From: Allostreptomyces psammosilenae
Lineage (GTDB): Bacteria; Actinomycetota; Actinomycetes; Streptomycetales; Streptomycetaceae
Direction of reading: 5' to 3'
Length of the DNA stretch: 64,000 nt
NCBI RefSeq assembly: GCF_013407765.1
Contig: NZ_JACBZD010000002.1
Coordinates: 940,001-1,004,000 of the forward strand
In this document: piece by piece, positions 1-64,000 of the stretch
Layout of the letters: each line of letters begins with the position of its first letter
Numbering within the stretch: the first letter of the stretch is position 1
The notes under the pieces: generated by a model
Told to the model about the DNA's origin: nothing
Database searches by the model: none
The model's input: the letters and a program-made list of their open reading frames with translations, nothing else
Translations under genes and position numbers: made by a program

Positions 1-1
1 G

Positions 2-1069
2 ATCATCGGGGTGCTGCGCGAGGACGCCGAGCCCGCCGCGCCCACCCGGCCGGTGCACGAGGACGTCACCGAGCTGGTCGAGCGCGCCCGCGCCTGGGGC
101 CTGGCGGTGGAGCTGCGGATCGACGACGCGTTCGGGCGCGGCCCGTCCCCGGCGCCCATGGTGGACCTGGCCGTGCACCGGGTGGTGCAGGAGTCGCTGA
201 CCAACGCCACCAAGCACGCCCCCGGCGCGGCCGTCTCCGTCCACCTGGAGCGGCGGACCGGTGAGCTGGTGGTCACCGTCACCAACACGGCGCCCTCGCC
301 GACCGTCCGGGCCCTGCCGCTGTCCTCCGGCGGCCTGGGGCTGGTGGGGCTGGGCGAGCGGGTGCGGCTGGCCGGCGGCACCCTGCGCGCCGGGCCCCGC
401 CCCGGCGGCGGCTTCGAGGTCGTCGCCCGCCTGCCCGCGGCCGCGGGCGCCGTGCCGCCCGGGCCGGACGGGGACGGCGCACGGGAGGCGCCCGGCGGCA
501 CCGCCCCCGCGCCTACGCCCGGCCCGGCCGACCCGGAGGCCGACCCGGAGGCCGCCCCGGGCGTCTCCGAGTCCGCCCGGCAGCTGGCCCGCGGCAGCCG
601 CGCGGTGCGGCACCGGCTGCTGGCGGCGGTCGTGGTGCCGCTGCTGCTGGCGGTGTGCACGGGCGCCACCGTCTACGCGTACCACGCGCACACCGCCGCC
701 GGTTCCACACTGTCCGCCGCCGACTACGCACGGCTGCGGATCGGCATGACCGAGGCGGAGGCGCGGGCCCTGCTGCCGCCGCTGCAGACGGCGCCGCCGG
801 CGGCCGGCGCCGGGCCGCCCGCGTCGCCGGGGGCACGCTGCTCCTACTATCGCGACGCCATGGTTCCCTTCGTCGAGGACGTCCTCGGCTACCGGCTGTG
901 CTTCGCGGACGGACGCCTGGTGGCCAAGGACCTCCTGTCGGCGGCGGGCGTCGCCACGACGGGGCCCGGGGCCCATCGGGCGTGGACCCCCGCGGCCGTG
1001 ACCGGGGCCGGGACGGGGGCCGGGACGTGGCCCGGATCAGGGCTCGGAAGTGGGGAGACGGGGCGGTGA
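2..1069 (+). CDS. Sensor histidine kinase, C-terminal part (5' end outside window)
   Basis: The frame is open from the left edge, so the N-terminal part is missing. What remains is the end of a HisKA_3-type dimerisation region (GVLRED), then a HATPase_c domain with an N-box (VVQESLTNATKH, about residues 62-73) and a glycine-rich lid (GGLGLVGLGERV). This is typical of NarL/LuxR-partner kinases, which phosphorylate the adjacent response regulator. Oddly, the ATPase domain is followed by an acidic Pro/Gly linker, one hydrophobic segment (about residues 203-228) and a Cys-containing tail with the signature RIGMTEAEARALL. That tail resembles the small SmpA/OmlA-like fold and should lie outside the membrane. 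The stop overlaps a possible GTG start of the next gene by 4 bp, so the two are co-transcribed. The kinase assignment is firm; the role of the tail is inference. Confidence 0.9.
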   Translation: MIGVLREDAEPAAPTRPVHEDVTELVERARAWGLAVELRIDDAFGRGPSPAPMVDLAVHRVVQESLTNATKHAPGAAVSVHLERRTGELVVTVTNTAPSPTVRALPLSSGGLGLVGLGERVRLAGGTLRAGPRPGGGFEVVARLPAAAGAVPPGPDGDGAREAPGGTAPAPTPGPADPEADPEAAPGVSESARQLARGSRAVRHRLLAAVVVPLLLAVCTGATVYAYHAHTAAGSTLSAADYARLRIGMTEAEARALLPPLQTAPPAAGAGPPASPGARCSYYRDAMVPFVEDVLGYRLCFADGRLVAKDLLSAAGVATTGPGAHRAWTPAAVTGAGTGAGTWPGSGLGSGETGR

Positions 1070-1146
1070 GGACGACGGCCGACGACGCCGCCTTCGGGGC
1101 GGAGACGGGCGGGACGGCGGGCGGGACGACCGGAGGCGGCGACGGG

Positions 1147-1797
1147 GTGATCCGGGTGCTGCTCGCCGACGACGAGGCGATGATCCGGGCCGGCGTGCGG
1201 GCGATCCTGTCCACCGACCCGGGCATCGCCGTGGTGGCCGAGGCGGCGGACGGGCGGCAGGCCGTCGAGCTGGCGCGCGGCCACCGGCCGGACGTGGCGC
1301 TGCTGGACATCCGGATGCCCCGGCTCGACGGCCTGGCGGCGGGCGCGGAGATCCGCCGGCTGGTGCCCGAGACCGGGGTGGTGATGCTGACCACCTTCTC
1401 CGAGGACGACTACATCGCCCGCGCGCTCGGCGGCGGCGCCTCCGGCTTCCTGCTCAAGGCCGGCGACCCGCGCGAGCTGATCGCCGGGGTGCGGGCGGTG
1501 GCCGCCGGCGCCGCCTACCTCTCCCCGGAGGTCGCCCAGCGGGTCATCCGCGAGCTGAGCGGCGACCGGATGTCCCGGGCCTCGGCGGCCCGCGCCCGCG
1601 TGGAGGGGCTGACCGCGCGGGAGAGCGAGGTGCTGGCGCTGCTGGGCGCCGGGCTCTCCAACGCCCAGATCGCCCGCCGGCTGCACCTGGTCGAGGGCAC
1701 GGTGAAGGCGTACGTCAGCGCGATCCTGAGCCGCCTCCAGGTGCGCAACCGGGTCCAGGCGGCCATCCTCGCCTACGAGGCCGGACTGGTGGAGTGA
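1147..1797 (+). CDS. LuxR/NarL-family response regulator
   Basis: This is a 216-residue receiver plus HTH protein, the normal length for the family. The receiver begins VIRVLLADDEAMIRAG with the acidic pocket, has the phosphoacceptor Asp in LLDIRMPRLDG, and has the conserved Thr (LTTFSEDDY) and Lys (FLLKAGDP). The C-terminal HTH has LTARESEVLALLGAGLSN followed by GTVKAYVSAILSRL. I chose GTG at 1147 because GGAGG at 1132-1136 sits 10 nt upstream. An in-frame GTG at 1066 overlaps the kinase stop (GTGA) and would add 27 Gly/Thr-rich residues. It is the cognate transcriptional regulator of the upstream kinase; its targets are not evident here. Confidence 0.92.
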   Translation: MIRVLLADDEAMIRAGVRAILSTDPGIAVVAEAADGRQAVELARGHRPDVALLDIRMPRLDGLAAGAEIRRLVPETGVVMLTTFSEDDYIARALGGGASGFLLKAGDPRELIAGVRAVAAGAAYLSPEVAQRVIRELSGDRMSRASAARARVEGLTARESEVLALLGAGLSNAQIARRLHLVEGTVKAYVSAILSRLQVRNRVQAAILAYEAGLVE

Positions 1798-1952
1798 ACG
1801 GCGCCGGCCCCGCCCGCCGGCCGGCGAGCGGGGCCGGTCGGTGAACGGGGCCGGTCGGCCAGGGGGCGGGCGGCCGATGAGCGGGACGGCCGGTGAACGG
1901 GACGGCTGGTGAACGGGACGGCTGGTGAGCCGGACCGGACGTCGGCGGCCGG
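1798..1952. repeat. Short tandem repeats in convergent intergenic gap
   Basis: The gap between the convergent response regulator and DedA genes is filled by imperfect direct repeats. The clearest have a 16-bp period, GGTGAACGGGACGGCT, between about 1873 and 1935, with degenerate relatives (GGTGAACGGGGCCGGTC) before it. I see no gene. Similar minisatellites occupy other gaps in this window. Confidence 0.7.
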
Positions 1953-2597
1953 TCAGCCGGCCGGGTCCACCGCCTCGTCCGGGGCGGCCGTCCCGCGGCG
2001 CCGCGCCCGGCGCCCCCACAGCCGGCGTGCCACCTCGGCCAGCACGGTCATCGCCGCCGCCATGCCCAGCCCGGCGGCCAGGCCGAGCAGCGGGTCGTCG
2101 CCGAAGGCCTGGCCGCCGAGGTAGCCGATCAGCGTCCATCCGCCGCCCCACAGCAGCGCGCCGCCCGCGTCGAAGGCGGTGAACCGCTGGAGCGGGTAGC
2201 CCGTCGCGCCCATGGTGAGCGTCGTGGCGGTGCGCGCGCCGGGGACGTACCGGGACGCGAGCAGGATCACCCCGCCGCGCCCCTGGAGGGTCCGCCCCGC
2301 CCAGGCGAACGCCGCACCCTGGCGGGTACCCGGCCGCATCCAGCGCTCCAGGCTGCCGCTGGCGCTCCGGCCGACCAGGTAGGAGGCGTGGTCGCCGACG
2401 AACGCGCCGAGCGCCGCCGCGGCGACGACCAGCAGCGGCTCCGGGGCTCCGGTGGCGCTGAACACGGCCGCCGTGACCACCAGGCTCTCGCCCGGCGCCA
2501 CCGGAACGACGCTGTCCAACGCGGCCAGGGCGAAGAGCGCGAGGTATATCCACGGGGTGGTGACCGCGCCCTCCACCAGGGCCAGCAGGCCGTCCAT
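1953..2597 (-). CDS. DedA family membrane protein
   Basis: The 214-residue protein is a typical DedA/SNARE-associated (VTT-fold) size. It has the characteristic pattern: an N-terminal reentrant/TM region, LDSVVPVAPGESLVV, then LGAFVGDHASYLVGR (the DedA G-x-x-x-G-D-x-x-x-Y signature) and, further on, RYVPGARTATTLTMGA, equivalent to the conserved R-x-x-P-x-x-R motif. C-terminal hydrophobic segments are followed by an Arg-rich cytoplasmic tail. DedA proteins are proposed lipid scramblases or transporters affecting membrane homeostasis and polymyxin or pH tolerance; the substrate cannot be read from sequence. It is divergent from the spermidine-synthase-like gene, with 267 bp between them. Confidence 0.9.
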   Translation of the reverse strand: MDGLLALVEGAVTTPWIYLALFALAALDSVVPVAPGESLVVTAAVFSATGAPEPLLVVAAAALGAFVGDHASYLVGRSASGSLERWMRPGTRQGAAFAWAGRTLQGRGGVILLASRYVPGARTATTLTMGATGYPLQRFTAFDAGGALLWGGGWTLIGYLGGQAFGDDPLLGLAAGLGMAAAMTVLAEVARRLWGRRARRRGTAAPDEAVDPAG

Positions 2598-2864
2598 CAG
2601 CAGCCGCTCCCGCCGTGCGTCGCCCGCCGCCCACCCGCAGCGCCCATGCCCGTCCTCCTCGGTTCCGTTCCGGTCGCGCCGGGCCGGGGCGGCCCGGCGC
2701 GATCCACCTGTTCGAACCTAGGTGGCGCGAGGACGGCCGGGCATCGGACCAGGGGCCACGCCCACCCCTTACTTAAGACAGGGTTGCCCCGCCCCAGGAC
2801 GCGACCTGAGGGGTACACCCCGGGGCCCGGGAGCGTGCCGGGGCACGTGCCGGATACTGGTCCG

Positions 2865-3812
2865 ATGGCACGTGGCAGGCAGCGGAACGGACGACGGGAC
2901 GGGCGGACGGGCGGCCGCGCGGGCGGCTCGGCCGCCGCGCCGCCGGGAGCCCCGGGCGCGCCGGGAGAGCCGTCCGGCGACGGCCCGGCCGGCGGCCACC
3001 CGGTGGACTCCGGCACCGCCGAGCTGCGGCCGGACCGCGACCGGCCGGGCGGGGTGACGCTGCTGCTGGACGGCACCCCGCAGTCCCACGTGGACCTCGA
3101 CGACCCGACGTACCTCGAATTCGAGTACGTCCGACGGCTCGGCCACGTGGTCGACCTCGCGGCCCCGCCGGGCGCCCCGCTGGCCGCCCTCCACCTCGGC
3201 GGCGGCGCGCTGACGCTCCCCCGCTACCTGGCCGCCACCCGCCCGCGCTCCGGCCAGCAGGTGGTGGAGATCGACGCCGCCCTGGTGGCGCTGGTGCGGG
3301 AGCGGCTGCCCTGGGACCGCAGCTGGCGGATACGGGTGCGCCAGGGCGACGCCCGGGAGGTGCTCGCCCGGACCCCGGCGGACTTCTCCGACCTCGTGGT
3401 GGCGGACGTCTTCTCCGGGGCCCGCACCCCGGCGCACCTGACCTCCGTGGAGTTCGTCACCGAGGTCGCGCGGGTGCTGCGCCCCTCGGGCGTGTACGCG
3501 GCCAACGTGGCGGACGGCGCGCCGCTCGCCTTCGCCCGGTCGCAGGTGGCCACGGTGCGGGAGGTCTTCCCGGAGGTCGCGCTGATCGCGGATCCGGGCG
3601 TGCTGCGCGGGCGCCGGTTCGGCAACCTGGTGCTGGTCGCCTCCCTGGCCCCGCTGCCGATCGCCGACCTGCTGCGCCGGACCGCCGGGGACCCGTTCCC
3701 GGGCCGGGTGGAGAGCGGGCGGGCGCTGGTGGACTTCGCGGCCGGAGCCGCGCCGGTGCGGGACGACGTCGCGGTGCCCTCGCCCGCGCCGCCCGCCGGC
3801 GCCTTCGGCTGA
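2865..3812 (+). CDS. Spermidine synthase-like methyltransferase-fold protein
   Basis: The 315-residue protein has an Arg/Gly/Pro-rich N-terminal tail of about 65 residues, then a Rossmann fold of the spermidine synthase family. Visible elements are the beta-hairpin start (TLLLDGTPQSHVDLDDP), motif I (AALHLGGGALTLPRYLA), motif II with the acidic residue (QQVVEIDAALVALV), and RVRQGDAREVLA plus DLVVADVFSGARTP. Actinobacterial members are usually annotated as fused spermidine synthase/MFS or as orphan methyltransferases, and the canonical polyamine-binding acids are not clearly kept, so the true substrate is uncertain. The start at ATG 2865 is favoured because codon usage upstream is intergenic in character. 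Confidence 0.85.
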   Translation: MARGRQRNGRRDGRTGGRAGGSAAAPPGAPGAPGEPSGDGPAGGHPVDSGTAELRPDRDRPGGVTLLLDGTPQSHVDLDDPTYLEFEYVRRLGHVVDLAAPPGAPLAALHLGGGALTLPRYLAATRPRSGQQVVEIDAALVALVRERLPWDRSWRIRVRQGDAREVLARTPADFSDLVVADVFSGARTPAHLTSVEFVTEVARVLRPSGVYAANVADGAPLAFARSQVATVREVFPEVALIADPGVLRGRRFGNLVLVASLAPLPIADLLRRTAGDPFPGRVESGRALVDFAAGAAPVRDDVAVPSPAPPAGAFG

Positions 3813-3898
3813 CCCGACGAACCGCCGGTCGTTAGGTAATATAAAGGTAAAGAAGCTGAGGGCCTGGAGCGCGGGACGACGATGACGGAGGTGGTGGC

Positions 3899-4450
3899 GT
3901 GCGGCGGACGCAGCCGGCACCCCTCCCCGTTCCGAGCCGTCCGCTGACGCCGTCGTCGGCACCGCTGCTGGCCGTCCTGGCCGTCATCGTCGCCGCCCTC
4001 GGCCTGGTCTCCGCCCCCGGCACCCCCACCCGCCAGGCGCCCGTCGCGCCCGCGCGCCAGGCGCCCGTCGCCCCGGAGTCCAGCCCGTCGCGGCTGGACT
4101 CCGCCGCCGAGCAGCTGCTGCGGCCAGAGCTGTGGGACCGGCCCGCCCTGCTGGTGGCCCGCGGCACCGGCGGCGCCGGAGCCCGTGCCACCGCCGCCAC
4201 CTCCCGCGCGGGCGCCCCCGCGACCTGGGAGCAGCCGACGGCGGCCACCACCGGCACCGCCGCGGGCGCCACCGACTCCGGCGGCGCCGCCCCACCGGAC
4301 GACCCGGAGGCCGCGCCGCCCCAGCCCGCCCCGCTGCCGCCCCCGCCGGCCGCCGCGCCGGCCCCGGCCGTCCCACCGGCCGACCCGCCGGTCGCCCACC
4401 GGCCCGGCACCGCAACCCCCCGCGCGCCTCCGCCCGGCGTCCCCGGCTGA
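3899..4450 (+). CDS. Hypothetical proline/alanine-rich anchored or secreted protein
   Basis: I do not recognise a family. The ORF starts with GTG 3899 preceded by a good GGAGG about 9 nt upstream. It encodes 183 residues: a short basic N-terminus, one hydrophobic segment (LLAVLAVIVAALGLVSAPG, about residues 23-41) that could be a signal peptide or anchor, a small polar region (DSAAEQLLRPELWDRPALLVARG), and then a Pro/Ala-rich tail without predicted structure. A short A+T-rich patch (about 3832-3856) lies in its upstream region. It could be a cell-wall-spanning linker protein. Antisense ORFs overlap it, but none has comparable start signals. Confidence 0.55.
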   Translation: MRRTQPAPLPVPSRPLTPSSAPLLAVLAVIVAALGLVSAPGTPTRQAPVAPARQAPVAPESSPSRLDSAAEQLLRPELWDRPALLVARGTGGAGARATAATSRAGAPATWEQPTAATTGTAAGATDSGGAAPPDDPEAAPPQPAPLPPPPAAAPAPAVPPADPPVAHRPGTATPRAPPPGVPG

Positions 4451-4920
4451 CCCGCGGCGACCCGTCCCACCTCCCCCCGGCCCGCGCCCCCGCGCGCGTG
4501 CCGGACGGTGGCACGGCGATGCCGCACGCCCGTCGGCCGGGCCCCGCCGTCCGTCCGCCGTCAGTCCGCCCGCCACCCCGGCTCCCGCCGCGCCCCCGCG
4601 CCCCCCGCCCGCCGTGACCGCCACGACGGGCGCCCTCGCCGTCCCCTCCGACGGCCGCGGGACGGTCCGGCGCGGCCCGACGCCGCCCGGTGGCCGGCGT
4701 GGACGCCGACGCCCCAGGAGACCCGCGTGATCCACCCCCGCAATCCCGTCCGGCGAGCCGGCCTCGTCAACCACACCGGCCTCGCCGACCACACCGACCT
4801 CTCGCCGCCGGGCCGCCGCACGTGCCCGCCCGGCGCCATGCGCCCGTCCCACGCCACGTGCCCGACCGGCGCCGCCTGTCGCGCCGCGCGCCCCGCCCAC
4901 CGGACGAGGAGGACCGCCGC
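4451..4920. other. Intergenic stretch upstream of the antiporter
   Basis: These 470 bases are extremely C-rich and Pro/Arg-coding in every frame. I see no convincing gene or strong hairpin. The last bases hold the GGAGGA ribosome-binding site of the antiporter gene. Confidence 0.6.
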
Positions 4921-6309
4921 ATGACGCACGCCGACAACCTGATCGCGATGGGCGGCGCCTTCCTCGCCGCCGGACTGCTGGCCCGCCTCGGCGGCCGGAT
5001 CGGCCTGCCCACCATCCCGCTGTTCATGATGGCCGGCATCCTGCTCGGCCCGCACACCCCCGGGTACGCGCTCGTCGAGGACCCGCACTCGCTGGAGATG
5101 CTCTCCGCCCTCGGCCTGGTGCTGCTGCTGTTCTACCTGGGGCTGGAGTTCCACTTCGACGACCTCAAGCGCGGCGGCGGACGCATGATCGCCGCCGGCG
5201 GCATCTACCTGGCGTTGAACATCGGCGCCGGCCTGGCCTTCGGCTTCGCCGTCGGCTGGGGCACCCGCGAGGCGCTGGTGCTCGCCGGCGTCATCGGCAT
5301 CTCCTCGTCGGCCATCGTCACCAAGCTGCTGGTCGACCTCGGCCGGATCGGCAACCCGGAGACCCGCCTGGTCCTCGGCATCATCGTGATCGAGGACATC
5401 TTCCTGGCCCTCTACCTGGCGGCCCTGTCGCCGGTGCTGGGCTCTGCGGACAGCCTGGCCGGGGCGGCGCTCGACTTCGCCACGGCGTTCGCCTTCCTGC
5501 TGGCGCTGGCCGCCGCCGCCCGCTGGGGCACCCGGATCGCCGAGCGGCTGGTCGCCGTGCGGGACAGCGAACTGCTGGTCGTCACCTTCCTGGGCCTGGC
5601 CGTCCTGGTCTCCGGCATCGCCGAGGAACTCGGCGTCTCCGACGCCATCGGCGCCTTCATGGTCGGCATGATCCTCGGCGCCACCACCTCAGGCCCGCGC
5701 ATCCGCGAGCTGGTGCACCCCCTGCGGGACGCCTTCGCGGCGATCTTCTTCTTCGCCTTCGGCGTCTCCATCGACCCGGGCGACGTCCTCACCGTGATGC
5801 CGCAGGTGCTGGTGGCGGTCGCGGTGACCTTCGTCTCGGTCGGCGTCGCGGGGGTGTGCGCCGGCGCGCTCTACGGGTACGACCGGGCCAAGACGGCCAA
5901 CGTCACCCTCGCGGTGCTCTCCCGGGGCGAGTTCGCCCTGGTGCTGGGAACCCTGGCGGCCGCGGCCGGCCTGGACGCGCGGCTGACCGCCTTCATCGCC
6001 GGCTACGTGCTGCTGCTCGCCATGATCGGCCCGCTGGCGGCAGCCCGCCCAGGCCCGCTGGCCCGCGTCCTCCCGCGCCGCTTCCTGCCCGACGCCCCTG
6101 AGGTTCCGGAGGCCCCGGAGGCCCTGGAGGCCCCGTCGGAGGCCGGGGAGACCCCGAGGGCTCCTGACGCCCATGCCCGGACGGCCGGGCGGGCGGTGGC
6201 CGTGGAGGAGGCGACCGGGACGCCGGACGAGCCGGCGGGGACCGCCGGTGAGCCGGCCTCGGCCGCCGGCGGCTCCCGCCAGGTCTCCGCGCTCCGCGAG
6301 CAGGACTGA
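4921..6309 (+). CDS. CPA2-family cation:proton antiporter
   Basis: The 462-residue membrane protein has about 12 hydrophobic segments in roughly the first 380 residues. It begins MTHADNLIAMGGAFLAAGLL and carries family motifs: LPTIPLFMMAGILLGPHTP, LLFYLGLEFHFDDL, SSSAIVTKLLVDLGR and IVIEDIFLALYLA, plus GISSSAIV, as in KefB/NapA-like exchangers. It should swap Na+ or K+ for protons across the cytoplasmic membrane. No TrkA-N (RCK) domain is present. The C-terminal 80 residues are a Glu/Pro/Ala-rich tail (PEVPEAPEALEAP) encoded by imperfect 9-bp DNA repeats. The start has GGAGGA 8-13 nt upstream. Confidence 0.9.
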   Translation: MTHADNLIAMGGAFLAAGLLARLGGRIGLPTIPLFMMAGILLGPHTPGYALVEDPHSLEMLSALGLVLLLFYLGLEFHFDDLKRGGGRMIAAGGIYLALNIGAGLAFGFAVGWGTREALVLAGVIGISSSAIVTKLLVDLGRIGNPETRLVLGIIVIEDIFLALYLAALSPVLGSADSLAGAALDFATAFAFLLALAAAARWGTRIAERLVAVRDSELLVVTFLGLAVLVSGIAEELGVSDAIGAFMVGMILGATTSGPRIRELVHPLRDAFAAIFFFAFGVSIDPGDVLTVMPQVLVAVAVTFVSVGVAGVCAGALYGYDRAKTANVTLAVLSRGEFALVLGTLAAAAGLDARLTAFIAGYVLLLAMIGPLAAARPGPLARVLPRRFLPDAPEVPEAPEALEAPSEAGETPRAPDAHARTAGRAVAVEEATGTPDEPAGTAGEPASAAGGSRQVSALREQD

Positions 6310-7121
6310 GGGCGGCGCCCCCGGCCACCCCGCCGTCCCGTCGGCCGCCGCCGCTTCCTCACCGTCCTGCCCCGCCGGCTCGCCCCGCCGGCTCGCCCCG
6401 CCGGCTCGCCCCGTCGGGGCGGGCCGGCCGGCGCGGGACGGCCCGCTCGGCGGGGCAGCGGGGGCCGGCGGGGGCGGGGCCGCCTCGGCGCTCGGGCGGG
6501 TGGGCCGGGCGCTCCGGCAGCGGGACGGGTGCTCCGGCGGCGGGGCCGGCCGGCCCTGCGGAGGCCTACGGAACTGTCCTGCGGAACTGCCTTACGGAAC
6601 TGCCCTACGGAACTGCCCTACGGAGCCGGCTGGTGCTGCTGAGCCGCCCGGCCGGGCGGCGAGACGGCGGGGACCTTCCGGGCAGAGGCCGAGTTATCCA
6701 CAACCCGTACGTGGGGGCTGCGCTGCGTGATCAAACCATGGGATCCTGAAACAGGGGGTCCCCCCAGACACATGGGTGTTTTGTATGAACATGACTGGCA
6801 TGTTCCTGGCGTGATACGGGCCGGACGGTGGTCGCCGGCCGACACCGAACGCAGGATGTCCGGATCGGGCAGCGGCGCCGGGCGACGGGGCAGCGGGCCG
6901 TCTCATCAACCCCCGGCCGTCTCACCAACCCCTGGCCGTCTCACCAACCTCCGGCCGTCTCACTGTCTCCGGCCGCCCCACCCCCGGCCGTCTCATTGTC
7001 CCCGGCCGCCTCACCACTCCCCGGCCGCCTCACTGCCCCCGGTCGCCTCACCGCACGCGGCTACCCCCACCGCCCCCGCCCGACGCGCCCCGGCCCGCCC
7101 GCCCCACCACCCCGCAGGCCC
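6310..7121. other. Convergent intergenic region with minisatellites and a dispersed repeat
   Basis: No gene is supported in these 812 bases between two convergent genes. From left to right: G+C-rich CGCCCCGCCGG direct repeats (about 6370-6415); a 14-15-bp tandem repeat based on CGGAACTGCCCTA (about 6568-6624, 4-5 units); the DnaA-box-type dispersed element (6691-6812); and an 18-20-bp tandem repeat based on CCGGCCGTCTCACCAACC (about 6900-7060). The last lies directly beside the 3' end of the BTAD regulator gene. Confidence 0.7.
6691..6812 (+). repeat. Dispersed DnaA-box-type element, copy A
   Basis: TTATCCACA is at 6694-6702 and GGGATCCTGAA at 6740-6750, with 46 nt between the two motif starts, followed by AGGGGGTCCCCC. 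It shares with copy C the 3' tail CTGGCATGTTCCTGGCGT (6795-6812). In this copy the tail forms part of a perfect inverted repeat, GAACATG-5 nt-CATGTTC (6787-6805). The element lies between convergent genes. Unlike most copies, its 9-mer is followed by AC instead of GG. Confidence 0.8.
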
Positions 7122-9185
7122 TCACCGGCCCTCGAGGTGGCGGGCGAAGGCGTCCAGGTGTCCGGCGACCGGCCCGAAGGTGAGCAGCCCGCTGCCCGCC
7201 CCCGCCAGCTCGCCCGCCGCCGGGCGGAGCGCCGCAACGGCCCGCTCCACCATGCGCCGGTCGCCGACGGCGACGGCGGCCCGGCCCAGCAGGCACCACA
7301 TGGCCTCCTGGAGCAGGTCGTGCGGCGGCCGGGGAACCGCCCGCAGCGCGGCCCGGGCCTCCTGCCACCGCTCCTCGCCCGCCAGCAGGAACGGCCGCGC
7401 CCAGGGCGCGTACGGGCCCCAGTCCAGCGCCCCGAGCTCGCCCGGCGCGGGCAGCCGCCCCTCCCGCACGACGGGAGCCAGCCGGACCAGCGCCGGCAGG
7501 CCCGCCACCAGCCCGGGCATCCCGCACCCCTCCAGCACCGCCACCGCCCGCGCGTACCCGTCCGTGCCCCCCGCGCCGCCGCCCGCGCCGCCGCCCGTAC
7601 CGCCGCCCACGCCGCCGCCGTCGTCGGACGCCACCGTCGCACGCAGCGCCTCGTACCAGGTGACGAAGACCCCGGCCAGCGGTCGCCCGCGCCGCTCCGC
7701 GAGGTGCGCCACGGCCTCGGCCTCCGGATCCGCCGCCGGGAAGTCGCCCAGCGCGCAGAGCGCCTGGAGCCGAACCAGCCGCCCCAGCACCTCGTAGCCG
7801 ACCAGGCCGTGCTCCCGCGCCAGGGCGACCAGCTCGGCGCCGATCGCCTCCCGGCGCGGAGCCAGCCCGCACCTGCCGAACGCCTGCATGAACGCCCCGT
7901 TCAGGGCGAACGCCAGCAGCGACGCGTCGCTCAGCCGCCGGGCGATCCGCTCCGCCTCCTCGGCGGCCCGCGCGGCCCGCTCCCGCCACGGCTCCGCGCC
8001 CGGCGCCCGCACCGCCGGCGGCACGGGCCCCTCGGCCGTGGCGTCGCCGCGCGACTCCACGGCGACGGCCGCCAGCAGCCGGGCCCGCACCGCCGGCGGG
8101 GCGTCGTCGGGCAGCCGGGCCAGCGTCCGCGCGGCAGCGTGGACGATCGTGCGTGCCTCGTCGACGTCGTCCACCCGGGTCCACACCGCCGGCACGTCAT
8201 ACACCCCGATGACCCGCGCCGTCAGCTCCACGTCACCCGTCGCCTCCGCCGCAGCCACCGCGGCGGCGCGGTGCGCGCGCGCCGCCCCCAAGCCGCCCGC
8301 GCCGGTCACCGCCAGCTCGCGCAGCAGCCCCACCGTCGCCTCCAGGCGGGCCGGCGACCGCACCGGCACCGCGCTGTCGTACGCCGCCGCCGCCCGGCTC
8401 CACACCCCGCCCGCCCCGTCCGGCACCGGGTCCACCCGCCCGGATCCGCGCAGCACGTCCTGCTCCAGCCGGGCCAGGGCGGGCCCGGGCTCCGCGCCCA
8501 ACCGCTCGGCCAGCACCCGCCGGGCCCGCCGCAGCACGGTGAGCGCCTCACCCTGCCGCCCCGACCGGTACAGCGCGGTCGCCAGCAGCCGCCAGCCGTC
8601 CTCCCGCCACGGATGCGCGGCGACGTGCTCGTCCAGGTCCGGCACCGCCTCCCGGGCCGCGCCGGACGCCAGCAGGGCCTCCGCCCGCTGCTCCACCGCG
8701 TGCAGCCGCAGCGCCGTCAGCCGGGCCCGCTCCCCGCGCGCCCACTCCGCCTCGGCGAAGTCCGCGTACGCGGGGCCCCGCCACAGCCCCAGGGCCGCCG
8801 CCAGCGCCGGCGCCGCCTCGGCCGGCGGCAGCGTGCCGGCGCGGGCCACCGCCTCCTCGAACCGCCAGGCGTCCACCGCGTCCGCGTCCGCCCGCAGCTG
8901 GTACCCCGGCCCGACGGTCACCAGCAGCCGCGACGGCGAACGGGGCGGCCGATCCGGCTCCAGCGCCCGGCGCAGCGCCGCCACGAAGGTGCGCACCGCC
9001 CCCACCGCGCCGGCCGGCGGGTCCTCCCACAGGTCCGCCACCAGGCGCGACACGGTCACCGTGCGGCGCCGCGCCGCCAGCAGCCGGGCCAGCACCTCCC
9101 GGTGCCGCGGGCCGCCCAGTCGCAGTTCGCCGCCGGCGGCGTCCCAGGCCGACACCGGCCCCAGCACCCCGAACTCCACCCGCAT
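7122..9185 (-). CDS. BTAD-family (AfsR/SARP-like) transcriptional regulator
   Basis: The 687-residue protein starts with an OmpR-type winged helix (MRVEFGVLGPVSAWDAAG, then GGPRHREVLARLLAARRRTVTVSRLVADLW, about residues 1-95). A bacterial transcriptional activation domain follows (DAWRFEEAVARAG through QGEALTVLRRARRVLAERLGAEPGPALARLEQDVL, about 100-245). The remaining 440 residues are Ala/Arg-rich helices resembling degenerate TPRs, with a Gly-rich linker (GGGVGGGTGGGAGGG). There is no P-loop NB-ARC domain, so it is shorter than AfsR. Such proteins activate nearby promoters, often of secondary metabolism. It is divergent from the alpha/beta hydrolase across 172 bp, which makes that gene its most obvious candidate target. 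Confidence 0.9.
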   Translation of the reverse strand: MRVEFGVLGPVSAWDAAGGELRLGGPRHREVLARLLAARRRTVTVSRLVADLWEDPPAGAVGAVRTFVAALRRALEPDRPPRSPSRLLVTVGPGYQLRADADAVDAWRFEEAVARAGTLPPAEAAPALAAALGLWRGPAYADFAEAEWARGERARLTALRLHAVEQRAEALLASGAAREAVPDLDEHVAAHPWREDGWRLLATALYRSGRQGEALTVLRRARRVLAERLGAEPGPALARLEQDVLRGSGRVDPVPDGAGGVWSRAAAAYDSAVPVRSPARLEATVGLLRELAVTGAGGLGAARAHRAAAVAAAEATGDVELTARVIGVYDVPAVWTRVDDVDEARTIVHAAARTLARLPDDAPPAVRARLLAAVAVESRGDATAEGPVPPAVRAPGAEPWRERAARAAEEAERIARRLSDASLLAFALNGAFMQAFGRCGLAPRREAIGAELVALAREHGLVGYEVLGRLVRLQALCALGDFPAADPEAEAVAHLAERRGRPLAGVFVTWYEALRATVASDDGGGVGGGTGGGAGGGAGGTDGYARAVAVLEGCGMPGLVAGLPALVRLAPVVREGRLPAPGELGALDWGPYAPWARPFLLAGEERWQEARAALRAVPRPPHDLLQEAMWCLLGRAAVAVGDRRMVERAVAALRPAAGELAGAGSGLLTFGPVAGHLDAFARHLEGR

Positions 9186-9357
9186 CGCCCCTCGGCCTTC
9201 CCGCAGCCGACGCGAGGGCGCGCCGCGTGCTCATCGGTTGCTGATCCGCCGCCCGCAGGCTTGAGGCACGGCCCCGGGCGGGCCCCACGCCAGCCGCGCC
9301 GACCGCGCCCGCCGGCCGGGTCCCGCCGCCCAGCCTGCCACGAGAGAAGGAATCCGC

Positions 9358-10239
9358 ATGACCACCCCGCGCATCTCCGGCTTCACCGAACAGCGGGTCC
9401 GGGTCGCCGACGACGTCGCCCTGCACGCCGCCGTCGGCGGCACCGGAACCCCCGTCGTCCTGCTGCACGGCTTCCCGCAGACCCACCTGATGTGGCGGCA
9501 CGTCGCCGCCGACCTCGCCGCCGACCACACCGTGATCTGCCCCGACCTGCGCGGCTACGGGGCCAGTGACAAGCCCGAGGCCACGGGCCCCGAGGTCTAC
9601 TCCAAACGGACCATGGCCGCCGACGTGGTCGCCCTGGCGCGGGCCCTGGGCCACGACAGCTTCGCCCTGGCCGGCCACGACCGGGGCGCCCTGGTCGCCT
9701 TCCGCGCCGGCCTCGACCACCCCCGGGCCGTCAGCCGGGTCGCCCTGCTGGACATCCTCCCGACCCTGGAGATGTGGGAGTCCCTGCGCGGGACCTCCGC
9801 CGCCGTCGGCTTCCACCTCTACCTGATGGCCCAGCCCCCCGGCCTGCCCGAGCGCCTGATCGCCGGGGCCGCCGACGACTTCTTCGGCCACTTCCTCGAC
9901 GTGTGGACCCGCGACCCCGGCGCCCTGCCCGCCCCGGTGCGCGCCGCCTACCTGGAGGCGAGCGCCGCCGCGGTGCCCTCGATCGTCGCCGACTACCGCG
10001 CCACCGCCGGCATCGACGTCGAGCACGACACCGCCGACCGGGAGGCCGGCAACCGGCTCACCATGCCGGTCACCGTCCTCCAGCAGGACTGGGGCGCGGC
10101 GCTCGGCTACGACGCCGAGGAGCTGTGGCGCCGATGGGCTCCCGACCTCCGCCACCGCACCGTCGGCTGCGGCCACTTCATGGCCGAGGAGGACCCGGCC
10201 CTGGTCACCGCCGAGATCCGCGCCCTGCTCGCGCGCTGA
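9358..10239 (+). CDS. Alpha/beta hydrolase, haloacetate/epoxide hydrolase-like
   Basis: The 293-residue alpha/beta hydrolase has the oxyanion-hole motif VVLLHGFPQTHLMW, nucleophile-elbow Asp in LAGHDRGALVAF (about residue 107), and the catalytic His near the C-terminus in VGCGHFMAEEDP. An Asp rather than Ser nucleophile in GHDRG is the hallmark of the fluoroacetate dehalogenase / epoxide hydrolase branch, so it probably forms a covalent alkyl-ester intermediate. The substrate is unknown. AGAAGGA lies about 5-11 nt before ATG 9358. It is divergent from the BTAD regulator. Confidence 0.9.
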   Translation: MTTPRISGFTEQRVRVADDVALHAAVGGTGTPVVLLHGFPQTHLMWRHVAADLAADHTVICPDLRGYGASDKPEATGPEVYSKRTMAADVVALARALGHDSFALAGHDRGALVAFRAGLDHPRAVSRVALLDILPTLEMWESLRGTSAAVGFHLYLMAQPPGLPERLIAGAADDFFGHFLDVWTRDPGALPAPVRAAYLEASAAAVPSIVADYRATAGIDVEHDTADREAGNRLTMPVTVLQQDWGAALGYDAEELWRRWAPDLRHRTVGCGHFMAEEDPALVTAEIRALLAR

Positions 10240-10322
10240 CCACCGGCCCCGTACCGGTGTCCGTGTCCCGGTGGGCGTGTCCCAGTGCCCGTGTCCCGGT
10301 GGCCGGCCGGCCCCGGAATGAC

Positions 10323-10362
10323 GGAAGCCCCTGGGCCGCGTTTCCGCGCCCCAGGGGCTTCC
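10323..10362. terminator. Intrinsic terminator-like hairpin between hydrolase and tRNA-His
   Basis: A perfect 13-bp stem, GGAAGCCCCTGGG (10323-10335) pairing with CCCAGGGGCTTCC (10350-10362), has a 14-nt loop. It follows the hydrolase on the plus strand and the tRNA on the minus strand, so it can stop both transcripts. No long U tract is present, as is usual in Streptomyces. Confidence 0.75.
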
Positions 10363-10365
10363 TGA

Positions 10366-10442
10366 TGGGGTGAGTGACGGGACTCGAACCCGCGGCCACC
10401 TGGACCACAACCAGGTGCTCTACCAGCTGAGCTACACCCACC
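10366..10442 (-). tRNA. tRNA-His (GTG anticodon)
   Basis: Read on the minus strand, a full cloverleaf is visible: acceptor GTGGGTG/CACTCAC with one G-U pair, D-arm GCTC...GAGC, anticodon stem CCTGG/CCAGG around the GTG anticodon (TTGTGGT), and T-arm with GGTTCGAGTCC. The extra G at position -1, typical of tRNA-His, is at 10442 opposite C73. The CCA end appears to be encoded (10366-10368). The body without CCA and G-1 is 10369-10441. Confidence 0.97.
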
Positions 10443-10645
10443 ATGTCCGGCGCTGTTCCGCACCGGCCGAGAAGAAGCATACCGGCTCCGCGGGGGTGCT
10501 CGCACACACCCTTTTCCGGCGGTGCCCCCGACGGCCGAACGGAGCGGCCGGCAGGCCCGGGGCCCGGCCCTGGGTCCCGGCCCCGGCCCCGGGCCCCGGC
10601 CCCGGTCGGTGATGCGACGGGGCCGGGGCCCGCGCGGCGTTCCGG

Positions 10646-13477
10646 TCAGTCGGTGCGCTGCCGGGCGGCCAGCCGGGAGCGGGTGAACACCGCGGCGAGC
10701 ACCAGCGCCAGCAGCGGCACCGCCGTCACCACCGCGGCGAGGTGCCACCACGGCACCTCGACCGGGTAGTTGTCCGGGAAGAGCGTGGGATAGGAGTTGT
10801 TGGCCGTGTACTCCCGCGCCCAGATCACGCCCACGCCGGGCACCAGCCCCGCGCCCGCACCCAGCACCGCGCCGATCAGCGCGATCAGCCCGCACTGGAA
10901 GCCGGACAGCGCCCGCCGCACCCGCGGCCGGGCCCCCACCGCCGCCAGCGTGGCCAGGTCGCGCTGGGAGTCCGCCGAGGCCAGGCCGGTGGCGATGCCG
11001 GCCGCGCCCACCGTCACCACGCCGGCGAACGCGGTCAGCAGCAGCAGCGTCACGCCGTTGTCCGGCTCGAAGCCCCGCTCCACCGCGATGGTCGAGGAGT
11101 TCTCCGCGGTGCTCTGATCGAGCAGCCCCATGGCGGCCTGCTCCTCCTCGTCGGTGGGCATCCGCTCGGTCTGCCACACGTAGACGTCCGGAAAAGCGGT
11201 GAGCCCGACGCTCGCCGCGGTCTCCGGGGCGATCAGCACCCGGGCGCCGTTGATCACCTGTGAGGCATCCACGGGCACGGCATCCAGCGTCCGGGGCTCC
11301 GGGGACCACTCCGGGTCGGTCTCGTAGCGCTCCCAGTCCTCCGGGGTGTTGACCACGATCTCCACCGTGCTCTCGGCCGTCAGCAGCAGCTCGTCCAGCA
11401 CCACGGCCTTGCCCGCCTCCAGCGCGGCGCGCGCGTCCTGGTCGTCGCGACCGAGCACAACCGCCAGCTCCGCCGGATCGACGGCCACCAGGGCACCGCC
11501 CCCGGCGAAGCTGTAGGTCGAGCCCCCGTACAGAGTGCTCTCCTCCGCGCAGCGCGGGTCGGCGCGCAGTTCCGCCAGCTCCGCCTCGCTGAGCTGCTCG
11601 GGATCCGGCACGCTCTCCGAGTAGAACGGACAGTGGTTCTCCTCCGGGAGCTGGACGTCGACCCAGGAGTCCATCTCCCACTCGCCGCCCTCCGTGGTCG
11701 CCACGGGGCGCAGCAGCAGCGCCCGGTCGGTCACCGGCATGGCGCGCTCCACGGCGGCCCGCGTGGCGGCCAGCGCCTCCTCGTCGTACGTGGCACCGCC
11801 GAGCACCATGCCGTCGCGCAGCGCCGGGGTGTACTCCTGCTCCTGGTACGCCTCGTCGCTGACCGTGTAGACGGCCAGGGCCACGCTGCCGGCCACCGCC
11901 GCCATCACCGCGGCCACGGCGGGCGTGGTCCGGGGCCGGTTGCGGACGGCGTCGCGCAGCGCCAGGCGCGGCGAGAGCGGCAGCCGACGGCCGAGGCGAC
12001 CCAGCGCCCCGATGACCGCCGGGACGATCGCGATCAGCCCCAGCTCCGCGATCGCGGAGCCGAGCAGCAGGGCGACCTCGCCCTGGCCGGCCGCCGTGCC
12101 GCCCAGCGCCAGCGCCGTTCCGGCGGCCACCGCCACGGCGCCGATGACGGGCAGTCGGCGCGAGCCGCGGCGCACCCCGACGCGTCCGCGCAGCGCCTGC
12201 ATGACGTCCTGGCGGGCGGTCAGGACGGCCGGCACCAGCGCCGCGAGGACGCCGGTGACCAGGCCGACGGCGGCGATCGCCAGCAGCTCCAGCGGCCGGA
12301 ACTCCCACGGGCCGAACCGGGCCCCGCCCGCCTCTTCCAGCCACGGCCGGGTGACCACCGACAGCAGCGCGCCCAGCAACAGGCCGCCGACCGCGCCCAC
12401 CACGCCGAGCACGATGCCGCCGCCCAGCACCACCGCGCGGGTGTGCGAACGGTCGGCGCCGGCGGCACCGAACAGCCCGAGCATCCGTTGCGAGCGCCGG
12501 GCGCCGACCGCGAAGGCCGGCCCGGACAGCAGCACGATCTGCAGCAGCGCCATGCCCGCGACGGTGGAGGCCAGCAGCACCGTCTCGGCGGAGAAGCCGG
12601 GACCGCCCTCCCAGGCGTCGTACTCGCGGTAGTACGGAACCTCGGAGTCCGGCGGCGGGGAGGTGAAGACCTGCACCGAGCGGACGACGTAGCCGCCCTC
12701 GTTCGCGGTGAGCACGCTCTCCCAGTCCACGCCGCCGTCCGGGGCGTCCACCAGCCACATGGTGGTCACCGGGGAGGAGGCTCTCCGCGGATCCTCCGCG
12801 GCTGCCGCGGCCAGGTCGTCCATGACCGAGCCGCGGGTGAAGAGCAGTTCCACGCTGTTCAGGTCGCGTGGCTTCTCGTAGGTGCCGACGATGCGCACCT
12901 CGCGGTCGTCCAGCTCCGCGACCACCGTGGTGTCGCCGACGTCCAGCCCGTAGTCCTCCAGGAACTGCGAGCTGGCGGCGGCCTCGGTGGGCTGCTCCGG
13001 GTAGCGGCCGTCCAGCAGTTCCTGGGTGCTCCGGGCCACCGGCTGCGCCAGGTCCGCCTCCCGGACCGCCACGGTGTCGATGCCGTGCTCCGTGCGGATG
13101 CTGACGTCGTAGCCCTCGCGCACCTCGGTCACCAGGGAGCCGGCGGGAACCACCTGCTCGATCGGCGCCTGCCGCCAGCCCTCCGGCGGCGCGCCCTCGT
13201 AGGGACCCGAGTAGCTGTCGGCCAGCGGGGTCTGCATCACCGGCCCCGAGACGCCCATCACCACCTGGGCGGAGTCGTACACCGCGTCGGCCTCGCCGAT
13301 GGTGGCCCGCAGCTCCTGGGCGGGCGTCAGCTGCTGGGTGCGGTAGGAGATGTCGGCGGCCGCGACTCCGGCGACCGGCAGGGCGAGCATGGCGAGGATC
13401 AGGGCGCTGCGGCCCTTGGCCCGCCAGGCGTCGCGCCGGGCGATGCGCAGCGCGAGCCGCCAGGCGCTGGGCCTCAC
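10646..13477 (-). CDS. FtsX-like ABC transporter permease
   Basis: The 943-residue permease of the MacB/FtsX type has an N-terminal TM helix (ALILAMLALPVAGVAAADI). A large extracytoplasmic domain of about 300 residues follows, then three TM helices (about residues 360-500), a second FtsX half with its own extracytoplasmic domain, and four C-terminal TM segments (LLLLTAFAGVVTVGAAGIATGLA, LSGFQCGLIALIGAVLGAG). The start is GTG 13477, overlapping the ATPase stop (GTGA), with a second GTG directly upstream at 13480; GGGGG precedes both. It forms the channel or mechanotransducer for the ATPase encoded upstream. The family exports lipids, peptides or antibiotics; the cargo here is unknown. Confidence 0.93.
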   Translation of the reverse strand: MRPSAWRLALRIARRDAWRAKGRSALILAMLALPVAGVAAADISYRTQQLTPAQELRATIGEADAVYDSAQVVMGVSGPVMQTPLADSYSGPYEGAPPEGWRQAPIEQVVPAGSLVTEVREGYDVSIRTEHGIDTVAVREADLAQPVARSTQELLDGRYPEQPTEAAASSQFLEDYGLDVGDTTVVAELDDREVRIVGTYEKPRDLNSVELLFTRGSVMDDLAAAAAEDPRRASSPVTTMWLVDAPDGGVDWESVLTANEGGYVVRSVQVFTSPPPDSEVPYYREYDAWEGGPGFSAETVLLASTVAGMALLQIVLLSGPAFAVGARRSQRMLGLFGAAGADRSHTRAVVLGGGIVLGVVGAVGGLLLGALLSVVTRPWLEEAGGARFGPWEFRPLELLAIAAVGLVTGVLAALVPAVLTARQDVMQALRGRVGVRRGSRRLPVIGAVAVAAGTALALGGTAAGQGEVALLLGSAIAELGLIAIVPAVIGALGRLGRRLPLSPRLALRDAVRNRPRTTPAVAAVMAAVAGSVALAVYTVSDEAYQEQEYTPALRDGMVLGGATYDEEALAATRAAVERAMPVTDRALLLRPVATTEGGEWEMDSWVDVQLPEENHCPFYSESVPDPEQLSEAELAELRADPRCAEESTLYGGSTYSFAGGGALVAVDPAELAVVLGRDDQDARAALEAGKAVVLDELLLTAESTVEIVVNTPEDWERYETDPEWSPEPRTLDAVPVDASQVINGARVLIAPETAASVGLTAFPDVYVWQTERMPTDEEEQAAMGLLDQSTAENSSTIAVERGFEPDNGVTLLLLTAFAGVVTVGAAGIATGLASADSQRDLATLAAVGARPRVRRALSGFQCGLIALIGAVLGAGAGLVPGVGVIWAREYTANNSYPTLFPDNYPVEVPWWHLAAVVTAVPLLALVLAAVFTRSRLAARQRTD

Positions 13478-14289
13478 CACCGACCCCCGTCCGTGCCCGG
13501 GCCGCTGCCCGTGGGGTCCGATCCGGCCGGGACGGTGCGCAGCAGCGACTCGGCGGTGCTGCGGGTGGTCTCGTCGACCAGCCGGCCGTCGCGCAGGAAC
13601 ACCACCCGGTCGGCCCAGGCGGCGTGCCGGGGCTCGTGGGTGACCAGCACGCCGGCCGCGCCGGCGTCGCACCGGGTGCGCAGCAGGGCCAGCACCGACT
13701 CGCCGGTCTCGGTGTCCAGCGCGCCGGTGGGCTCGTCGGCGAGGACGAGGCCACGGTCGCCGATCAGCGCGCGGGCGATCGCCACCCGCTGCTGCTGGCC
13801 GCCGGACATCTCGTCCGGGAAGCGGTCCGCGAGGTCGCGGATGCCGATCTCCTCCAGGGCGGCCAGCGCCTCGACGCGGGCCTTGCGCGCCGGCACGCCG
13901 TCCAGCTCACGCGGCATCGCGACGTTCTCGGCGGCGGTGAGCGCCGGTATCAGGTTGAAGTCCTGGAAGACGTAGCCGAGGCTCCGCCGCCGAACCTCGG
14001 CGAGCTGCCTGCGGTTGAGCGCTCCCAGCTCGCGGCCGGCCACGTGGACGCGGCCGGAGGTGGCGGTGTCCAGACCGCCGGCGATGGTCAGCAGGGTGGA
14101 CTTCCCGGAGCCGCTGGGGCCCATCACGGCCACCAGTTCGCCGGGGAAGACCGCCAGGTCGACCTCGCGCAGCGCGTGCACGGCGGTCTCGCCGCTGCCG
14201 TGCACGCGGCTGACCGCCTCCATGCGGAGCACGGCGGTGGTGGTGTCGACGGGGCCGGCGGCACCGGTCGGGTCGGGCGGTTTGGGCAT
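13474..14289 (-). CDS. ABC transporter ATP-binding protein (LolD/MacB type)
   Basis: The 271-residue ATPase has Walker A GPSGSGKST, Q-loop YVFQDFNLIP, signature MSGGQQQRVAIARALI, Walker B LVLADEPTGALD and H-loop VLVTHEPRHAAWADRV. All catalytic residues are intact. ATG 14289 is preferred over an upstream in-frame start because GGGGG lies 4-8 nt before it. The gene overlaps the permease gene by 4 bp and forms a two-gene exporter operon. PadR, encoded 379 bp upstream on the same strand, is the likely regulator; this gene-set architecture is common in actinobacteria. Confidence 0.95.
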   Translation of the reverse strand: MPKPPDPTGAAGPVDTTTAVLRMEAVSRVHGSGETAVHALREVDLAVFPGELVAVMGPSGSGKSTLLTIAGGLDTATSGRVHVAGRELGALNRRQLAEVRRRSLGYVFQDFNLIPALTAAENVAMPRELDGVPARKARVEALAALEEIGIRDLADRFPDEMSGGQQQRVAIARALIGDRGLVLADEPTGALDTETGESVLALLRTRCDAGAAGVLVTHEPRHAAWADRVVFLRDGRLVDETTRSTAESLLRTVPAGSDPTGSGPGTDGGRW

Positions 14290-14667
14290 GGTTCCCCCTG
14301 TCACGGGTGCGGGCGGCCGGGCCGGGTTGGGGAGCCGGCGCGGCGCCGTGGAAGTGGTGGGCCCGCCGGACGTCGGCGGGCGGTGTGGCCGCCGCGCGGG
14401 GCGGCGGCTGGATCCGAGCGGGTGGGAGCGGCCGGGACGGCTCCTGGCCCGGGCGTGCCGCGGGGGGCGGGCCGGCGTGGAGCGGGCGGGCCGGGCGTGG
14501 GGCGGCGCGCCCGGGGCCGGTGGCTGGGCGGCGCGCCGGTGGCCGGGCGGCGCGCCCGGCGGTGGGTCCTACGCCGACGTGGGGCGCGCCGGACGGCGGG
14601 GCCGGGTCACGCCGGGACGTCCCCTCCCCGCCCCGGGCGTGACCCGCCCGCGATCACCGCCGCTGGG
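14290..14667. other. Intergenic region between padR-like gene and ABC operon
   Basis: These 378 bases are very G+C-rich with direct repeats around 14515-14560 (GGGCGGCGCGCC-type units). No start-signal-bearing ORF is visible. It may hold the ABC operon promoter, but I cannot place it. Confidence 0.55.
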
Positions 14668-15369
14668 TCAGTGACGTCGGCGACCGCGGCGGCGCTCCGG
14701 GCCGTGCGCGGCCGCCAGCGGGGGCGCGCCGTCGTCCCGTTCGCCCTCCTCGGGCCCGCCCTGGTCCGGCCGCGGTGTTCCGCCGGCCGGCGTGTCCGGA
14801 GCCGTCGCCGGCGCCGGTGAGGCGGGGACGGAGCGGGCGATCCGTCCGAGCTGGGTCTCGCAGTGGTCCAGCCAGCGGACCTCCGCCTCGGTCTGGTAGA
14901 TCAGCTGCTCCAGGACGAGCGTCCAGGCGACGTCGTCCCGGTCGGTCGCCCGCGGTGGGGCGGCCAGCCGCTGGGCCTTGAGCCGGGTGAGGTCCTGCAG
15001 CGCCCGGATGGTGTGGTGCCGCTGGGTCTGGATGACCTGGGAGACGTCCACGCCCGGGCTGCCCACCGCCATCGCCAGCTTGATCGCGAGCTCGTTGCGG
15101 GGCGGACCGGCGCGGTCCACCGGCGAGGCGAACCACACCCGCAGTTCCTCGCGTCCCTTCGCGGTGATCGCGTAGTAGACCTGGTTGCCGTCCTCGGTGC
15201 CGACGTTCTCCACTAGGCCGTCACGTTCCGCCCGGGCCAGGGTGGTGTAGACCTGCCCGATGTTCAACGGCCAGGTGCCACCGGTGCGGGACTCGAACTC
15301 GGCCCGCAGCTGGTAGCCGTACCGCGGGCCGCCTTCGAGGAGCGCCAGCAGCCCGTACTTGATAGACAT
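14668..15369 (-). CDS. PadR-family transcriptional regulator
   Basis: The 233-residue protein starts MSIKYGLLALLEGGPRYGYQ at ATG 15369, the canonical PadR N-terminus; longer in-frame upstream sequence is therefore discarded. The winged helix includes ELRAEFESRTGG, NIGQVYTTLARAERDGLV and a beta-wing YYAITAKGREEL. The C-terminal Vir/PadR helical domain (QRHHTIRALQDLTRLK and ILEQ-like helices) dimerises, and a charged Glu/Arg tail follows. PadR proteins usually repress adjacent exporters and their own gene until a small hydrophobic ligand binds. A near-perfect palindrome overlaps this start codon, which fits autorepression. Confidence 0.93.
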   Translation of the reverse strand: MSIKYGLLALLEGGPRYGYQLRAEFESRTGGTWPLNIGQVYTTLARAERDGLVENVGTEDGNQVYYAITAKGREELRVWFASPVDRAGPPRNELAIKLAMAVGSPGVDVSQVIQTQRHHTIRALQDLTRLKAQRLAAPPRATDRDDVAWTLVLEQLIYQTEAEVRWLDHCETQLGRIARSVPASPAPATAPDTPAGGTPRPDQGGPEEGERDDGAPPLAAAHGPERRRGRRRH

Positions 15370-15391
15370 ACTCAGTATGTATACCGAGTAT
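15368..15391. promoter_or_regulatory. Probable PadR operator
   Basis: ATACTCAGTAT (15368-15378), a 2-nt spacer and ATACCGAGTAT (15381-15391) form a dyad with a single mismatch. It overlaps the first codon of the PadR gene, is conspicuously A+T-rich for this genome, and resembles ATAC/GTAT-containing PadR operators. Autoregulation is inferred. Confidence 0.65.
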
Positions 15392-15452
15392 GCGGGGTGG
15401 CCGCAACAGCCGTCCATCCGCCGGAGGCGCCGTGGCCGCCCGGCAAGGTCGA

Positions 15453-15465
15453 TGACGTAACGTCA
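15453..15465. promoter_or_regulatory. Perfect 13-bp palindrome upstream of the P450 gene
   Basis: TGACGT-A-ACGTCA is a perfect palindrome about 87 nt before the P450 start. A 12/13 match, TGACGTACCGTCA, occurs at 39723-39735 upstream of the two-TM protein gene. The binding protein is unknown. Confidence 0.5.
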
Positions 15466-15551
15466 GGTGGGAGAGGTCCGGCGGACGACCGGGGGCCGCG
15501 GTGTCCTCGCCGGAACACGTACCGACCGATCCGAGCGGAGGATCACCCCAC

Positions 15552-16769
15552 GTGACCGTCCCCGACGCTTCCCCCCTCACCATCGAGACCCTGCGCGAGC
15601 CCGTGGTCAGGCACGACCCCTACCCCTTCTACCGGACCCTGCGGGAGCGGGCCCCGGTGCTGTGGGACTCCGTGCGATGGCAGTGGGTGCTGACCCGGCA
15701 CCAGGACGTCATGACCGCCCTGCGTTCCCCCGCCCTGTCGGCGGCCCGGATGTCGAGCGGCGACGAGTTGCCGCCGGGCGTGCCCACGGCGATGGCGCTG
15801 TTCGCCCGTCAGCTCCTCTTCCTCGACCCTCCGGACCACACCCGCCTGCGGCGACTGATCTCCAAGGCGTTCACCCCGCGCATGGTCGAAGGGCTCCGCC
15901 CGGCCATCACCTCCCTGGTCGACGACCTGCTGGACCGCGCGCTGGAGCGCGGCCGGATGGACGTCGTCGACGACCTCGCCCTGACGCTGCCGGTCGACGT
16001 CATCGCGGAGATGCTGGGCGTGCCCCGGCAGGACCGCGGGCAGCTGCGCGCGTGGTCCGGCTCCTTCGGCCGGCTGCTGGACGACGAGGGCATGGACGAG
16101 GCGGCCTTCTTCGGCGCCATGACCGACCTCGGCGAGTTCGTCGAGTACCTCTCCGACCTGGTGGAGATCCGCCGCCGGGCCCCGCGCGAGGACCTGATCA
16201 GCCAGCTCGCGACGGTGGAGGAGCACGGCGACCAGCTCAGCCGGGAGGAACTGCTGGCCAACCTGGTGCTGGTGCTCGCCGCCGGACACCTCACCACCAC
16301 CCATCTGCTGGGCAACGGCGTGCTGGCGCTGCTCCGGCACCCGGAGCAGTGGCGGCTGCTGTGCGGGGACCCGTCGGTCGTGCCGTCCGCGGTGCAGGAG
16401 CTGCTGCGCTACGACTCGCCGGTGCAGCGCACCGACCGGCTGGCCGTGGCGGACGTGGAGATCGGCGGCCGGCAGATCCGGGCCGGGCAGTCCGTGGTGG
16501 TGATGTTGGGGGCCGCGAACCGGGACCCGGAGGCGTTCCCCGACCCGGACCGGCTCGACCTGCGCCGCGACGACTCCCACCCGCTGGCCTTCGGCCACGG
16601 CATCCACACCTGCCTGGGCATGGCCCTGGCCAGGGCGGAGGGGGAGATCGCGTTCGGGCGGCTGGCCGCCCGGCTGCCCGGACTGCGGCTGGACGAGGAC
16701 GGCATCGTCGAACGGGACCAGAGCCTGGTCTTCCGCGGGCTGCGGCACCTGCCGGTGCGCTGGGACTGA
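15552..16769 (+). CDS. Cytochrome P450
   Basis: The 405-residue bacterial class I P450 carries the K-helix ExxR (VQELLRYDSPVQR, about residue 281), the PERF-equivalent DPDRLDLRR, and the heme loop AFGHGIHTCLGMALAR with the Cys thiolate ligand (about residue 352). It hydroxylates or otherwise oxidises an unknown substrate and needs ferredoxin partners, none of which is encoded nearby. The I-helix reads AAGHLTTTH: the acidic residue usual in AG-x-(D/E)-T is Leu, which could alter proton delivery. GTG 15552 is chosen because GGAGG lies 10 nt upstream (15537-15541); an in-frame GTG at 15501 would add 17 residues. Confidence 0.93.
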   Translation: MTVPDASPLTIETLREPVVRHDPYPFYRTLRERAPVLWDSVRWQWVLTRHQDVMTALRSPALSAARMSSGDELPPGVPTAMALFARQLLFLDPPDHTRLRRLISKAFTPRMVEGLRPAITSLVDDLLDRALERGRMDVVDDLALTLPVDVIAEMLGVPRQDRGQLRAWSGSFGRLLDDEGMDEAAFFGAMTDLGEFVEYLSDLVEIRRRAPREDLISQLATVEEHGDQLSREELLANLVLVLAAGHLTTTHLLGNGVLALLRHPEQWRLLCGDPSVVPSAVQELLRYDSPVQRTDRLAVADVEIGGRQIRAGQSVVVMLGAANRDPEAFPDPDRLDLRRDDSHPLAFGHGIHTCLGMALARAEGEIAFGRLAARLPGLRLDEDGIVERDQSLVFRGLRHLPVRWD

Positions 16770-16877
16770 CCGGCCGGCCGGGCGGGCGGGCGTTGGCCGC
16801 GCCGTGCGCGGGGGCGTCGTCCGCGGGGTCGCGGCGGCGTCAGGGCTTGGGTGGCGGGCGGCGGGCGGCGGGTGTGA

Positions 16878-16913
16878 GGCTGAGGCGGCGGGCGGTGGCC
16901 CGTCGCCTCAGCC
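16878..16913. terminator. Terminator hairpin between convergent P450 and orn
   Basis: A 16-bp stem with one mismatch, GGCTGAGGCGGCGGGC (16878-16893) and GCCCGTCGCCTCAGCC (16898-16913), has a 4-nt loop. It lies in the gap between the convergent P450 and oligoribonuclease genes, so it can serve both. Confidence 0.75.
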
Positions 16914-16947
16914 ACTCGGGGAGCGGCCGGCTGGACGCCTTGGGACG

Positions 16948-17568
16948 TCAGGACGTCGTGGCGTCGGCCTCGGGCGCGTTCGCGGCGGCGATCCGGCGGC
17001 AGGCCTCGGCGGTCGGGCCGGGCGGCGGCACGAACACGGCCTCCCGGTAGTAGCGCAGCTCGGCGATGGACTCCCGGATGTCGGCCAGGGCCCGATGGTT
17101 GCCGCGCTTCTCCGGGCTGTTGTAGTAGGCCTTCGGGTACCAGCGGCGGGCCAGCTCCTTGACCGAGGAGACGTCCACGATCCGGTAGTGCAGGTGCCCG
17201 ACCAGCTCCGGCATGTCCCGGGCCAGGAAACCGCGGTCGGTGCCGACGGAGTTGCCGCACAGCGGCGCACGGCCGGCGTCGGGCACGTGCTCGCGTACGT
17301 AGGCCAGGACCCGCCGTTCCGCCTCGGCGAGCGTCACCCCGGTGTCCAGCTCCTCCAGGAGGCCGGAGGCCGTGTGCATCCGCCGCACCACCTCCGGCAT
17401 GGCGGCCACCGCCTCCGCCGGCGGGCGGATGACGATGTCCACCCCCTCGCCCAGCACGTTCAGCTCGGAGTCGGTGACCAGGGCGGCCACCTCCACCAGG
17501 GCGTCGGCCTCCAGGTCGAGCCCGGTCATCTCGCAGTCGATCCAGACCATGCGGTCGTTCATGGCCAC
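16948..17568 (-). CDS. orn: Oligoribonuclease
   Basis: The 206-residue DEDDh 3'-5' exonuclease degrades 2-5-nt RNAs to mononucleotides in the cytoplasm, as well as linear dinucleotides such as pGpG from c-di-GMP turnover. Exo I is MVWIDCEMTGLDLEADALVE (Asp and Glu ligands), Exo II includes LCGNSVGTDRGFL, and Exo III is YYNSPEKRGNHRALADIRES with the DEDDh His. The family is usually about 180-215 residues. The start could be ATG 17568 or ATG 17562. It lies downstream of adpA, the arrangement known in Streptomyces (ornA-adpA), where loss of orn slows growth and blocks aerial mycelium. Confidence 0.96.
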   Translation of the reverse strand: MAMNDRMVWIDCEMTGLDLEADALVEVAALVTDSELNVLGEGVDIVIRPPAEAVAAMPEVVRRMHTASGLLEELDTGVTLAEAERRVLAYVREHVPDAGRAPLCGNSVGTDRGFLARDMPELVGHLHYRIVDVSSVKELARRWYPKAYYNSPEKRGNHRALADIRESIAELRYYREAVFVPPPGPTAEACRRIAAANAPEADATTS

Positions 17569-18076
17569 CCAGCCTAACGGCCGCGCCGTGATCGGCGACC
17601 GCCCGTACTCCAGGACGCCCGGCCCGGCGGCCCCGGGGCGGCTTCCGCGCGGGTGTCCCCGCGTTCCGGGTGTTCCCGCTCTCCGGGTGTTCCCGCGTTC
17701 CGGGCTTCCCTGGTTCCAGGGCTTCCCCGCGTTCCGGGCTTCCCTGGTTCCAGGGCTTCCCCGGTTCCAGTTGTCCCACGGCGGAGTCGTCCACCGGCGG
17801 AGTCATCCACGGGCGGAGTTATCCACAGGCCGCGAAAAGAGGGCTGCGCGCGGTGATCCACTCGTGGGATCCTGAGAACAGGGGGTCCCCCTTGGACCCT
17901 CTAGGGGTATTTGGTTGAAAACTGCAGAGTTGAAGGCAGCGGTACGGCGGCAGGGGCGGCCCGGCGGAGCGCCCGGCGAAGGCCAAGCAGGCGGCGCGTG
18001 CCCGCCCCGGCGCCGGTCCGGGCCGGCACCGGGGCGGGCACGCCCCCAAGCGGGATGCCCCGTCGATCAGGCCCGC
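17569..18076. other. orn upstream region with minisatellite and dispersed repeat
   Basis: This stretch holds a roughly 33-bp tandem repeat built on GTTCCGGGCTTCCCTGGTTC / CAGGGCTTCCCCGC (about 17660-17770). Next is a ladder of four DnaA-box-like words (17770-17827), then the dispersed element copy B, and then G+C-rich sequence up to the adpA stop. No gene is supported. The orn promoter must lie near the left end. Confidence 0.65.
17809..17892 (+). repeat. Dispersed DnaA-box-type element, copy B
   Basis: TTATCCACA is at 17819-17827 and GGGATCCTGA at 17866-17875 (47 nt apart, start to start), followed by AGGGGGTCCCCC. It is preceded by degenerate 16-17-bp copies of its own left end (GGCGGAGTCGTCCACC, GGCGGAGTCATCCACGG). 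It lies 3' of adpA and 5' of orn. Confidence 0.8.
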
Positions 18077-19444
18077 TCAGGACCTGCTGGGCGAGCGGCT
18101 GCGGTTGCGGTCCCCGGGACGCTCCTCCGGGCCCTCCGGCGAGGTGTCGCGGGGCGCGGGAATCCCGCTCGGGCCGCCGGAGCGCCCCACCCGTTCGCCC
18201 TGGACGCCCTGGAGCCCCTGGGAGCCGTGCCCCGGGTGCCCGTGGACGCCCGAACCGGCGCCGTTCAGACCGCCCGGAGCGGCGGCAGCCGCGCCGACCG
18301 AACCGGAGCCGTTCAGCGTGGCCCCGGTGCCGTGGCCGGTACCCGGCGTGCCGGTGGCCGGGCCCATCGCCTGGCGGGCCCGGAAGGCCGTCCGGTAGGC
18401 GGCGGGGGAGACCCCGAGCTGCCGCCGGAAGTGCCCACGCAGCGCCACCGGCGAGCGGAAGCCGCACAGCTGCGCGATCTCGTCGACCGTCGCCTCGGTG
18501 CTCTCCAGCAGCCGTTGGGCCTGCATCACCCGCTGGGTGATCAGCCACTGCAGCGGGGCGCTGCCGGTCAGCGTCCGGAACCGTCGGTCGAAGGTCCGGC
18601 GGCTCATGTAGGCGCGCGCGGCCAGCACCTCCACGTCGAACTGTTCGGAGATGTGGTCCAGCGCCCAGGTGATCACCTCGGCCAGCGGGTCGTTGCCGAT
18701 CTCCTCCGGTAATGACCTGTCGATGTACTGCGCCTGTCCGCCGTCGCGCTGGGCCGGCACCACCAGGCGCCGCGCCAGCGAGTTGGCCACCTCCGAGCCG
18801 TGGTCGCTGCGCACCAGGTGCAGGCACAGGTCGATGCCGGCCGCCGTGCCGGCGCTGGTCAGCACCGATCCGTCGTCGATGAACAGCTCGCGCGGATCCA
18901 CCCGCACCTTCGGGAAGCGCTTGGCGAGCGTGGGCGCGTACATCCAGTGCGTCGTCGCCGGCCGGCCGTCCAGCAGTCCGGCGGCGGCGAGCACGAAGGC
19001 GCCCGTGCACAGCCCGACGATGCGCGCCCCCTCGTCGTGCGCCTTGCGCAGTGCGTCCAGCGCCTCGGCCGGCGGCGAGTGGGTGGGCGAGCGCCAGGCC
19101 GGCACCACGACGGTGCCCGCCCGGGCGAGCCCTTCCAGGCCATGCGGAGCGGTGAGCTCCACTCCGCCCGTCGTGCGCAGCGGCCCCTGCTCCCCGGCGC
19201 ACACCACCAGGCGGTAGCGGGGCACCCCGGCGTCGCGGCGGTCGATGCCGAACACCGAGATCGGGATGGAACTCTCGAAGATCGGGCCGTTGCCGAAGAG
19301 CAGCACGGCCACGGTCTCGCGGCGACGTCTGGGAGAGAGGTCTCGGGCGCGACCGGGTTCGGCCACGCCGCCCGGGCGGGGTGCCTTGCGGACCGTGTCC
19401 CGGATGGGGTCCCGGGCCGGATCCGTCCTGATGTCCCTCGTCAT
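18077..19444 (-). CDS. adpA: AdpA, pleiotropic AraC/GATase1-family developmental regulator
   Basis: The 455-residue protein has an N-terminal DJ-1/PfpI (GATase1-like) dimerisation domain (VAVLLFGNGPIFESS, VVVPAWRSPTH, IVGLCTGAFVLAAAGLLDG) and a C-terminal AraC HTH pair (SRRTFDRRFRTLTGSAPLQW; VDEIAQLCGFRSPVALRGHF). It matches the Streptomyces AdpA sequence I know closely across both domains. A TTA leucine codon lies at 18712-18710 (RS-L-PEEIG) between the domains, the conserved hallmark that makes adpA translation depend on the bldA tRNA. The tail of about 100 residues is Gly/Pro-rich and longer than usual. ATG 19444 has a GGGGGG about 10 nt upstream. AdpA controls morphological differentiation and secondary metabolism. 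Confidence 0.96.
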   Translation of the reverse strand: MTRDIRTDPARDPIRDTVRKAPRPGGVAEPGRARDLSPRRRRETVAVLLFGNGPIFESSIPISVFGIDRRDAGVPRYRLVVCAGEQGPLRTTGGVELTAPHGLEGLARAGTVVVPAWRSPTHSPPAEALDALRKAHDEGARIVGLCTGAFVLAAAGLLDGRPATTHWMYAPTLAKRFPKVRVDPRELFIDDGSVLTSAGTAAGIDLCLHLVRSDHGSEVANSLARRLVVPAQRDGGQAQYIDRSLPEEIGNDPLAEVITWALDHISEQFDVEVLAARAYMSRRTFDRRFRTLTGSAPLQWLITQRVMQAQRLLESTEATVDEIAQLCGFRSPVALRGHFRRQLGVSPAAYRTAFRARQAMGPATGTPGTGHGTGATLNGSGSVGAAAAAPGGLNGAGSGVHGHPGHGSQGLQGVQGERVGRSGGPSGIPAPRDTSPEGPEERPGDRNRSRSPSRS

Positions 19445-20027
19445 GGCGGTCAAGCCCCCCTCGTACGTCCGCCCTCCAACACCGGTGGCCACTTGCGAAG
19501 GTCCTCCAACGACGGGTACGAGGAGGGGGAGCCGTGGTTGACAGCCCCTCCGATGACAGGCGTACCGCGCTGGACGTCGCGCCAACGTGCACGCAACAGT
19601 CGCTCGGACGGCCGGTCGGTACCCAAGATCGAATCTACTGGCTTGGGCGAGTTCCGTGTGCCACGCGGTTCTCCTGACGTTATGTCGACAAGGAAACTCA
19701 TCGTGTTTCCCACGACCACGAAGCGTGTCACCTGAAGCCGCCGGACGGAAGTGCGCGCCGGACGAATCCTGCATATCCCGAGCTTCCTCGCCATGCGGAG
19801 TACCACGCTCCGTGCATGACCTTTGGGTCTGTCGGGGCGTGAGGTGCCGTTGAGCCATGTCGGAGCCCCTGCCAAAAATGGCCGGAAACATGCGTCGGGT
19901 CAGATACCGGTCACCTCCCACGGCTGGCGCCGCGCCCGTCGACCTGCCGTGCACGCGCCATCGAAGCGGCAGGTAAACCCGGCCCTGCCGGTAGCCGCCC
20001 GGGGCGCTCTCGCTAGGGTGCACCGCC
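19445..20027. other. Long adpA upstream region
   Basis: These 583 bases between divergent adpA and the GNAT gene are less G+C-rich than their surroundings. adpA genes are known to have long, multi-regulator promoters. I see one near-match to the AdpA site TGGCSNGWWY (see 19879-19888) and no supported ORF; the short ORFs here lack start signals and actinobacterial codon bias. Confidence 0.6.
19879..19888 (+). promoter_or_regulatory. Possible AdpA-binding word
   Basis: TGGCCGGAAA matches 9 of 10 positions of the published consensus TGGCSNGWWY. A single short match has a high chance rate, so this is only a hint of autoregulation. Confidence 0.2.
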
Positions 20028-21290
20028 ATGGACGAGCACGCACCCCTGCTCCTGGCCGTCGGCAACGCGGTCGCCCAGTGGTCCTCGCGCGCCGAGCTCC
20101 ACGGCTGGCAGACCGAACACGGCGAGGGCTGGCTCGCGCTGCGCTCCGGCGCGGACGGCCGCGCGAGCGACCGGGTGCTGGTCACCCGGCGCCCCGGCCA
20201 GCCCGAGACGGTACGGCGGCTCATCACCGAGCGGCTGCGCGACTGGGGCAGCCGCCGCTCCTGCATCGAGGATCCCTTCGGCGTCCTGGACCTGTCCGAC
20301 CTGCCGGCCCAGGAATCCCTCCACCAGGCCGTGATGGTGCGCTGCCCCGGCCCGGCCCGGTCGGCCGGCGCGGTGGCCGCGCAGGGCCAGCGCGGGCCCG
20401 CGGCGGGCCCCTGCGGCCGGGAGGGGGCCGGCGCCCTCGCCGCCGAGGAACGCCGCGGTGGTGCCGCCGTCGCCCGATGGCTGGTGGACACGCCGAGAAA
20501 ATCGGACGATCCGGACCACCAGCTCACCCACCATCCGGCCATGGCGGCGGAACGGGCCACCCGCGCCCCCGCGCACTGCCCGGGGCCGGTCGCGGAGGCC
20601 ACCGTGGGGCCCGTCGTGGGGCCGGTGGCGGGCTTCGGGAAGGTCCGAGGGCTCCGGTCGGCTCCGGGGGGCGGCGGGCACCTGCCCGCGGTGGAGCGCG
20701 CCGTGGGGGCGGGGCAGGGCTCCGAGCCCGCGGACGGCCCGGGCGAGTGGCCGGACGCCACCCCGCGCCCCGCGGACGGCCCCGGCCAGGGCCCCGGACG
20801 GGCGGCCCACGGCGCCCGGCCGGCCGTCTGGGAGGCGACCGACGCCGCGGAACTCGCCGAGGTCGAGCGGGCCATCGTGCACGGCTTCCCGCTCCCCGCG
20901 CACCAGCCCTACCGCCGCGGCGGCCTGCTCCCGCCCGGCCTGCTGGACGTCCCCGGCTGGCGCTTCTGGCTGGGACGCCTGGACGGCCGGACCGCCGCCG
21001 GCGCCTTCACCTTCGACGACGGCCGGGCGGTGGGCCTGTACTCCCTCGCCACGCTGCCCGAGTTCCGCTCCCGGGGGGTCGCCGGCGCCGTCGTGGACGC
21101 CGTGCTGGCCGCCCACCCGGACCGCTACGTCACCCTCACCGCCACGCCGGCGGGGCAGCCCCTCTACCGCAGTCGGGGTTTCGTGGTACAGACCGCCGCC
21201 CGATGGTGGCGAACTCCCGCCGTCGGCCGCTACGCATCGGCCATCGGCCGGAGGCTGACCGCGACACGCATGACTCGTCGCTCTCCGTAG
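20028..21290 (+). CDS. GNAT-family N-acetyltransferase with low-complexity insertion
   Basis: The 420-residue protein has an N-terminal domain (about 1-110; MDEHAPLLLAVGNAVAQWSS) and a C-terminal GNAT domain (about 285-405). The latter shows motif A, GLYSLATLPEFRSRGVAGAV, and motif B, QPLYRSRGFVVQTAARWW. It should transfer an acetyl group from acetyl-CoA to an amine or protein; the acceptor is unknown. Residues about 112-280 are Gly/Pro/Ala-rich and look like an insertion of unstructured sequence between the two halves. It is divergent from adpA. Confidence 0.85.
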   Translation: MDEHAPLLLAVGNAVAQWSSRAELHGWQTEHGEGWLALRSGADGRASDRVLVTRRPGQPETVRRLITERLRDWGSRRSCIEDPFGVLDLSDLPAQESLHQAVMVRCPGPARSAGAVAAQGQRGPAAGPCGREGAGALAAEERRGGAAVARWLVDTPRKSDDPDHQLTHHPAMAAERATRAPAHCPGPVAEATVGPVVGPVAGFGKVRGLRSAPGGGGHLPAVERAVGAGQGSEPADGPGEWPDATPRPADGPGQGPGRAAHGARPAVWEATDAAELAEVERAIVHGFPLPAHQPYRRGGLLPPGLLDVPGWRFWLGRLDGRTAAGAFTFDDGRAVGLYSLATLPEFRSRGVAGAVVDAVLAAHPDRYVTLTATPAGQPLYRSRGFVVQTAARWWRTPAVGRYASAIGRRLTATRMTRRSP

Positions 21291-21578
21291 TCGTTTGGCC
21301 CACTGGGGAGGAAGTGGCCGGGCGATGCACGGGGGGCGCACGGGAGCATCGCGAGGGACGGCCCGTCTCGGTCACGCCTCAGATGCGTTCCGTCATGGAG
21401 CCGAGCAACACTGGCGCAGTCGGTCTCGTTCCCGCATCATGTCCCGCACGCCCTTCCCTCGGGGATTGGCGCGCGTGGTCTGCGGGTAACCGGGGAGTCA
21501 AGAAGTGGCCCCGTGCCGTTCACCCAGTCGGCCGCGCCACACGTCCCTCGCCCCTCCGGAGCCGAAAAAAGCGTTCCC

Positions 21579-22106
21579 ATGGCCGGTCACGACAAGCACG
21601 AGCCGACCGAGGGCAATCCCCTCTTCCGCCACCCGCGGGTGGACCCCGAGGAGCGCTCCCGGTCCGCGTCGCCACACCACGATCCCGCGTTCCGGCACGC
21701 CGTCGTCGTCGGGTTCGACGGCTCCGTCTCCAGCGAACGCGCCCTCGCCTACGCGGTGGGCATGGCCCGGCGGGCGGGCGCCGGCCTGGTGATCGTGCAC
21801 GTTGCCAACCGGCTGCCGGCCACCGTCTGGGCGGGCTGCGAGCCACCGGTGTTCGTGGACGTTCCGGACCGCACCAGCGAGGTGCTGGGCCTGGAGCTGG
21901 CCTGCGCGGACTACCTCGCCGAGGTTCCGTGGGTGCTGGTGGAGCGCGGCGGGGACATCTGCCACGAGTTGGAGGAGGTCGCCGTCGAGTACGCGGCCGA
22001 CGCCATCGTGGTCGGCGGCAGCCAGGGGCTCATCGCCCGACTCTTCGGATCGGTGGCCGGCCGGCTGGTCCGCCGGGCCAACCGGCCGGTCATCGTCATC
22101 CCCTGA
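21579..22106 (+). CDS. Universal stress protein (UspA family)
   Basis: The 175-residue single-domain Usp has HAVVVGFDGSVSSERALAYAVG at the N-terminal beta strand and a C-terminal ATP-binding-type motif spread over IVVGGSQGLIARLFGSVAGRLVRRANRPVIVIP (G-2x-G-9x-G-S/T-like pattern). The central segment VANRLPATVWAGCEPPVFVDVP is typical of the Streptomyces form. ATG 21579 (MAGHDKH...) is preferred because homologues I know begin MAGHE; the ribosome-binding site is weak. It probably has a role in stress or dormancy physiology in the cytoplasm. Confidence 0.9.
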   Translation: MAGHDKHEPTEGNPLFRHPRVDPEERSRSASPHHDPAFRHAVVVGFDGSVSSERALAYAVGMARRAGAGLVIVHVANRLPATVWAGCEPPVFVDVPDRTSEVLGLELACADYLAEVPWVLVERGGDICHELEEVAVEYAADAIVVGGSQGLIARLFGSVAGRLVRRANRPVIVIP

Positions 22107-22726
22107 TCTGTGGGCCTGACGATCCGCTGACCTGCTGACCTCCGAGGCCCTGACCTCTGGTCCCGGGTTCTTCGATGCTCTGGTTCCCTGATCCCCTGAT
22201 CGCCTGCTCCCTGACGCCTTGATCTCCTGACTCTTTGATCTCCTGAAGCCTTGATCTCCTGTCTTCGCCCTGCCCTGTTCCTTACCTCCTGGCCTCCTGC
22301 CGCAGGACGGAGCCGGGGGTGGGAAGTTATCCACAGGCTGCGAGATGGGGGCTGCCCTGCGTTATCGCGCTGTGGGATCCTGAAATCAGGGGGTCCCCCC
22401 GGGCCGGGTGCGGGGATCCGCCGTTGGGGCTGGCATGTTCCTGGCGTCCGTGCTGCATTGGTGCCGGCAGGGTGGATGGGGCCGGGCAGTGTGCGGGGGC
22501 CGGCAGTGTGGATGGTGCCGGCAGTGTGCGTGGTGCCGACAGGGTGGATGGTGCCGGCAGGGTGGATGGGGCGGGCAGGCGGGGAGCCGTCCAAGGAGGC
22601 GCGGGGGAGCAGAGGGGGCGGCCCTCATCCCCTCCCACGGCTCGACACCTCCCCCCCCGCGGCCCAACTTCCCGCCTGGCCCGGACCTGCCCGGACCTGC
22701 CCGGACCTGGCCGGGCCCCGGCGGGC
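22107..22726. other. Convergent intergenic region with repeats
   Basis: No gene is supported in these 620 bases. They contain degenerate CTGATCTCCTGA-type short repeats (22107-22265), the dispersed element copy C (22324-22447), and a roughly 18-19-bp minisatellite based on GGTGCCGGCAGGGTGGAT (about 22457-22582, 6-7 units). After these comes a C-rich stretch with CCCGGACCTG triplets (about 22678-22712), up to the acyl-CoA dehydrogenase stop. Confidence 0.7.
22324..22447 (+). repeat. Dispersed DnaA-box-type element, copy C
   Basis: TTATCCACA is at 22327-22335 and GGGATCCTGA at 22374-22383 (47 nt apart), followed by AGGGGGTCCCCC. It shares the tail CTGGCATGTTCCTGGCGT with copy A (here 22430-22447), 56 nt after GGGATCC versus 55 nt in copy A, so homology extends over the whole unit. 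Confidence 0.82.
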
Positions 22727-23896
22727 TCAGCCGGGCTGGGGCAGGCCCAGGGAGCGGGCGATCAGGATGCGTTGGATCTCCGAGGTGCCCTCGCCGATCT
22801 CCAGGATCTTGCTGTCCCGCCAGAACCGCGCCACCGGGTACTCGTTCATGAAGCCGTAGCCGCCGTGGATCTGGGTGGCCTGGCGGGCGTTGTCCACCGC
22901 CGCCTCCGAGGAGTACAGCTTGGCGATCGCCGCCGCCTGCTTGAACGGCTCCCCGCGGGACATCCGCCCGGCGGCGTCCCGCCAGGCCAGGCGGGCCAGG
23001 TGGGTGCGCGTCTGCATGTCGGCGATCTTGAAGGCGATCGCCTGGTTCGCCGCGATCGGCCGGCCGAAGGCCTCCCGCTCGCTGGCGTAGCGCACCGACT
23101 CGTCCACGCAGCCCTGCGCCAAGCCGGTGGCCAGCGCCGCGATGGCGATCCGGCCCTCGTCCAGGATGCTGAGGAACTGGGCGTATCCCCGGCCCCGCTG
23201 GCCGAGCAGGTTGGCGCCGGGGACCCGGCAGCCGGTGAAGGACAGCTCCCGGGTGTCCGAGGCGGACCAGCCGACCTTGGAGTACGGTCGGCCGACGGTG
23301 AGGCCGGGGGTGTCCGCCGGCACCAGGATCGTGGAGATCTCCTTGCTGCCGTCCGGCGCCGTCCCGGTCACCGCGGTGACCGTGATCAGGCTGGTGATGT
23401 CGGTGCCGGCGTTGGTGATGAAGCACTTGGTGCCGTCCAGCACCCACTCGTCGGCCGTCACGTCGTAGCGGGCGGTGGTCCGGGTGGCGCCCGCGTCGGA
23501 GCCGCCACCGGGCTCGGTCAGCCCGAAGGCGGCCAGCGCCTGGCCGGCGCACAGCCGCGGCAGCCAGCGTCGCCGCTGCTCCTCGGTGCCGAAGCGGAAG
23601 ACCGGCATCGCCCCGAGCGAGACCCCGGCCTCCAGGGTGATGGCCACCGAGGAGTCCACCCGGGCCAGCTCCTCCAGGGCGACGCACAGCGCCGGGTAGC
23701 CGCCGCCCATCCCCCCGTACTCCTCCGGGAAGGGCAGCCCGAACAGGCCGAGCCGGCCCATCTCGCGCACCAGTTCGTAGGGGAAGGTGTGGTTCTCGTA
23801 GTGCTCGGCGATCGCCGGGGCGACCACGTCGCGGGCGAACTTCGCGACGGTGCGGCGCAGTTCCTCGTGTTCCTCGTCCAGACGGCAGTCCAGCAT
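22727..23896 (-). CDS. acdH: Acyl-CoA dehydrogenase (isovaleryl/branched-chain type by context)
   Basis: The 389-residue flavoenzyme has family signatures AFGLTEPGGGSDAGA and QIHGGYGFMNEYPVARFWRDSK near the C-terminus, plus EGTSEIQRILIAR with the conserved Glu region. It forms an enoyl-CoA from a short or branched acyl-CoA in the cytoplasm and passes electrons to ETF. It is the last gene of a same-strand set encoding carboxyltransferase beta, biotin carboxylase, HMG-CoA lyase and this enzyme. That order matches the Streptomyces leucine/isovalerate catabolic cluster and points to isovaleryl-CoA or 2-methylbutyryl-CoA as substrate. Start ATG 23896. Confidence 0.92.
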   Translation of the reverse strand: MLDCRLDEEHEELRRTVAKFARDVVAPAIAEHYENHTFPYELVREMGRLGLFGLPFPEEYGGMGGGYPALCVALEELARVDSSVAITLEAGVSLGAMPVFRFGTEEQRRRWLPRLCAGQALAAFGLTEPGGGSDAGATRTTARYDVTADEWVLDGTKCFITNAGTDITSLITVTAVTGTAPDGSKEISTILVPADTPGLTVGRPYSKVGWSASDTRELSFTGCRVPGANLLGQRGRGYAQFLSILDEGRIAIAALATGLAQGCVDESVRYASEREAFGRPIAANQAIAFKIADMQTRTHLARLAWRDAAGRMSRGEPFKQAAAIAKLYSSEAAVDNARQATQIHGGYGFMNEYPVARFWRDSKILEIGEGTSEIQRILIARSLGLPQPG

Positions 23897-23937
23897 GGGG
23901 CGGCTCCTGGCGGGTCGCCGGCGGGGTGACCGCCGGT

Positions 23938-25113
23938 TCAGCGGGTGGGCCGGGTGGGCCCGGTGGGTGGGGCGGGGGAGGACGGGGAGCTCTCGGGCGC
24001 CCCCGAGTCCCCGGAATCCCCGGAATCCCCGGAGGTCCCGGACGCCCCGGAGGCCCCGGAGGCCCCGGAGGCCCCGGACGCCTCGGGCGCCCCGGCGGTC
24101 CGCGACGCCTCGGAGGACCCGGCGAGCGCCCGGACGGTGCGCGAGGGGCTCGGCCGGCCCAGGTGTCCGGCCAGCCAGACGCTGGTGGCGACCAGCCGGC
24201 GCAGGTCCACCCCGGTGTCGATGCCGAGGCCGTGCAGCATCCACACCAGGTCCTCGGTGGCGAGGTTCCCGGTGGCGCTGCGCGCGTACGGGCAGCCGCC
24301 CAGGCCGCCGGCGGAGGCGTCCACCACGGTGACGCCCGCGCGCAGCGCGGCCAGGGTGTTGGCCAGGGCCTGTCCGTAGGTGTCGTGGAAGTGCACGGCG
24401 AGCCGTTCCGGCCCGACGCCGGCCTCGCCGAACCGCTCCAGCAGGGCGGTGACCTGGCCCGGGGTGCCCACGCCGATGGTGTCGCCCAGGCTGAGTTCGG
24501 CGCAGCCCATCTCCAGCAGCCGGGTGCCGACCTCCACGACGCGGGCCGGGGGCACGGCGCCCTCCCAGGGGTCGCCGAAGCACATGGAGAGGTAGCCGCG
24601 CACGGTCAGCCCGGCGGCGGTGGCCCGCCGGACCACGGGGGCGAACATCTCCAGCGACTCGGCGACGGTCCGGTTGAGGTTGGCCCGGGCGAAGGACTCG
24701 GTGGCGCTGGCGAAGACGGCGATCTCCCGCACGTCGTGGGCGAGCGCCCGGTCCAGGCCCCGCTCGTTGGGGACCAGGACCGGAAGCCGCACGGCCTCCC
24801 GGCCGCCGACCGGCTCGCGCAGGTCGCGCAGCGCCGGCAGCAGCCGTTCGGCGTCGGCGAGCTGCGGCACCCAGGCGGGGTGGACCAGGCTGGTGGCCTC
24901 GATGGTGCGCAGCCCGGCGTCGGCGAGCCGGTGGACGAACTCGGCCTTGATCTCCACCGGGACGATCGCCGTCTCGTTCTGCAGGCCGTCGCGCGGCCCC
25001 ACCTCGTGCACCCGCACCCGGGGCGGCAGCCCGGGCAGGGGCACGGCGGTCGGCGGGCCGAGCCGGGCGGCGGTGCCCGTCCCGGCGGCGGCGTCGCCCG
25101 GACGGGGGTTCAC
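23938..25113 (-). CDS. hmgL: Hydroxymethylglutaryl-CoA lyase
   Basis: The 391-residue TIM-barrel lyase begins GTG 25113, overlapping the biotin carboxylase stop (GTGA). It shows VRVHEVGPRDGLQNE (catalytic Arg/Asp region) and the signature GCAELSLGDTIGVGTPGQV. HFHDTYGQALANTL provides metal-binding His residues, and GLGGCPYARSATGNLATED the catalytic Cys loop. It cleaves HMG-CoA to acetyl-CoA and acetoacetate, the last step of leucine degradation. The C-terminal 60 or so residues are a Ser/Gly/Ala/Pro-rich tail (SGASGASGASGTSGDSGDS) encoded by 9-bp tandem repeats at about 24001-24110. The core ends before the tail and looks intact. Confidence 0.94.
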   Translation of the reverse strand: MNPRPGDAAAGTGTAARLGPPTAVPLPGLPPRVRVHEVGPRDGLQNETAIVPVEIKAEFVHRLADAGLRTIEATSLVHPAWVPQLADAERLLPALRDLREPVGGREAVRLPVLVPNERGLDRALAHDVREIAVFASATESFARANLNRTVAESLEMFAPVVRRATAAGLTVRGYLSMCFGDPWEGAVPPARVVEVGTRLLEMGCAELSLGDTIGVGTPGQVTALLERFGEAGVGPERLAVHFHDTYGQALANTLAALRAGVTVVDASAGGLGGCPYARSATGNLATEDLVWMLHGLGIDTGVDLRRLVATSVWLAGHLGRPSPSRTVRALAGSSEASRTAGAPEASGASGASGASGASGTSGDSGDSGDSGAPESSPSSPAPPTGPTRPTR

Positions 25114-27602
25114 GGCGCGACCTCCGCCGCGGTGGTGCCCGCTTCGGTGGGGCCTGCCCCGGTGGTGCCCGCCCCGGTGGCATCGGAGCCGGTGGCATCG
25201 GAGCCGGTGGCATCGGAGCCGGTGGGGCCGGCCGCGTCGGGGGTTTCGGTGGCGCCGGTGGTACCGGTCGCGCCGTCGAGCCCGATGGCCTCGGCGGTCG
25301 CGGCGGCTTCGGGCGTCGGCGCGGCGTCGGTGGGCGGGGCCTCGTCGGGGCGCACCACGGCGAGGACCTGCTCCATGGCGACGGCCGTCCCGGGGGCCAC
25401 CCGGACCTCGACCACCGTGCCGTCGAAGGGCGCGGTCAGTGGATGCTCCATCTTCATCGCCTCCACCACCAGCAGGGCCTGCCCGCGGGTCACCGCGTCG
25501 CCCGGCGCCGCCTTGACCACGGTGACCGTGCCCGGCATGGGGGCGACCAGTTCGCCGCCCGCCTCGGCGGTCCGGCCGGTGCCCTCCTCCACCGGGTCGC
25601 CGACCCGCAGCCGCCAGGCGTCGCCGTCGCGCCCCAGCCACAGCGGCCAGCCCTCGCCGGGGCCGTCGCCGCCCTCGTCCAGGGCCTGGACGAAGGTGTG
25701 CACCAGGCCGTCCCACTCCAGGCGCAGTTCCCGGCCGCGGCCGGGCGACGGGGCGCCGAGCGTGGCGCGGGCCGGCCGCGGCGGCCCGTCGCCCACCGCC
25801 ACCTCGAAGCAGGGGCCGAGCCCGCGCACCCGCACCTCGGCCACTCCGGTGCCGCCCGGCGTCTGCCCGGCGAGACCGGGCCCGGGGGCGAGCCCGGGGG
25901 AGAGGCCGGGGCCGGCGGCGGTCAGGCGGAGGCGGTGCGCGGTCCAGGCGCGCTCGCCGGGGCGCCAGCCGGACGGCACGGCGAACGGGTCGGTCCAGCC
26001 GTCGGCGTCGGGTTCGGGCACCATGGCGAGCTGCCGGCTCAGCGCGGCGGCCACCAGCACCTCCTCCGGCGGCGGGGTGCCGGCGCCGGGCAGCAGCTCG
26101 GCCAGCGATCGCTCCACCAGGCCGGTGTCCAGCCGGCCGGCGACCACGTCGGGGTGGGCCAGCAGCCGCCGCAGGAAACCGGTGTTGGTGACGGTGCCGA
26201 GCACGCACAGCTCGCCGAGCGCCGCGCGCAGCCGGCGCAGCGCGGTGGCGCGGTCCGGGCCGTGCGCGACGACCTTGGCCAGCAGCGGGTCGTAGGCGGA
26301 GCCGACGACCGCGCCGGGGGCCAGGCCGGAGTCGGTGCGCACCGCCCAGTGCTCCCCCCGGTCCGGAGCGTCCGGAGCGTGCGGCGAGTCCGGAGCGTGC
26401 GGACCGTGTGGAGCGTCCGGAGCTCCCCGTTCCGGTCCGTGGCCGCGGCGCGGGGGGAGTGGCCCGGCCGTGCCGGGTTCGCGCAGCGCGAGGATTCGGC
26501 CGCCGGTGGGCAGGAAGCCGCGCGCCGGGTCCTCGGCGCAGATCCGGGCCTCCACGGCGTGCCCGTGGCGGCGCAGCTCGTGCTGCTCCCAGGGCAGGGG
26601 CTCGCCGGCGGCGACCCGCAGCTGCCACTCCACCAGGTCGAGCCCGGTGATCAGCTCGGTGACCGGGTGTTCCACCTGGAGCCGGGTGTTCATCTCCATG
26701 AAGTACCAGGTGGTGGGGGTGTCGGCGGGGACGATGAACTCGACGGTGCCGGCGCCGGTGTAGCCGCAGGCCCGGGCGACCCGCACCGCGGCCTGGCCCA
26801 TGGCCGCGCGGGTGGCCTCGTCCAGCAGCGGCGACGGCGCCTCCTCCACGATCTTCTGGTGGCGGCGTTGCAGGCTGCACTCGCGCTCGCCGAGGTGCAC
26901 GCAGTGGCCGTGGTCGTCGGCCAGCACCTGCACCTCGATGTGCCGGGGGCGCTCGATCCAGCGCTCCAGCAGCAGGGTGTCGTCGCCGAAGGCGGAGCGG
27001 GCCTCGCGGCGGGCGGCGGCGATCGCCTCGGCGAGCAGTTCCGGCTCGCGCACCAGCCGCATGCCCTTGCCGCCGCCGCCCGCGGAGGGTTTGAGCAGCA
27101 CGGGGAAGCCGACGCGGGCGGCGGCCTCGGCGAGCGCGGCGTCACCGGACGGCCCGGAGCCGCCGTCCGACGCGCCGCCCGTGGGCGCGCCGCCGGGCAC
27201 CACCGGCACGCCGGCGGCGGCCACCGCCGCCTTGGCCCGGATCTTGTCGCCCATCAGTTCCACCGCCCCGGCCGGCGGTCCGACGAAGGTCAGCCCGGCG
27301 GCGGTCACCGCGCGGGCGAAGGCGGCGTTCTCGGCGAGGAACCCGTAGCCCGGGTGCACGGCCGCCGCGCCGGTGCGCCGGGCCGCGGACACCAGGGCGT
27401 CGGCGTCGAGGTAGCCGCGCCCGCCGGACGGGCCGCCGAGCCGGACGGCGAGGTCGGCCGCCGCGACGTGCGGCGCCCCGGCGTCGTCGTCGTCGAAGAC
27501 GGCGACCGAACGGATGCCGAGCCGCCGCAGGGTGCGGATCACCCGGACGGCGATCTCGCCGCGGTTGGCGACCAGGACGGTGTCGAAGACGGAACCAGGC
27601 AC
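25110..27602 (-). CDS. Biotin-dependent acyl-CoA carboxylase alpha subunit (biotin carboxylase + BCCP), MCC-type
   Basis: The 830-residue protein begins VPGSVFDTVLVANRGEIAVR at GTG 27602, with GGGGG 6-10 nt upstream. The biotin carboxylase domain spans about 1-490 and contains GGGGKGMRLV (ATP-grasp Gly loop), ERECSLQRRHQKIVEEAPSP and EMNTRLQVEHPVTE. A BCCP domain (about 680-760) has the biotinyl-Lys motif VEAMKMEHPL near residue 716. In the carboxylase C-lobe, about 40 residues of Pro/His/Asp-rich repeats are inserted between ALREPG and RTDSGLAPG, an unusual place. A Ser/Asp/Ala/Thr repeat tail follows the BCCP. It carboxylates biotin for the beta subunit encoded just upstream. Confidence 0.93.
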   Translation of the reverse strand: MPGSVFDTVLVANRGEIAVRVIRTLRRLGIRSVAVFDDDDAGAPHVAAADLAVRLGGPSGGRGYLDADALVSAARRTGAAAVHPGYGFLAENAAFARAVTAAGLTFVGPPAGAVELMGDKIRAKAAVAAAGVPVVPGGAPTGGASDGGSGPSGDAALAEAAARVGFPVLLKPSAGGGGKGMRLVREPELLAEAIAAARREARSAFGDDTLLLERWIERPRHIEVQVLADDHGHCVHLGERECSLQRRHQKIVEEAPSPLLDEATRAAMGQAAVRVARACGYTGAGTVEFIVPADTPTTWYFMEMNTRLQVEHPVTELITGLDLVEWQLRVAAGEPLPWEQHELRRHGHAVEARICAEDPARGFLPTGGRILALREPGTAGPLPPRRGHGPERGAPDAPHGPHAPDSPHAPDAPDRGEHWAVRTDSGLAPGAVVGSAYDPLLAKVVAHGPDRATALRRLRAALGELCVLGTVTNTGFLRRLLAHPDVVAGRLDTGLVERSLAELLPGAGTPPPEEVLVAAALSRQLAMVPEPDADGWTDPFAVPSGWRPGERAWTAHRLRLTAAGPGLSPGLAPGPGLAGQTPGGTGVAEVRVRGLGPCFEVAVGDGPPRPARATLGAPSPGRGRELRLEWDGLVHTFVQALDEGGDGPGEGWPLWLGRDGDAWRLRVGDPVEEGTGRTAEAGGELVAPMPGTVTVVKAAPGDAVTRGQALLVVEAMKMEHPLTAPFDGTVVEVRVAPGTAVAMEQVLAVVRPDEAPPTDAAPTPEAAATAEAIGLDGATGTTGATETPDAAGPTGSDATGSDATGSDATGAGTTGAGPTEAGTTAAEVAP

Positions 27603-27622
27603 GCGCGCTGCCCCCTTTCCCC

Positions 27623-29338
27623 TCACATCCGGAAGACGCCGTACCCGGGCTCGGCCAGCGGCGCGTTCGCGCAGGCCGTCAGCGCCAGGCCGAGGACGGT
27701 GCGGGTGTCCCGCGGGTCGATGACGCCGTCGTCCCACAGGCGCGCGGTGGCGTAGTAGGCGTTGCCCTGCCGCTCGTACTGCTCGCGCACCGGGCGCTTG
27801 AACTCCTCCTCGGCCTCGGACGGCCACTGTTCGCCGCGGGCCGCCAGCTGGTCGCGCTTGACCGTCGCCAGCACCGAGGCGGCCTGCTCGCCGCCCATCA
27901 CCGAGATCCGGGCGCCCGGCCACATCCACAGGAAGCGCGGCGAGAAGGCCCGCCCGCACATGGAGTAGTTGCCCGCGCCGTAGGAGCCGCCGATCACCAC
28001 GGTCAGTTTGGGCACCCGGGCGCAGGCCACCGCGGTGACCATCTTGGCGCCGTGCTTGGCGATGCCGGCGGCCTCGTAGGCGCGGCCCACCATGAAGCCG
28101 GCCACGTTCTGCAGGAAGACCAGCGGCACGCCGCGCTGGTCGCACACCTCGACGAAGTGCGCGCCCTTCAGCGCCGACTCTCCGAACAGGATGCCGTTGT
28201 TGGCGACGATGCCCACCGGGTGCCCGTGCAGCCGGGCGAAGCCGGTCACCAGCGTGGTGCCGTACTCGGCCTTGAACTCCGCGAACCGGCTGCCGTCCAC
28301 GATGCGCGCGATGACCTCGCGCACGTCGTACGGGGTGCGGGGGTCGACCGGGACCGCCCCGTAGAGGCCGTCCGGGTCCACCGCCGGCTCCTCCACCGGG
28401 GCGACGTCCCACGGCCGTGGCGCGCGCGGCCCCAGGGTGGCCACGATGCGGCGCACGATGCGCAGCGCGTGCGCGTCGTCCTCGGCGAGGTGGTCGGTGA
28501 CGCCGGAGGTCCGGGCGTGCACCTCGCCGCCGCCCAGTTCCTCGGCGCTCACCACCTCGCCGGTCGCGGCCCGCACCAGCGGCGGGCCGCCCAGGAAGAT
28601 CGTGCCCTGGCCGCGCACGATCACCGCCTCGTCGCTCATCGCCGGCACGTAGGCGCCGCCGGCGGTGCAGGAGCCGAGCACGGCGGCGATCTGCGGGATG
28701 CCGGCGGCGGACATGGTGGCCTGGTTGTAGAAGATCCGGCCGAAGTGCTCGCGGTCCGGGAACACCTCGTCCTGCATCGGCAGGTACGCCCCGCCGGAGT
28801 CGACCAGGTACAGGCAGGGCAGCCGGTTGTGCAGCGCCACCTCCTGGGCACGCAGGTGCTTCTTGGCGGTCATCGGGTAGTAGGTGCCGCCCTTGACGGT
28901 GGCGTCGTTTGCCACGACCACCACCTCGCGGCCGGCCACCCGGCCGACGCCGGTGATGATGCCGGCGGCCGGCGCGGCGTCGTCGTACATGCCGTTCGCG
29001 GCCAGCGGGGACAGCTCCAGGAACGGCGAGCCGGGGTCGAGGAGGGCGTCCACCCGGTCCCGGGGGAGCAGTTTGCCGCGCGCGGTGTGCCGCTCCCGGG
29101 CCCGCCGGGAGGCGGGGGTGTCCCCGCCGACCCGGGCGGCGGCCAGTCGGGCGTTCAGCTCCGCGACCAGCGCGGCCTGCTCCTCGGCGTTGCGCCGGAA
29201 GCCCTCCGAGGCCGGGTCGACGGCGCTGCGCAGCACCGGCGCGGGGGCGGCCCGCGGGGCGGCGGCGCGCCGCGGGTCCGGCACGGCGTGGTGGTCCGCC
29301 ACGGCGTGTGCGGTGGCGGTGCGGGGCGGGTGTGCCAT
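27623..29338 (-). CDS. accD1: Methylcrotonyl-CoA carboxylase-type carboxyltransferase (beta) subunit
   Basis: The 571-residue crotonase-fold carboxyltransferase has [30 protein letters not shown], the hallmark of methylcrotonyl/geranyl-CoA carboxylase beta subunits. It also has [29 protein letters not shown] and the second-half motif [23 protein letters not shown]. It transfers CO2 from biotin to 3-methylcrotonyl-CoA in leucine breakdown. It is the first gene of the operon; ATG 29338 has GGAG 13 nt upstream. The N-terminal 50 residues are Ala/Pro-rich and look unstructured. The symbol follows the S. coelicolor locus with the same gene order, which I recall rather than checked. Confidence 0.93.
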
Positions 29339-29512
29339 GTCCGGTCAGCTCCTGGGTGAACGGCTGGACGGTCCGGCCAGTCTCGTCCCGTCCGGCCCCG
29401 CTGGGTGGGCGGCGCGCAGGACGGCTCCCGGGAACGGCGCGAACGGCCCACGCCCGACCGGAGGTCGTCCGGCACCGGCGTCCGCCGCCCGCGTTCGTCA
29501 CCCGCTTCGGAG

Positions 29513-29528
29513 GTTAACGCCCGGTAAC
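29513..29528. promoter_or_regulatory. Possible operator upstream of the carboxylase operon
   Basis: GTTAACGCCCGGTAAC is a 16-bp imperfect palindrome (12 of 16 positions symmetric, GTTA/TAAC outer arms), 175 nt before the carboxyltransferase start. A TetR- or MerR-type regulator is plausible, but none is encoded nearby. Confidence 0.35.
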
Positions 29529-29553
29529 ACGGCTCACAAGACCAACGGTTCGG

Positions 29554-30048
29554 TCATTCCGCGGTGACGTCCGCGCAGATCGCCTGGACCTGGAAGGGGA
29601 TGGGCACGGCGGTGTCGTTGTCGATTCCGCCGTACCACGCGTCGTCCCTCAGCGCGTAGGACATGGCCACCGAGCTGTCGATGGTGAGGGGGGCTTCGAC
29701 GCCCCCGCCGAGGACGTTCTTTCCGTCCGGGCAGACCACCGGGGCCGCGCAGGCGGCGCCGGCCGGGCATTCGAGCGGGGCGGATTCCACGAGTTCCCAG
29801 TCGGTGAAACCGGATTCCTCCCCGCCGCCCCCGCCGTTCGTCGGGGACTCCTCCGCGTTCTGCTCGCAGCTGACGTTCTGTTCGCCCCGGAAGTAGTTGT
29901 TGTCGCCGACCTGACCGGCGCAGTTGACCACCGACCGGTCCGCGGCGGGCCCGGCTGGCCGCTGCTGGGCGGCGGCGGCACCGCCGGCGGCGAGGAGGGC
30001 GGCCGCGGTGGTGGTGGCGATCACGGCGATCCGGTTGCTCTTCCGCAC
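29554..30048 (-). CDS. Small secreted hypothetical protein
   Basis: The 164-residue protein has a clear Sec signal peptide: MRKSNRIAVIATTTAAALLAAGGAAAAQ, with likely cleavage after AAA near residue 27. The mature part has six Cys (for example VNCAGQ, VSCEQN, LECPAGAACAA, VVCPDG, ICADV), which could form disulfides outside the cell. It also has a Gly/Glu stretch and VLGGGVEAPL. I do not recognise the family; related small exported proteins are common in Streptomyces. It sits between the carboxylase operon and the NLR-like gene on the same strand, with AGGAACG about 4-10 nt before the ATG. Confidence 0.75.
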   Translation of the reverse strand: MRKSNRIAVIATTTAAALLAAGGAAAAQQRPAGPAADRSVVNCAGQVGDNNYFRGEQNVSCEQNAEESPTNGGGGGEESGFTDWELVESAPLECPAGAACAAPVVCPDGKNVLGGGVEAPLTIDSSVAMSYALRDDAWYGGIDNDTAVPIPFQVQAICADVTAE

Positions 30049-30262
30049 GTGCGTTCCTCGTTCTCTTCGCTGGTTCCGTCATTGCCGGTGGTGAACCGGT
30101 GGGCAGCAAAGTAGTGGCGCGGAACGCGACCGAATCGCGGCAACATGTCGCGTTGCCCCGTCCAGGTCAACGCCGTTCTCCTCCGATTCGGCCGAGGGCG
30201 TTATTCGTGTGATGGTGGACGGGGGTTTTCCGGCCGGCGGCGAATTCGCGCCGCGGGCGGTT

Positions 30263-33200
30263 TCACAGCTCCTCCTCCAGGGACATCCGGCCGACCTCCG
30301 GCAGGTGCTCGTCGAGTTCCCCCGGCTCGAACCGGGTCAGCCCGACGACGTGCCAGAACTCGCCGGCCACCTCCCCCTCGTACTTGTAGCGCCCGCCAGG
30401 GGTCACCGCCGCCCAGCCCTCGGGCATGCCCAGCAGCCCGCCCTTCTGCACGGTGCGCACGGTCCGCCCGCCGTCCTCGGTGAACACCCGCCACAGCCGC
30501 ACCACCCCGTCCTCGCCGCCGCCCGCCAGCAGCCGGCCGTCCGGACTGAACGCCAGCGACATCACGGCCCCGGCGGCGCCCTCCAACTCGCCCACCAGGC
30601 GGCCGGCCGCCGCGTCCCACAGCCGCACCACAGAGTCGTCCCCGCCGGTCGCGGCCACCCGGCCGTCCGGGTGCACGGCCGCGGTCCACAGCCGCCCGGT
30701 GTGCCGCCGCAGCCGGTGCCGCAGCCGGCCGCGCTCCCACACCAGCACGTCGCCGTCCCAGCCCACGCTGAGCAGCCAGGCGTCGTCCGGGGGGAACGCC
30801 ACCGCGTACACCCGGTCGGAGTGGCCGGCCAGCTCCGCGGTGCAGGTGCCGGCGGCCACGTCCCACAGCCGCACCAGGCCGTCGTCGCAGCCGGTGGCGA
30901 GCGTGGCGCCGGTGGAGGTGAAGGCGAGCGTGCGGGCCCGCCCCCGGTGGCCGCGCAGCACGCCGCGCGGGGTGCCGACGTCGCGGTCCCACAGCCGCAC
31001 CGTCTCGTCGTCGTTCGCGGTGGCCAGCAACTGCCCGTCCGGGCTGAACGCCTCCGCCCACACGTGGTCGGTCTCCACGTCCAGGCCGCGCACGAAGCGG
31101 GCGCTGACCGGCTCCCACAGGTGGACGTCGCCGTCGTTGGTGGCCGTCGCCAGCCGGCGGCCGTCGGGGGTGAAGCTGGCGGATATCAGCCGCCCGGACC
31201 GGCCGGTCAGCTCGGCGGTCCGCCGCCCGGTCACCGGGTCCCACAGCCGCACCACGCCGTCGTTGGAGGCCACCGCCAGCAGGTCGCCGGCGCCGCTGAA
31301 CGCCACCTGGCCGATCCGCCGGCCGTGGCCGCGCAGGATGTGCCGGCCCTGGCCCCGCACCGGGTCCCACAGCCGCAGCGTCCCGTCGTTGTCGCTGGTG
31401 ACCAGCCGGCTGCCGTCGGGGCGGAAGGCGCAGGCCCACACCGACCCCTCGTGGGCGTCCGGCTGCACCGGAAGCTCACGCAGCACCGGTTCGTGCGCCT
31501 GGCGCGCCGCGGGCGGCGGCGGGGGCGGCGGGGGCGGCCCGCCCGGCGCGGCGGCCCGGCCGGGGCCGACCCCGCCGGGCGCGGTGGGTCGGCCCGACGC
31601 GGGGAGCCGGCCGGGCGCGGCGCGGAGCGTCAGCCGCTCCCGCTCGCCGCCGCGCTCCCCCCGCGGGTCCCGGTCGCCGCCCCGCCCGTCCGACCCCGGC
31701 GGGGCGTCCTGGATCGGCACCCGCCGCGGCTCCTCCGCGACCCGCCACACCCGAACCGCGCCGGAGCTGTGGCTGGCCGCCAGCAGCTGGCCGTCCTGGC
31801 TGAACACCACGCGGTAGACGGCCCCCGAGTCCCGCTTCGGCTGCGCCATGGTGCGGCCGGTGGCCGGATCCCGCACCGGCACCCGGACACCGGTGGAGGG
31901 CACCCACACGTGCACCCCACCACCGGTGTCCCCGGCCGCCAGCAGCATGCCCTCGCGCACCGGACGGAAGCTCAGCGTGTACACCCGGCCGCCCAGCCCG
32001 GTCATCTCGTGCAGCAGCTCACCGGTGGCGGCGTCCCAGACGCGCACCGCGCCGCCGGCGCCCCCGTTGCCGCCCGGCCCCTCCGGCCCCCGGTCCGCGG
32101 TCGCCACCAGGGCGCCGTCCGGGCTGAACCGGGCCCGGTAGACCGGCCCGACGTGCCCGGGCAGCTCGTAGACGAGCCGGCCGGCCGCCGCGTCCCACAC
32201 CGTCACCCGGCCCGCGTCGTCCCCGACCACCAGCAGCCGCTCGTCCGGGTCGAAGCCGGCCGTGTACACGGTCGGGGTGTGCCCGTCCAGGGTGTGCAGC
32301 AGGGTGCCGGTGGCGGTGTCCCACAGCCGCACGGTGCCGGCCCGGTCCCCGGTGGCCAGCACCCGGCCGTGCGGGCCGGGCGCCATCGGCCACACCCCCG
32401 CCCGGTGCCCCTCCAGCCGGTGCACCAGCCGCCCGTCGGCCGCGTTCCACAGGCAGACCGCGCCGTCCGCCGCCCCGGTGAACAGCAACTGCCCGGCGAA
32501 CCGGACGGCGTACACCCGCGCGGTGTGCCCGCGCAGCCGGCGCAGCGGCGTCCCGTTGGAGCCGTCGCACACCATGACGCTGCCGTCCTCACTGCCCACC
32601 GCCAGCACGTCGCTGTCCCGGCTGTAGGAGATCGGCTCCGGCAGCCGGCTCGTCTCCAGGTCGAAGCCGTAGGGCACGCCCACCGTGGAGGGGCGCAGCC
32701 CCAGCTCCACCCGGCTGCCCGGGACGACCGCGGCACCGATCAGGTCCGGTGCCTCGGCCAGCTCCGGGCCGCCGGTGGCGGTGATCAGCGCCGCCCGGTT
32801 CCAGGAACTGCCGGCCACCTTCGCGCCGGTGACGTCGGTGCGGATCAGCCGCGCGCCGCGCAGGTCCGCGCCGGTCAGGTCGGCCCCGGACAGGTCCGCG
32901 CCGTCCAGCCGGGCGCCGGTCAGCTGCGCCCGGGCCAGCTTGGCGCCGGAGAGGTTGGCCGAGACCAGCCGGGCCCGCCGCAGGTCGGCCCCGGTGAGGT
33001 CCACCCCGGCCAGGTCCCGGTGCGAGAGGTCCTCGCCGCGCAGCACCGCGCCGCGCAGGTCGGTCTGGGTCGGCACCCGCAGCCGGGCCAGGATCCGGTC
33101 CGCGTTGGCCCGGGCCGCCTCGCCCGCGTCGGCGGTGCCGCTGCGCACCCAGCGCGCCCACTCCTGGCAGGCCCGGGGGTCGGCCAGGTCGCACAGGAAG

Positions 33201-36200
33201 TCCACGGCCAGCTGGGTGAGCGGCCTGCGGTGCAGCACGGGCAGCCCGGCCAGCGGCACGTCCGGACCGCCCGGGCCGTTCTCCCCGCCGAGCTGCCGGG
33301 CGGCGGCCCGGGCCACCAGCCACTCCGCGACCGAGCCGTGGATGAAGCCGAACAGCCCCTCCTCGGTGCGCACCAGCAGGCTGCCGGCGCCGATGGCGTG
33401 GGTCAGCTGCGCCACCGAGCGCTGGTCGACGGCGACCTCGGCCAGCGCCCGGGCCACGTCGGTCAGGTCGGCCATGCGCAGCGCCGGCATGTCCGCCTCC
33501 CACATGCGCAGCGCCAGCGCGGTGACGCCGCGCCACAGCTCGTCGGTGGACAGCCCCGGCGGCGCCCCCGGAATGCCGCGCCCGCGCTGCTCCTCGAACT
33601 CCAGCCACTCCTCCAGCAGGTGCTGGTACAGGCCGGCGGCGCTGAGCACCCGGCCGGAGCCGGCGGCGGCCCGCAGCCGCTCCTCGTCCAGCGCCGCGAC
33701 GAAGCCCAGCAGGCGCGGGTTGCGGCACAGCGACAGCAGGTTCGGCACGGCCGACAGCAGCCGCATCCGGCGCTCGGCGGCGTCCGCGTCCCCGGCGAAG
33801 TGCGCGGTCAGGTAGACCCGGATCTGCTCGTGGGTGAAGTCCTCCAGGGTGAGGACGCGGCGGTGCGGTAAGAGGCCGACCTGCTCGCCGAGCGCGGTGA
33901 AGACCTGCGCGTTGGAACGGAAGTGCTGGGTGCGGCTGGAGACCACGATCTTGGCGTCGTCCACGGCCGCGTCCAGCAGCTTCTGCAGGTGCTCGGTGGC
34001 CCGCTCGAAGCTGATCCGGGTGGCGAGCTCGTCGAAGCCGTCGAACAGCAGCACGATCCGGCCCTCGCGCAGCATGAAGCGGAAGGCCCGCAGGTTGAAG
34101 TCGACCTCGCCGTGGTTGGCCAGGTGGGCGGCGACCAGGCCGTCCACCCCGTGCGCCTTGTCCAGGGCGCGCAGCTCGATCAGGATCGGCACCAGGTGCG
34201 GGAGCTCGGCGGGGATCCGGCGGGCCACCTCGTGCAGCGCGAACGTCTTGCCGTGGCCGAAGTCGCCGAGCAGCAGCAGGAAACGGCCGTGGTCGGAGCC
34301 CAGCAGGCGCAGCAGCTCGTCCACGACGTCCTGCCGCACCTCGCCCTCGCCCTCGTTCAGGGTCCGGTAGCGCTGCGGCAGGTACAGCCGGGGGGGGTAG
34401 CGGGTGTCCAGGGTCAGCCGCCGGGTCTGCCGGGTGACGTAGTCGGTGAGGTCCAGCAGCCCCTGGAACTCCAGCAGGCTGCGCACCAGCACGCCCTGAC
34501 GGCGCCCCCAGGCGCGGATCGTCTCGGCCGGCGGCGGCCCGTCGTAGACCAGCTCGGCGTTGGACTCGGCGGCCGAGGCGTGCACGGCGTCCTGGAACGC
34601 GGCGACGTCCTCCCGGGTCGGGGTGCCCGGGCAGGCGGCGACCCGCTGCTGGCGGACGATGCCGTCCTCCCGGTAGGTGACCAGCAGGTGCGCCGGGTTG
34701 CCGGGGACGCGGCGCACCGCCGCGTCCGGGTGGCGCACCCGGCAGGTCTCCTCCAGCCGGTCCAGCAGCAGCTCGGTGGGGGTGGGGATGTCCCGGGGCC
34801 CGCCGCCGAGGGCGGGCCAGGCGCCGGTGGAGCCGCGGCCCGGTGCCCGGTCGCCGGCCCGCCGGCCGCCCGAGTCCGCGCCGGCCGGGTTGGAATCCGC
34901 GCCGCCACGGCCGGACCGCCCGCCGCCGAGGGTCGGCGGGTCCGGCCGCGCCGGCGGGGCGGGCGCGGCCGGTGGCGGGGCCCCGACCAGGGCGGCGTGC
35001 GCCGCGGGCCAGATGCGGGGGAGGTCCTCCGGGGCGCCCGGGACACCGCCGGGGCCGGCCTCCGCGGGCGCGCCGCGCCAGCGCCGCAGCCCCTCCGCGG
35101 TGATCCGCAGCAGCTGGTACCGGCCCGGCGCCGACGGCCCGGATTCCTCCGCCAGCGGCTCCGACCGGCCGCCGGCGCCCGGGCCGTGCAGCAGCAGGTG
35201 CAGGTGGGGGGAGAGCAGCTGGCGCAGCACGGTGGTGTCCCGCAGCGCCTCCGCGCCGGCCGCGCCGCGCCCGGTGGGCGGGTGGCGCACCGCCCCGAGC
35301 CGCAGCCAGCCCAGCTCCTCGTAGCGGGCCAGCCGCTGCGCGAACCAGGTCGCCTGCTCGCCGCCGAGCCAGCCGTAGTCGTCGTCCGGCCGGTGGGTGA
35401 CCGCGATCGTGGAGTTGAGCCCGGCCACCACGGTGCGCAGCTCCGGGACCTCGAAGAGGGTCCACGGCTGGGCCTCGTCGAAGACCAGCTCCAGGCCCTG
35501 GTACAGCTCGTGGAAGAGCGCGGCGAAGTGCTTGAGCTTGGGGAAGAACGGCGGGATCGGCTCGCGGTCCTCGGACTCCCGCTCGGTGAAGTAGGCCAGG
35601 CAGGCCAGCCGGTTGACGTCGCCGCCGCCGGGCACCACCACCAGGCGGTGCGGCTCCAGCCCGAGCAGCACCCGCAGGCCGGTCAGGAAGGTGAGCGCCT
35701 GTTCGAACTCGCGGGGCCGGCCGCTGGTGGTGAGGTCGCCGGTGACCACCAGCAGGTCCGGCGGCGGCGCGCCCGCGTCGGTCAGCCGCTGCACCTGGGA
35801 CCACAGCCGGGTCTGCGCCGCGCCGGGCTCCTCGCCGGCGCCGAAGCCCGGGCCGGCCACGTGCAGTACCGTCAGCCGCTCCCGAGGGCCGGCGGCGCGC
35901 TCCGGGCGGGAGGGCGGGAACGGGGGCGCGGCGGCCGGCCGCCGCCGCCCGGCCGGGCCGGGATCGGTGCGTCCCGGACCCGCCTCCCAGGGCGGGACGC
36001 CATCGATCTCCCACGGGCGCCCCGGAACGGCCCAGCCGCCGGACGGGGAGCGCTCCGCCCCGCCGCCCGGGTACCCGGGGCGGGCGAGCGGACGGGCCCG
36101 CCCGGCGAGCGCCTGCTCCAGCCGGGTGAGCAGCATCCAGCGAGCCGTCTCGGCGTCGGTGACCGGGGCCAGGTCGACGTAGGTGATGTTGGCCAGCAGG

Positions 36201-36568
36201 CCCTCCACCGGAACGTCCTCCACCCGCACGGTCACCAGCCGCGCCCCCGGGTTGTCCGGGTCCGAGCGCATCGCGGCCTGCCACTCCAGGCGGCCGAAGC
36301 GGGAGCGCTCGTAGTTGCCGGAGAGCACGGCCAGCACCACCGCGGCCTCCCGCACGCCGCGGTCCATGTACTCCATGAAGTTGGTGCCCGGCACGAAGTC
36401 CCAGGCCTGCACCATGGTGCGGTAGCCGGCCTCCTCCAGCGTCCAGGCCATCCAGGTGGCCCAGCGCTCGTCGGCCGGGGAGTAGCTGATGAAGAAGTCC
36501 AGCGGACGCTGCGCCCAGGTCTGATCCGAGTTCCCCAGCATGTCTGCCACTGTATGACCGGCCATCAC
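30263..36568 (-). CDS. NLR-like STAND protein: TIR - pseudo-phosphoesterase - NACHT - pentapeptide - WD40
   Basis: This single 2,101-residue polypeptide has these modules in order. TIR (about 22-155): DFFISYSPADERWATW through AVVLAVLSGNYERS and FGRLEWQAAM, where E95 is the candidate NADase Glu. A metallophosphoesterase-like region (about 225-470) follows, with its metal ligands replaced (LHVAGPGFG, VTGDLTT, VVVPGGGDVNR, LLLHGPGAGG). A degenerate restriction-endonuclease-like segment (about 590-715) is tentative. The NACHT ATPase has an intact Walker A GDFGHGKT (about 767) and Walker B IVLLFDGFDELA (about 837). Pentapeptide repeats (A-(D/N)-L-x-x) span about 1160-1260. WD40 blades come in groups of 7 and 8, split by a Pro-rich linker. 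An in-frame TTA codon lies at 33871-33869 (codon 900). TIR-STAND proteins of this plan are known or predicted anti-phage sensors; that role is inference here. Starts GTG 36568 or ATG 36565. Confidence 0.9.
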   Translation of the reverse strand: MMAGHTVADMLGNSDQTWAQRPLDFFISYSPADERWATWMAWTLEEAGYRTMVQAWDFVPGTNFMEYMDRGVREAAVVLAVLSGNYERSRFGRLEWQAAMRSDPDNPGARLVTVRVEDVPVEGLLANITYVDLAPVTDAETARWMLLTRLEQALAGRARPLARPGYPGGGAERSPSGGWAVPGRPWEIDGVPPWEAGPGRTDPGPAGRRRPAAAPPFPPSRPERAAGPRERLTVLHVAGPGFGAGEEPGAAQTRLWSQVQRLTDAGAPPPDLLVVTGDLTTSGRPREFEQALTFLTGLRVLLGLEPHRLVVVPGGGDVNRLACLAYFTERESEDREPIPPFFPKLKHFAALFHELYQGLELVFDEAQPWTLFEVPELRTVVAGLNSTIAVTHRPDDDYGWLGGEQATWFAQRLARYEELGWLRLGAVRHPPTGRGAAGAEALRDTTVLRQLLSPHLHLLLHGPGAGGRSEPLAEESGPSAPGRYQLLRITAEGLRRWRGAPAEAGPGGVPGAPEDLPRIWPAAHAALVGAPPPAAPAPPARPDPPTLGGGRSGRGGADSNPAGADSGGRRAGDRAPGRGSTGAWPALGGGPRDIPTPTELLLDRLEETCRVRHPDAAVRRVPGNPAHLLVTYREDGIVRQQRVAACPGTPTREDVAAFQDAVHASAAESNAELVYDGPPPAETIRAWGRRQGVLVRSLLEFQGLLDLTDYVTRQTRRLTLDTRYPPRLYLPQRYRTLNEGEGEVRQDVVDELLRLLGSDHGRFLLLLGDFGHGKTFALHEVARRIPAELPHLVPILIELRALDKAHGVDGLVAAHLANHGEVDFNLRAFRFMLREGRIVLLFDGFDELATRISFERATEHLQKLLDAAVDDAKIVVSSRTQHFRSNAQVFTALGEQVGLLPHRRVLTLEDFTHEQIRVYLTAHFAGDADAAERRMRLLSAVPNLLSLCRNPRLLGFVAALDEERLRAAAGSGRVLSAAGLYQHLLEEWLEFEEQRGRGIPGAPPGLSTDELWRGVTALALRMWEADMPALRMADLTDVARALAEVAVDQRSVAQLTHAIGAGSLLVRTEEGLFGFIHGSVAEWLVARAAARQLGGENGPGGPDVPLAGLPVLHRRPLTQLAVDFLCDLADPRACQEWARWVRSGTADAGEAARANADRILARLRVPTQTDLRGAVLRGEDLSHRDLAGVDLTGADLRRARLVSANLSGAKLARAQLTGARLDGADLSGADLTGADLRGARLIRTDVTGAKVAGSSWNRAALITATGGPELAEAPDLIGAAVVPGSRVELGLRPSTVGVPYGFDLETSRLPEPISYSRDSDVLAVGSEDGSVMVCDGSNGTPLRRLRGHTARVYAVRFAGQLLFTGAADGAVCLWNAADGRLVHRLEGHRAGVWPMAPGPHGRVLATGDRAGTVRLWDTATGTLLHTLDGHTPTVYTAGFDPDERLLVVGDDAGRVTVWDAAAGRLVYELPGHVGPVYRARFSPDGALVATADRGPEGPGGNGGAGGAVRVWDAATGELLHEMTGLGGRVYTLSFRPVREGMLLAAGDTGGGVHVWVPSTGVRVPVRDPATGRTMAQPKRDSGAVYRVVFSQDGQLLAASHSSGAVRVWRVAEEPRRVPIQDAPPGSDGRGGDRDPRGERGGERERLTLRAAPGRLPASGRPTAPGGVGPGRAAAPGGPPPPPPPPPAARQAHEPVLRELPVQPDAHEGSVWACAFRPDGSRLVTSDNDGTLRLWDPVRGQGRHILRGHGRRIGQVAFSGAGDLLAVASNDGVVRLWDPVTGRRTAELTGRSGRLISASFTPDGRRLATATNDGDVHLWEPVSARFVRGLDVETDHVWAEAFSPDGQLLATANDDETVRLWDRDVGTPRGVLRGHRGRARTLAFTSTGATLATGCDDGLVRLWDVAAGTCTAELAGHSDRVYAVAFPPDDAWLLSVGWDGDVLVWERGRLRHRLRRHTGRLWTAAVHPDGRVAATGGDDSVVRLWDAAAGRLVGELEGAAGAVMSLAFSPDGRLLAGGGEDGVVRLWRVFTEDGGRTVRTVQKGGLLGMPEGWAAVTPGGRYKYEGEVAGEFWHVVGLTRFEPGELDEHLPEVGRMSLEEEL

Positions 36569-36743
36569 CCCGCGGCAGGAGATCGCGGTGACCGCCGGGA
36601 AGGGCGCTGACCGGTGTGAACGACGGGGCCCGGGAGGTGTGAGGGGCTCGGCCGACGGTCCGCCGGCGGCTCGTCGACGGGAGTCCCCCGGCGCTTCGCC
36701 GGCGCTTTCCCGGCGGAGGAGGCCGCCGGCCCACCCGCGGGCG

Positions 36744-37703
36744 CTAACCCAGCACGCCGGAGCGCGCCACCAGGTCCAGCAGCGCCTCCATCGCCTCCGG
36801 GCGGCCCGCCACGTAGGAGCGGTCGGCGTCCGGCAGCCCCAGCCGGTCGTCGAACGGGGTGCCGTCCAGCCGGCGGACGCTCACCCCGGCCTCGGCCGCG
36901 ATCAGGTAGCCGGCCGGCAGGTCGACGGCCTCCGCCTCGTACGCGACGAAGCCGTCGATGTCCCCGCGGGCGAGCATCACCCAGCACATCAGCGGCGCCC
37001 ACAGCTGCAGCACCCGCCGGGCCTCCGCCTCCAGGGCGTGCCGCAGCCGCAGCGCCCGCGGGTTTCCGCGGCCGACGCCGTGCCCCTGCGTCCAGGCCAG
37101 CAGCGGCCCCGCCGGGTGCACCGGCCGCGGCGGCGTGACCAGGCAGGTCTCATCCGGGCCCAGGGTGCCGCGGCCCCGGATGGCCGACCAGGTGCGGCCG
37201 GCCACCGGGTCGTGCACCACGCCCAGCACCGGATCGCGGTCCGCGCACAGCGCGATCCCCACGACGTACGCGGGCAGCCCGATGGCCACGTTGTTGGTCC
37301 CGTCCAGCGGGTCCACCACCCAGGTCCAGGTACGGCCCGGCTCCCCGCCGCCGGCCGCGGCCGCCCCGCCGGCGTCCCCCCCGGATCCGCCCCCCGCCGG
37401 GGACGCGGCCTCGCCCTCGAGGATGCCGGCCTCCTCGGAGATCACCCGGTCGGACGGGTACGCGGTGCGCAGCCGCTCCAGGATCAGCTTCTCGGAGAGC
37501 ACGTCCAGGCCGGTCACCAGGTCCCCCGAGGACCCTTTCGCCTGCACCTTCAGGTCACCGTGGAAGCGCTCGTGGACGGCCTCCCCGGCCTCCCGGGCCG
37601 CGGCCACCGCCAGCGCCCGGGCCCGCTCCAGGTCCCGGCCGTCACCCGGCTGGTCGCGTGGGCCGGCCCCCTCGGGCCGCTCAGAGGTCGGCATGGGCGG
37701 CAT
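36744..37703 (-). CDS. Inositol monophosphatase-family phosphatase
   Basis: The 319-residue Mg2+/Li+-type phosphatase has VISEEAGILEG (metal Glu), WVVDPLDGTNNVAIG (metal motif D-P-L-D-G-T-N) and EAVDLPAGYLIAAEAGVSV (third-metal Asp region). Substrates in the family include inositol phosphates, PAP, fructose bisphosphate and histidinol phosphate; the substrate here cannot be told. A Gly/Ala-rich insertion of about 25 residues separates the first two motifs. ATG 37703 is chosen because GGGAGG lies 4 nt upstream; it overlaps the upstream cupin-like gene by 23 bp, so translation is probably coupled. It lies 175 bp 5' of the NLR-like gene, on the same strand. Confidence 0.9.
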   Translation of the reverse strand: MPPMPTSERPEGAGPRDQPGDGRDLERARALAVAAAREAGEAVHERFHGDLKVQAKGSSGDLVTGLDVLSEKLILERLRTAYPSDRVISEEAGILEGEAASPAGGGSGGDAGGAAAAGGGEPGRTWTWVVDPLDGTNNVAIGLPAYVVGIALCADRDPVLGVVHDPVAGRTWSAIRGRGTLGPDETCLVTPPRPVHPAGPLLAWTQGHGVGRGNPRALRLRHALEAEARRVLQLWAPLMCWVMLARGDIDGFVAYEAEAVDLPAGYLIAAEAGVSVRRLDGTPFDDRLGLPDADRSYVAGRPEAMEALLDLVARSGVLG

Positions 37704-38376
37704 GGATCCTCCCGGCGATCGCTTCGGCCACGCGGACGGTCTCGGAGCGGTCGCACAGGCGCCGGTCGACGACGTGCGATCCGGCGTCCAGCGGCCCCAA
37801 CGACAGGTCGGTGCGGCTCGCCCGGGCACGGCCCAGAACGACGGTCACCGCCGTGGTCCTGTCGTCCACTGTCGACGTGTGGAATTCCCCGGCCGGCAGC
37901 GTGTACACCTGGCCCGGCCCACTTCTCTCGACACGCGCCGGCGCACAGCGCACAACGCGGTCGGTCGGCACGATGCGGTCCGTGCCGTCGGAACTGTGTA
38001 CTTCGAACACCCGGTGGGTGGGCTCCTCGCCCGGCCCGGTGGAGTCCGACACCCGCATCCAGGTGTTCTCCACGTGACCGGACAGCACGACGCTGGTCAT
38101 GTCCCAACTGTGGCAGTGCACCTCGGAGGTCGTGGGCCGTTCGGTCTCCACCGGCGCGCCGCCGTTCCACGGCGCGCTCCACGGGTTGAACAGGTGCACG
38201 CACACCCCCAGGTCGCCCTCGCGCTGCACCGGCAGGCAGAGGAAGCCCAGCGGGTGGCGGACCGCCAGCAGCGCCCGCCGCCCGTCGGCGATCTCGGCCA
38301 GCGTGGCCAGCGCCCGGGGCGGCACGGCATCCACCTCCCCGCGCGCCAGCAGGCCCTCTAACACCGTGTACTCCAT
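37681..38376 (-). CDS. Cupin-like hypothetical protein with TTA codon
   Basis: The 231-residue protein has no family I can name with confidence. The centre (SEVHCHSWDMTSVVLSGHVENTWMRV) and VYTLPAGEFHTSTV resemble the two His-containing motifs of a cupin barrel, as in small dioxygenases or cysteine-dioxygenase-like proteins. Codon 6 is TTA (38361-38359), placed where it would block translation early without the bldA tRNA. The downstream IMPase gene overlaps it, so that gene is likely affected too. ATG 38376 has AGGTGG about 9-14 nt upstream. Confidence 0.75.
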   Translation of the reverse strand: MEYTVLEGLLARGEVDAVPPRALATLAEIADGRRALLAVRHPLGFLCLPVQREGDLGVCVHLFNPWSAPWNGGAPVETERPTTSEVHCHSWDMTSVVLSGHVENTWMRVSDSTGPGEEPTHRVFEVHSSDGTDRIVPTDRVVRCAPARVERSGPGQVYTLPAGEFHTSTVDDRTTAVTVVLGRARASRTDLSLGPLDAGSHVVDRRLCDRSETVRVAEAIAGRIHAAHADL

Positions 38377-38635
38377 GGTCGTCCACCTATCGCGTCGGCC
38401 GGCCGGCACCGCGGCTACGGCTCCCGGTACCGCTCCGGTAGGGATCCCGACACGGCCGTACCGCGGCCGGTCGCGGCCGCGCCGAGTTCCGCGTCGTGCT
38501 ACTCGGTAACCGGCATGCCCGGCTCCCGGAGCCGGCGAACCCGCCCGGCGGCGCCCCGGGTGAGGACCGGACACCCGCGCGCGGGCGCCGGCGGCCCCTG
38601 CTCACCGCCGGCCCCTGCTCACCGCCGGCCCCTGC

Positions 38636-39634
38636 TCACCGCCGGTAGGGGTTCTGCGCGTGCAGGGCCTTGGAGACGATCGCCGCGACGTCGAGGTCGG
38701 AGAAGCTCTCCGGCAGCGGCAGGCCCACCCGCTCGAACAGCTCCCGGGCCGCGTCCACGGAGGGCTCCTCGTCCAGCCGCTGCGCCTGGCGCAGCGGGAC
38801 CGGACGTCCCTGCTCGTGGCTGACCCGCAGCTCCGTCACGTAGTAGTCGTACAGCGGCTTGCCGCGCTCCACCAGCAGGTTCACCCGCTCCGGGTCGTCC
38901 TGGGTGATGACCAGGCAGGACGCCGACATGTCCCAGCGCAGCGTCGGCATCGTGCTGGACAGCGACACCTCGATGTCCAGGGACGGCAGGCGCTGGGCGT
39001 ACCAGCAGGCGGCCAGGACGGTGGCGTACGACTCCAGACGGGTGCGCTTGGGCGTCCAGCCGTCCAGCGCCGGGTTGCCCAGGTGCCGGGTGAACGAGGT
39101 GCGGAAGTGCGCGTAGCGCTCGCAGACGCGCACGTCGGAGGGGTCGATGATGTCCAGCTGCATGGTGAGCGAGCGGCGCGCGATCCGGGCCAGGTGCACG
39201 CACTCCGGCAGCGTGACCGCCCGCATGTAGGTGCCCGTGCCGCCCTTGAAGAACCAGCGGTCGGTGTCCCGGCGGGCCGCCGCCAGCGCCTCCTCGACCT
39301 CCGGCCCGGTGATCGCCCGCGCCATCGACAGTTCCTCCAGGGCGACCCGGCTGGCCGCCATGGTGTCCGTTGCCCCGAGCAGCGCCCGCCGGCTCTCCTC
39401 GGACAGCCGCCGCACCTCGTCCACCGCGTGCCGCAGCTCGCCGGAGTTGCGCGCGCGGTCCTGCAGCATGCCGACCACCAGCGCGGCCAGCACCAGCAGG
39501 GTGGCGCCGCGCACCATGTTGTCCCGCAGGACGTCGGCGAAGAGGTCCAGGAAGGCGAAGACGACGGCGACCACGATCGCCAGCACGCCGTCCGCGTTCC
39601 GTGCGAGCCACCCGATCAGCCGGCCCATCTCCAT
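38636..39634 (-). CDS. Two-TM membrane protein with cytoplasmic domain
   Basis: The 332-residue protein has two N-terminal TM helices (VLAIVVAVVFAFLDLF and ATLLVLAALVVGML, about residues 14-55), then a short helical linker (AVDEVRRLSEESRRALLG). A soluble domain of about 230 residues follows (WFFKGGTGTYMRAVTLPECVHLARIARRS, DPSDVRVCERYAHFR). I do not recognise the domain with certainty. The layout of paired TM helices plus soluble domain recalls membrane-acting effectors of bacterial defence systems, but no such homology was verified. ATG 39634 has GGGAGGG 4-10 nt upstream. A 15-bp palindrome lies 88 bp upstream. Confidence 0.75.
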   Translation of the reverse strand: MEMGRLIGWLARNADGVLAIVVAVVFAFLDLFADVLRDNMVRGATLLVLAALVVGMLQDRARNSGELRHAVDEVRRLSEESRRALLGATDTMAASRVALEELSMARAITGPEVEEALAAARRDTDRWFFKGGTGTYMRAVTLPECVHLARIARRSLTMQLDIIDPSDVRVCERYAHFRTSFTRHLGNPALDGWTPKRTRLESYATVLAACWYAQRLPSLDIEVSLSSTMPTLRWDMSASCLVITQDDPERVNLLVERGKPLYDYYVTELRVSHEQGRPVPLRQAQRLDEEPSVDAARELFERVGLPLPESFSDLDVAAIVSKALHAQNPYRR

Positions 39635-39721
39635 GCCCTCCCCGGCGCGGTCCCGTGGCGGCGCTCCCCGCTGACGGCCCGCCACCGGCCTGACGCCGGA
39701 GCCGACCGGCCACCGCACCTG

Positions 39722-39736
39722 ATGACGTACCGTCAT
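39722..39736. promoter_or_regulatory. Palindrome upstream of the two-TM gene
   Basis: ATGACG-TAC-CGTCAT has perfect 6-bp arms. The core TGACGTACCGTCA differs at one base from the palindrome upstream of the P450 gene (15453-15465), which suggests one regulator for both promoters. Confidence 0.5.
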
Positions 39737-39904
39737 TCTAGGTGGGGCGCCGCCGGCCCGGATAGGGGATCGGAGCAGGGGTACCCGCGTGCCACGGGGC
39801 GCTCGGCTGCGGAAACGGGGGGCGCGGGCGCGTACGGTGGCCCGCCGGCGGCCGGCCGTGGAGCGGATGGCGGCCGGCCGCTGGGGCACGTGGCGGCCGG
39901 CCGG

Positions 39905-40834
39905 TCAGTCCACCGGCAGCCCGGCCGCGTGCAGCAGGTAGGCCGTCATCGGCTCGTACAGGTGCGGCGGCACGTTGTCGTCCAGCGGCACGGTCACCAG
40001 CAGGTCGCCCTGCGCCTCCCCGAGGAACAGCGCCGGGTCGTTGCAGTCCGCGAACCCCACCGTGTCGACGCCCCGGGCCCCCGCCCCGCCCGCCCAGCCG
40101 TGGTCCGCCACCACCAGGTCCGGCCCCGGCGAACCCTGCGCCGCCAGGGCGTCCAGCACCCGGTGGACGAACTCCGCCGAGTGGGTGTGGCGCAGGTCGC
40201 CGTGCGCCCGCAGCACGGCGACGTGCTCGATCCGCCGCACCTCGCCCTCCTCGCGGAAGATCCCCATCCAGCGCTCCTTCGTCGCCGAGGGCAGGTTCAC
40301 GATGCCCTCCGGCGCCGCCAGCAGCTCACAGCCCGCCCGGCGCAGCGCCCGCCCGATCGCCAGGTGCACCGGCAGCAGCCCGGTCGGGTGCCCGGTGGCC
40401 AGGAACACCCGCTCCCGGCGGCGCGCCGCCGCGCGCAGCCGGACCGCCATCCGCTCCAGGGCGGCCACCGTCAGCTCCGGGTCGATGGTGTCCTGGCCGC
40501 GGCCGTGCTCGGGATCCGGCGAGACCCCGCAGCGGCTCGCCATCTCGGCCAGCGTCGCCTCGTACGTCCACCGGTCGCCGTCCAGCTCCAGGCCGAGCCA
40601 GTAGTAGCGGTTGCCGGCGGCGAGCTGCCGGTAGTGGTCGAGGTTGTTCTCCCGGGGCGTGGCCACGTTCCCCGCGATGCGGGAGTGCACCAGGTGCTCG
40701 ACCAGTTCGGAACGGCTGGGGACGGACTCGTACATGCGCCGCAATCTGCTCGGACGGTCGGGACGGAAGGTGGTGCGCACCCGGAGGTGGAGGCCACGGG
40801 GCTTGGCGTGCCGACGACGCTGCTGCTCCGTCAC
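39905..40834 (-). CDS. Phosphatase-like protein in ArsR operon
   Basis: The 309-residue protein is of the kind usually labelled phosphatase in Streptomyces genomes. It has an Arg-rich N-terminus, LVEHLVHSRIAGNVATPRENN, LATGHPTGLLPVHLAIGRALRRAGCELLAAPEGI and PDLVVADHGWAGGAG near the C-terminus. No standard catalytic signature (HAD, DxD or PTP) is obvious to me, so the catalytic call rests on family recollection. GTG 40834 overlaps the ArsR stop (GTGA), so the two genes are co-transcribed and translationally coupled. Confidence 0.7.
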   Translation of the reverse strand: MTEQQRRRHAKPRGLHLRVRTTFRPDRPSRLRRMYESVPSRSELVEHLVHSRIAGNVATPRENNLDHYRQLAAGNRYYWLGLELDGDRWTYEATLAEMASRCGVSPDPEHGRGQDTIDPELTVAALERMAVRLRAAARRRERVFLATGHPTGLLPVHLAIGRALRRAGCELLAAPEGIVNLPSATKERWMGIFREEGEVRRIEHVAVLRAHGDLRHTHSAEFVHRVLDALAAQGSPGPDLVVADHGWAGGAGARGVDTVGFADCNDPALFLGEAQGDLLVTVPLDDNVPPHLYEPMTAYLLHAAGLPVD

Positions 40835-41208
40835 CCGGAATCCCCGCGCTCCGGTGGCCGCGGGTCCCGGTCCACCCGGCCCAGCCGCAGGTGCTCGGCG
40901 TGGTAGACGGCCTCGTCGAGCAGCTGCGCCACGTGGTCGTCGTACAGGGAGTACACGATGCTGCGACCGTCACGCTCGCCCACCACCAGGCCCAGCGTCC
41001 GCAACAGCCGCAACTGGTGGGAGACGGCGGACTGCTCCATCCCGATCGCCTCGGAGAGCGCCCCCACGGTGGCCGGCCCCTGCCGCAGCCGCCCCAGGAT
41101 GAGCAGCCGGCTGGGGGTGGACAGCGCCTGCATCGCGGCGGCCACGGCCTTGGCGGTCTCCGCGTCGAGGCGTGCCGCTGCCGCGCGCCCCGCTGCTCCG
41201 TGACCCAT
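40831..41208 (-). CDS. ArsR/SmtB-family regulator
   Basis: The 125-residue winged-helix protein has MQALSTPSRLLILGRLRQGP (helix 1-2), SEAIGMEQSAVSHQLRLLRTLGLVVGERDG (recognition helix) and the beta-wing SIVYSLYDDHVAQLLDEAVYHAEH. The canonical alpha3 Cys metal site (ELCVCDL) is absent. The C-terminal DDHVAQLLDEAVYHAEH contains Asp, His and Glu residues like the alpha5 Zn/Ni site (D-x-H...H-x-x-E/H) of SmtB, CzrA and KmtR-type sensors, so metal sensing is plausible. ATG 41208. It is first gene of an operon with the phosphatase-like gene, which it probably autoregulates. Confidence 0.9.
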   Translation of the reverse strand: MGHGAAGRAAAARLDAETAKAVAAAMQALSTPSRLLILGRLRQGPATVGALSEAIGMEQSAVSHQLRLLRTLGLVVGERDGRSIVYSLYDDHVAQLLDEAVYHAEHLRLGRVDRDPRPPERGDSG

Positions 41209-41222
41209 GGCGGTCAGTGTAT

Positions 41223-41262
41223 GTGGTCGCCCGCCCGACGTCCCGAACGGGCGGGCGACCAC
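41223..41262. terminator. Perfect 15-bp inverted repeat, likely terminator
   Basis: GTGGTCGCCCGCCCG (41223-41237) pairs with CGGGCGGGCGACCAC (41248-41262) around a 10-nt loop. It follows the SnoaL-like gene on the minus strand and lies just before the ArsR start, so it may separate the two units. Confidence 0.65.
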
Positions 41263-41293
41263 CCGGGGGAAGCCCTCCGGGGCGTGGTCATTG

Positions 41294-41341
41294 GCGGACG
41301 CGGTGGACGCGGCGGACGCGGCGGACGCGGCGGGGGCGGGC
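41294..41341. repeat. 9-bp tandem repeat
   Basis: Five imperfect units of GCGGACGCG lie between the SnoaL-like gene and the ArsR gene. In translation they would give Ala-Asp-Ala runs, but no gene is supported. Confidence 0.6.
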
Positions 41342-41389
41342 CGCCCGGCCGGCGACCCGCCCCCTACCGCGTCCCGCCGCGCCGGCGGC

Positions 41390-41869
41390 TCACCTGCGGT
41401 GGTCGTGGGTGATCCGCCGGCAGCGCACCAGCAGCTCCTCCGACTGCAGCGCGAGGTAGTCCCGGACGACGGCGGCCGGGCCGGGGACCGGCCGTCCGTC
41501 GGCGTGGACGGTGTGGATCAGCGTGTAGTGGGTGGCCTTGACGGTGCCGCCGTCCTGCGGCTCGACGTTGATCATGCCGATCCAGTGCCGCTGCTGGACC
41601 GGCTCGTCACCGAACTTGCGCCGGCGGAACTCGCGCAGGTGGTCGGCGATCCCGGAGCGGGTGCTGATCGGGGCGGCGGCGTGCGCGTAGGAGAACTGCG
41701 CGTCCTCGGTGAAGGTGGCCGCGAACCCCTCGAAATCGGCCGCGTCGAGGGCGTGCATCTGTACCGCGTACAACTGCTGCACGCGGGTGTACAGGTCGCC
41801 GAAGGACCAGGTGAGGATCCGCGGGAGCGGCGCGGCGAGCGGAGCGGGAACGGCGGGCATGGCGGACAT
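41390..41869 (-). CDS. SnoaL/NTF2-like protein
   Basis: The 159-residue protein fits the NTF2-like cone fold: LYTRVQQLYAVQMHALDAADFEGFAATFTEDAQFSYAHAAAPISTRSGIADHLREFRRR, then RHWIGMINVEPQDGGTVKATHYTLIHTV and a charged end. Members include polyketide cyclases, isomerases and hydroxylation-associated beta-subunit-like proteins. ATG 41869 has GGAAGG 6-11 nt upstream. Next to an O-methyltransferase on the same strand (123 bp upstream), it may take part in aromatic compound metabolism, but that is weak inference. Confidence 0.85.
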   Translation of the reverse strand: MSAMPAVPAPLAAPLPRILTWSFGDLYTRVQQLYAVQMHALDAADFEGFAATFTEDAQFSYAHAAAPISTRSGIADHLREFRRRKFGDEPVQQRHWIGMINVEPQDGGTVKATHYTLIHTVHADGRPVPGPAAVVRDYLALQSEELLVRCRRITHDHRR

Positions 41870-41992
41870 CGGGGCCTTCCGTGGCTGGAGCGGGTGATTG
41901 CGGCGCATGCTCCTAGCGGCGGCTCGCGCGCCGCTCGAAACCCCCTGGACCGACGGCGCGCCCCGGCCGGCGGCCCGCGCCACCCGCCGGCT

Positions 41993-42661
41993 TCACCCGG
42001 TGACCAGCGCGATCGCGAAGCCGTCGTAGCCCTTCGCGCCCACGGTCTGCAGCGCGGTGGCGCTCAGCCGGGGCTCCGCGGCCATCAGCTCGGTGAACCG
42101 CCGCACCCCCCGCACCCCCGGATCCGTGCTGTCCGGATCGACCACCTCGCCGCCGCGCACCACGTTGTCCCCGATGATCAGGCTGCCGGGGCGGGTCAGC
42201 CGCAGCGCCCAGGCCAGGTACTCCGGGTTGTTCGGCTTGTCGGCGTCGATGAAGACCACGTCGAAGGAGCCGTAGCCCTCCTCCACCAGCCGGGGGAGGG
42301 ACTCCAGCGCCGGACCGGTGCGGATCTCCACCACCCCGCTCAGGTCGGCCCGCCAGATGTTGGCCCGGGCCACCTCGGCGTGCCGCGGATCCGCCTCCAG
42401 GCTGACCAGCCGGCCGCCGACGGGCAGCGCCCGGGCGAGCCAGATGGTGCTGTAGCCGCCCAGCGTGCCGATCTCCAGGATCCGGCGCGCGCCCTGCAGC
42501 CGGGCCAGCAGGTTCAGCAGCCTGCCCTGGTTGGGCGCCACCTGGTGCGGCGGCAGGCCGGCCGCCTCGCTGGCCGCCAGCACCTCCTCCAGCACGGGGT
42601 CGGGCGGCACCAGCAGGCCGTTGAAGTAGTCGTCCACCTCGGTCCACCGGGCCGGTGTCAT
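41993..42661 (-). CDS. Class I SAM O-methyltransferase (CCoAOMT-like)
   Basis: The 222-residue protein has motif I ILEIGTLGGYSTIWLARAL, motif II GRLVSLEADPRHAEVARANI and the divalent-metal and catalytic region FDVVFIDADKPNNPEY, followed by LIIGDNVVRGGEVVDP. This matches the metal-dependent catechol / caffeoyl-CoA O-methyltransferase family (Pfam Methyltransf_3), which methylates vicinal hydroxyls using S-adenosylmethionine. ATG 42661 with GGGAGG 9 nt upstream. It is divergent from the HxlR-peroxiredoxin gene, with a dyad in the shared 103-bp promoter region, so it is the prime candidate target of that regulator. Confidence 0.93.
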   Translation of the reverse strand: MTPARWTEVDDYFNGLLVPPDPVLEEVLAASEAAGLPPHQVAPNQGRLLNLLARLQGARRILEIGTLGGYSTIWLARALPVGGRLVSLEADPRHAEVARANIWRADLSGVVEIRTGPALESLPRLVEEGYGSFDVVFIDADKPNNPEYLAWALRLTRPGSLIIGDNVVRGGEVVDPDSTDPGVRGVRRFTELMAAEPRLSATALQTVGAKGYDGFAIALVTG

Positions 42662-42678
42662 ACGGGCGCCTCCCAAGA

Positions 42679-42715
42679 GTTCCCTTTGAAAACCCACTGA
42701 GTCTCGAAAAGGAAC
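42679..42715. promoter_or_regulatory. Dyad between O-methyltransferase and HxlR genes
   Basis: GTTCCCTTT (42679-42687) and AAAAGGAAC (42707-42715) form an inverted repeat with one mismatch and a 19-nt spacer, in an A+T-richer patch. TACTAT at 42717-42722 could be the -10 of the HxlR gene. It is a candidate HxlR operator controlling both divergent genes. Confidence 0.5.
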
Positions 42716-42764
42716 CTACTATGCGGGGCATGACGCCGTACAGCCTCCCCGCGGGCCCGCGCCG

Positions 42765-43640
42765 ATGACCCGCCGACGGATCGCCGACGACACCTGCGGC
42801 ATCGCCCAGGCCGCCGCGGTGCTCGGCGACTGGTGGAGCCTGCTGGTGGTGCGCGAGATCGCCCGCGGCCACCGCCGCTTCGACGAGCTCGCCGCCGAGC
42901 TCGCCATCTCCCGCAAGGTGCTCACCGAGCGCCTGCGGCACCTGACCGAGGCCGGCGTGCTCTTCCGGCGCCCGTACCAGACGGGGCCGGTGCGCCACGA
43001 GTACCTGCTCACCGACCGGGGCCGGGCCTTCCTCCCCGCGCTCGTCGCCATGCAGGACTGGGCCGACCAGTGGCTGCTCGGCGACGGCGCGCTCACCGCC
43101 ACCACCGAGCCGTCCAGCGCCGAGGCCGCCCGCGTCCACGCCCTGGTCGGCGAGGGCGTCCCCGCCGATCTGGCGCTGCCCGGCGCCGACGGCGCCCCGC
43201 ACGACGTGGTCTCCCCGACCGCCCGCGCCACCGTGCTGTTCACCTATCCCGGCACCGGCATCCCCAGCCCCCTGCCCGCCGGCTGGTCCGACATCCCCGG
43301 CGCCGTCGGTTGCACCCTGGAGAACCGGCTGTTCCGCGACGCCTGGCCGGCCTTCCGGGAGGCCGACGTGGCCGTGCGCGGCGTCAGCACCCAGCGTCCC
43401 GACGAGCAGGCGGCCTTCGCCGCCGCCGAGGCCGTGCCCTTCCCCCTGCTCTCCGACCAGGACCTGCGCCTGGCCGCCGCCCTGCGGCTGCCCACCTTCC
43501 GCGCCGACCAGCGGCTGCGGCTGAAGCGGCTCGTCCTCGTCATCGGCCCGGACCGGACCGTCCGGCACGCCCGCTACCCGGTCGTCGACATCCCCGGCGC
43601 CGTCGAGGAGGCCCTGCGGCTGGCCGGCGCCCCGTGCTGA
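42765..43640 (+). CDS. HxlR-type regulator fused to a peroxiredoxin domain
   Basis: The 291-residue protein has an N-terminal HxlR winged helix (CGIAQAAAVLGDWWSLLVVREIARGHRRFDELAAELAISRKVLTERLRHL is one continuous HxlR signature, residues about 11-60). A C-terminal AhpC/TSA-like domain (about 130-285) follows. In the latter, VGCTLENRLFRDAW matches the G-C-T-x-E-x-x-x-F-R-D active-site motif of BCP/PrxQ peroxiredoxins. The peroxidatic Cys is kept but the neighbouring resolving Cys is replaced by Arg. The N-terminal conserved Cys of HxlR redox sensors (DDTCGIA) is also present. It probably senses peroxide or electrophiles through Cys. Start ATG 42765; the ribosome-binding site is weak. Confidence 0.88.
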   Translation: MTRRRIADDTCGIAQAAAVLGDWWSLLVVREIARGHRRFDELAAELAISRKVLTERLRHLTEAGVLFRRPYQTGPVRHEYLLTDRGRAFLPALVAMQDWADQWLLGDGALTATTEPSSAEAARVHALVGEGVPADLALPGADGAPHDVVSPTARATVLFTYPGTGIPSPLPAGWSDIPGAVGCTLENRLFRDAWPAFREADVAVRGVSTQRPDEQAAFAAAEAVPFPLLSDQDLRLAAALRLPTFRADQRLRLKRLVLVIGPDRTVRHARYPVVDIPGAVEEALRLAGAPC

Positions 43641-43730
43641 CCGCCTCCCCCCGCCGACCGCCCCCGGTGCCGTTGACCGCTGCCCCCGCCGCCCGCTCCA
43701 CCGCCGACCCCTCCCGTCGCCGGAACGACG

Positions 43731-43773
43731 ACCGGGCCCCGGCCCCCTGGACGTCAGGGGACCGGGGCCCGGT
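43731..43773. terminator. Strong bidirectional terminator hairpin
   Basis: A stem of ACCGGGCCCCGG (43731-43742) plus CCCCTG (43744-43749) pairs with CAGGGG (43755-43760) plus CCGGGGCCCGGT (43762-43773), with a 5-nt loop and symmetric one-base bulges. It lies between the convergent HxlR-peroxiredoxin and M6 protease genes. Confidence 0.85.
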
Positions 43774-43838
43774 GCGGGCGCCCCACCGGACCGGTCCGCC
43801 CCCTCACCGGGAGCGGCGGCGTCCGGCGCGGCGGTGGG

Positions 43839-46232
43839 TCAGCGCCTGGCCGGTCCGACCTCGATGGTCATCCGGTCGCCGCTGGGGGAGACACCGGTGA
43901 GCTTGATCACCGTGCCGGTGTCCGGAACCCGCACGCTGCCGCCCGGGTTGGCCTCGTCGTAGTAGACGCCGTTGTGGTCGTCGAAGACCGACACCCCGCG
44001 CTGGCTCGGCACGCGGGTCGGCACCCCGTTGCGGTGCAGCGTGAAGCCGTCGGTCCGCTCGAAGGAGAACGCCGAGTCGTACGACTGGATCCGGTTGCGC
44101 ATCACCGTGCCGTCGCTCCAGCGCAGCGCCCGCGGGTGGGCGTCCACCGGCAGCACCAGGCCCTGCCCCGGGTGCTCGCTGACGTTGTTGTCCAGCTGCG
44201 AGGTGTCCCACAGCCAGACCACCATCCCGTTCTGGTACGGGAAGCGCTCCACCCAGTCCGGGCGGGTGTTCGCCCAGCCGAAGTTGTACGGGCCGAGCTC
44301 CAGCGTCTCGTCGTAGGAGACGTACTGCCGGTTCTCCACGATGTAGAACTGCGGGTAGGTGTCGGTGATCGTGGCACCCACCCGGCTGAAGCCGCGCGGC
44401 GTCCAGCCGGCGTCGTCGCCCTCCGCGCCGTCGGCGAGGATCTCGGTGCCGTCCGCCGTGATGGAGATGGCGTCGGCGGTGAAGCCCTTCTCCGCCACCC
44501 CGCCGTCGGTGGTGTAGCGGAACCGCAGCAGCACGCTCTGCCCGGCGTAGGCGTCCAGCGGGAAGACCAGGTCGGTGTAGCCGCCCGAGGTGCCGTCCAG
44601 GGCGGGCCGGCCGGCGGAGTCACGGCCCAGCGGCCGGCCGCCGGCGGTGCCGTCCAGTGCCGTCCAGCTGGTGCCGCCGTTGGTGGAGACCTCGGTGTAG
44701 AGGTAGTCGTAGCCGGCCTCGATCTCCCACCAGCCCTTCAGGGAGAGCTGGGCGGTGGCGGCGCCGGTGAGGTCGACGGTGCGGGTCAGCGTGTTCGACA
44801 GGTCGTCGCCGCTGCCGCTCCACCACTGCGCGGAGCCCTCCGCCGGGACGGTGATCTCGGTGGTCACCTCCTTCTCCGGCAATTCGACGACGAGGGCCTG
44901 GTCGAGGCGGGTGTTGTACTCGCTGTACCCGAGGGTGTGCCGGGAGCGCGTCGCCGCCTGGGCGGTGTCGAAGTCCAGCCAGCCGAGCTGCAGCTTGTCC
45001 CAGGCGGTCAGGTCGCCGGGCAGGTCGCCGATCTCGTTGCCGCCGTCGTTCAGCCAGGAACCCGAGGACATCAGCGACCAGAACCCGGTGGAGTTCTCGC
45101 CGCCCGCGGTGTCGTAGAGGTCCGGCAGGCCCAGGTCGTGGCCGTACTCGTGCACGAAGACGCCCAGGCCGCCGTTCTCCGGCTGCATGGTGTAGTCGCC
45201 GATCCAGATGCCGGTGTCGCCGACCTGGGTGCCGCCGAGCAGGTTGCCCTCCGGCCCGGTGCTGCCGGCCGAGGTGCCGTAGGCGTACCAGCGGTGCGCC
45301 CAGATGGCGTCCTCGCCCTCGGCGCCGCCGCCCGCCGACTCGTCCTCGCCGGCGTGCACGATCTGGAAGTGGTCGATGTAGCCGTCGGACTCGTCGAAGT
45401 TGCCGTCGGCGTCGTGGTCGTAGCGGTCCCAGACGTCGAACTCGGCCAGCTCGGCGCGGATCTGCTCGGGCGTGGCGCCGGCGGCCTCGCGGTCGGCCAC
45501 CCACTGGTTGGCGGCGTCCCGCACCAGGTCCCAGACGGTGGCGCAGACGTTGGAGCCGCAGTCGTTGTTGCCGTACCGGGCCTCGTTGTAGGGGACGCGC
45601 ACCCAGTCGGTGACCGTCCCCTCCACGCTGTAGCGGCCCGAGGACTGCCGCTCGAAGTAGGTGGCGACCGAGTGGCCGTCCTGCGCGAAGTAGAGGTCCT
45701 GGTAGTGGGCCTGGTTGTAGTCGGCCTGCCAGATGGTGGAGTTGTCCACCGAGCGGTCCGGCTCGGCGATCTCGTTGTGCTGCGGGCCCGGGGTGCCGCC
45801 GTAGGTCTCGGTCACCTGGTCGTCGAACTCGGCCAGGATCACGAAGATGCGGTCGGTCGCCTCGCGGCCGAGCTCGACGTACTTGCCGTCGTCCAGCCGC
45901 ACGCGCCGGGACTGCGCGCTGCGCTCGACCTCGGCCTCGCCCGAGGCCAGGGCCTGCACGGCGGCGGCGCGCTCGGCGTTCACCTGGTCGGTGAGCGGGC
46001 CCTTGAGGTCGTGGACGGGCTCCGCGGCGCCGGTGCCGGGCGCGTGCGCGCCGTCGGGGGCCACTGCGCCGCCCACGGGGGTGGCGGCGGAGTCGGCCGC
46101 GGCGGATGCCGGCGCGGACGCGGATGAGGGGGAGACGGCGGATGCCTGGGCGGGCAGCGCCGTCGCGGTCAGCGCGGCGGCCACGGTGACGGCCGCCAGC
46201 AGTGATCGCCGTATGCCCCGGGATTCCTTCAC
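43839..46232 (-). CDS. Secreted M6-family metalloprotease (immune inhibitor A-like)
   Basis: The 797-residue protein has an N-terminal signal peptide (RRSLLAAVTVAAALTATALPAQASA, cleavage near residue 32) and an Ala/Ser-rich propeptide. The M6 catalytic domain has the zinc motif FVHEYGHDLGLPDLYD (HExxHxxGxxD, about residue 355), preceded by the typical DHFQIVHAGEDESAGGG. Downstream are jelly-roll-type domains (WWEIEAGYDYLYTEVSTNGGTSWTAL) and a second M6-like C-terminal segment (YIVENRQYVSYDETL). It degrades extracellular proteins; homologues cleave antibacterial peptides or participate in mycelial lysis. GTG 46232 follows AAGGGAA by 11 nt. Confidence 0.93.
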   Translation of the reverse strand: MKESRGIRRSLLAAVTVAAALTATALPAQASAVSPSSASAPASAAADSAATPVGGAVAPDGAHAPGTGAAEPVHDLKGPLTDQVNAERAAAVQALASGEAEVERSAQSRRVRLDDGKYVELGREATDRIFVILAEFDDQVTETYGGTPGPQHNEIAEPDRSVDNSTIWQADYNQAHYQDLYFAQDGHSVATYFERQSSGRYSVEGTVTDWVRVPYNEARYGNNDCGSNVCATVWDLVRDAANQWVADREAAGATPEQIRAELAEFDVWDRYDHDADGNFDESDGYIDHFQIVHAGEDESAGGGAEGEDAIWAHRWYAYGTSAGSTGPEGNLLGGTQVGDTGIWIGDYTMQPENGGLGVFVHEYGHDLGLPDLYDTAGGENSTGFWSLMSSGSWLNDGGNEIGDLPGDLTAWDKLQLGWLDFDTAQAATRSRHTLGYSEYNTRLDQALVVELPEKEVTTEITVPAEGSAQWWSGSGDDLSNTLTRTVDLTGAATAQLSLKGWWEIEAGYDYLYTEVSTNGGTSWTALDGTAGGRPLGRDSAGRPALDGTSGGYTDLVFPLDAYAGQSVLLRFRYTTDGGVAEKGFTADAISITADGTEILADGAEGDDAGWTPRGFSRVGATITDTYPQFYIVENRQYVSYDETLELGPYNFGWANTRPDWVERFPYQNGMVVWLWDTSQLDNNVSEHPGQGLVLPVDAHPRALRWSDGTVMRNRIQSYDSAFSFERTDGFTLHRNGVPTRVPSQRGVSVFDDHNGVYYDEANPGGSVRVPDTGTVIKLTGVSPSGDRMTIEVGPARR

Positions 46233-46339
46233 GGTGCGAAGTTCCCTTCTGTTGCCGGATGAGGCCGGCTCAGACCGGCGCTCCGACAGGGGCGGCGACG
46301 GCCTGGGCTCCGCCCGTATCTTCATCAGACAATCAGCTC

Positions 46340-46441
46340 ATGGACAGCCCTCGGTGTGAACATGGCGATAAGAAAACGTGTCAGTGGTGCTTCCCGATAG
46401 GGAATGCGACGGAAGGTCCGCTTTCTTCTCCGCGCGTGTGA
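46340..46441 (+). CDS. Possible 33-residue CxH/CxxC microprotein
   Basis: A short ATG-initiated ORF encodes MDSPRCEHGDKKTCQWCFPI and 13 more residues. The spacing Cys-x-His ... Cys-x-x-Cys resembles a minimal zinc site. No ribosome-binding site is visible and it lies in the divergent upstream region of the protease gene, so it could be chance. Confidence 0.2.
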   Translation: MDSPRCEHGDKKTCQWCFPIGNATEGPLSSPRV

Positions 46442-46943
46442 TGCGGCGCGAGTGACGGAATGTGATTCAACGCCGGGTACTCGACGCGGAGGGTGAGCGG
46501 GGCCGCGACGCCGTGGCGCCCCCGGATCGGCCGGCCGCGCAGGGGGCTGGGGAGGGTGGGGGAGGTGCCGCCGGGCTCGGGTCGGCTCGGCCGCCGGGGC
46601 CGGAAGCGGGGTCGTTTGCTGGGCTGTGGCCGGGCTGGTTCGCCGGGGGCGGGGGCGGGGGCGGGCTGGTTCGCCCGGGCCGAGGTCGGGGCCGGGATGG
46701 TTCGCTGTGGCTGTGGCTGTGGCTGTGGCTGTGGCCGGACTGGTTCGTCGGGGCGCGGGGCCAAGCTGGTTCGCCCGATCCGAGGCCGAGGCCGAACTGG
46801 TTCGCCGGGGCCGGGGCCAAGCTGGTTCGGCGGGGGGAGGGCCAACTGTGCTCGCCCGCCTAGGCTGCGCCGGTGCTCACCCTCCTCCGCGCGGCATCGG
46901 CCGTCGCCGGCCGGCGGGCATCACCTGTCATGCGCCTGTAGGG

Positions 46944-47054
46944 AGTTGTCCACAGGAGCGAGGTCGGGGCTGTCCTTCGCAGTGGGGCGGGTGGGATCCT
47001 GAAGAAGGGGCTCGTCGTCCCCCTGGGGTGGGGGCATGGGGAGAAAGGTTTCGG
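46944..47054 (+). repeat. Dispersed DnaA-box-type element, copy D (array unit 1)
   Basis: TTGTCCACA (46947-46955), the high-G+C DnaA-box form, is 46 nt from GGGATCCTGAA (46993-47003). The 3' part differs from copies A-C: AGGGGCTCGTCGTCCC and GGGGAGAAAGGTTTCGG, shared with copies E and F. Confidence 0.82.
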
Positions 47055-47064
47055 TCCCCGTGTG

Positions 47065-47175
47065 GAGTTATCCACAGGGCCGAGCTTGGGGCTGCCCCTC
47101 GCTGTGAGGGGGGTGGGATCCTGAAAAAGGGGCTCATCGTCCCACAGGGTAGGGGGACGGGGAGAAAGGTTTCGG
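47065..47175 (+). repeat. Dispersed DnaA-box-type element, copy E (array unit 2)
   Basis: TTATCCACA (47068-47076) is 47 nt from GGGATCCTGA (47115-47124). It follows copy D at 121 bp and is nearly identical to copy F (GGGCCGAGCTTGGGGCTG in both). Confidence 0.85.
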
Positions 47176-47187
47176 TGCGCCTGTGTG

Positions 47188-47300
47188 GAGTTATCCACAG
47201 GGCCGAGCTTGGGGCTGTCCTTCGCTGTGAGGGGGGTGGGATCCTGAAGAAGGGGCTCATCGTCCCCCCGGGGGTGGGGGCAAGGGGAGAAAGGTTCCGG
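47188..47300 (+). repeat. Dispersed DnaA-box-type element, copy F (array unit 3)
   Basis: TTATCCACA (47191-47199) is 47 nt from GGGATCCTGA (47238-47247). The period from copy E is 123 bp. The unit ends 4 bp from the XRE gene stop, so it would form that gene's immediate 3' untranslated region. Confidence 0.85.
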
Positions 47301-47304
47301 CGCG

Positions 47305-47868
47305 TCAGTGTGGGAGCACGGTCGGGCCTGCCGTCACCCCGGTCGCGTGCCCGGTCGAGTGCCCGGGCGCGTGCCCGGGCGCGTGCCCGGCCGAGCGTGT
47401 GACCGAGCGCCCGGGAAGGTGGCCGCTACCCCGGCCGAGCGCCCAGCCGGTGAGCAGCCCCGCGAGGAAGGCCAGCGCCACCACACCGACCACGGCGCGG
47501 AAGGAAACGGGGGAGGCCGCGGCGAGCAGCCGCCCCCCGGTCGGCTCCGCCTCCGCCCCGACCACGGCGTCCTCCCCCGGCCCGGCCGGCCGGCGCCCCC
47601 GCGCGGGCTGCGCCCGTACCGCCAACTCCCACAGCACGAGCAGCCGGTCCGGCCGGACCCCCACGGCCTGGGCGAACGAGGCCACGGCCTGGCGTGGCGG
47701 CAGGTTCTTGCCGTTGAGGTACCGCTCCCACGACGACTTGCTGTACGGCGTGCGCTCCGCCAGCGCCGTCAGTGTCAGCCCGCTGCGCGCGCGCAACCGC
47801 CGCAGGCTGTCGGCCAGTTCCCGGGCGCTCTCGGACGCCCCCTCCTCCGCGTCACGTCGCCGCGACAC
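47305..47868 (-). CDS. XRE-type HTH protein with TM helix
   Basis: The 187-residue protein has a Cro/C1-type HTH (SARELADSLRRLRARSGLTLTALAERTPYSKSSWERYLNGKNLPPRQAV is one continuous domain, about 17-70). A variable linker and one TM helix (FRAVVGVVALAFLAGLLTGWALG, about 128-150) follow. The outside tail is made of Gly-His-x-Pro/Thr repeats (GHAPGHAPGHSTGHATG). The layout recalls RodZ-like or membrane-bound regulators; Streptomyces has many of unknown target. GTG 47868 follows GGGGTGGGG. Confidence 0.82.
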   Translation of the reverse strand: MSRRRDAEEGASESARELADSLRRLRARSGLTLTALAERTPYSKSSWERYLNGKNLPPRQAVASFAQAVGVRPDRLLVLWELAVRAQPARGRRPAGPGEDAVVGAEAEPTGGRLLAAASPVSFRAVVGVVALAFLAGLLTGWALGRGSGHLPGRSVTRSAGHAPGHAPGHSTGHATGVTAGPTVLPH

Positions 47869-48475
47869 GCCCCACCCCCGTACTGTGCGGGAACCGTGCG
47901 GTCCCCAAGGGCCCCGGTGTCCGCGACGTTCCCCCGCGCGGGCCCCGTGGGCCGTCCCCGTGCGGCCCGGTCCCGGGCCGTTGTCCGGGGTCGAGTACAC
48001 CGGTTACTCCGCGTGAGCGGAAGGCGCACGACAGGCGGATCGGGGGCACACGCGGACGGCGTGTGCCCCCGATCCGTTCTCCGGCGCCCCCTGGGTGACG
48101 ATGCGACGGCGCCACCCCGCCGGACGGGTCCGCCCCCCTCGGCCGCGGGTCCGCGAGTCCCCCAACCTCTCGGACGCGCTTCGGTGGCGGTGGCGGGAGG
48201 GCTCCGGCTCGGCTTCCGGGGCCGACCGCCGAGGCCAGAGTGGACCGCGGGCGGCCGTGGCCGCCAGTGCGTTGGGACGGCGCGGGACGGGCGCGGCCGG
48301 TGGCCCGGGTGGGCGTTCGGCGGGGACGCGGCGGCGTGGGAAACGCGGGGACGGGAGGGGCTCGACGGACGGACGGGGGGCGGGGACGCCCACCGTGCAC
48401 GTCCCGCGCCTGTCACGCGCCGGCCGCGCCCACCGCGCCGGTGGGGTGGGGGCGGTGCGGCCGGGTGCGGGGTGG
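47869..48475. other. Intergenic region between carbonic anhydrase and XRE genes
   Basis: These 607 bases hold a perfect 18-bp hairpin (48036-48076) that probably ends the carbonic anhydrase transcript or isolates the XRE promoter. The rest is G+C-rich with no ORF that has both start signals and a recognisable product. Confidence 0.6.
48036..48076. terminator. Perfect 18-bp terminator-like hairpin
   Basis: CGGATCGGGGGCACACGC (48036-48053) and GCGTGTGCCCCCGATCCG (48059-48076) pair perfectly around a 5-nt loop, followed on the plus strand by TTCT. Confidence 0.8.
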
Positions 48476-49189
48476 TCAGGCGACCTGGTGCACCCGGCCG
48501 GTGTCCAGCTCGTACCGGGCGCCCACGACGACCAGTTCGCCGCGGTTCACCAGGCCCGCGAGGTCGGCGTCGGCGCGCAGGGCGTTCACGATGAGTCGCA
48601 CGTTGGTGGTGATGGCGGCGTCGACCCGCGCGTCGCCGTGCAGGCTGTGGTCGATCGCCGGCCGGATCTGCTCGCCCAGGTAGGCGAGGTGGCCGGGCAG
48701 CGGCACCCCGGACTCGTCGGACTCGACGGCCGCGGTGACCGCGCCGCACCGGGAGTGGCCGAGCACGACGAGCAGCCGGATGCCCAGCTCGACGGGGCCG
48801 TAGACGGCGCTGCCGAGCACCGCCTCGTCGAGCACCTGGCCCGCCGTGCGGGTGGTGAGCAGGTCGCCCAGGCCCTGGTCGAAGACGAGCTCCGGCGGGA
48901 CCCGGGAGTCCACACAGCTCAGCACGGCGGCGATGGGGTGCTGGCCGGACACCAGGGTGGTGCGGATCTGCTGGTCCTCGTGGGGGTGGAGCTGGTGGTA
49001 GGTGCGCCAGCGGCGGTTGCCTTCCAGCAGGGCGTGCCAGACGCTGTGCGGGTCGGTGGCTCGGGTGGCGGCGGTCTCGCCGGCGCTCGCCGTCGTGGCG
49101 CCGGCCAGGGACAACGCCCCGGCGCCGAGCGCCGCCGTCCCGGCGAGCGCCGTGCGTATGAGAGTTCTTCTGTCGTTGTCGACGGACAT
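48476..49189 (-). CDS. Exported beta-class carbonic anhydrase
   Basis: The 237-residue protein starts with a twin-arginine-like leader: DNDRRTLIRTALAGTAALGAG, then LAGATTASA with an AXA-type cleavage site near residue 37. The beta-carbonic anhydrase core contains SCVDSRVPPELVFDQGLGDL (zinc Cys and the Asp/Arg dyad) and VLGHSRCGAVTAAV (zinc His and Cys). All ligands are present. It interconverts CO2 and bicarbonate, most likely outside the cytoplasmic membrane after Tat export. AAGGAG lies 7-12 nt before ATG 49189. It is divergent from the siderophore-interacting gene. Confidence 0.92.
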   Translation of the reverse strand: MSVDNDRRTLIRTALAGTAALGAGALSLAGATTASAGETAATRATDPHSVWHALLEGNRRWRTYHQLHPHEDQQIRTTLVSGQHPIAAVLSCVDSRVPPELVFDQGLGDLLTTRTAGQVLDEAVLGSAVYGPVELGIRLLVVLGHSRCGAVTAAVESDESGVPLPGHLAYLGEQIRPAIDHSLHGDARVDAAITTNVRLIVNALRADADLAGLVNRGELVVVGARYELDTGRVHQVA

Positions 49190-49497
49190 GCCGTGGCTCC
49201 TTAGGCGAACGGTGCGCCGGCGTGCCGCGCGGCGGCTCCGGCCGCGCGCGCCGGTGATCAGCACGCCTGGAGGCTAGGCGCCCGCCGGTATGGGAGGGGC
49301 AAACCCGTAGTCAAGGGGTGGTGCGGGAGTGGCATGGGGCTGGTAAGGGGAGCACGCCCCGTCAAGTTAGCCTAGGCTCAGCTAAGTTGATGGGTGCCGG
49401 GGTACGGGACCGGTACGTCCACACCGGACGCGGGCGCCCCGCGGCGCGCGCTCGCCCGACGTCGCGCCCACCCGTGACCGACGAACGGAGACCTTCC
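49190..49497. other. Divergent promoter region of carbonic anhydrase and siderophore-interacting genes
   Basis: These 308 bases include the iron box at 49367-49385 and no supported gene. The region 49385-49497 would be a 5' leader of the siderophore-interacting mRNA. Confidence 0.6.
49367..49385. promoter_or_regulatory. Iron box (DmdR1/IdeR/DtxR-type operator)
   Basis: TTAGCCTAGGCTCAGCTAA matches 16 of 19 positions of the Streptomyces iron-box form TTAGGTTAGGCTCACCTAA, and includes the palindromic AGCCTAGGCT core. It lies 113 bp before a siderophore-interacting gene, so iron-dependent repression by a DmdR1-type protein is expected. Confidence 0.8.
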
Positions 49498-50487
49498 ATG
49501 GCCGTCACGGCTCCCGGTCCCTCCCGCACGACTCCCACGACCGTCCCGGCCCCCGCCACCGGCCCGGCCTCCACGCCCGGTACGGCCCGCGCGACCGGCC
49601 CGGCCCCCGCCGCCGGCGCGGCTCCCGCGCCCGGGCCGGTCCCCCCGTACCGGCCGTTCGCGGTGCGGGTCGCTGCGGTGACCGACGTCTCCCCGAACCT
49701 GCGCCGGGTCACCTTCGTCGGTCCCGACCTCGGCCGCTTCCGCACCGCCGGCTACGACGAGCGACTGAAGCTGCTGTTCCCGCTGCCCGGTCAGGAGCGG
49801 CCGGTGCTCGGTGACGGCCCGGACTGGTACCGGGCCTGGTTGGACCTGCCCGACGAGGTCCGCCCGCACATGCGCACCTACACCACCCGCGCCGCCCGCC
49901 CGGAGCACGCCGAGGTGGACGTGGACTTCGCCCGGCACGGCGCCGCCGGCCCCGCCTCGGCCTGGGCCGAGCGGGCCCGCCCGGGCGACCCGCTGGTCAT
50001 CGTGGGACCGAACGGCGACTGCCCCGAAGCGGTGCCCGCCCGCGAGTTCCAGCCGCCGCCGGATGCCCCTTGGTACCTCCTCGCCGGCGACGAGACGGCG
50101 CTTCCGGCCATCTGCGGCATCCTGGAGCGCCTGCCCGAGGACGCCGTGGTGCGGGCCTTCGTGGAGGTTCCGACGGCCCGGGACGCGTGTCCGCCGCGCG
50201 TCCCGGCCGCCACCTCGCTGACCTGGCTGCCGCGGTCCGCGGGGCCGGGGAGCGGCGCGGCCACCCGGACCGGCGAGCTGCTGGTGGCCGCGGTGCGCGG
50301 GGCGGAGCTGCCGGACCCGGGCGGCCCGAGCGGGGCGTACGGCGTGCCCGGTGGCGCGCCGTACGCCTGGGTCGCCGGGGAGGCGTCGGCCGTCCGGGAG
50401 ATCCGCCGCCACCTGGTGCGCGAGCGCGGCTGGGCGAAGACCTCCGTCACCTTCTCCGGCTACTGGCGCCGGGGCGGCCCGCTCTGA
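49498..50487 (+). CDS. Siderophore-interacting protein (FAD-binding ferric-siderophore reductase)
   Basis: The 329-residue protein has an Ala/Pro-rich 50-residue N-terminal extension, then the FAD_binding_9 domain (VTDVSPNLRRVTFVGPDL; MRTYTTRAARPEHAEVDVDFARHG, where R-x-Y-T binds FAD). The SIP domain follows (WYLLAGDETALPAICGILERLP; YAWVAGEASAVREIRRHLVRERGW; SGYWRRG). It reduces Fe(III)-siderophores in the cytoplasm, with NAD(P)H or ferredoxin as donor, to release iron. ATG 49498 has GGAG 7-10 nt upstream. The upstream iron box supports the role. Confidence 0.95.
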   Translation: MAVTAPGPSRTTPTTVPAPATGPASTPGTARATGPAPAAGAAPAPGPVPPYRPFAVRVAAVTDVSPNLRRVTFVGPDLGRFRTAGYDERLKLLFPLPGQERPVLGDGPDWYRAWLDLPDEVRPHMRTYTTRAARPEHAEVDVDFARHGAAGPASAWAERARPGDPLVIVGPNGDCPEAVPAREFQPPPDAPWYLLAGDETALPAICGILERLPEDAVVRAFVEVPTARDACPPRVPAATSLTWLPRSAGPGSGAATRTGELLVAAVRGAELPDPGGPSGAYGVPGGAPYAWVAGEASAVREIRRHLVRERGWAKTSVTFSGYWRRGGPL

Positions 50488-50544
50488 TCCCGGCCCGCCC
50501 GGACGCCCTCCGGGGTCGACGCGCCCTCCGGGGCCGGGGAACGA

Positions 50545-50594
50545 CCGTGGGGGTGCCGCCGGAGGAGGAGTCCCCTCCGGCGGCACCCCCACGG
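50545..50594. terminator. Strong bidirectional terminator hairpin
   Basis: A perfect 21-bp stem (50545-50565 with 50574-50594; arm begins CCGTGGGGGTGCCGCC) has an 8-nt loop. It lies between the convergent siderophore-interacting and M14 carboxypeptidase genes. Confidence 0.9.
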
Positions 50595-50646
50595 GCCGCC
50601 GCGGTGCCAGGCGGCCACCGGGCGGCGAGGCGTCAGCGGTACGGCG

Positions 50647-52002
50647 TCAGCAGTACTGCGCCTCCTTGCCGATGGCCCGGTACATGCAGTCCGCGTTCTC
50701 CAGCAGCAGCAGGACCGCCTCCCGGTTGCGGCTGGTCTGCGCCGCGATCACCTCGTCCGGCGGGTAGAAGCCGTACGAGCTGTTGGGGCCGGGGTACAGC
50801 TCAAAGGTGTAGGCGAAGATCCGCTGGTTGCCCCACAGCCAGTCGTCGATGGTGCCGTCGGTGATGTACAGGTCACTGGACTGCTGCGGGGTGTAGCCGT
50901 TGGTGGCGGCCATCGCCGTGCCGACGGCGGCGAAGGTGTCCCGCTGGTCCTGGGTCATGCCGGTGGTGGTGTCCGAGTAGGTGTGCCCGAACGGCCACAG
51001 CACCAGCTCGCTGTAGGTGTGGAAGTCGATCGACGCCCGGATCTGCTGCACGTTGTTGATCCGGCGGCTGCGCACGAAGTCGGCCACGACCTTCACCTCG
51101 GGCGCCGACTCGGCCGCCGACCCGCGGTAGGTGATGCTGGACGGCGAGCCGGAGGAGCCGCCGCAGCAGCCCCAGTTGTAGGCCCAGTTGCGGTTCAGGT
51201 CGGTGCCGATGTACGAGGACCCGGTGTTGGGCTGGCGGTTCTTCCGCCAACTGCGGTAGCTGCCGGTGGCTATGTCGTACTCGCCGCCGTCCGGGTTGAC
51301 GTTCGGGATGATCCAGATCTCCCGGTTGTTCACCATGTTGGTGATCCGGCTGTCCGTGCCGTAGTCGTCGGTGAGCTCGTTCACCAGGTACAGCGCCATC
51401 TCCACCGTGAGGTGCTCGCGCGCGTGCTGCTGGGCGGTGAACATGACCTCGGGCTCGGACTCGTCGGTGGCCACGTTGTCGCTGATCTTGATCGCGACGA
51501 TGTTGCGGCCCTCGTAGGAGCGTCCGATGACCCGCTGGCTGATGATCCCCGGGTGCGCGGCGACGGCGGCGTTCAGCTCCGCCGTCATCTCCGCGTAGTT
51601 GTGGTAGCGGGAGTCCGCCGCCGGGAAGTCCAGGACCCCGATGTCGTCGGAGGCCGCGCGGTTCGGGATCGACATCACGGTGAGGGTGTGCCCCAGCCGG
51701 CGCAGCCGGTCGGCCTGCGCGGCCGTCGCCGTGACCACCACCGAGCCGTCGTCGCGCACCGCGTCGATCGACACGCCGGTGGCGGCGACGACCGATCGGG
51801 CGGCGGCCGTCTCGGCGCCGGAGACCACGTAGCTGCTCACCCGTTCGTCGACGAGGGCGGCCGGTGCGCCGGCGCCGGATCCGGCTGGGGCGGCGGCGGC
51901 CGGGGAGGCGCTCGCCTGGCTGAGGGCGAGCGGGGCGGTGAGGGCGAGGGCGAGCGCGGCGGCGGTGGCCGCCACCCGTCCTCGTCGCACGGGCAGTCGC
52001 AT
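50647..52002 (-). CDS. Secreted M14-family zinc carboxypeptidase
   Basis: The 451-residue protein has a signal peptide ([20 protein letters not shown], continuing to [10 protein letters not shown]) and a propeptide of about 100 residues. The M14 catalytic domain shows the zinc motif [19 protein letters not shown] (H-x-x-E, about residue 192), [18 protein letters not shown] (substrate Arg/Asn and a disulfide pair) and [21 protein letters not shown] with the third zinc His. The catalytic Glu is in [11 protein letters not shown] (about residue 399). Its size and Cys pattern are close to carboxypeptidase T/SG of actinobacteria, which have broad C-terminal specificity outside the cell. GGAGGA lies 5-10 nt upstream. 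Confidence 0.95.
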
Positions 52003-52249
52003 GACTGTCCTCCTGGAGGGGGTCCGGTGGGACGCGGGAGGTGACGCACGAGCGTTCTTGATCGTCAGTCATGCGCATGTCCGCGTCAATCGCGCCTCCG
52101 GAATTCGGCTCGATCCGATCGCCGCCCGTTAATCAGTCATTTCTTGCTCTATTCATATCTATTGCTGGTAGGGAAGGAACGCGCCGAACCCCCGGTTAGG
52201 GTCTGTGTCGGAACAACCCCAGACAACACGACCGGCTGGAGCGGACCGC

Positions 52250-55200
52250 ATGGCGTCAACGGAGGCGAAGGCAGCAGCAGACCAGGCCCCGCCGCACCCA
52301 CAGGGCTGGCTGCGCCGCCTCGTACGGGACTGCCTGCGCCACCGCCGCAGCGTCCTGATCGCCTTCGGCGCCAGCGTCGCCGGCATGGGCGTGGCCGCCC
52401 TCACCCCCCTGATCACCAAGGCCCTCATCGACGACGTCACCGCGGGCCGCGGCGACACCGCACCGCTGTGGACCGGCCTGCTCGCCGTCGCCGCCCTGCT
52501 CGTCTTCGCCGCCACCCACCTGCGCCGCTACCACGCCGGCCGGCTCGCCGTGGACGTCCAGCACGACCTGCGCACCCGCCTGTTCGACTCCCTCACCCGC
52601 CTCGACGGCGCCCGGCAGGCCGGCCTGGAGACCGGACAGGTCGTCGGCCGCGCCACCTCCGACCTGCAACTCGTCCAGGGACTGCTGTCCATGGTGCCGC
52701 TGCTCAGCGGCAACCTGCTCACCTTCGCCGTCTCCCTGGTCGTCATGCTGGTGCTCTCACCGCCGCTGACCCTGGTCGCCCTCGCCGTCGTCCCCGCCCT
52801 GGTGCTGCTCGCCAACCGCAGCCGGCGCGTCCTCTTCCCCGCCACCTGGGACGCCCAGTCCCGCGCCGCCGCCGTCGCCGGCGTCGTCGACGGGGCCGTC
52901 GGCGGCGTCCGCGTGGTCAAGGGCTTCGGACAGGAACGCCAGGAGATCGCCCGACTGGAACACGCCAGCCGGCGCCTGTTCGCCGCCCGCGTCCGCGCCG
53001 TGCGGATGAACAGCCGCTACACCCCGCTGATGCAGCTCGTCCCGCTGCTCGGACAGGTCGGGATGCTCGCCCTCGGCGGCGCGCTCGCCCTGCGCGGCGA
53101 CATCAGCCTCGGCACCTTCGTGGCCTTCTCCTCCTACCTCGCCCAGCTCACCGGCCCCGTCCGCATGCTCGCCAACATGCTTACCATGGGCCAGCAGTCC
53201 CGCGCCGGAGTCGAACGCGTCTACCAGCTCATCGACCTGCGCCCGGTGGTCACCGAGAAGCCCGACGCCGTCCCCCTCCCCGCCGACGGCGGCCCCGGCC
53301 CCTGGGCCGTCGAGTTCGACGACGTCACCTTCAGCTACCCCGGCGCCACCACCCCCGCCCTGGACCACTTCACCCTCCGGGTGCGCCGAGGCGAGTCCGT
53401 CGCCCTCGTCGGCGCCTCCGGCTCCGGCAAGTCCACGGCCTCCCTGCTGCTGCCCCGCTTCCACGACGTCACCTCCGGCACCCTGCGGGTCCACGGCCAC
53501 GACGTCCGTGACGTGCGCCTGGACTCGCTGCGCGCCCTGATCGGCCTGGTGCCCGAGGACAGCTTCCTGTTCTCCACCACCGTCCGGGACAACATCGCCT
53601 TCGGCCGCCCCGACGCCTCCGACGCCGAGGTCGAGGCCGCCGCCCGTGCCGCCCGCGCCGACGGCTTCATACGCGACCTCCCCGACGGCTACGCCACCGT
53701 CGTCGGCGAGCAGGGCCTGACCCTCTCCGGCGGCCAGCGCCAGCGCGTCGCCCTCGCCCGGGCCATCCTCGGCGACCCCGAGCTGATGGTCCTCGACGAC
53801 GCCACCTCCGCCGTCGACGCCCAGGTCGAGGCCCAGATCCACGACGCGCTCCGCCAGGTGATGCGGGGGCGCACCACCCTGCTCATCGCCCACCGCCGCT
53901 CCACGCTGCAACTCGCCGACCGCATCGCCGTGCTGGAGGCCGGCCGGCTGCTGGACGTCGGCACCCACGACGAACTCCTCGCCCGCTGCCCCGCCTACCG
54001 GCTGCTGATCAGCGACGACGACCTCACCCGGGCCGAACGCGCCGCCGAGGCCGCCCGCGAGGCCGCCTCCGCCCGGGAGGGCGCGGCGGCCCACACCGTC
54101 ACCGCCGACGCCTGGCAGCGCCCGGCGGCACCCGCCACACCCCCTGGCAGCGCCCCGGGCGCCAAGGCCGGCGCAACGGGCGGCGCAGCTGCCGGCGCCA
54201 AGGCCGGCCCCACGGGCGGCGGCATGGGCGGCGGCATGGGGCCGCGCGGCGGGATGTCCGCCATGGCCCCGAGCCCCGACCTGCTCGCCCGGGTCGCCGC
54301 ACTGCCCCCCGCCGACGACACCCCCGGCGTCGACGACGAGGCCGCCCGCGCCCCCGACCCACGCTTCAGCCTGGCCCGGCTGCTCTCCGGATTCCGTCCC
54401 GCCCTCCTCCTCGGCCTCACCCTCGTCGCCTTCGACGCGGTCGCCGGCCTGGCCATCCCGGTCCTCATCCGGCACGGCATCGACGAGGGCGTCCTCGGCC
54501 GGGACGGCGCCGCCGTCACCGCTGCGGCCCTCGCCGCCCTCGCCGTCGCCGCCGTCACCTGGGGCGCCCAGATCGCCCAGCTCCGGGTCACCGGCCGCAC
54601 CGGCGAACGCGTCCTCTACCTGCTCCGGGTCAAGATCTTCAGCCACCTGCAACGCCTCGGGCTCGACTACTACGAGCGCGAACGCGCCGGCCGGATCATG
54701 ACCCGGATGACCACCGACGTCGACGCCCTCAGCACCTTCCTGCAGACCGGCGTCATCACCGCCGTGGTCTCCCTGTTCACCTTCGCCGGCATCCTCACCG
54801 CCCTGCTGCTCATCGACGCCGGCCTCGCCCTCGTCGTCCTCGCCGCCCTCCCCCTGGCGCTCGCCGCCACCGCCCTGTTCCGCTCCCGCGCCTCCCGGCT
54901 CTACCAGCAGGCCCGCACCCGGATCAGCGCGGTCAACGCCGACCTCCAGGAGAGCGTCGCCGGCATGCGGGTCGTCCAGGCGTACCGCCGCGAGGAGCGC
55001 AACCGGCGCGCCTTCGCCGCCGGCAGCGACGAGTACCGGCGGCTGCGCGTCCGCGCCCAGCTGTGCATCTCGCTGTACTTCCCGTTCATCGCCCTGCTGT
55101 CCGAGCTCTCCGCCGCCGCGGTGCTCGCCGTCGGGGCCCGCCGGGTGCTGGACGGCACCCTCACCCCCGGCGAACTCGTCGCCTACCTGCTGTACATCCA

Positions 55201-56293
55201 GCTCTTCTTCGGCCCGGTGCAGCAGCTCTCCCAGGTCTTCGACGGCTACCAGCAGGCCGCCGTGGGGCTGCGCCGGATCCGCGAGCTGCTGCGCACCCCC
55301 ACCAGCGTGCTGCCCGCCAAGGACCCGCTGCCGGTGACGCGGCTGCGCGGGGAGATCCGGTTCGAGGACGTCCACTTCTCCTACACCCCCGGCACCGCCG
55401 ACGACGACCCCGGCGACACCCCCGGCACGCCCGGCGGCAGCGGCGCACCCGGCGGGCGCGGCGGCACGCCGGCCGGCCCGGGCGCGGGGGCCCCGGCGCC
55501 GGTGCGCGCCACCGACGGGGTGACCCTGCGCATCCCGGCCGGCCAGCGGGTCGCCTTCGTCGGTGAGACCGGCGCCGGCAAGTCCACCCTGGTCAAGCTG
55601 GTCGCCCGGTTCTACGACCCCACCCGTGGGCGGGTGCTCGTCGACGGCCACGACCTGCGCGAACTCGACCTGGCCGGCTACCGGCAGCGGCTGGGCCTCG
55701 TCCCCCAGGAGACCTACCTGTTCGCCGGCACCGTCCGGGACGCCATCGCCTACGGGCGCCCCGACGCCTCGGACGCCGACGTGGAGGCCGCCGCCCGCGC
55801 CGTCGGCGCCCACGAGATGATCGCCGCGCTGCCCGGCGGCTACCACCACCCGGTCGCCGAGCGCGGCCGCAACCTCTCCGCCGGCCAGCGGCAGCTCCTC
55901 GCCCTGGCCCGCGCGGAGCTGGTGCGCCCCGACATCCTGCTGCTCGACGAGGCCACCGCGGCGCTCGACCTGACCACCGAGGCGGCCGTCGGCGCCGCCA
56001 CCGACCTGCTGGCCCGGCACCGCACCACCCTGCTGGTCGCCCACCGGCTGACCACGGCCGCCCGTGCCGACCGGATCGTGGTGCTGGACCGCGGCCGGGT
56101 GGTCGAGGACGGCACCCACGACGCGCTGGTCGCCGCGGGCGGGCACTACGCCCGGCTGTGGCGGGCCTTCACCTGGGGCGAGCAGGGGGGCGTGCAGGGC
56201 GGTGGGACGCCGGCGCCGGACGCCGCCCCCGGGACCGGTCCGGCCCCGGGAACCGCCGCGGACGGCCGGGCCACCGGGGTGGGGCGTCGGTGA
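52250..56293 (+). CDS. Fused ABC exporter, two TMD-NBD halves in one chain
   Basis: The 1,347-residue protein is a full type IV exporter: TMD1 (about 35-325), NBD1 (about 355-590), linker, TMD2 (about 725-1010), NBD2 (about 1040-1310). NBD1 has GASGSGKST, LSGGQRQRVALARAIL and LMVLDDATSAVD, with Asp instead of the catalytic Glu. NBD2 has GETGAGKST, LSAGQRQLLALARAEL and ILLLDEATAALD with Glu intact. So one ATP site is degenerate, as in asymmetric heterodimeric exporters. Gly/Ala-rich low-complexity segments lie in the linker (about 640-680) and inside NBD2 (about 1048-1085). It exports unknown drugs, lipids or peptides. ATG 52250 follows GGAG by 9 nt. Confidence 0.93.
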   Translation: MASTEAKAAADQAPPHPQGWLRRLVRDCLRHRRSVLIAFGASVAGMGVAALTPLITKALIDDVTAGRGDTAPLWTGLLAVAALLVFAATHLRRYHAGRLAVDVQHDLRTRLFDSLTRLDGARQAGLETGQVVGRATSDLQLVQGLLSMVPLLSGNLLTFAVSLVVMLVLSPPLTLVALAVVPALVLLANRSRRVLFPATWDAQSRAAAVAGVVDGAVGGVRVVKGFGQERQEIARLEHASRRLFAARVRAVRMNSRYTPLMQLVPLLGQVGMLALGGALALRGDISLGTFVAFSSYLAQLTGPVRMLANMLTMGQQSRAGVERVYQLIDLRPVVTEKPDAVPLPADGGPGPWAVEFDDVTFSYPGATTPALDHFTLRVRRGESVALVGASGSGKSTASLLLPRFHDVTSGTLRVHGHDVRDVRLDSLRALIGLVPEDSFLFSTTVRDNIAFGRPDASDAEVEAAARAARADGFIRDLPDGYATVVGEQGLTLSGGQRQRVALARAILGDPELMVLDDATSAVDAQVEAQIHDALRQVMRGRTTLLIAHRRSTLQLADRIAVLEAGRLLDVGTHDELLARCPAYRLLISDDDLTRAERAAEAAREAASAREGAAAHTVTADAWQRPAAPATPPGSAPGAKAGATGGAAAGAKAGPTGGGMGGGMGPRGGMSAMAPSPDLLARVAALPPADDTPGVDDEAARAPDPRFSLARLLSGFRPALLLGLTLVAFDAVAGLAIPVLIRHGIDEGVLGRDGAAVTAAALAALAVAAVTWGAQIAQLRVTGRTGERVLYLLRVKIFSHLQRLGLDYYERERAGRIMTRMTTDVDALSTFLQTGVITAVVSLFTFAGILTALLLIDAGLALVVLAALPLALAATALFRSRASRLYQQARTRISAVNADLQESVAGMRVVQAYRREERNRRAFAAGSDEYRRLRVRAQLCISLYFPFIALLSELSAAAVLAVGARRVLDGTLTPGELVAYLLYIQLFFGPVQQLSQVFDGYQQAAVGLRRIRELLRTPTSVLPAKDPLPVTRLRGEIRFEDVHFSYTPGTADDDPGDTPGTPGGSGAPGGRGGTPAGPGAGAPAPVRATDGVTLRIPAGQRVAFVGETGAGKSTLVKLVARFYDPTRGRVLVDGHDLRELDLAGYRQRLGLVPQETYLFAGTVRDAIAYGRPDASDADVEAAARAVGAHEMIAALPGGYHHPVAERGRNLSAGQRQLLALARAELVRPDILLLDEATAALDLTTEAAVGAATDLLARHRTTLLVAHRLTTAARADRIVVLDRGRVVEDGTHDALVAAGGHYARLWRAFTWGEQGGVQGGGTPAPDAAPGTGPAPGTAADGRATGVGRR

Positions 56294-56363
56294 GGACCGG
56301 TAGCGTCGGTGGCGACGTGCTCGCCACCCCCTGGGTCGGGGGCCGCTTCGTCCAGGGGGTTCG

Positions 56364-58733
56364 ATGACCGCTTCGCCCGCCGCGCGCCCCTCCGCCGGTT
56401 CCGCCTCCCGTTCCGGCGGGCCGCCGTCGCCGCGCCGCGCCGCCGAGCAGGCGGCCGCGCGGTTCGCCGTCGTCGAGGGCGTGCTGGAGCGCATCACCTA
56501 CGCCAACGAGGAGACCGGCTACACCGTCGCCCGGGTCGACACCGGCCGGGGCGCCGGCGAGCTGCTCACCGTGGTGGGGGCGCTGCTCGGCGCGCAGCCC
56601 GGCGAGTCGCTGCGGCTGCACGGCCGGTGGACCTCGCACCCGCAGTACGGCCGGCAGTTCACCGTGGAGAACTACACCACCGTGCTGCCCGCCACCGTGC
56701 AGGGCATCCGCCGCTACCTGGGCTCCGGGCTGATCAAGGGGATCGGTCCGCGGCTGGCCGACCGCATCGTGGAGCACTTCGGCACCGACACCCTCACCGT
56801 CATCGAGGAGCAGCCGGAACGGCTGATCGAGGTGCCCAAGCTCGGCCCCAAGCGGACCAGGATGATCGCCGCGGCCTGGGAGGAGCAGAAGGCCATCAAG
56901 GAGGTCATGGTCTTCCTCCAGGGCGTCGGGGTGTCCACCTCCCTCGCGGTGCGGATCTACAAGACCTACGGCGACGCCTCCATCTCCGTGGTCCGCGAGG
57001 AGCCCTACCGGCTGGCCGCCGACGTCTGGGGCATCGGCTTCCTCACCGCCGACCGGATCGCGCAGGCCGTCGGCATCCCGCACGACTCCCCGGCCCGGGT
57101 CAAGGCCGGGCTGCGGCACGCGCTGTCCGAGAGCGCCGACAACGGCCACTGCTACCTGCCGGAGGAGGCGCTGATCGCGGCGGCGGTCAAGCTGCTCCAG
57201 CTGGACACCGGCCTGGTGGTGGAGTGCCTCGCGGAGCTGGTCGCCGAGGAGGGCGTGGTCCGCGAGGAGCTCCCCGGGCCCGACGGCCCGCCCGTCCGCG
57301 CGCTCTACCTGGTGCCGTTCCACCGTGCGGAGATCTCCCTGGCCAACCAGCTGCTGCGGCTGCTGCACGCCCCCGAGGACCGGCTCGGCGCCTTCGCCGA
57401 CGTGGACTGGGCGCGGGCGCTGGAGTGGCTGGCGGCGCGCACCGGCGCCGAGCTCGCGCCCGAGCAGGAGCGGGCGGTGCGCACGGCCCTGACCGAGAAG
57501 GTCTCGGTGATGACCGGCGGCCCGGGCTGCGGCAAGTCGTTCACCGTGCGCTCGGTGGTGGAGCTGGCGCTGGCCAAGCGGGCCACGGTGGTGCTGGCCG
57601 CGCCCACCGGCCGGGCCGCCAAGCGGCTGGCCGAGCTGACCGGGCACGAGGCGTCGACCGTGCACCGGCTGCTGGAGCTCAAGCCCGGCGGGGACGCCGC
57701 CTACGACCGGGACAACCCGCTCCAGGCCGACCTGGTGGTGGTGGACGAGGCCTCGATGCTCGACCTGCTGCTGGCGAACAAGCTGGTCAAGGCGGTTCCG
57801 CCGGGCGCCCACCTGCTGCTGGTGGGCGACGTCGACCAGCTGCCCAGCGTGGGCGCCGGGCAGGTGCTGCGCGACCTGCTGGCCGAGGACGGCCCGGTGC
57901 CGCGGGTGCGGCTGAACCGGATCTTCCGGCAGGCGCAGCAGTCGGGTGTGGTCACCAACGCCCACCGGATCAACTCCGGCGTCCCGCCGATCACCACCGG
58001 GCTGCCGGACTTCTTCCTGTTCGCCGAGGAGGACTCCGAGGAGGCGGCCCGGCTGACCGTGGACGTGGTGGCGCGCCGGATCCCGCGCCGGTTCGGCCTG
58101 GATCCGCGCCGGGACGTGCAGGTCCTCGCGCCGATGCACCGCGGCCCGGCCGGCGCCGGCGCGCTCAACGCGGCCCTCCAGGAGGCGGTCACCCCGCCCG
58201 GCCCGAACGTCCCGGAGCGGCGGTTCGGCGGCCGGGTGTTCCGGGTGGGCGACAAGGTCACCCAGATCCGCAACAACTACGACAAGGGCGCGAACGGCGT
58301 CTTCAACGGCACCGTCGGCACCGTGGTGTCGCTGAACGTGGAGGAGCAGCGGCTGACCGTCCTCACCGACGAGGACGAGGAGGTGGGTTACGACTTCGAC
58401 GAGCTGGACGAGCTGACCCACGCGTACGCCGTCACCATCCACCGTTCGCAGGGGAGCGAGTACCCGGCGGTGGTGGTGCCGCTCACCACCAGTGCCTGGA
58501 CGATGCTGCAGCGCAACCTGCTGTACACGGCGGTCACCCGGGCGCGGAAGCTGGTGGTGCTGGTGGGGTCGCGCAGGGCGCTGGGGCAGGCGGTCCGCAG
58601 CGCCTCGGCCGGGCGCCGGCACACCGGCCTCGCCTTCCGGCTGGCCGGTGCCGGGCGGGCGCCGCGCGATCCGGGCGGGACGTTCGGGCCGGACGGGGCG
58701 CCCTGGCCGGTCGACGCGCCGGACCCTGTATAG
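56364..58733 (+). CDS. RecD2-like SF1B DNA helicase
   Basis: The 789-residue protein starts with an N-terminal OB-like domain (LERITYANEETGYTVARVDTG) and helix-hairpin-helix elements (IKGIGPRLADRIVEHFGTDTL). Helicase motif I is TGGPGCGKSFTVRSV (Walker A, about residue 392), followed by TGRAAKRLAELTG (Ia), VVVDEASMLDLLLANKLV (II, DEAS), VGDVDQLPSVGAGQVLRDLL (III) and LNRIFRQAQQSGVV (IV). The C-terminus has YAVTIHRSQGSEYPAVVVPL (V) and LLYTAVTRARKLVVLVG (VI). This is the stand-alone RecD2 form, not part of RecBCD; it unwinds DNA 5'-3' in repair. The start lies 70 bp after the ABC gene. Confidence 0.94.
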   Translation: MTASPAARPSAGSASRSGGPPSPRRAAEQAAARFAVVEGVLERITYANEETGYTVARVDTGRGAGELLTVVGALLGAQPGESLRLHGRWTSHPQYGRQFTVENYTTVLPATVQGIRRYLGSGLIKGIGPRLADRIVEHFGTDTLTVIEEQPERLIEVPKLGPKRTRMIAAAWEEQKAIKEVMVFLQGVGVSTSLAVRIYKTYGDASISVVREEPYRLAADVWGIGFLTADRIAQAVGIPHDSPARVKAGLRHALSESADNGHCYLPEEALIAAAVKLLQLDTGLVVECLAELVAEEGVVREELPGPDGPPVRALYLVPFHRAEISLANQLLRLLHAPEDRLGAFADVDWARALEWLAARTGAELAPEQERAVRTALTEKVSVMTGGPGCGKSFTVRSVVELALAKRATVVLAAPTGRAAKRLAELTGHEASTVHRLLELKPGGDAAYDRDNPLQADLVVVDEASMLDLLLANKLVKAVPPGAHLLLVGDVDQLPSVGAGQVLRDLLAEDGPVPRVRLNRIFRQAQQSGVVTNAHRINSGVPPITTGLPDFFLFAEEDSEEAARLTVDVVARRIPRRFGLDPRRDVQVLAPMHRGPAGAGALNAALQEAVTPPGPNVPERRFGGRVFRVGDKVTQIRNNYDKGANGVFNGTVGTVVSLNVEEQRLTVLTDEDEEVGYDFDELDELTHAYAVTIHRSQGSEYPAVVVPLTTSAWTMLQRNLLYTAVTRARKLVVLVGSRRALGQAVRSASAGRRHTGLAFRLAGAGRAPRDPGGTFGPDGAPWPVDAPDPV

Positions 58734-59105
58734 ACGTCCCACAACTGGAGCAGCCCGGCGAGTGACGTTTCCCACATCGGGGGTAGTCGCGAGGGCGTCG
58801 GGGTGGCTCCGGTGAGGGGTGTTGTCGGGTGAAATACGCATGAAATGCGCGTGTCATATGTCCGAATGGTTCATTGCTGTCCGACTACCGCAGACAAGTT
58901 GATCGCTCCACGCACCCTTGTGAGCGGCGACGCGCATGACGGAAGGTGACCCCGCTGAGGTGACGCGGGCCGGGGTGGGGGAAGGTAGGAGGAGTCATTG
59001 AGCATGCAGCCGAACGCAGGCCGCCCGCGCCACCGGAGGGCCGGCCCCCTCCGCGACGCCTGTCTCCGGCCATGCCAGCATGGACTTATCTCGTGAGGGA
59101 TGACG
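58734..59105. other. Citrate synthase upstream region
   Basis: These 372 bases contain A+T-richer stretches (58820-58880; GAAATACGCATGAAATGCGC, an imperfect inverted repeat around ATGCGC/GCGCAT) suitable for a promoter, and a 30-codon leader ORF described separately. Confidence 0.6.
59004..59096 (+). CDS. Putative 30-residue leader peptide of citrate synthase
   Basis: ATG 59004 is preceded at 8 nt by an excellent ribosome-binding site, AGGAGGAG (58988-58995). The ORF encodes [20 protein letters not shown] and ten more residues, and stops at TGA 59094-59096. The stop overlaps the GAGGG ribosome-binding site of the next gene. The peptide is Arg-rich with two Cys. This layout suggests translational coupling or a leader-type control of citrate synthase; it is inference from signals only. 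Confidence 0.5.
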
Positions 59106-60392
<1,287 letters not shown>

Positions 60393-60925
60393 TCGCACCC
60401 GTCGAAGGGCGCGGCGACCGCGCGTGACGGACCCGTCCGGTCCGTCGCGTGGTCGCCGCGCCCTTCGCGTTCCCTCGGACGGGCCCTCGCCGGGCGTGGC
60501 GGGGAGGGCTGCGGCGGCCGCGGAGTGGGGGGAGCGGGCCGCGACCGGGGGAATGTGACCGGAACGTCATTGGGGCGAAGGTGATCTCCGTACACCGTCA
60601 ACGCGGTGAAATGTCCGGAATGTCGTCTGCGGAGCAGAGTGGATCCATCACCTTCGGTCGCGCTCTCTTCAGGTCTTGAAGTCAGCCTGGATTGATTGGT
60701 CCAGTGACTGTTCATTTCTCATCGCATCTGTGCCTATGATCCCGGGGCGAGGTGAACGCGACGGCGCACCCTGCGGTGGATCACCACCGTTTTGGGGGCT
60801 TTGTCGTGCCCATTTCGCGGATACCCCTTTCCCGCCGCCGGGTCCTGAACACCCCCGGCGCCCGAGCCGCAGTACTGGGCGAGGGGCGATCGTTCAGGAC
60901 CTGGAAACATGGAGGTAACCCCGGC
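60393..60925. other. Region between citrate synthase and MFS permease
   Basis: After a strong terminator (60404-60466) comes an A+T-richer promoter-like region with TATGAT at 60735-60740 as a possible -10. A long-range perfect inverted repeat, CGAAGGTGAT (60576-60585) and ATCACCTTCG (60647-60656), also lies here. The transcript of the permease gene would have a leader of up to about 180 nt. No gene is supported. Confidence 0.6.
60404..60466. terminator. Citrate synthase terminator
   Basis: The outer stem GAAGGGCGCGGCGACC (60404-60419) pairs with GGTCGCCGCGCCCTTC (60451-60466), a perfect 16 bp. An inner stem GACGGACC/GGTCCGTC gives an extended hairpin starting 11 nt after the stop codon. Confidence 0.9.
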
Positions 60926-62350
60926 ATGTCCACCGTGGCATCGCCCCGCCCGTCCGGAGGCGTGACCCCCACCGCCCCGGCCCGACTGGGCTTCGTGACC
61001 CGCATCGCGTCCGTGGCCGCCCTCGGCGGCTTCATGTTCGGCTACGACACCGCCGTCATCAACGGCGCCGTCACCGCCATTCGCGACCACTTCGGCGTCG
61101 GCACCGCCGCCACCGGACTGACCGTCGCCGCGGCGCTGCTCGGCTCCGCCGTGGGCGCCTGGATAGCCGGCTCGCTCGCCGACCGCCACGGCCGCACCCG
61201 GGTCATGCAGATCGCGGCGCTGCTCTTCGCCATCAGCGCCGTCGGCTCCGCCGTCCCGTTCGCCATCTGGGACCTCGGCGCCTGGCGCTTCGTCGGCGGC
61301 ATCGCCATCGGCATCGCCTCCGTGATCGCCCCCACCTACATCGCCGAGGTGGCCCCCGCCGCCTACCGCGGCCGGCTCGCCTCGCTCCAGCAGCTCGCCA
61401 TCGTGCTGGGCATCGCCATCTCCCAGCTCGTCGACTGGGGCATCGCCGCCGCCGCCGGCGGCGCCTCCGAGAAGCTCGGCCCGCTGTACGCCTGGCAGTG
61501 GATGCTCGCCGTGGCCGTGGTGCCCGCCGTGCTGTACGGGGCGCTCTCGCTGCGCATCCCCGAGTCCCCCCGCCACCTGGTGGCCGTCGGCCGCACCGCC
61601 GAGGCCCGGGACGTCCTCGCCCGTGTCGAGGGCGGCGACGTCGACGCCCGCATGGCCGAGCTGGAGCAGTCCCTGCGCTCCGAGCACCGCTCCTCGCTGA
61701 AGGACCTGCGCGGCCCGCGCGGCGGCCTGCTGCCGGTGGTCTGGATCGGCATCGCGCTGTCGGTGCTCCAGCAGTTCGTCGGCATCAACGTGATCTTCTA
61801 CTACTCGTCGATGCTGTGGCAGTCGGTGGGCATCGAGGAGAGCAACTCGCTGCTGATCAGCTTCTCCACCTCGATCATCAACATCGTCGGCACCTTCGTC
61901 GCCATCGCGCTGGTGGACCGCATCGGCCGCAAGCCGCTGCTGCTGATCGGCTCGATCGGCATGACCGTCGCGCTCGGCCTGGCCGCCTGGTCCTTCTCCG
62001 CCGCCACCATCGTGAACGGCGACCCCAGCCTGCCGGAGCTGCAGGGCGCCGTCGCGCTGGTCGCGGCCAACGCCTTCGTCCTCTTCTTCGCCTTCTCCTG
62101 GGGCCCCGGCGTGTGGGTGCTGCTCGGCGAGATCTTCCCCAACCGGGTGCGCGCCGCCGCCCTGGCCGTGGCCGCCGCCGCCCAGTGGATCGCCAACTGG
62201 GTGATCACCACCGCCTTCCCGTCCATGGCGGACTGGAGCCTGAGCGGCTCCTATCTGGTGTTCACCCTGTTCGCCGGCCTGTCGATCATCTTCGTCGCCC
62301 GGTTCGTCACCGAGACCAAGGGACGCACCCTGGAGTCGATGGAGGGCTGA
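60926..62350 (+). CDS. glcP: Sugar porter family MFS transporter, glucose permease-like
   Basis: The 474-residue, 12-TM major facilitator has the sugar-porter signatures. These are GGFMFGYDTAVINGAV (helix 1), GSLADRHGRTRVM (loop 2-3), YIAEVAPAAYRGRLASLQQL (helix 5 start), PESPRHLVAVGR (central loop), QQFVGINVIFYYSS (helix 7, hexose binding) and ETKGRTLESME at the end. It symports a monosaccharide, most likely glucose, with protons across the cytoplasmic membrane; glcP in S. coelicolor is the main glucose uptake system and is of this family. ATG 60926 has GGAGG (60911-60915) 10 nt upstream. Confidence 0.92.
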   Translation: MSTVASPRPSGGVTPTAPARLGFVTRIASVAALGGFMFGYDTAVINGAVTAIRDHFGVGTAATGLTVAAALLGSAVGAWIAGSLADRHGRTRVMQIAALLFAISAVGSAVPFAIWDLGAWRFVGGIAIGIASVIAPTYIAEVAPAAYRGRLASLQQLAIVLGIAISQLVDWGIAAAAGGASEKLGPLYAWQWMLAVAVVPAVLYGALSLRIPESPRHLVAVGRTAEARDVLARVEGGDVDARMAELEQSLRSEHRSSLKDLRGPRGGLLPVVWIGIALSVLQQFVGINVIFYYSSMLWQSVGIEESNSLLISFSTSIINIVGTFVAIALVDRIGRKPLLLIGSIGMTVALGLAAWSFSAATIVNGDPSLPELQGAVALVAANAFVLFFAFSWGPGVWVLLGEIFPNRVRAAALAVAAAAQWIANWVITTAFPSMADWSLSGSYLVFTLFAGLSIIFVARFVTETKGRTLESMEG

Positions 62351-62373
62351 GCAGCCCACCCGCCGACCCGGAT

Positions 62374-62423
62374 GTGACGAAGGGGCCCCTACCTCCCGCG
62401 GGAGGCAGGGGCCCCTTCGTCAC
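62374..62423. terminator. Strong bidirectional terminator
   Basis: A perfect 17-bp stem, GTGACGAAGGGGCCCCT (62374-62390) with AGGGGCCCCTTCGTCAC (62407-62423), has a loop that itself contains CCTCCCG/CGGGAGG. It lies between the convergent MFS and SGNH genes. Confidence 0.9.
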
Positions 62424-62481
62424 ACCGTTCTCCGTGGCGTTCCGGCCCGGCCCGGCCTGGGCCGGAACGCCACGGGGGACG

Positions 62482-63384
62482 TCAGGCGCCCGAGGTCCGC
62501 TGCTCCGCGGAGGCGTGCGACGCCCGCACCGGCGACTGCGTGGCGCAGCCGCCCCCGCCCAGCCGCGTGGTCCGGCCGGTGCGCGCGTCCTGGTACGGCG
62601 CCAGCTCCGGCTGCTTGGGACGCACCAGGTCACCGGAGGACACCCCGCGCAGCCGGCGGCCCACCCACGGCAGCAGGTGCTCCCGGGTCCAGTGCACGTT
62701 CTCCCGCAGCGCCGCCACCCGGGGCACCGGCGGCAGCAGCGGCCACGGCTCCCGCGGGTCCCCGTCCACCGGGATGCCGATCGCCTGCGCGGCCAGCAGC
62801 GCCACCCGGCGGTGGCCCTCGGAGGACAGGTGCAGCCGGTCCGCGCTCCAGGCCCGCCGGTCCGAGAGCGTGCGCAGCGCCCACAGGTCCACCACCGGGC
62901 AGTCGTACCGGTCCGCGATGGCCCGGACGTGACCGTTGTAGGTGGCGACCTTGCCGCGCAGCCGGCGCAGTACCGGCGTCTCGCGGGTGTCGAAGCCGGT
63001 GAAGACCAGCACGGTGCTCCCCGCCTCGGTCATCCGCCGCACGGCGTCCGCGTACCGGGCGGCGACCTCGTCGGGGTCGCTGCCGGGGCGGATGATGTCG
63101 TTGCCGCCGGCCGAGAAGGAGACCAGGTCGGGGGCGAACGCGAGCGCCTGCGGCACCTGCTCGGAGACGATCCGGTCGAGCAGCCGGCCGCGCACGGCGA
63201 GGTTGGCGTACCGGAGTTCGGGGTGTGCCGATGCGATCATCCCGGCGAGCCGGTCGGCCCAGCCGTACCAGCCCCCGGCGGGGCCGGGATCGTTGAGACC
63301 CTCGGTGAAGCTGTCCCCCAGGGCCATGAACGTGCGTATACCGCGATTCTTCAGATGATTGGCTGACACCACCGCATCATGCAT
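62482..63384 (-). CDS. SGNH/GDSL hydrolase
   Basis: The 300-residue esterase/lipase-fold protein has block I FMALGDSFTEGLND (nucleophile Ser), block II NLAVRGRLLDRIV (oxyanion Gly), block III SFSAGGNDIIRPG (GxND) and block V SADRLHLSSEGHRRVALL (Asp-x-x-His). No signal peptide is present, so it is probably cytoplasmic. The C-terminus (after about 230) is Arg-rich and may be disordered. The start is uncertain: ATG 63384, GTG 63369 or ATG 63327 (MALGDS) are in frame. It deacylates or de-esterifies an unknown substrate. Confidence 0.9.
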   Translation of the reverse strand: MHDAVVSANHLKNRGIRTFMALGDSFTEGLNDPGPAGGWYGWADRLAGMIASAHPELRYANLAVRGRLLDRIVSEQVPQALAFAPDLVSFSAGGNDIIRPGSDPDEVAARYADAVRRMTEAGSTVLVFTGFDTRETPVLRRLRGKVATYNGHVRAIADRYDCPVVDLWALRTLSDRRAWSADRLHLSSEGHRRVALLAAQAIGIPVDGDPREPWPLLPPVPRVAALRENVHWTREHLLPWVGRRLRGVSSGDLVRPKQPELAPYQDARTGRTTRLGGGGCATQSPVRASHASAEQRTSGA

Positions 63385-63582
63385 CTCAGGGTGCCGGCTA
63401 CGCGACCGTAAGTATTCACGTTTGCGGCATTCATCCGTAAAAGTCCTGGGATGGCGATGCGCATCACACCGGCGTTCCGGCGGTTTCGACGCGCTCCGTA
63501 GTGGCCCGGGGGGACGTCCGGCTGGCGCCGGAGAGCGCGGCGGCGGCTAGCGGGGGAGAGCGCGGTGGGGAGGAGAACGGTC
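63385..63582. promoter_or_regulatory. Divergent promoter region of SGNH hydrolase and right-edge genes
   Basis: The first 100 bases are A+T-richer (TAAGTATTCACGTTTGCGGC) and suit promoters in one or both directions. No defined operator is evident. Confidence 0.4.
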
Positions 63583-63738
63583 ATGCGTTCGCTCGATCGG
63601 GGGAAGCCGACCCGGTTCCCGCCCCTGGAGCGCCGCGGGTGGGTTGCATGGTGGGCGAGTCCCTGCCGTACGGCGTGTGCCGTAGCCGTGCGCGCACGTC
63701 GAAGGAGTGCAGATGCCCGTCACCGCGGACCCCCGTGA
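63583..63738 (+). CDS. Possible 51-residue upstream ORF, Trp-rich
   Basis: ATG 63583 has a very good ribosome-binding site, GGGGAGGAG (63567-63575, 7 nt spacing). The ORF encodes MRSLDRGKPTRFPPLERRGW, then VAWW and an Arg-rich end, and stops at 63738 inside the next ORF (26-bp overlap). Three Trp in five residues (W-V-A-W-W) recall a leader peptide, but nothing about the downstream gene is known. It could also be chance. Confidence 0.35.
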   Translation: MRSLDRGKPTRFPPLERRGWVAWWASPCRTACAVAVRARRRSADARHRGPP

Positions 63739-64000
63739 CCTCCGCGACACCCGTGACGTCCGGGCCGGCGGGCGTGCCAGGCACGCGGCGTCGGCCGTCG
63801 ACTGGAACGCGCGGCCGGCCTCCTCCTGGCAGGGGCCGGTGCTGCCCGAGGAGCCGGAGCGGCCGGGCGGCGGAACGTTTCGGCGCGACCGGTCGGCCGT
63901 CGTGCCGCCGCCCCGCAGGCCGCCGGGCGGGTCGCCGGGTGGGTCGGCCGGAGAGGCCACCGGCGCGTCGGCGGAGGCGGCGACGCGGGCCGGGCGGACC
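63713..64000 (+). CDS. Hypothetical protein, 3' end outside window
   Basis: The frame is open from ATG 63713 to the right edge (96 codons visible). GAAGGAG lies 5 nt upstream. The visible part, MPVTADPRDLRDTRDVRAGG, then RHAASAVDWNARPASSWQGPVLPEEPERPGG and a Pro/Gly/Arg-rich run, looks unstructured. It may be the N-terminal extension of a domain beyond the window. No function can be given. Confidence 0.6.
   Translation, partial: MPVTADPRDLRDTRDVRAGGRARHAASAVDWNARPASSWQGPVLPEEPERPGGGTFRRDRSAVVPPPRRPPGGSPGGSAGEATGASAEAATRAGRT

Follow-up and report, generated by a model that had tools for sequence, protein, structure and literature searches.

The receptor gene described here encodes an NLR-related protein that belongs to a conserved five-gene cassette of Actinomycetes. 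We give a probability of roughly 0.45 to the reading that the receptor is a switch in a signalling or cell-arrest cassette, in which the product of NAD+ cleavage by its TIR domain feeds the partners c1-c4 and c2. Bacterial NLR-type receptors are known mainly as phage sensors. The gene lies in a window of 64,000 nucleotides from Allostreptomyces psammosilenae, which is the whole stretch of DNA that we analysed. The first-pass annotation saw it as a single gene. Its ORF is indeed intact, but it is one member of the cassette.

Receptor architecture

The receptor gene occupies positions 30263..36568. All the features given below lie, like it, on the minus strand. The ORF has a GTG start, encodes 2,101 aa and shows G+C values by codon position of 0.79/0.55/0.98, typical for a translated gene. 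The true start is likely the ATG at 36541 (residue 10), because residues 1-22 are unconserved among relatives (17% identity). The order of domains is TIR, pseudo-phosphoesterase, NA-iREase3, NACHT, pentapeptide repeats and 15 WD40 blades. It corresponds to the layout of bacterial NLR-related (bNACHT/STAND) proteins, with an N-terminal TIR effector, a central NACHT and C-terminal WD40/pentapeptide repeats. Domain matches and intact motifs bear out the arrangement of TIR effector, NACHT switch and WD40 sensor proposed in the first-pass annotation. The receptor lacks the leucine-rich repeats of a bona fide NLR. Pentapeptides, 15 WD40 blades and a tail fill its C-terminal part, so we call it NLR-related and not an NLR.

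The TIR domain (residues 25-136; 36161..36496) matches Pfam TIR_2 with an E-value of 1.6e-32. The candidate catalytic glutamate picked out earlier in LEWQAAM is Glu95 (36284..36286). It is a glutamate in 104/104 sequences having this region, and the neighbouring residues are likewise invariant. With the fold and the catalytic glutamate of a TIR NADase, the domain is predicted to cleave NAD+.

Two dead domains lie between TIR and NACHT. The first-pass annotation had noticed one dead effector-like domain here; its inactivity stands, and the number does not. The phosphoesterase-like region that it described is a pseudo-phosphoesterase of calcineurin-like fold (residues 229-505; 35054..35884). Its Pfam match reaches only an E-value of 0.036, and an NCBIfam anti-phage phosphoesterase model matches at 9.5e-12. 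The AlphaFold model matches Rv0805 (Foldseek 1.6e-9; VIA Z 19.9, rmsd 3.0 over 215 residues). The predicted fold is thus common to the class III cyclic-nucleotide phosphodiesterases Rv0805/GpdQ. However, the metal ligands of an active enzyme (DxH/GD/GNH(D)) are not preserved. Unlike in Rv0805/GpdQ, motif I (DxH) is lost in 105/105 sequences: the aspartate is glycine in all, and the histidine is never there. The GD motif is retained in 81/105, and GNH(D) is altered. Despite the loss of motif I, the domain is about as well conserved as the endonuclease-like domain and the propellers. The second dead domain is NA-iREase3, a NACHT-associated inactive restriction endonuclease-like domain (residues 600-707; 34448..34771; PF22739, E-value 9.2e-39). 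Its score is 133 bits, against a curated cut-off of 27.

The NACHT NTPase (residues 763-925; 33794..34282) matches PF05729 above the cut-off (E-value 1.2e-10). The P-loop GDFGHGKT starts at residue 768 (34244..34267), with G771, G773, K774 and T775 in 105/105 sequences. Walker B, LLFDGFDE, starts at residue 840 (34028..34051), and D843, D846 and E847 are present in 105/105. Both motifs are intact, as had been read from the sequence.

The pentapeptide-repeat block noted before (residues 1166-1262; 32783..33073) is confirmed by Pfam (E-value 1.9e-36). WD40 matches and blade counts give a first propeller of 7 blades (residues 1292-1609; 31742..32695) and a second of 8 (residues 1695-2027; 30488..31486). 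Hence, the earlier estimate of about 15 blades in groups of 7 and 8 was correct. The blades are conserved position by position. We rejected hypervariable propellers as a signature of an arms race, since in no blade do more than a few positions exceed 2.8 bits. The C-terminal tail (residues 2028-2101; 30266..30487) has a conserved consensus among relatives and no Pfam match. This tail, the PF22739 domain and the operon partners were absent from the first-pass annotation.

Cassette partners and inheritance

The cassette has the gene order c1, c4, c2, c3 and, last, the receptor. In the window, c1, c4 and c2 accompany the receptor; c3, a divergent ArsB/CitMHS-type permease, was not found in this genome. 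The genes flanking the cassette in the window are metabolic and do not form a defence island.

The c2 gene (36744..37703) encodes an enzyme of 319 aa of the inositol-monophosphatase family (Inositol_P PF00459, E-value 3.5e-39). Besides the family score, the catalytic motifs EE and DPLDG are intact in 99/100 relatives. The first 23 nt of c2 lie within c4, so the translation of c4 and c2 is probably coupled. The c4 gene (37681..38376) encodes a cupin-like protein of 231 aa. It shows the two cupin motifs with histidine ligands, HxHSW in 102/102 relatives and a GxxYxLxxGxxH-type motif in 92/102.

The c1 gene (38636..39634; 332 aa) encodes two hydrophobic N-terminal helices followed by a putative phospholipase-D-like fold. 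The model resembles phospholipase D folds (VIA Z 11.0 for SauUSI, 10.4 for Nuc and 10.0 for FAM83B; Foldseek E > 1e-3). The membrane topology is predicted from hydropathy together with a stretch modelled at low confidence. The HxKxxxxD motif of phospholipase D is present in 0/98 relatives. We consider c1 a putative membrane-anchored pseudo-phospholipase-D, with a moderate fold match. No Pfam or NCBIfam family covers c1 or c4. Known ADP-ribose-binding domains (SLOG, Macro) and SLATT did not score in c1, c4 or c2, and c1 may contain a remote SLATT-like anchor.

A single-sequence scan of genome contigs with the N-terminal part of the receptor gave no match. An alignment-based scan gave 485 candidate stretches, of which the best 80 were taken; the empty result thus reflects a limit of sensitivity. 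A search of the phylum for PF22739 found only the genome itself among 396 genomes, a thin sample. The alignment scan found relatives beyond Streptomycetaceae, and a confinement of the receptor to this family was discarded. The complete order of domains recurs in about 100 distinct relatives from six families of Actinomycetes, and it is identical in every relative not broken by a contig end. The search of other genomes for this order, proposed in the first-pass annotation, thus found it. The suggestion of an unusual and maybe new architecture did not hold as stated: the order recurs in these relatives, and Pfam already curates one of the domains.

In the 80 best-scoring named loci of the 485 stretches, c3 is always present (80/80), and the full set of four partners is found in 70/80. 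Among 29 complete loci of the same family, c3 and c4 occur in 29 each, c2 in 28 and c1 in 26. As c1 is missing from three same-family loci and c3 from this genome, some of the parts can be dispensed with. Counting strong c1 matches only, c1 occurs in 28 of the 31 receptor-positive genomes of Streptomycetaceae and in 1 of the 359 negative ones (Fisher 3e-38). The distances of partners and receptor are correlated (Spearman 0.79-0.85). The c1-c4 pair is also present without this receptor. In one such case it adjoins an Mrr-nSTAND3 protein; in another, the cupin carries a fused Nudix domain, and the Nudix family includes ADP-ribose hydrolases. Long N-terminal extensions of some receptors (L052-L054, L056, L058, L060) were rejected as an extra domain because they lie antisense to the c3 gene.

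On the receptor tree, family and genus labels change no more often than they must (5 changes for 6 families, 11 for the genera). Inheritance therefore looks vertical, although the named set is the best-scoring 80 of 485 and may hide transfers. A mobile origin was rejected: phages gave no match, and no relative turned up on viral contigs or on true plasmids. A single plasmid entry matches in full; it is a Nonomuraea replicon of 11.85 Mb and most likely a misfiled chromosome. The cassette does not look like a typical mobile defence gene in its inheritance.

Known systems and competing explanations

The bNACHT proteins, such as bNACHT25, are antiphage, NLR-related and tripartite (PMC12169576). 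Like bNACHT25, the receptor has a central NACHT with P-loop and Walker B, an N-terminal effector and a C-terminal sensor region. Unlike it, the effector is a TIR and not a DNase, two dead domains are inserted, WD40 propellers would act as the sensor, and the gene belongs to a conserved multi-gene cassette (PMC12169576). For TIR genes that pair with SLATT proteins, which have two membrane helices, ADP-ribose-regulated effectors have been proposed (PMC9503650). Similar to this SLATT/Thoeris-like signalling, a candidate TIR enzyme is genetically tied here to a small putative membrane protein of two helices. However, the TIR is on a NACHT receptor, the partner c1 has a putative, dead phospholipase-D-like fold, and the cassette adds a cupin and a phosphatase and has no SLOG or Macro match (PMC9503650). 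The NTPase conflict systems of multicellular bacteria contain STAND NTPases with TIR, calcineurin-like, pentapeptide and propeller modules (PMC7159879, PMC8195603). The receptor shares these module types and the recurrent inactive domains. In contrast, vWA, MoxR, EAD and TRADD-N were not recognised here, and the architecture is fixed, with no swapping of effectors (PMC7159879, PMC8195603). The Pfam entry PF22739 names its domain as NACHT-associated and inactive, and the receptor is far above the family cut-off. The entry covers the domain alone, whereas the receptor has the full architecture and the cassette. Literature searches, with coverage mainly outside subscription journals, found no published account of the full architecture or the cassette. 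They gave no paper on this receptor for the domain set alone, and none for the set with a cupin or inositol monophosphatase.

In the preferred reading, ADP-bound NACHT would hold the TIRs apart at rest. A cue binding at the propeller/pentapeptide region would cause nucleotide exchange and NACHT oligomerisation. The clustered TIRs would then cleave NAD+ to an ADP-ribose-type product. The effect may be in part loss of NAD+ and in part a messenger read by the c1-c4 pair at the membrane. By taking phosphate off the product, c2 would modulate or terminate the signal. The inactive phosphoesterase and endonuclease-like domains may be kept as binding or scaffold modules linking TIR to NACHT. The trigger would be a conserved cellular disturbance, possibly though not necessarily induced by phage.

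The same tripartite layout would fit a stand-alone abortive-infection sensor, in which the propellers bind a phage protein, the TIR depletes NAD+, the cell dies, and the neighbours are incidental. Bacterial NACHT defence proteins are built in this way (PMC12169576). NCBIfam models of anti-phage NACHT proteins and of the anti-phage phosphoesterase match weakly and point in the same direction. Nevertheless, the tight co-inheritance with c1, c4, c2 and c3, the absence of copies found on phages, viral contigs and true plasmids, the vertical pattern at genus and family level and the metabolic flanks make it rather unlikely. Conservation blade by blade and the pattern of inheritance, both read from sequence, do not look like an arms-race phage sensor. 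They would agree with a regulator of housekeeping or development in mycelial actinomycetes that controls cell death or stress arrest and stands outside phage immunity. It would monitor a metabolite or ion status tied to permease, phosphatase and cupin. The minimal label changes and the permease adjoining the receptor in all 80 best-scoring named loci favour this idea. However, the receptor occurs in only 32/395 Streptomycetaceae genomes and is therefore dispensable, its domain types are those of conflict systems, and the choice of 80 loci from 485 may conceal transfers. We judge such a role unlikely. Finally, the TIR could be a non-enzymatic oligomerisation module, with the cassette signalling only via protein contacts and membrane effects of c1. 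Among TIRs of solved structure, animal TLR/MyD88 adaptors come nearest in sequence, with weak matches. The invariance of Glu95 and its neighbours (104/104) argues against this proposal, which seems quite improbable.

Implications for mycelial actinobacteria

The fixed architecture, the long-standing partners and the vertical pattern make a question testable: built-in cell arrest versus swapped-in defence in bacterial NLR-related proteins. Another question is what the dead enzymes conserved between effector and switch bind. Also, two partner families (c1 and c4) that Pfam and NCBIfam do not model recur elsewhere as a pair. As a tentative extension, the cassette might be an ancient, vertical and chromosomal alarm pathway derived from NAD+ in mycelial actinomycetes. 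A TIR-NACHT receptor that has kept its two dead enzymes would make the messenger, and c1-c4 would be a new membrane/cupin module that reads it and that is also used alongside other NTPase and Nudix partners. At the level of sequence, this cassette of mycelial actinobacteria hints at a membrane-linked alarm pathway that would run on an NAD-derived signal.

Receptor architecture and its conservation

The receptor gene occupies positions 30263-36568 of the window, on the minus strand, and encodes 2,101 residues, as the first-pass annotation had described. Its third-codon-position G+C is 0.976. Pfam, NCBIfam and segment scans recovered the TIR, NACHT, pentapeptide and WD40 parts already named there, and placed NA-iREase3 (PF22739) at residues 600-707. 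The regular spacing of the WD40 blades agrees with the proposed groups of 7 and 8. PADLOC gave weak partial matches only.

PF22739 matches were present in 32 of 395 Streptomycetaceae genomes. The fetched loci share one common domain order, and the two incomplete ones lie at contig ends. An alignment-based scan of contigs from 84,980 species gave 485 candidate stretches, and the best 80 were retained. Every receptor part is found in all of these best 80, apart from one at a contig end that is missing the tail only. They come from Streptomyces, Kitasatospora, Streptacidiphilus, Actinomadura, Streptosporangium, Nonomuraea, Herbidospora, Nocardia, Micromonospora, Amycolatopsis and others. The two overlapping sets, pooled, make 105 distinct sequences including the window.

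The phosphoesterase segment has a marginal Pfam score. Modelled with AlphaFold at a mean pLDDT of 76, residues 229-719 match the class III cyclic-nucleotide phosphodiesterases Rv0805 (Foldseek 1.6e-9; VIA Z 19.9, rmsd 3.0 across 215 residues) and GpdQ (3e-9), in agreement with the suspected phosphoesterase-like fold.

Motifs were counted over the 105 sequences, the window's own among them. The candidate catalytic residue of TIR, Glu95, is kept in 104/104 (the 105th is truncated). The NACHT P-loop Gly-Lys-Thr and the Walker B acidic residues are kept in all 105. In the phosphoesterase domain, motif I has Gly for Asp in 105/105 and its paired His in none, and the motif II Asp is present in 81. 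The GNHD motif keeps Asp and has lost Asn-His; His429 and Asn385 are invariant. Mean identity to the window protein is 56% for this domain; TIR and NACHT reach 69%, the iREase and propellers 52-58%. With these motif losses and this level of identity, the domain is a retained pseudoenzyme. Few acidic positions are invariant in the iREase segment, in agreement with its Pfam name. The earlier interpretation is partly supported: its dead domain between TIR and NACHT and its intact TIR and NACHT motifs stand, but the architecture is not a one-off, its domain order being shared by about 100 distinct relatives.

A conserved cassette around the receptor

The main new point is a cassette with two families without names. 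Setting the receptor aside, each of four neighbour clusters recurs in 19-24 loci, and the next commonest in 4. These four are c1 (candidate pseudo-phospholipase-D fold), c4 (cupin-like), c2 (inositol-monophosphatase family) and c3 (permease-like); genes outside the cassette vary between loci. In the window, c1 (38636-39634), c4 (37681-38376) and c2 (36744-37703) lie on the minus strand, as the receptor does. The c4 and c2 genes share 23 nt, and about 175 bp lie between the end of c2 and the start of the receptor. c3 was not found in the window's genome, and the same query does find it in a control genome.

Among the named loci (the best 80 of 485), c3 is present in 80 and all four partners in 70. 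Their commonest order is c1, c4 and c2 on one strand, c3 divergent, then the receptor. The 29 complete same-family loci hold c3 in 29, c4 in 29, c2 in 28 and c1 in 26. Strong c1 matches occur in 28/31 receptor-positive versus 1/359 receptor-negative Streptomycetaceae genomes (about 390; Fisher 3e-38, overstated as related genomes are not independent). Partner distances correlate with receptor distances (0.79-0.85), and shared descent accounts for part of this.

c2 belongs to its family at 3.5e-39, with motifs intact in 99/100 relatives. c4 matches no family model and carries both cupin motifs. Near the N-terminus of c1 lie two hydrophobic stretches, seen in the window protein and in 76/98 relatives. 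Its soluble-domain model resembles the phospholipase-D superfamily (VIA Z 11.0 SauUSI, 10.4 Nuc, 10.0 FAM83B; best Foldseek E 5e-3), and HxKxxxxD is present in 0/98 relatives. The likeness of c3 to ArsB/CitMHS permeases scores below NCBIfam cut-offs. PADLOC has no model for any of the four partners.

Six relatives' loci (L052, L053, L054, L056, L058, L060) show apparent receptor N-terminal extensions of 350-700 residues. We rejected these as receptor parts; each is an open frame on the strand opposite c3, a pitfall when annotating high-GC genomes.

Outside the conserved cassette, a PF15698 'Phosphatase' gene (39908-40834) lies directly upstream of c1, and an Immune inhibitor A-type M6 metallopeptidase (PF05547, 8e-98) is at 43842-46325. 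Downstream of the receptor (25113-29338) are carboxyltransferase and biotin carboxylase genes of methylcrotonyl-CoA carboxylase type. This flank is metabolic, not a defence island.

Inheritance and the c1-c4 pair

The receptor tree has 75 rows from best-scoring loci (within the best 80 of 485). All families but one form strongly supported groups; the exception is Streptosporangiaceae, paraphyletic to Thermomonosporaceae. The labels of the 6 families change 5 times and those of the genera 11 times, each the minimum possible (by our count of the genera). No receptor copies were found on phages or true plasmids. With the labels at their minimum, the pattern among these best-scoring loci looks like vertical descent with frequent loss. 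One locus matching c1 and the receptor (L177) lies on NZ_LT559118.1 of Nonomuraea gerenzanensis; this 11.85 Mb replicon, filed as a plasmid, is most likely the chromosome.

At five loci, c1 is followed by c4 without a receptor: two are on plasmids, of Rhodococcus opacus and of Methylobacterium, and the others are in three Streptomycetaceae genomes. The adjacent genes span L175:5737-7315, L176:5683-7240, L178:9296-10922, L179:9563-11258 and L180:9023-10997. A 758-aa Mrr_cat-nSTAND3 protein (L179:6848-9124) lies just upstream of one pair, and in another (L180:9939-10997) a Nudix domain (PF00293, 1.5e-15) is fused to the cupin c4. From these loci and contexts, c1-c4 is probably a reusable module, and its fusion to Nudix suggests ADP-ribose-like chemistry.

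Proposed mechanism

STAND NTPases are built of three parts, with the sensor at the C-terminus, the effector at the N-terminus and a switch as the third (PMC12169576). For TIR/two-helix pairs, signalling via ADP-ribose derivatives was proposed (PMC9503650). The anatomy of the receptor, its conservation and its partner linkage are shown; its trigger, NAD+ cleavage and messenger are putative. NACHT would drive clustering of the receptor TIRs, and the clustered TIRs may cleave NAD+. The product would be read out by c1-c4, and c2 might edit it.

Follow-up and report, generated by a model that had tools for sequence, protein, structure and literature searches.

The cupin-like gene of a conserved TIR-NACHT cassette in Allostreptomyces psammosilenae contains a TTA codon and belongs to a family in which TTA is enriched among the Streptomycetaceae. 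The bldA tRNA reads TTA and accumulates late in growth. The best explanation of our comparisons, which we consider probable, is that dependence of the cupin on bldA has been selected, that the NLR-like receptor of the cassette is made independently, and that the TTA in the receptor gene is incidental. The window was the whole stretch of DNA analysed, 64,000 nucleotides of contig NZ_JACBZD010000002.1 (positions 940,001 to 1,004,000), and all coordinates refer to it. The original prediction had placed the entire block under bldA control. The part concerning the cupin was supported, as its family is TTA-enriched in Streptomycetaceae; the part concerning the NLR-like gene was not, as its codon is private to this genome and occurs at the background rate.

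A gene call based on open reading frames and codon usage found TTA in 3 of the 40 genes of the window: an adpA-type regulator, the NLR-like (TIR-NACHT-WD40) gene and the cupin-like gene. These are the same three in-frame codons that had been counted by eye. The adpA-type gene (18077-19312, minus strand) carries its classic TTA at 18712-18710, between the DJ-1/PfpI-like and AraC-type HTH regions, as had been proposed. This gene lies outside the cassette and is a positive control for bldA-type usage; an interdomain TTA has been described for AdpA of streptomycetes (PMC4255298). The background sample consisted of 60 stretches of 20 kb (1.2 Mb) across the 6.65 Mb genome. Fifteen of its 979 genes (1.5%) contained TTA, so TTA is rare in this strain, as had been assumed. 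Among the 17 TTA codons of the sample, 13 were located within the first 36 codons, with start sites called mechanically, so that some may lie upstream of the true start. A bias of TTA to gene starts has been reported for streptomycetes (PMC4255298). The genome has a tRNA-Leu(UAA) gene: a pattern search and ARAGORN detected one tRNA-Leu(taa), a single copy by that pattern.

The three TTA genes among 40 exceeded the 0.61 expected from the background (P = 0.024). Two of the three fell inside a four-gene block, with P = 0.022 by gene number or 0.078 when weighted by length. All of these P values are post hoc, and the window alone is therefore only suggestive. The clustering claimed in the original prediction is thus present, but it is statistically weak. 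Such a weak excess (P 0.02-0.08) is compatible with the view that both TTA codons of the block are rare codons that fell by chance into weakly biased accessory genes and have no regulatory meaning. We consider this unlikely, and the evidence that bears on it is given below for each gene. No TTA was present in the partial ORFs of the genome's other NACHT-bearing stretches (L002-L005), so TTA is not a general trait of its NLR-like genes.

Comparison with relatives showed that the NLR-like, cupin-like and inositol-monophosphatase-family (IMPase) genes, which had been taken as one block, are evolutionarily conserved together. Across 80 named actinomycete loci, including Streptomyces, Kitasatospora, Nonomuraea, Actinomadura, Streptosporangium, Microbispora and Herbidospora, the order was nearly always PLD-like membrane protein, cupin, IMPase, opposite-strand permease and TIR-NACHT-WD40. 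The PLD-like gene was present in 79 of these loci, the IMPase in 78, the permease in 76, TIR in 73 and NACHT in 67; several of the absences are loci cut by contig ends. In a set of 394 Streptomycetaceae genomes, including Streptomyces and Kitasatospora and with the genome analysed here as the sole representative of its genus, cupin homologues were found in 35, of which 33 were strong, and 32 genomes had NLR homologues. All 32 NLR genomes were strong cupin genomes, and G385 was the sole strong cupin genome without an NLR. The two homologues were adjacent wherever both shared one contig. On these gene orders, the cassette is a real conserved block in Streptomycetaceae and other actinomycetes. 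An early reading, in which the NLR had nothing to do with the adjoining cupin operon, was given up, since both co-occur in the same genomes. Two loci appear to be cassette remnants or variants: the locus in G385 (L158) has a PLD-like gene and a diverged cupin and lacks the NLR, and in that of Planotetraspora mira (L191) the genes are ordered differently and neither an IMPase nor an NLR lies close by.

PADLOC-DB contained no system matching the cassette; its only hits were partial and weak, in the TIR and the repeats. The literature searched held no description of cupin, inositol monophosphatase, NACHT and TIR occurring together. The cassette is apparently a conflict-type cassette of five genes that has so far been undescribed, with two families outside Pfam. 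Its domain architecture suggests an immune role. A gene for an immune inhibitor A-type M6 metalloprotease (43839-46325) is located near the cassette in the window; it was not seen among the cassette genes of relatives.

The NLR-like gene (30263-36541, minus strand) encodes a protein of 2092 aa with TIR_2, degenerate metallophosphatase-like, NA-iREase3, NACHT and pentapeptide regions and WD40 repeats. TIR_2 was matched with an E-value of 6.5e-31, and NACHT scored above the family cut-off. By its predicted domains the protein has a receptor layout, with an N-terminal TIR, a NACHT NTPase and C-terminal repeats. NA-iREase3 is a NACHT-associated inactive nuclease domain. The metallophosphatase-like stretch (35580-35880) was spotted by eye between TIR and NA-iREase3. 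The usual DxH and GNHD residues are missing from it, both in the window copy and in those relatives that were read, and it is probably a non-catalytic domain. The N-terminal TIR_2, central NACHT, NA-iREase3 and repeat C-terminus resemble bacterial NLR-like/STAND NACHT proteins with a TIR effector (PMC7159879). Unlike the conflict systems of that type, the cassette has a cupin, an IMPase, a PLD-like membrane protein and a permease as fixed companions.

The TTA of the NLR-like gene is located at 33871-33869, as originally read. It had been numbered codon 900 from a GTG at 36568, but it is codon 891 from the likelier ATG at 36541. At this column TTA occurred only in this genome, and 56 of 57 relatives had leucine, almost always CTC or CTG. 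Recurrence of TTA across the orthologues was not observed: 8 of the 62 Streptomycetaceae NLR genes had one, mostly at unshared columns. Per codon this equals the background (8/113,574 vs 13/152,514 in flanking genes, P = 0.83), as chance would predict. The most fitting reading of this private, background-rate codon is that it is incidental. Should it be translated, full-length receptor in this strain would nonetheless depend on the UUA-reading tRNA.

The cupin-like gene (37681-38376, minus strand) encodes 231 aa. Its TTA was confirmed in frame at codon 6 (38361-38359), where it occupies the commonly conserved leucine of an M[DE]YxxLE start motif; leucine was found at this column in 56 of 76 Streptomycetaceae homologues. 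The homologues begin with M[DE]Y..LE, which backs the start at 38376, and codon 6 is therefore translated. Another possible start is an in-frame GTG at codon 18, preceded 8 nt upstream by a good Shine-Dalgarno sequence (GGGGAGG), and its use would turn the TTA of the window into untranslated leader. This start is very improbable. The homologues retain the start motif, the N-terminal helix (residues 3-11) is predicted with high confidence (block pLDDT 96), and the TTA codons at L36, L48 and L196 in relatives are unambiguously internal.

TTA was present in the cupin gene at 21 of 64 distinct Streptomycetaceae loci (33%). A second draw of genomes gave 3 of 12 further loci, and the total was 24 of 76. 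The operon neighbours from the same family had few TTA codons (IMPase 1/62, PLD-like 2/61), as did the flanking genes (12/509) and the flanking genes matched for GC3 and length (2/92). None of 54 GC3-matched genes of similar length in the own genome contained TTA. Outside Streptomycetaceae, TTA was found in 1 of 38 cupins. CTA is a leucine codon whose third position is just as A+T-rich, and the ratio of TTA to CTA was 21:8 in the cupins vs 13:39 in the flanks (P = 5e-5), so the cupin TTA is not due to general A+T drift.

These controls weigh on two other explanations. Cupin GC3 is 0.90, lower than the genome mean of 0.956, which agrees with chance rare codons. Most TTA codons are also poorly conserved according to a survey of 213 Streptomyces species (PMC10327506). 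However, the matched genes had far less TTA (2/92 and 0/54) than the cupins (21/64), CTA was not raised in parallel, and the adjacent operon genes with the same phylogeny were TTA-poor. It is also conceivable that the cupin TTA is an unpurged trace of a recent acquisition of the cassette from donors richer in A+T. The cassette is patchy, occurring in about 8% of the family genomes, which is consistent with horizontal spread, and the same survey (PMC10327506) suggests a horizontal origin for many TTA genes. Yet TTA is not plentiful in the IMPase, PLD-like and NLR genes of these cassettes, cupin CTA is not raised, and the non-Streptomycetaceae homologues, potential donors included, are those with TTA in 1 of 38 cupins. 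We regard this origin as most improbable. The controls with CTA and with GC3-matched genes speak against explaining the enrichment by G+C content or by transfer. The cupin-specific enrichment is what bldA control predicts and fits a selected bldA dependence of the cupin.

The 24 cupin TTA codons were distributed over four columns, in the numbering of the window: L6 in this genome only, L36 in 15 loci, L48 in 1 and L196 in 7. The locus of S. noursei A-2-1 (L208) is one of those with TTA at L36. Parsimony required 11-13 changes, of which at least 7 are forced by well-supported branches. The other four cassette genes showed 16 TTA changes in 2,852 codons, which gives 1.2 expected for the length of the cupin. 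The probability of at least 7 changes was 3e-4, and that of the strict minimum of 4 origins (distinct columns) was 0.04. TTG, one step from TTA, was frequent at L36, with 11 rows, and TTA may therefore have arisen there by a local mutational route. Two columns, L36 and L196, provide much of the cupin signal, through TTA that persisted or recurred there. From these alignments, the enrichment is specific to the cupin and to Streptomycetaceae, with an uncertain number of origins. Since two thirds of the Streptomycetaceae cupins are without TTA, bldA dependence is not essential.

The gene layout in relatives separates the cupin from the receptor. The cupin gene overlaps the IMPase gene (36744-37703, minus strand) at 37681-37703 in the window, as had been noted, and an overlap of about 20 bases occurs in nearly all Streptomycetaceae loci, so translational coupling is probable. 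The permease and NLR genes of relatives are divergent, with a median of 113 bp between them, and the NLR probably has its own promoter there. The opposite-strand permease splits the NLR from the cupin operon in these loci, so the cupin TTA need not limit NLR synthesis. No permease gene is present between the IMPase and the NLR in the window (36541-36744), and a search found no relative of it elsewhere in the genome. The spacing between the PLD-like gene and the cupin has a median of 24 bases in relatives vs 259 in the window. This gap (38376-38636) holds short near-tandem repeats (ggtgagcaggggccggc). The 259-bp gap with its repeats suggests a separate cupin promoter or an insertion. A scan of 36400-38800 for sigma-70 promoters and terminators gave no hits; the scan is insensitive in this G+C range and uninformative for this organism. 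Matches to the AdpA-box consensus were no more frequent than by chance, and none was upstream of the cassette genes.

This layout bears on whether both TTA codons hold the receptor back until development, with the entire block including the NLR under bldA control. Both genes carry TTA in this genome, and among 64 Streptomycetaceae cassettes there are 34 in which one or more of the five genes contain it. With the permease gone, only about 200 bp separate the IMPase from the NLR, and no promoter or terminator was picked up between them by simple scans, so co-transcription may occur here. Against this, the NLR TTA is private (1/57 at its column) and comes late, at codon 891, the NLR genes show no enrichment of TTA per codon, the receptor of relatives is probably transcribed separately, and the promoter scan between IMPase and NLR is insensitive at this G+C content. 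Control of the whole block is thus quite unlikely. Gating by bldA of the cupin, together with the overlapping IMPase, is likely on these sequence comparisons.

Under a published working criterion, a gene is counted as frequently TTA-containing when at least 5 other Streptomyces genomes have the codon and it is largely missing outside Streptomycineae (PMC4255298). The cupin falls into this class, at a consistency well below that of adpA. Like known bldA-dependent TTA genes such as adpA (Chater and Chandra, PMC4255298; PMC10327506), the cupin has TTA frequently in Streptomycetaceae and almost never outside. As in such genes, the TTA can occupy different positions, and the same genome carries an adpA with an interdomain TTA and a tRNA-Leu(UAA). 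Unlike adpA, which has TTA nearly always, only about a third of the cupin copies have it, and its position varies. The cupin also differs from known bldA-dependent genes in being neither regulatory nor biosynthetic and in belonging to a conflict-type cassette. The available part of the 213-species survey, which applied a cut-off of 50% of species, does not list the cupin as a conserved TTA protein (PMC10327506).

We propose that TTA has been kept or regained at a few positions of the Streptomycetaceae cupin, most likely through selection for bldA dependence. The cupin protein would then reach a working level only at a late stage of growth (aerial or stationary), and the IMPase would be delayed alongside it through translational coupling. 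In this working model the receptor would be produced on its own and stand by as a sensor, and the cupin/IMPase module, which would complete or tune the receptor response, would arrive with development. The NLR TTA of this genome would be a private and probably incidental addition. If the cupin restrains rather than arms the receptor, its TTA would mean late damping instead of late arming. We tentatively suggest that Streptomycetaceae have repeatedly placed a bldA codon in the cupin so that the TIR-NACHT cassette can mount its full response only while the mycelium is developing or ageing; this is possible, and we would not call it likely. If true, it would be a direct molecular link of bacterial development to innate immunity. 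Young Streptomyces mycelium has been reported to resist phage less well than mature mycelium, an age effect that is weaker in developmental mutants (PMC10117723). If one component of a conserved receptor cassette were gated by bldA, this would offer one concrete, testable route to the effect. The comparison also singles out which of the two TTA codons should be mutated first.

The cupin-like protein had no Pfam or NCBIfam match. Its structure was modelled confidently (pLDDT 93), and the nearest folds were cysteine/thiol dioxygenases (4qm9, Z 10.6 over 132 residues at 3.1 A); Foldseek matched 3eqe (E 3e-5). The best structural matches included B. subtilis YubC, ADO and mercaptosuccinate dioxygenase. 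The protein carries the HxH and GxxxxxPxGxxH cupin motifs, and H87, H89 and H166, which may form a 3-His metal site, are invariant in the alignment of its family. It differs from them in being only about 13% identical and outside those domain databases, so the likeness is one of predicted fold.

The PLD-like gene (38636-39628, minus strand) is the first gene of the conserved operon and encodes a putative membrane-anchored protein of no clear Pfam family. Residues of about 98-306, in its C-terminal part, have a predicted phospholipase D fold (Z about 10), shared with Nuc, PLD3 and the SauUSI nuclease domain, and the N-terminus has predicted helices that look membrane-spanning. Unlike the phospholipase D superfamily, the family has no invariant HxK-type catalytic motif and adds these helices, so the PLD-like protein may not be an enzyme. 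The permease of relatives is about 390 aa and matches CitMHS and ArsB. TTA was found in the permease gene at 7 of 62 Streptomycetaceae loci, and in five Streptomyces loci (L169, L170, L174, L183 and L214) it occupies one shared column near the start.
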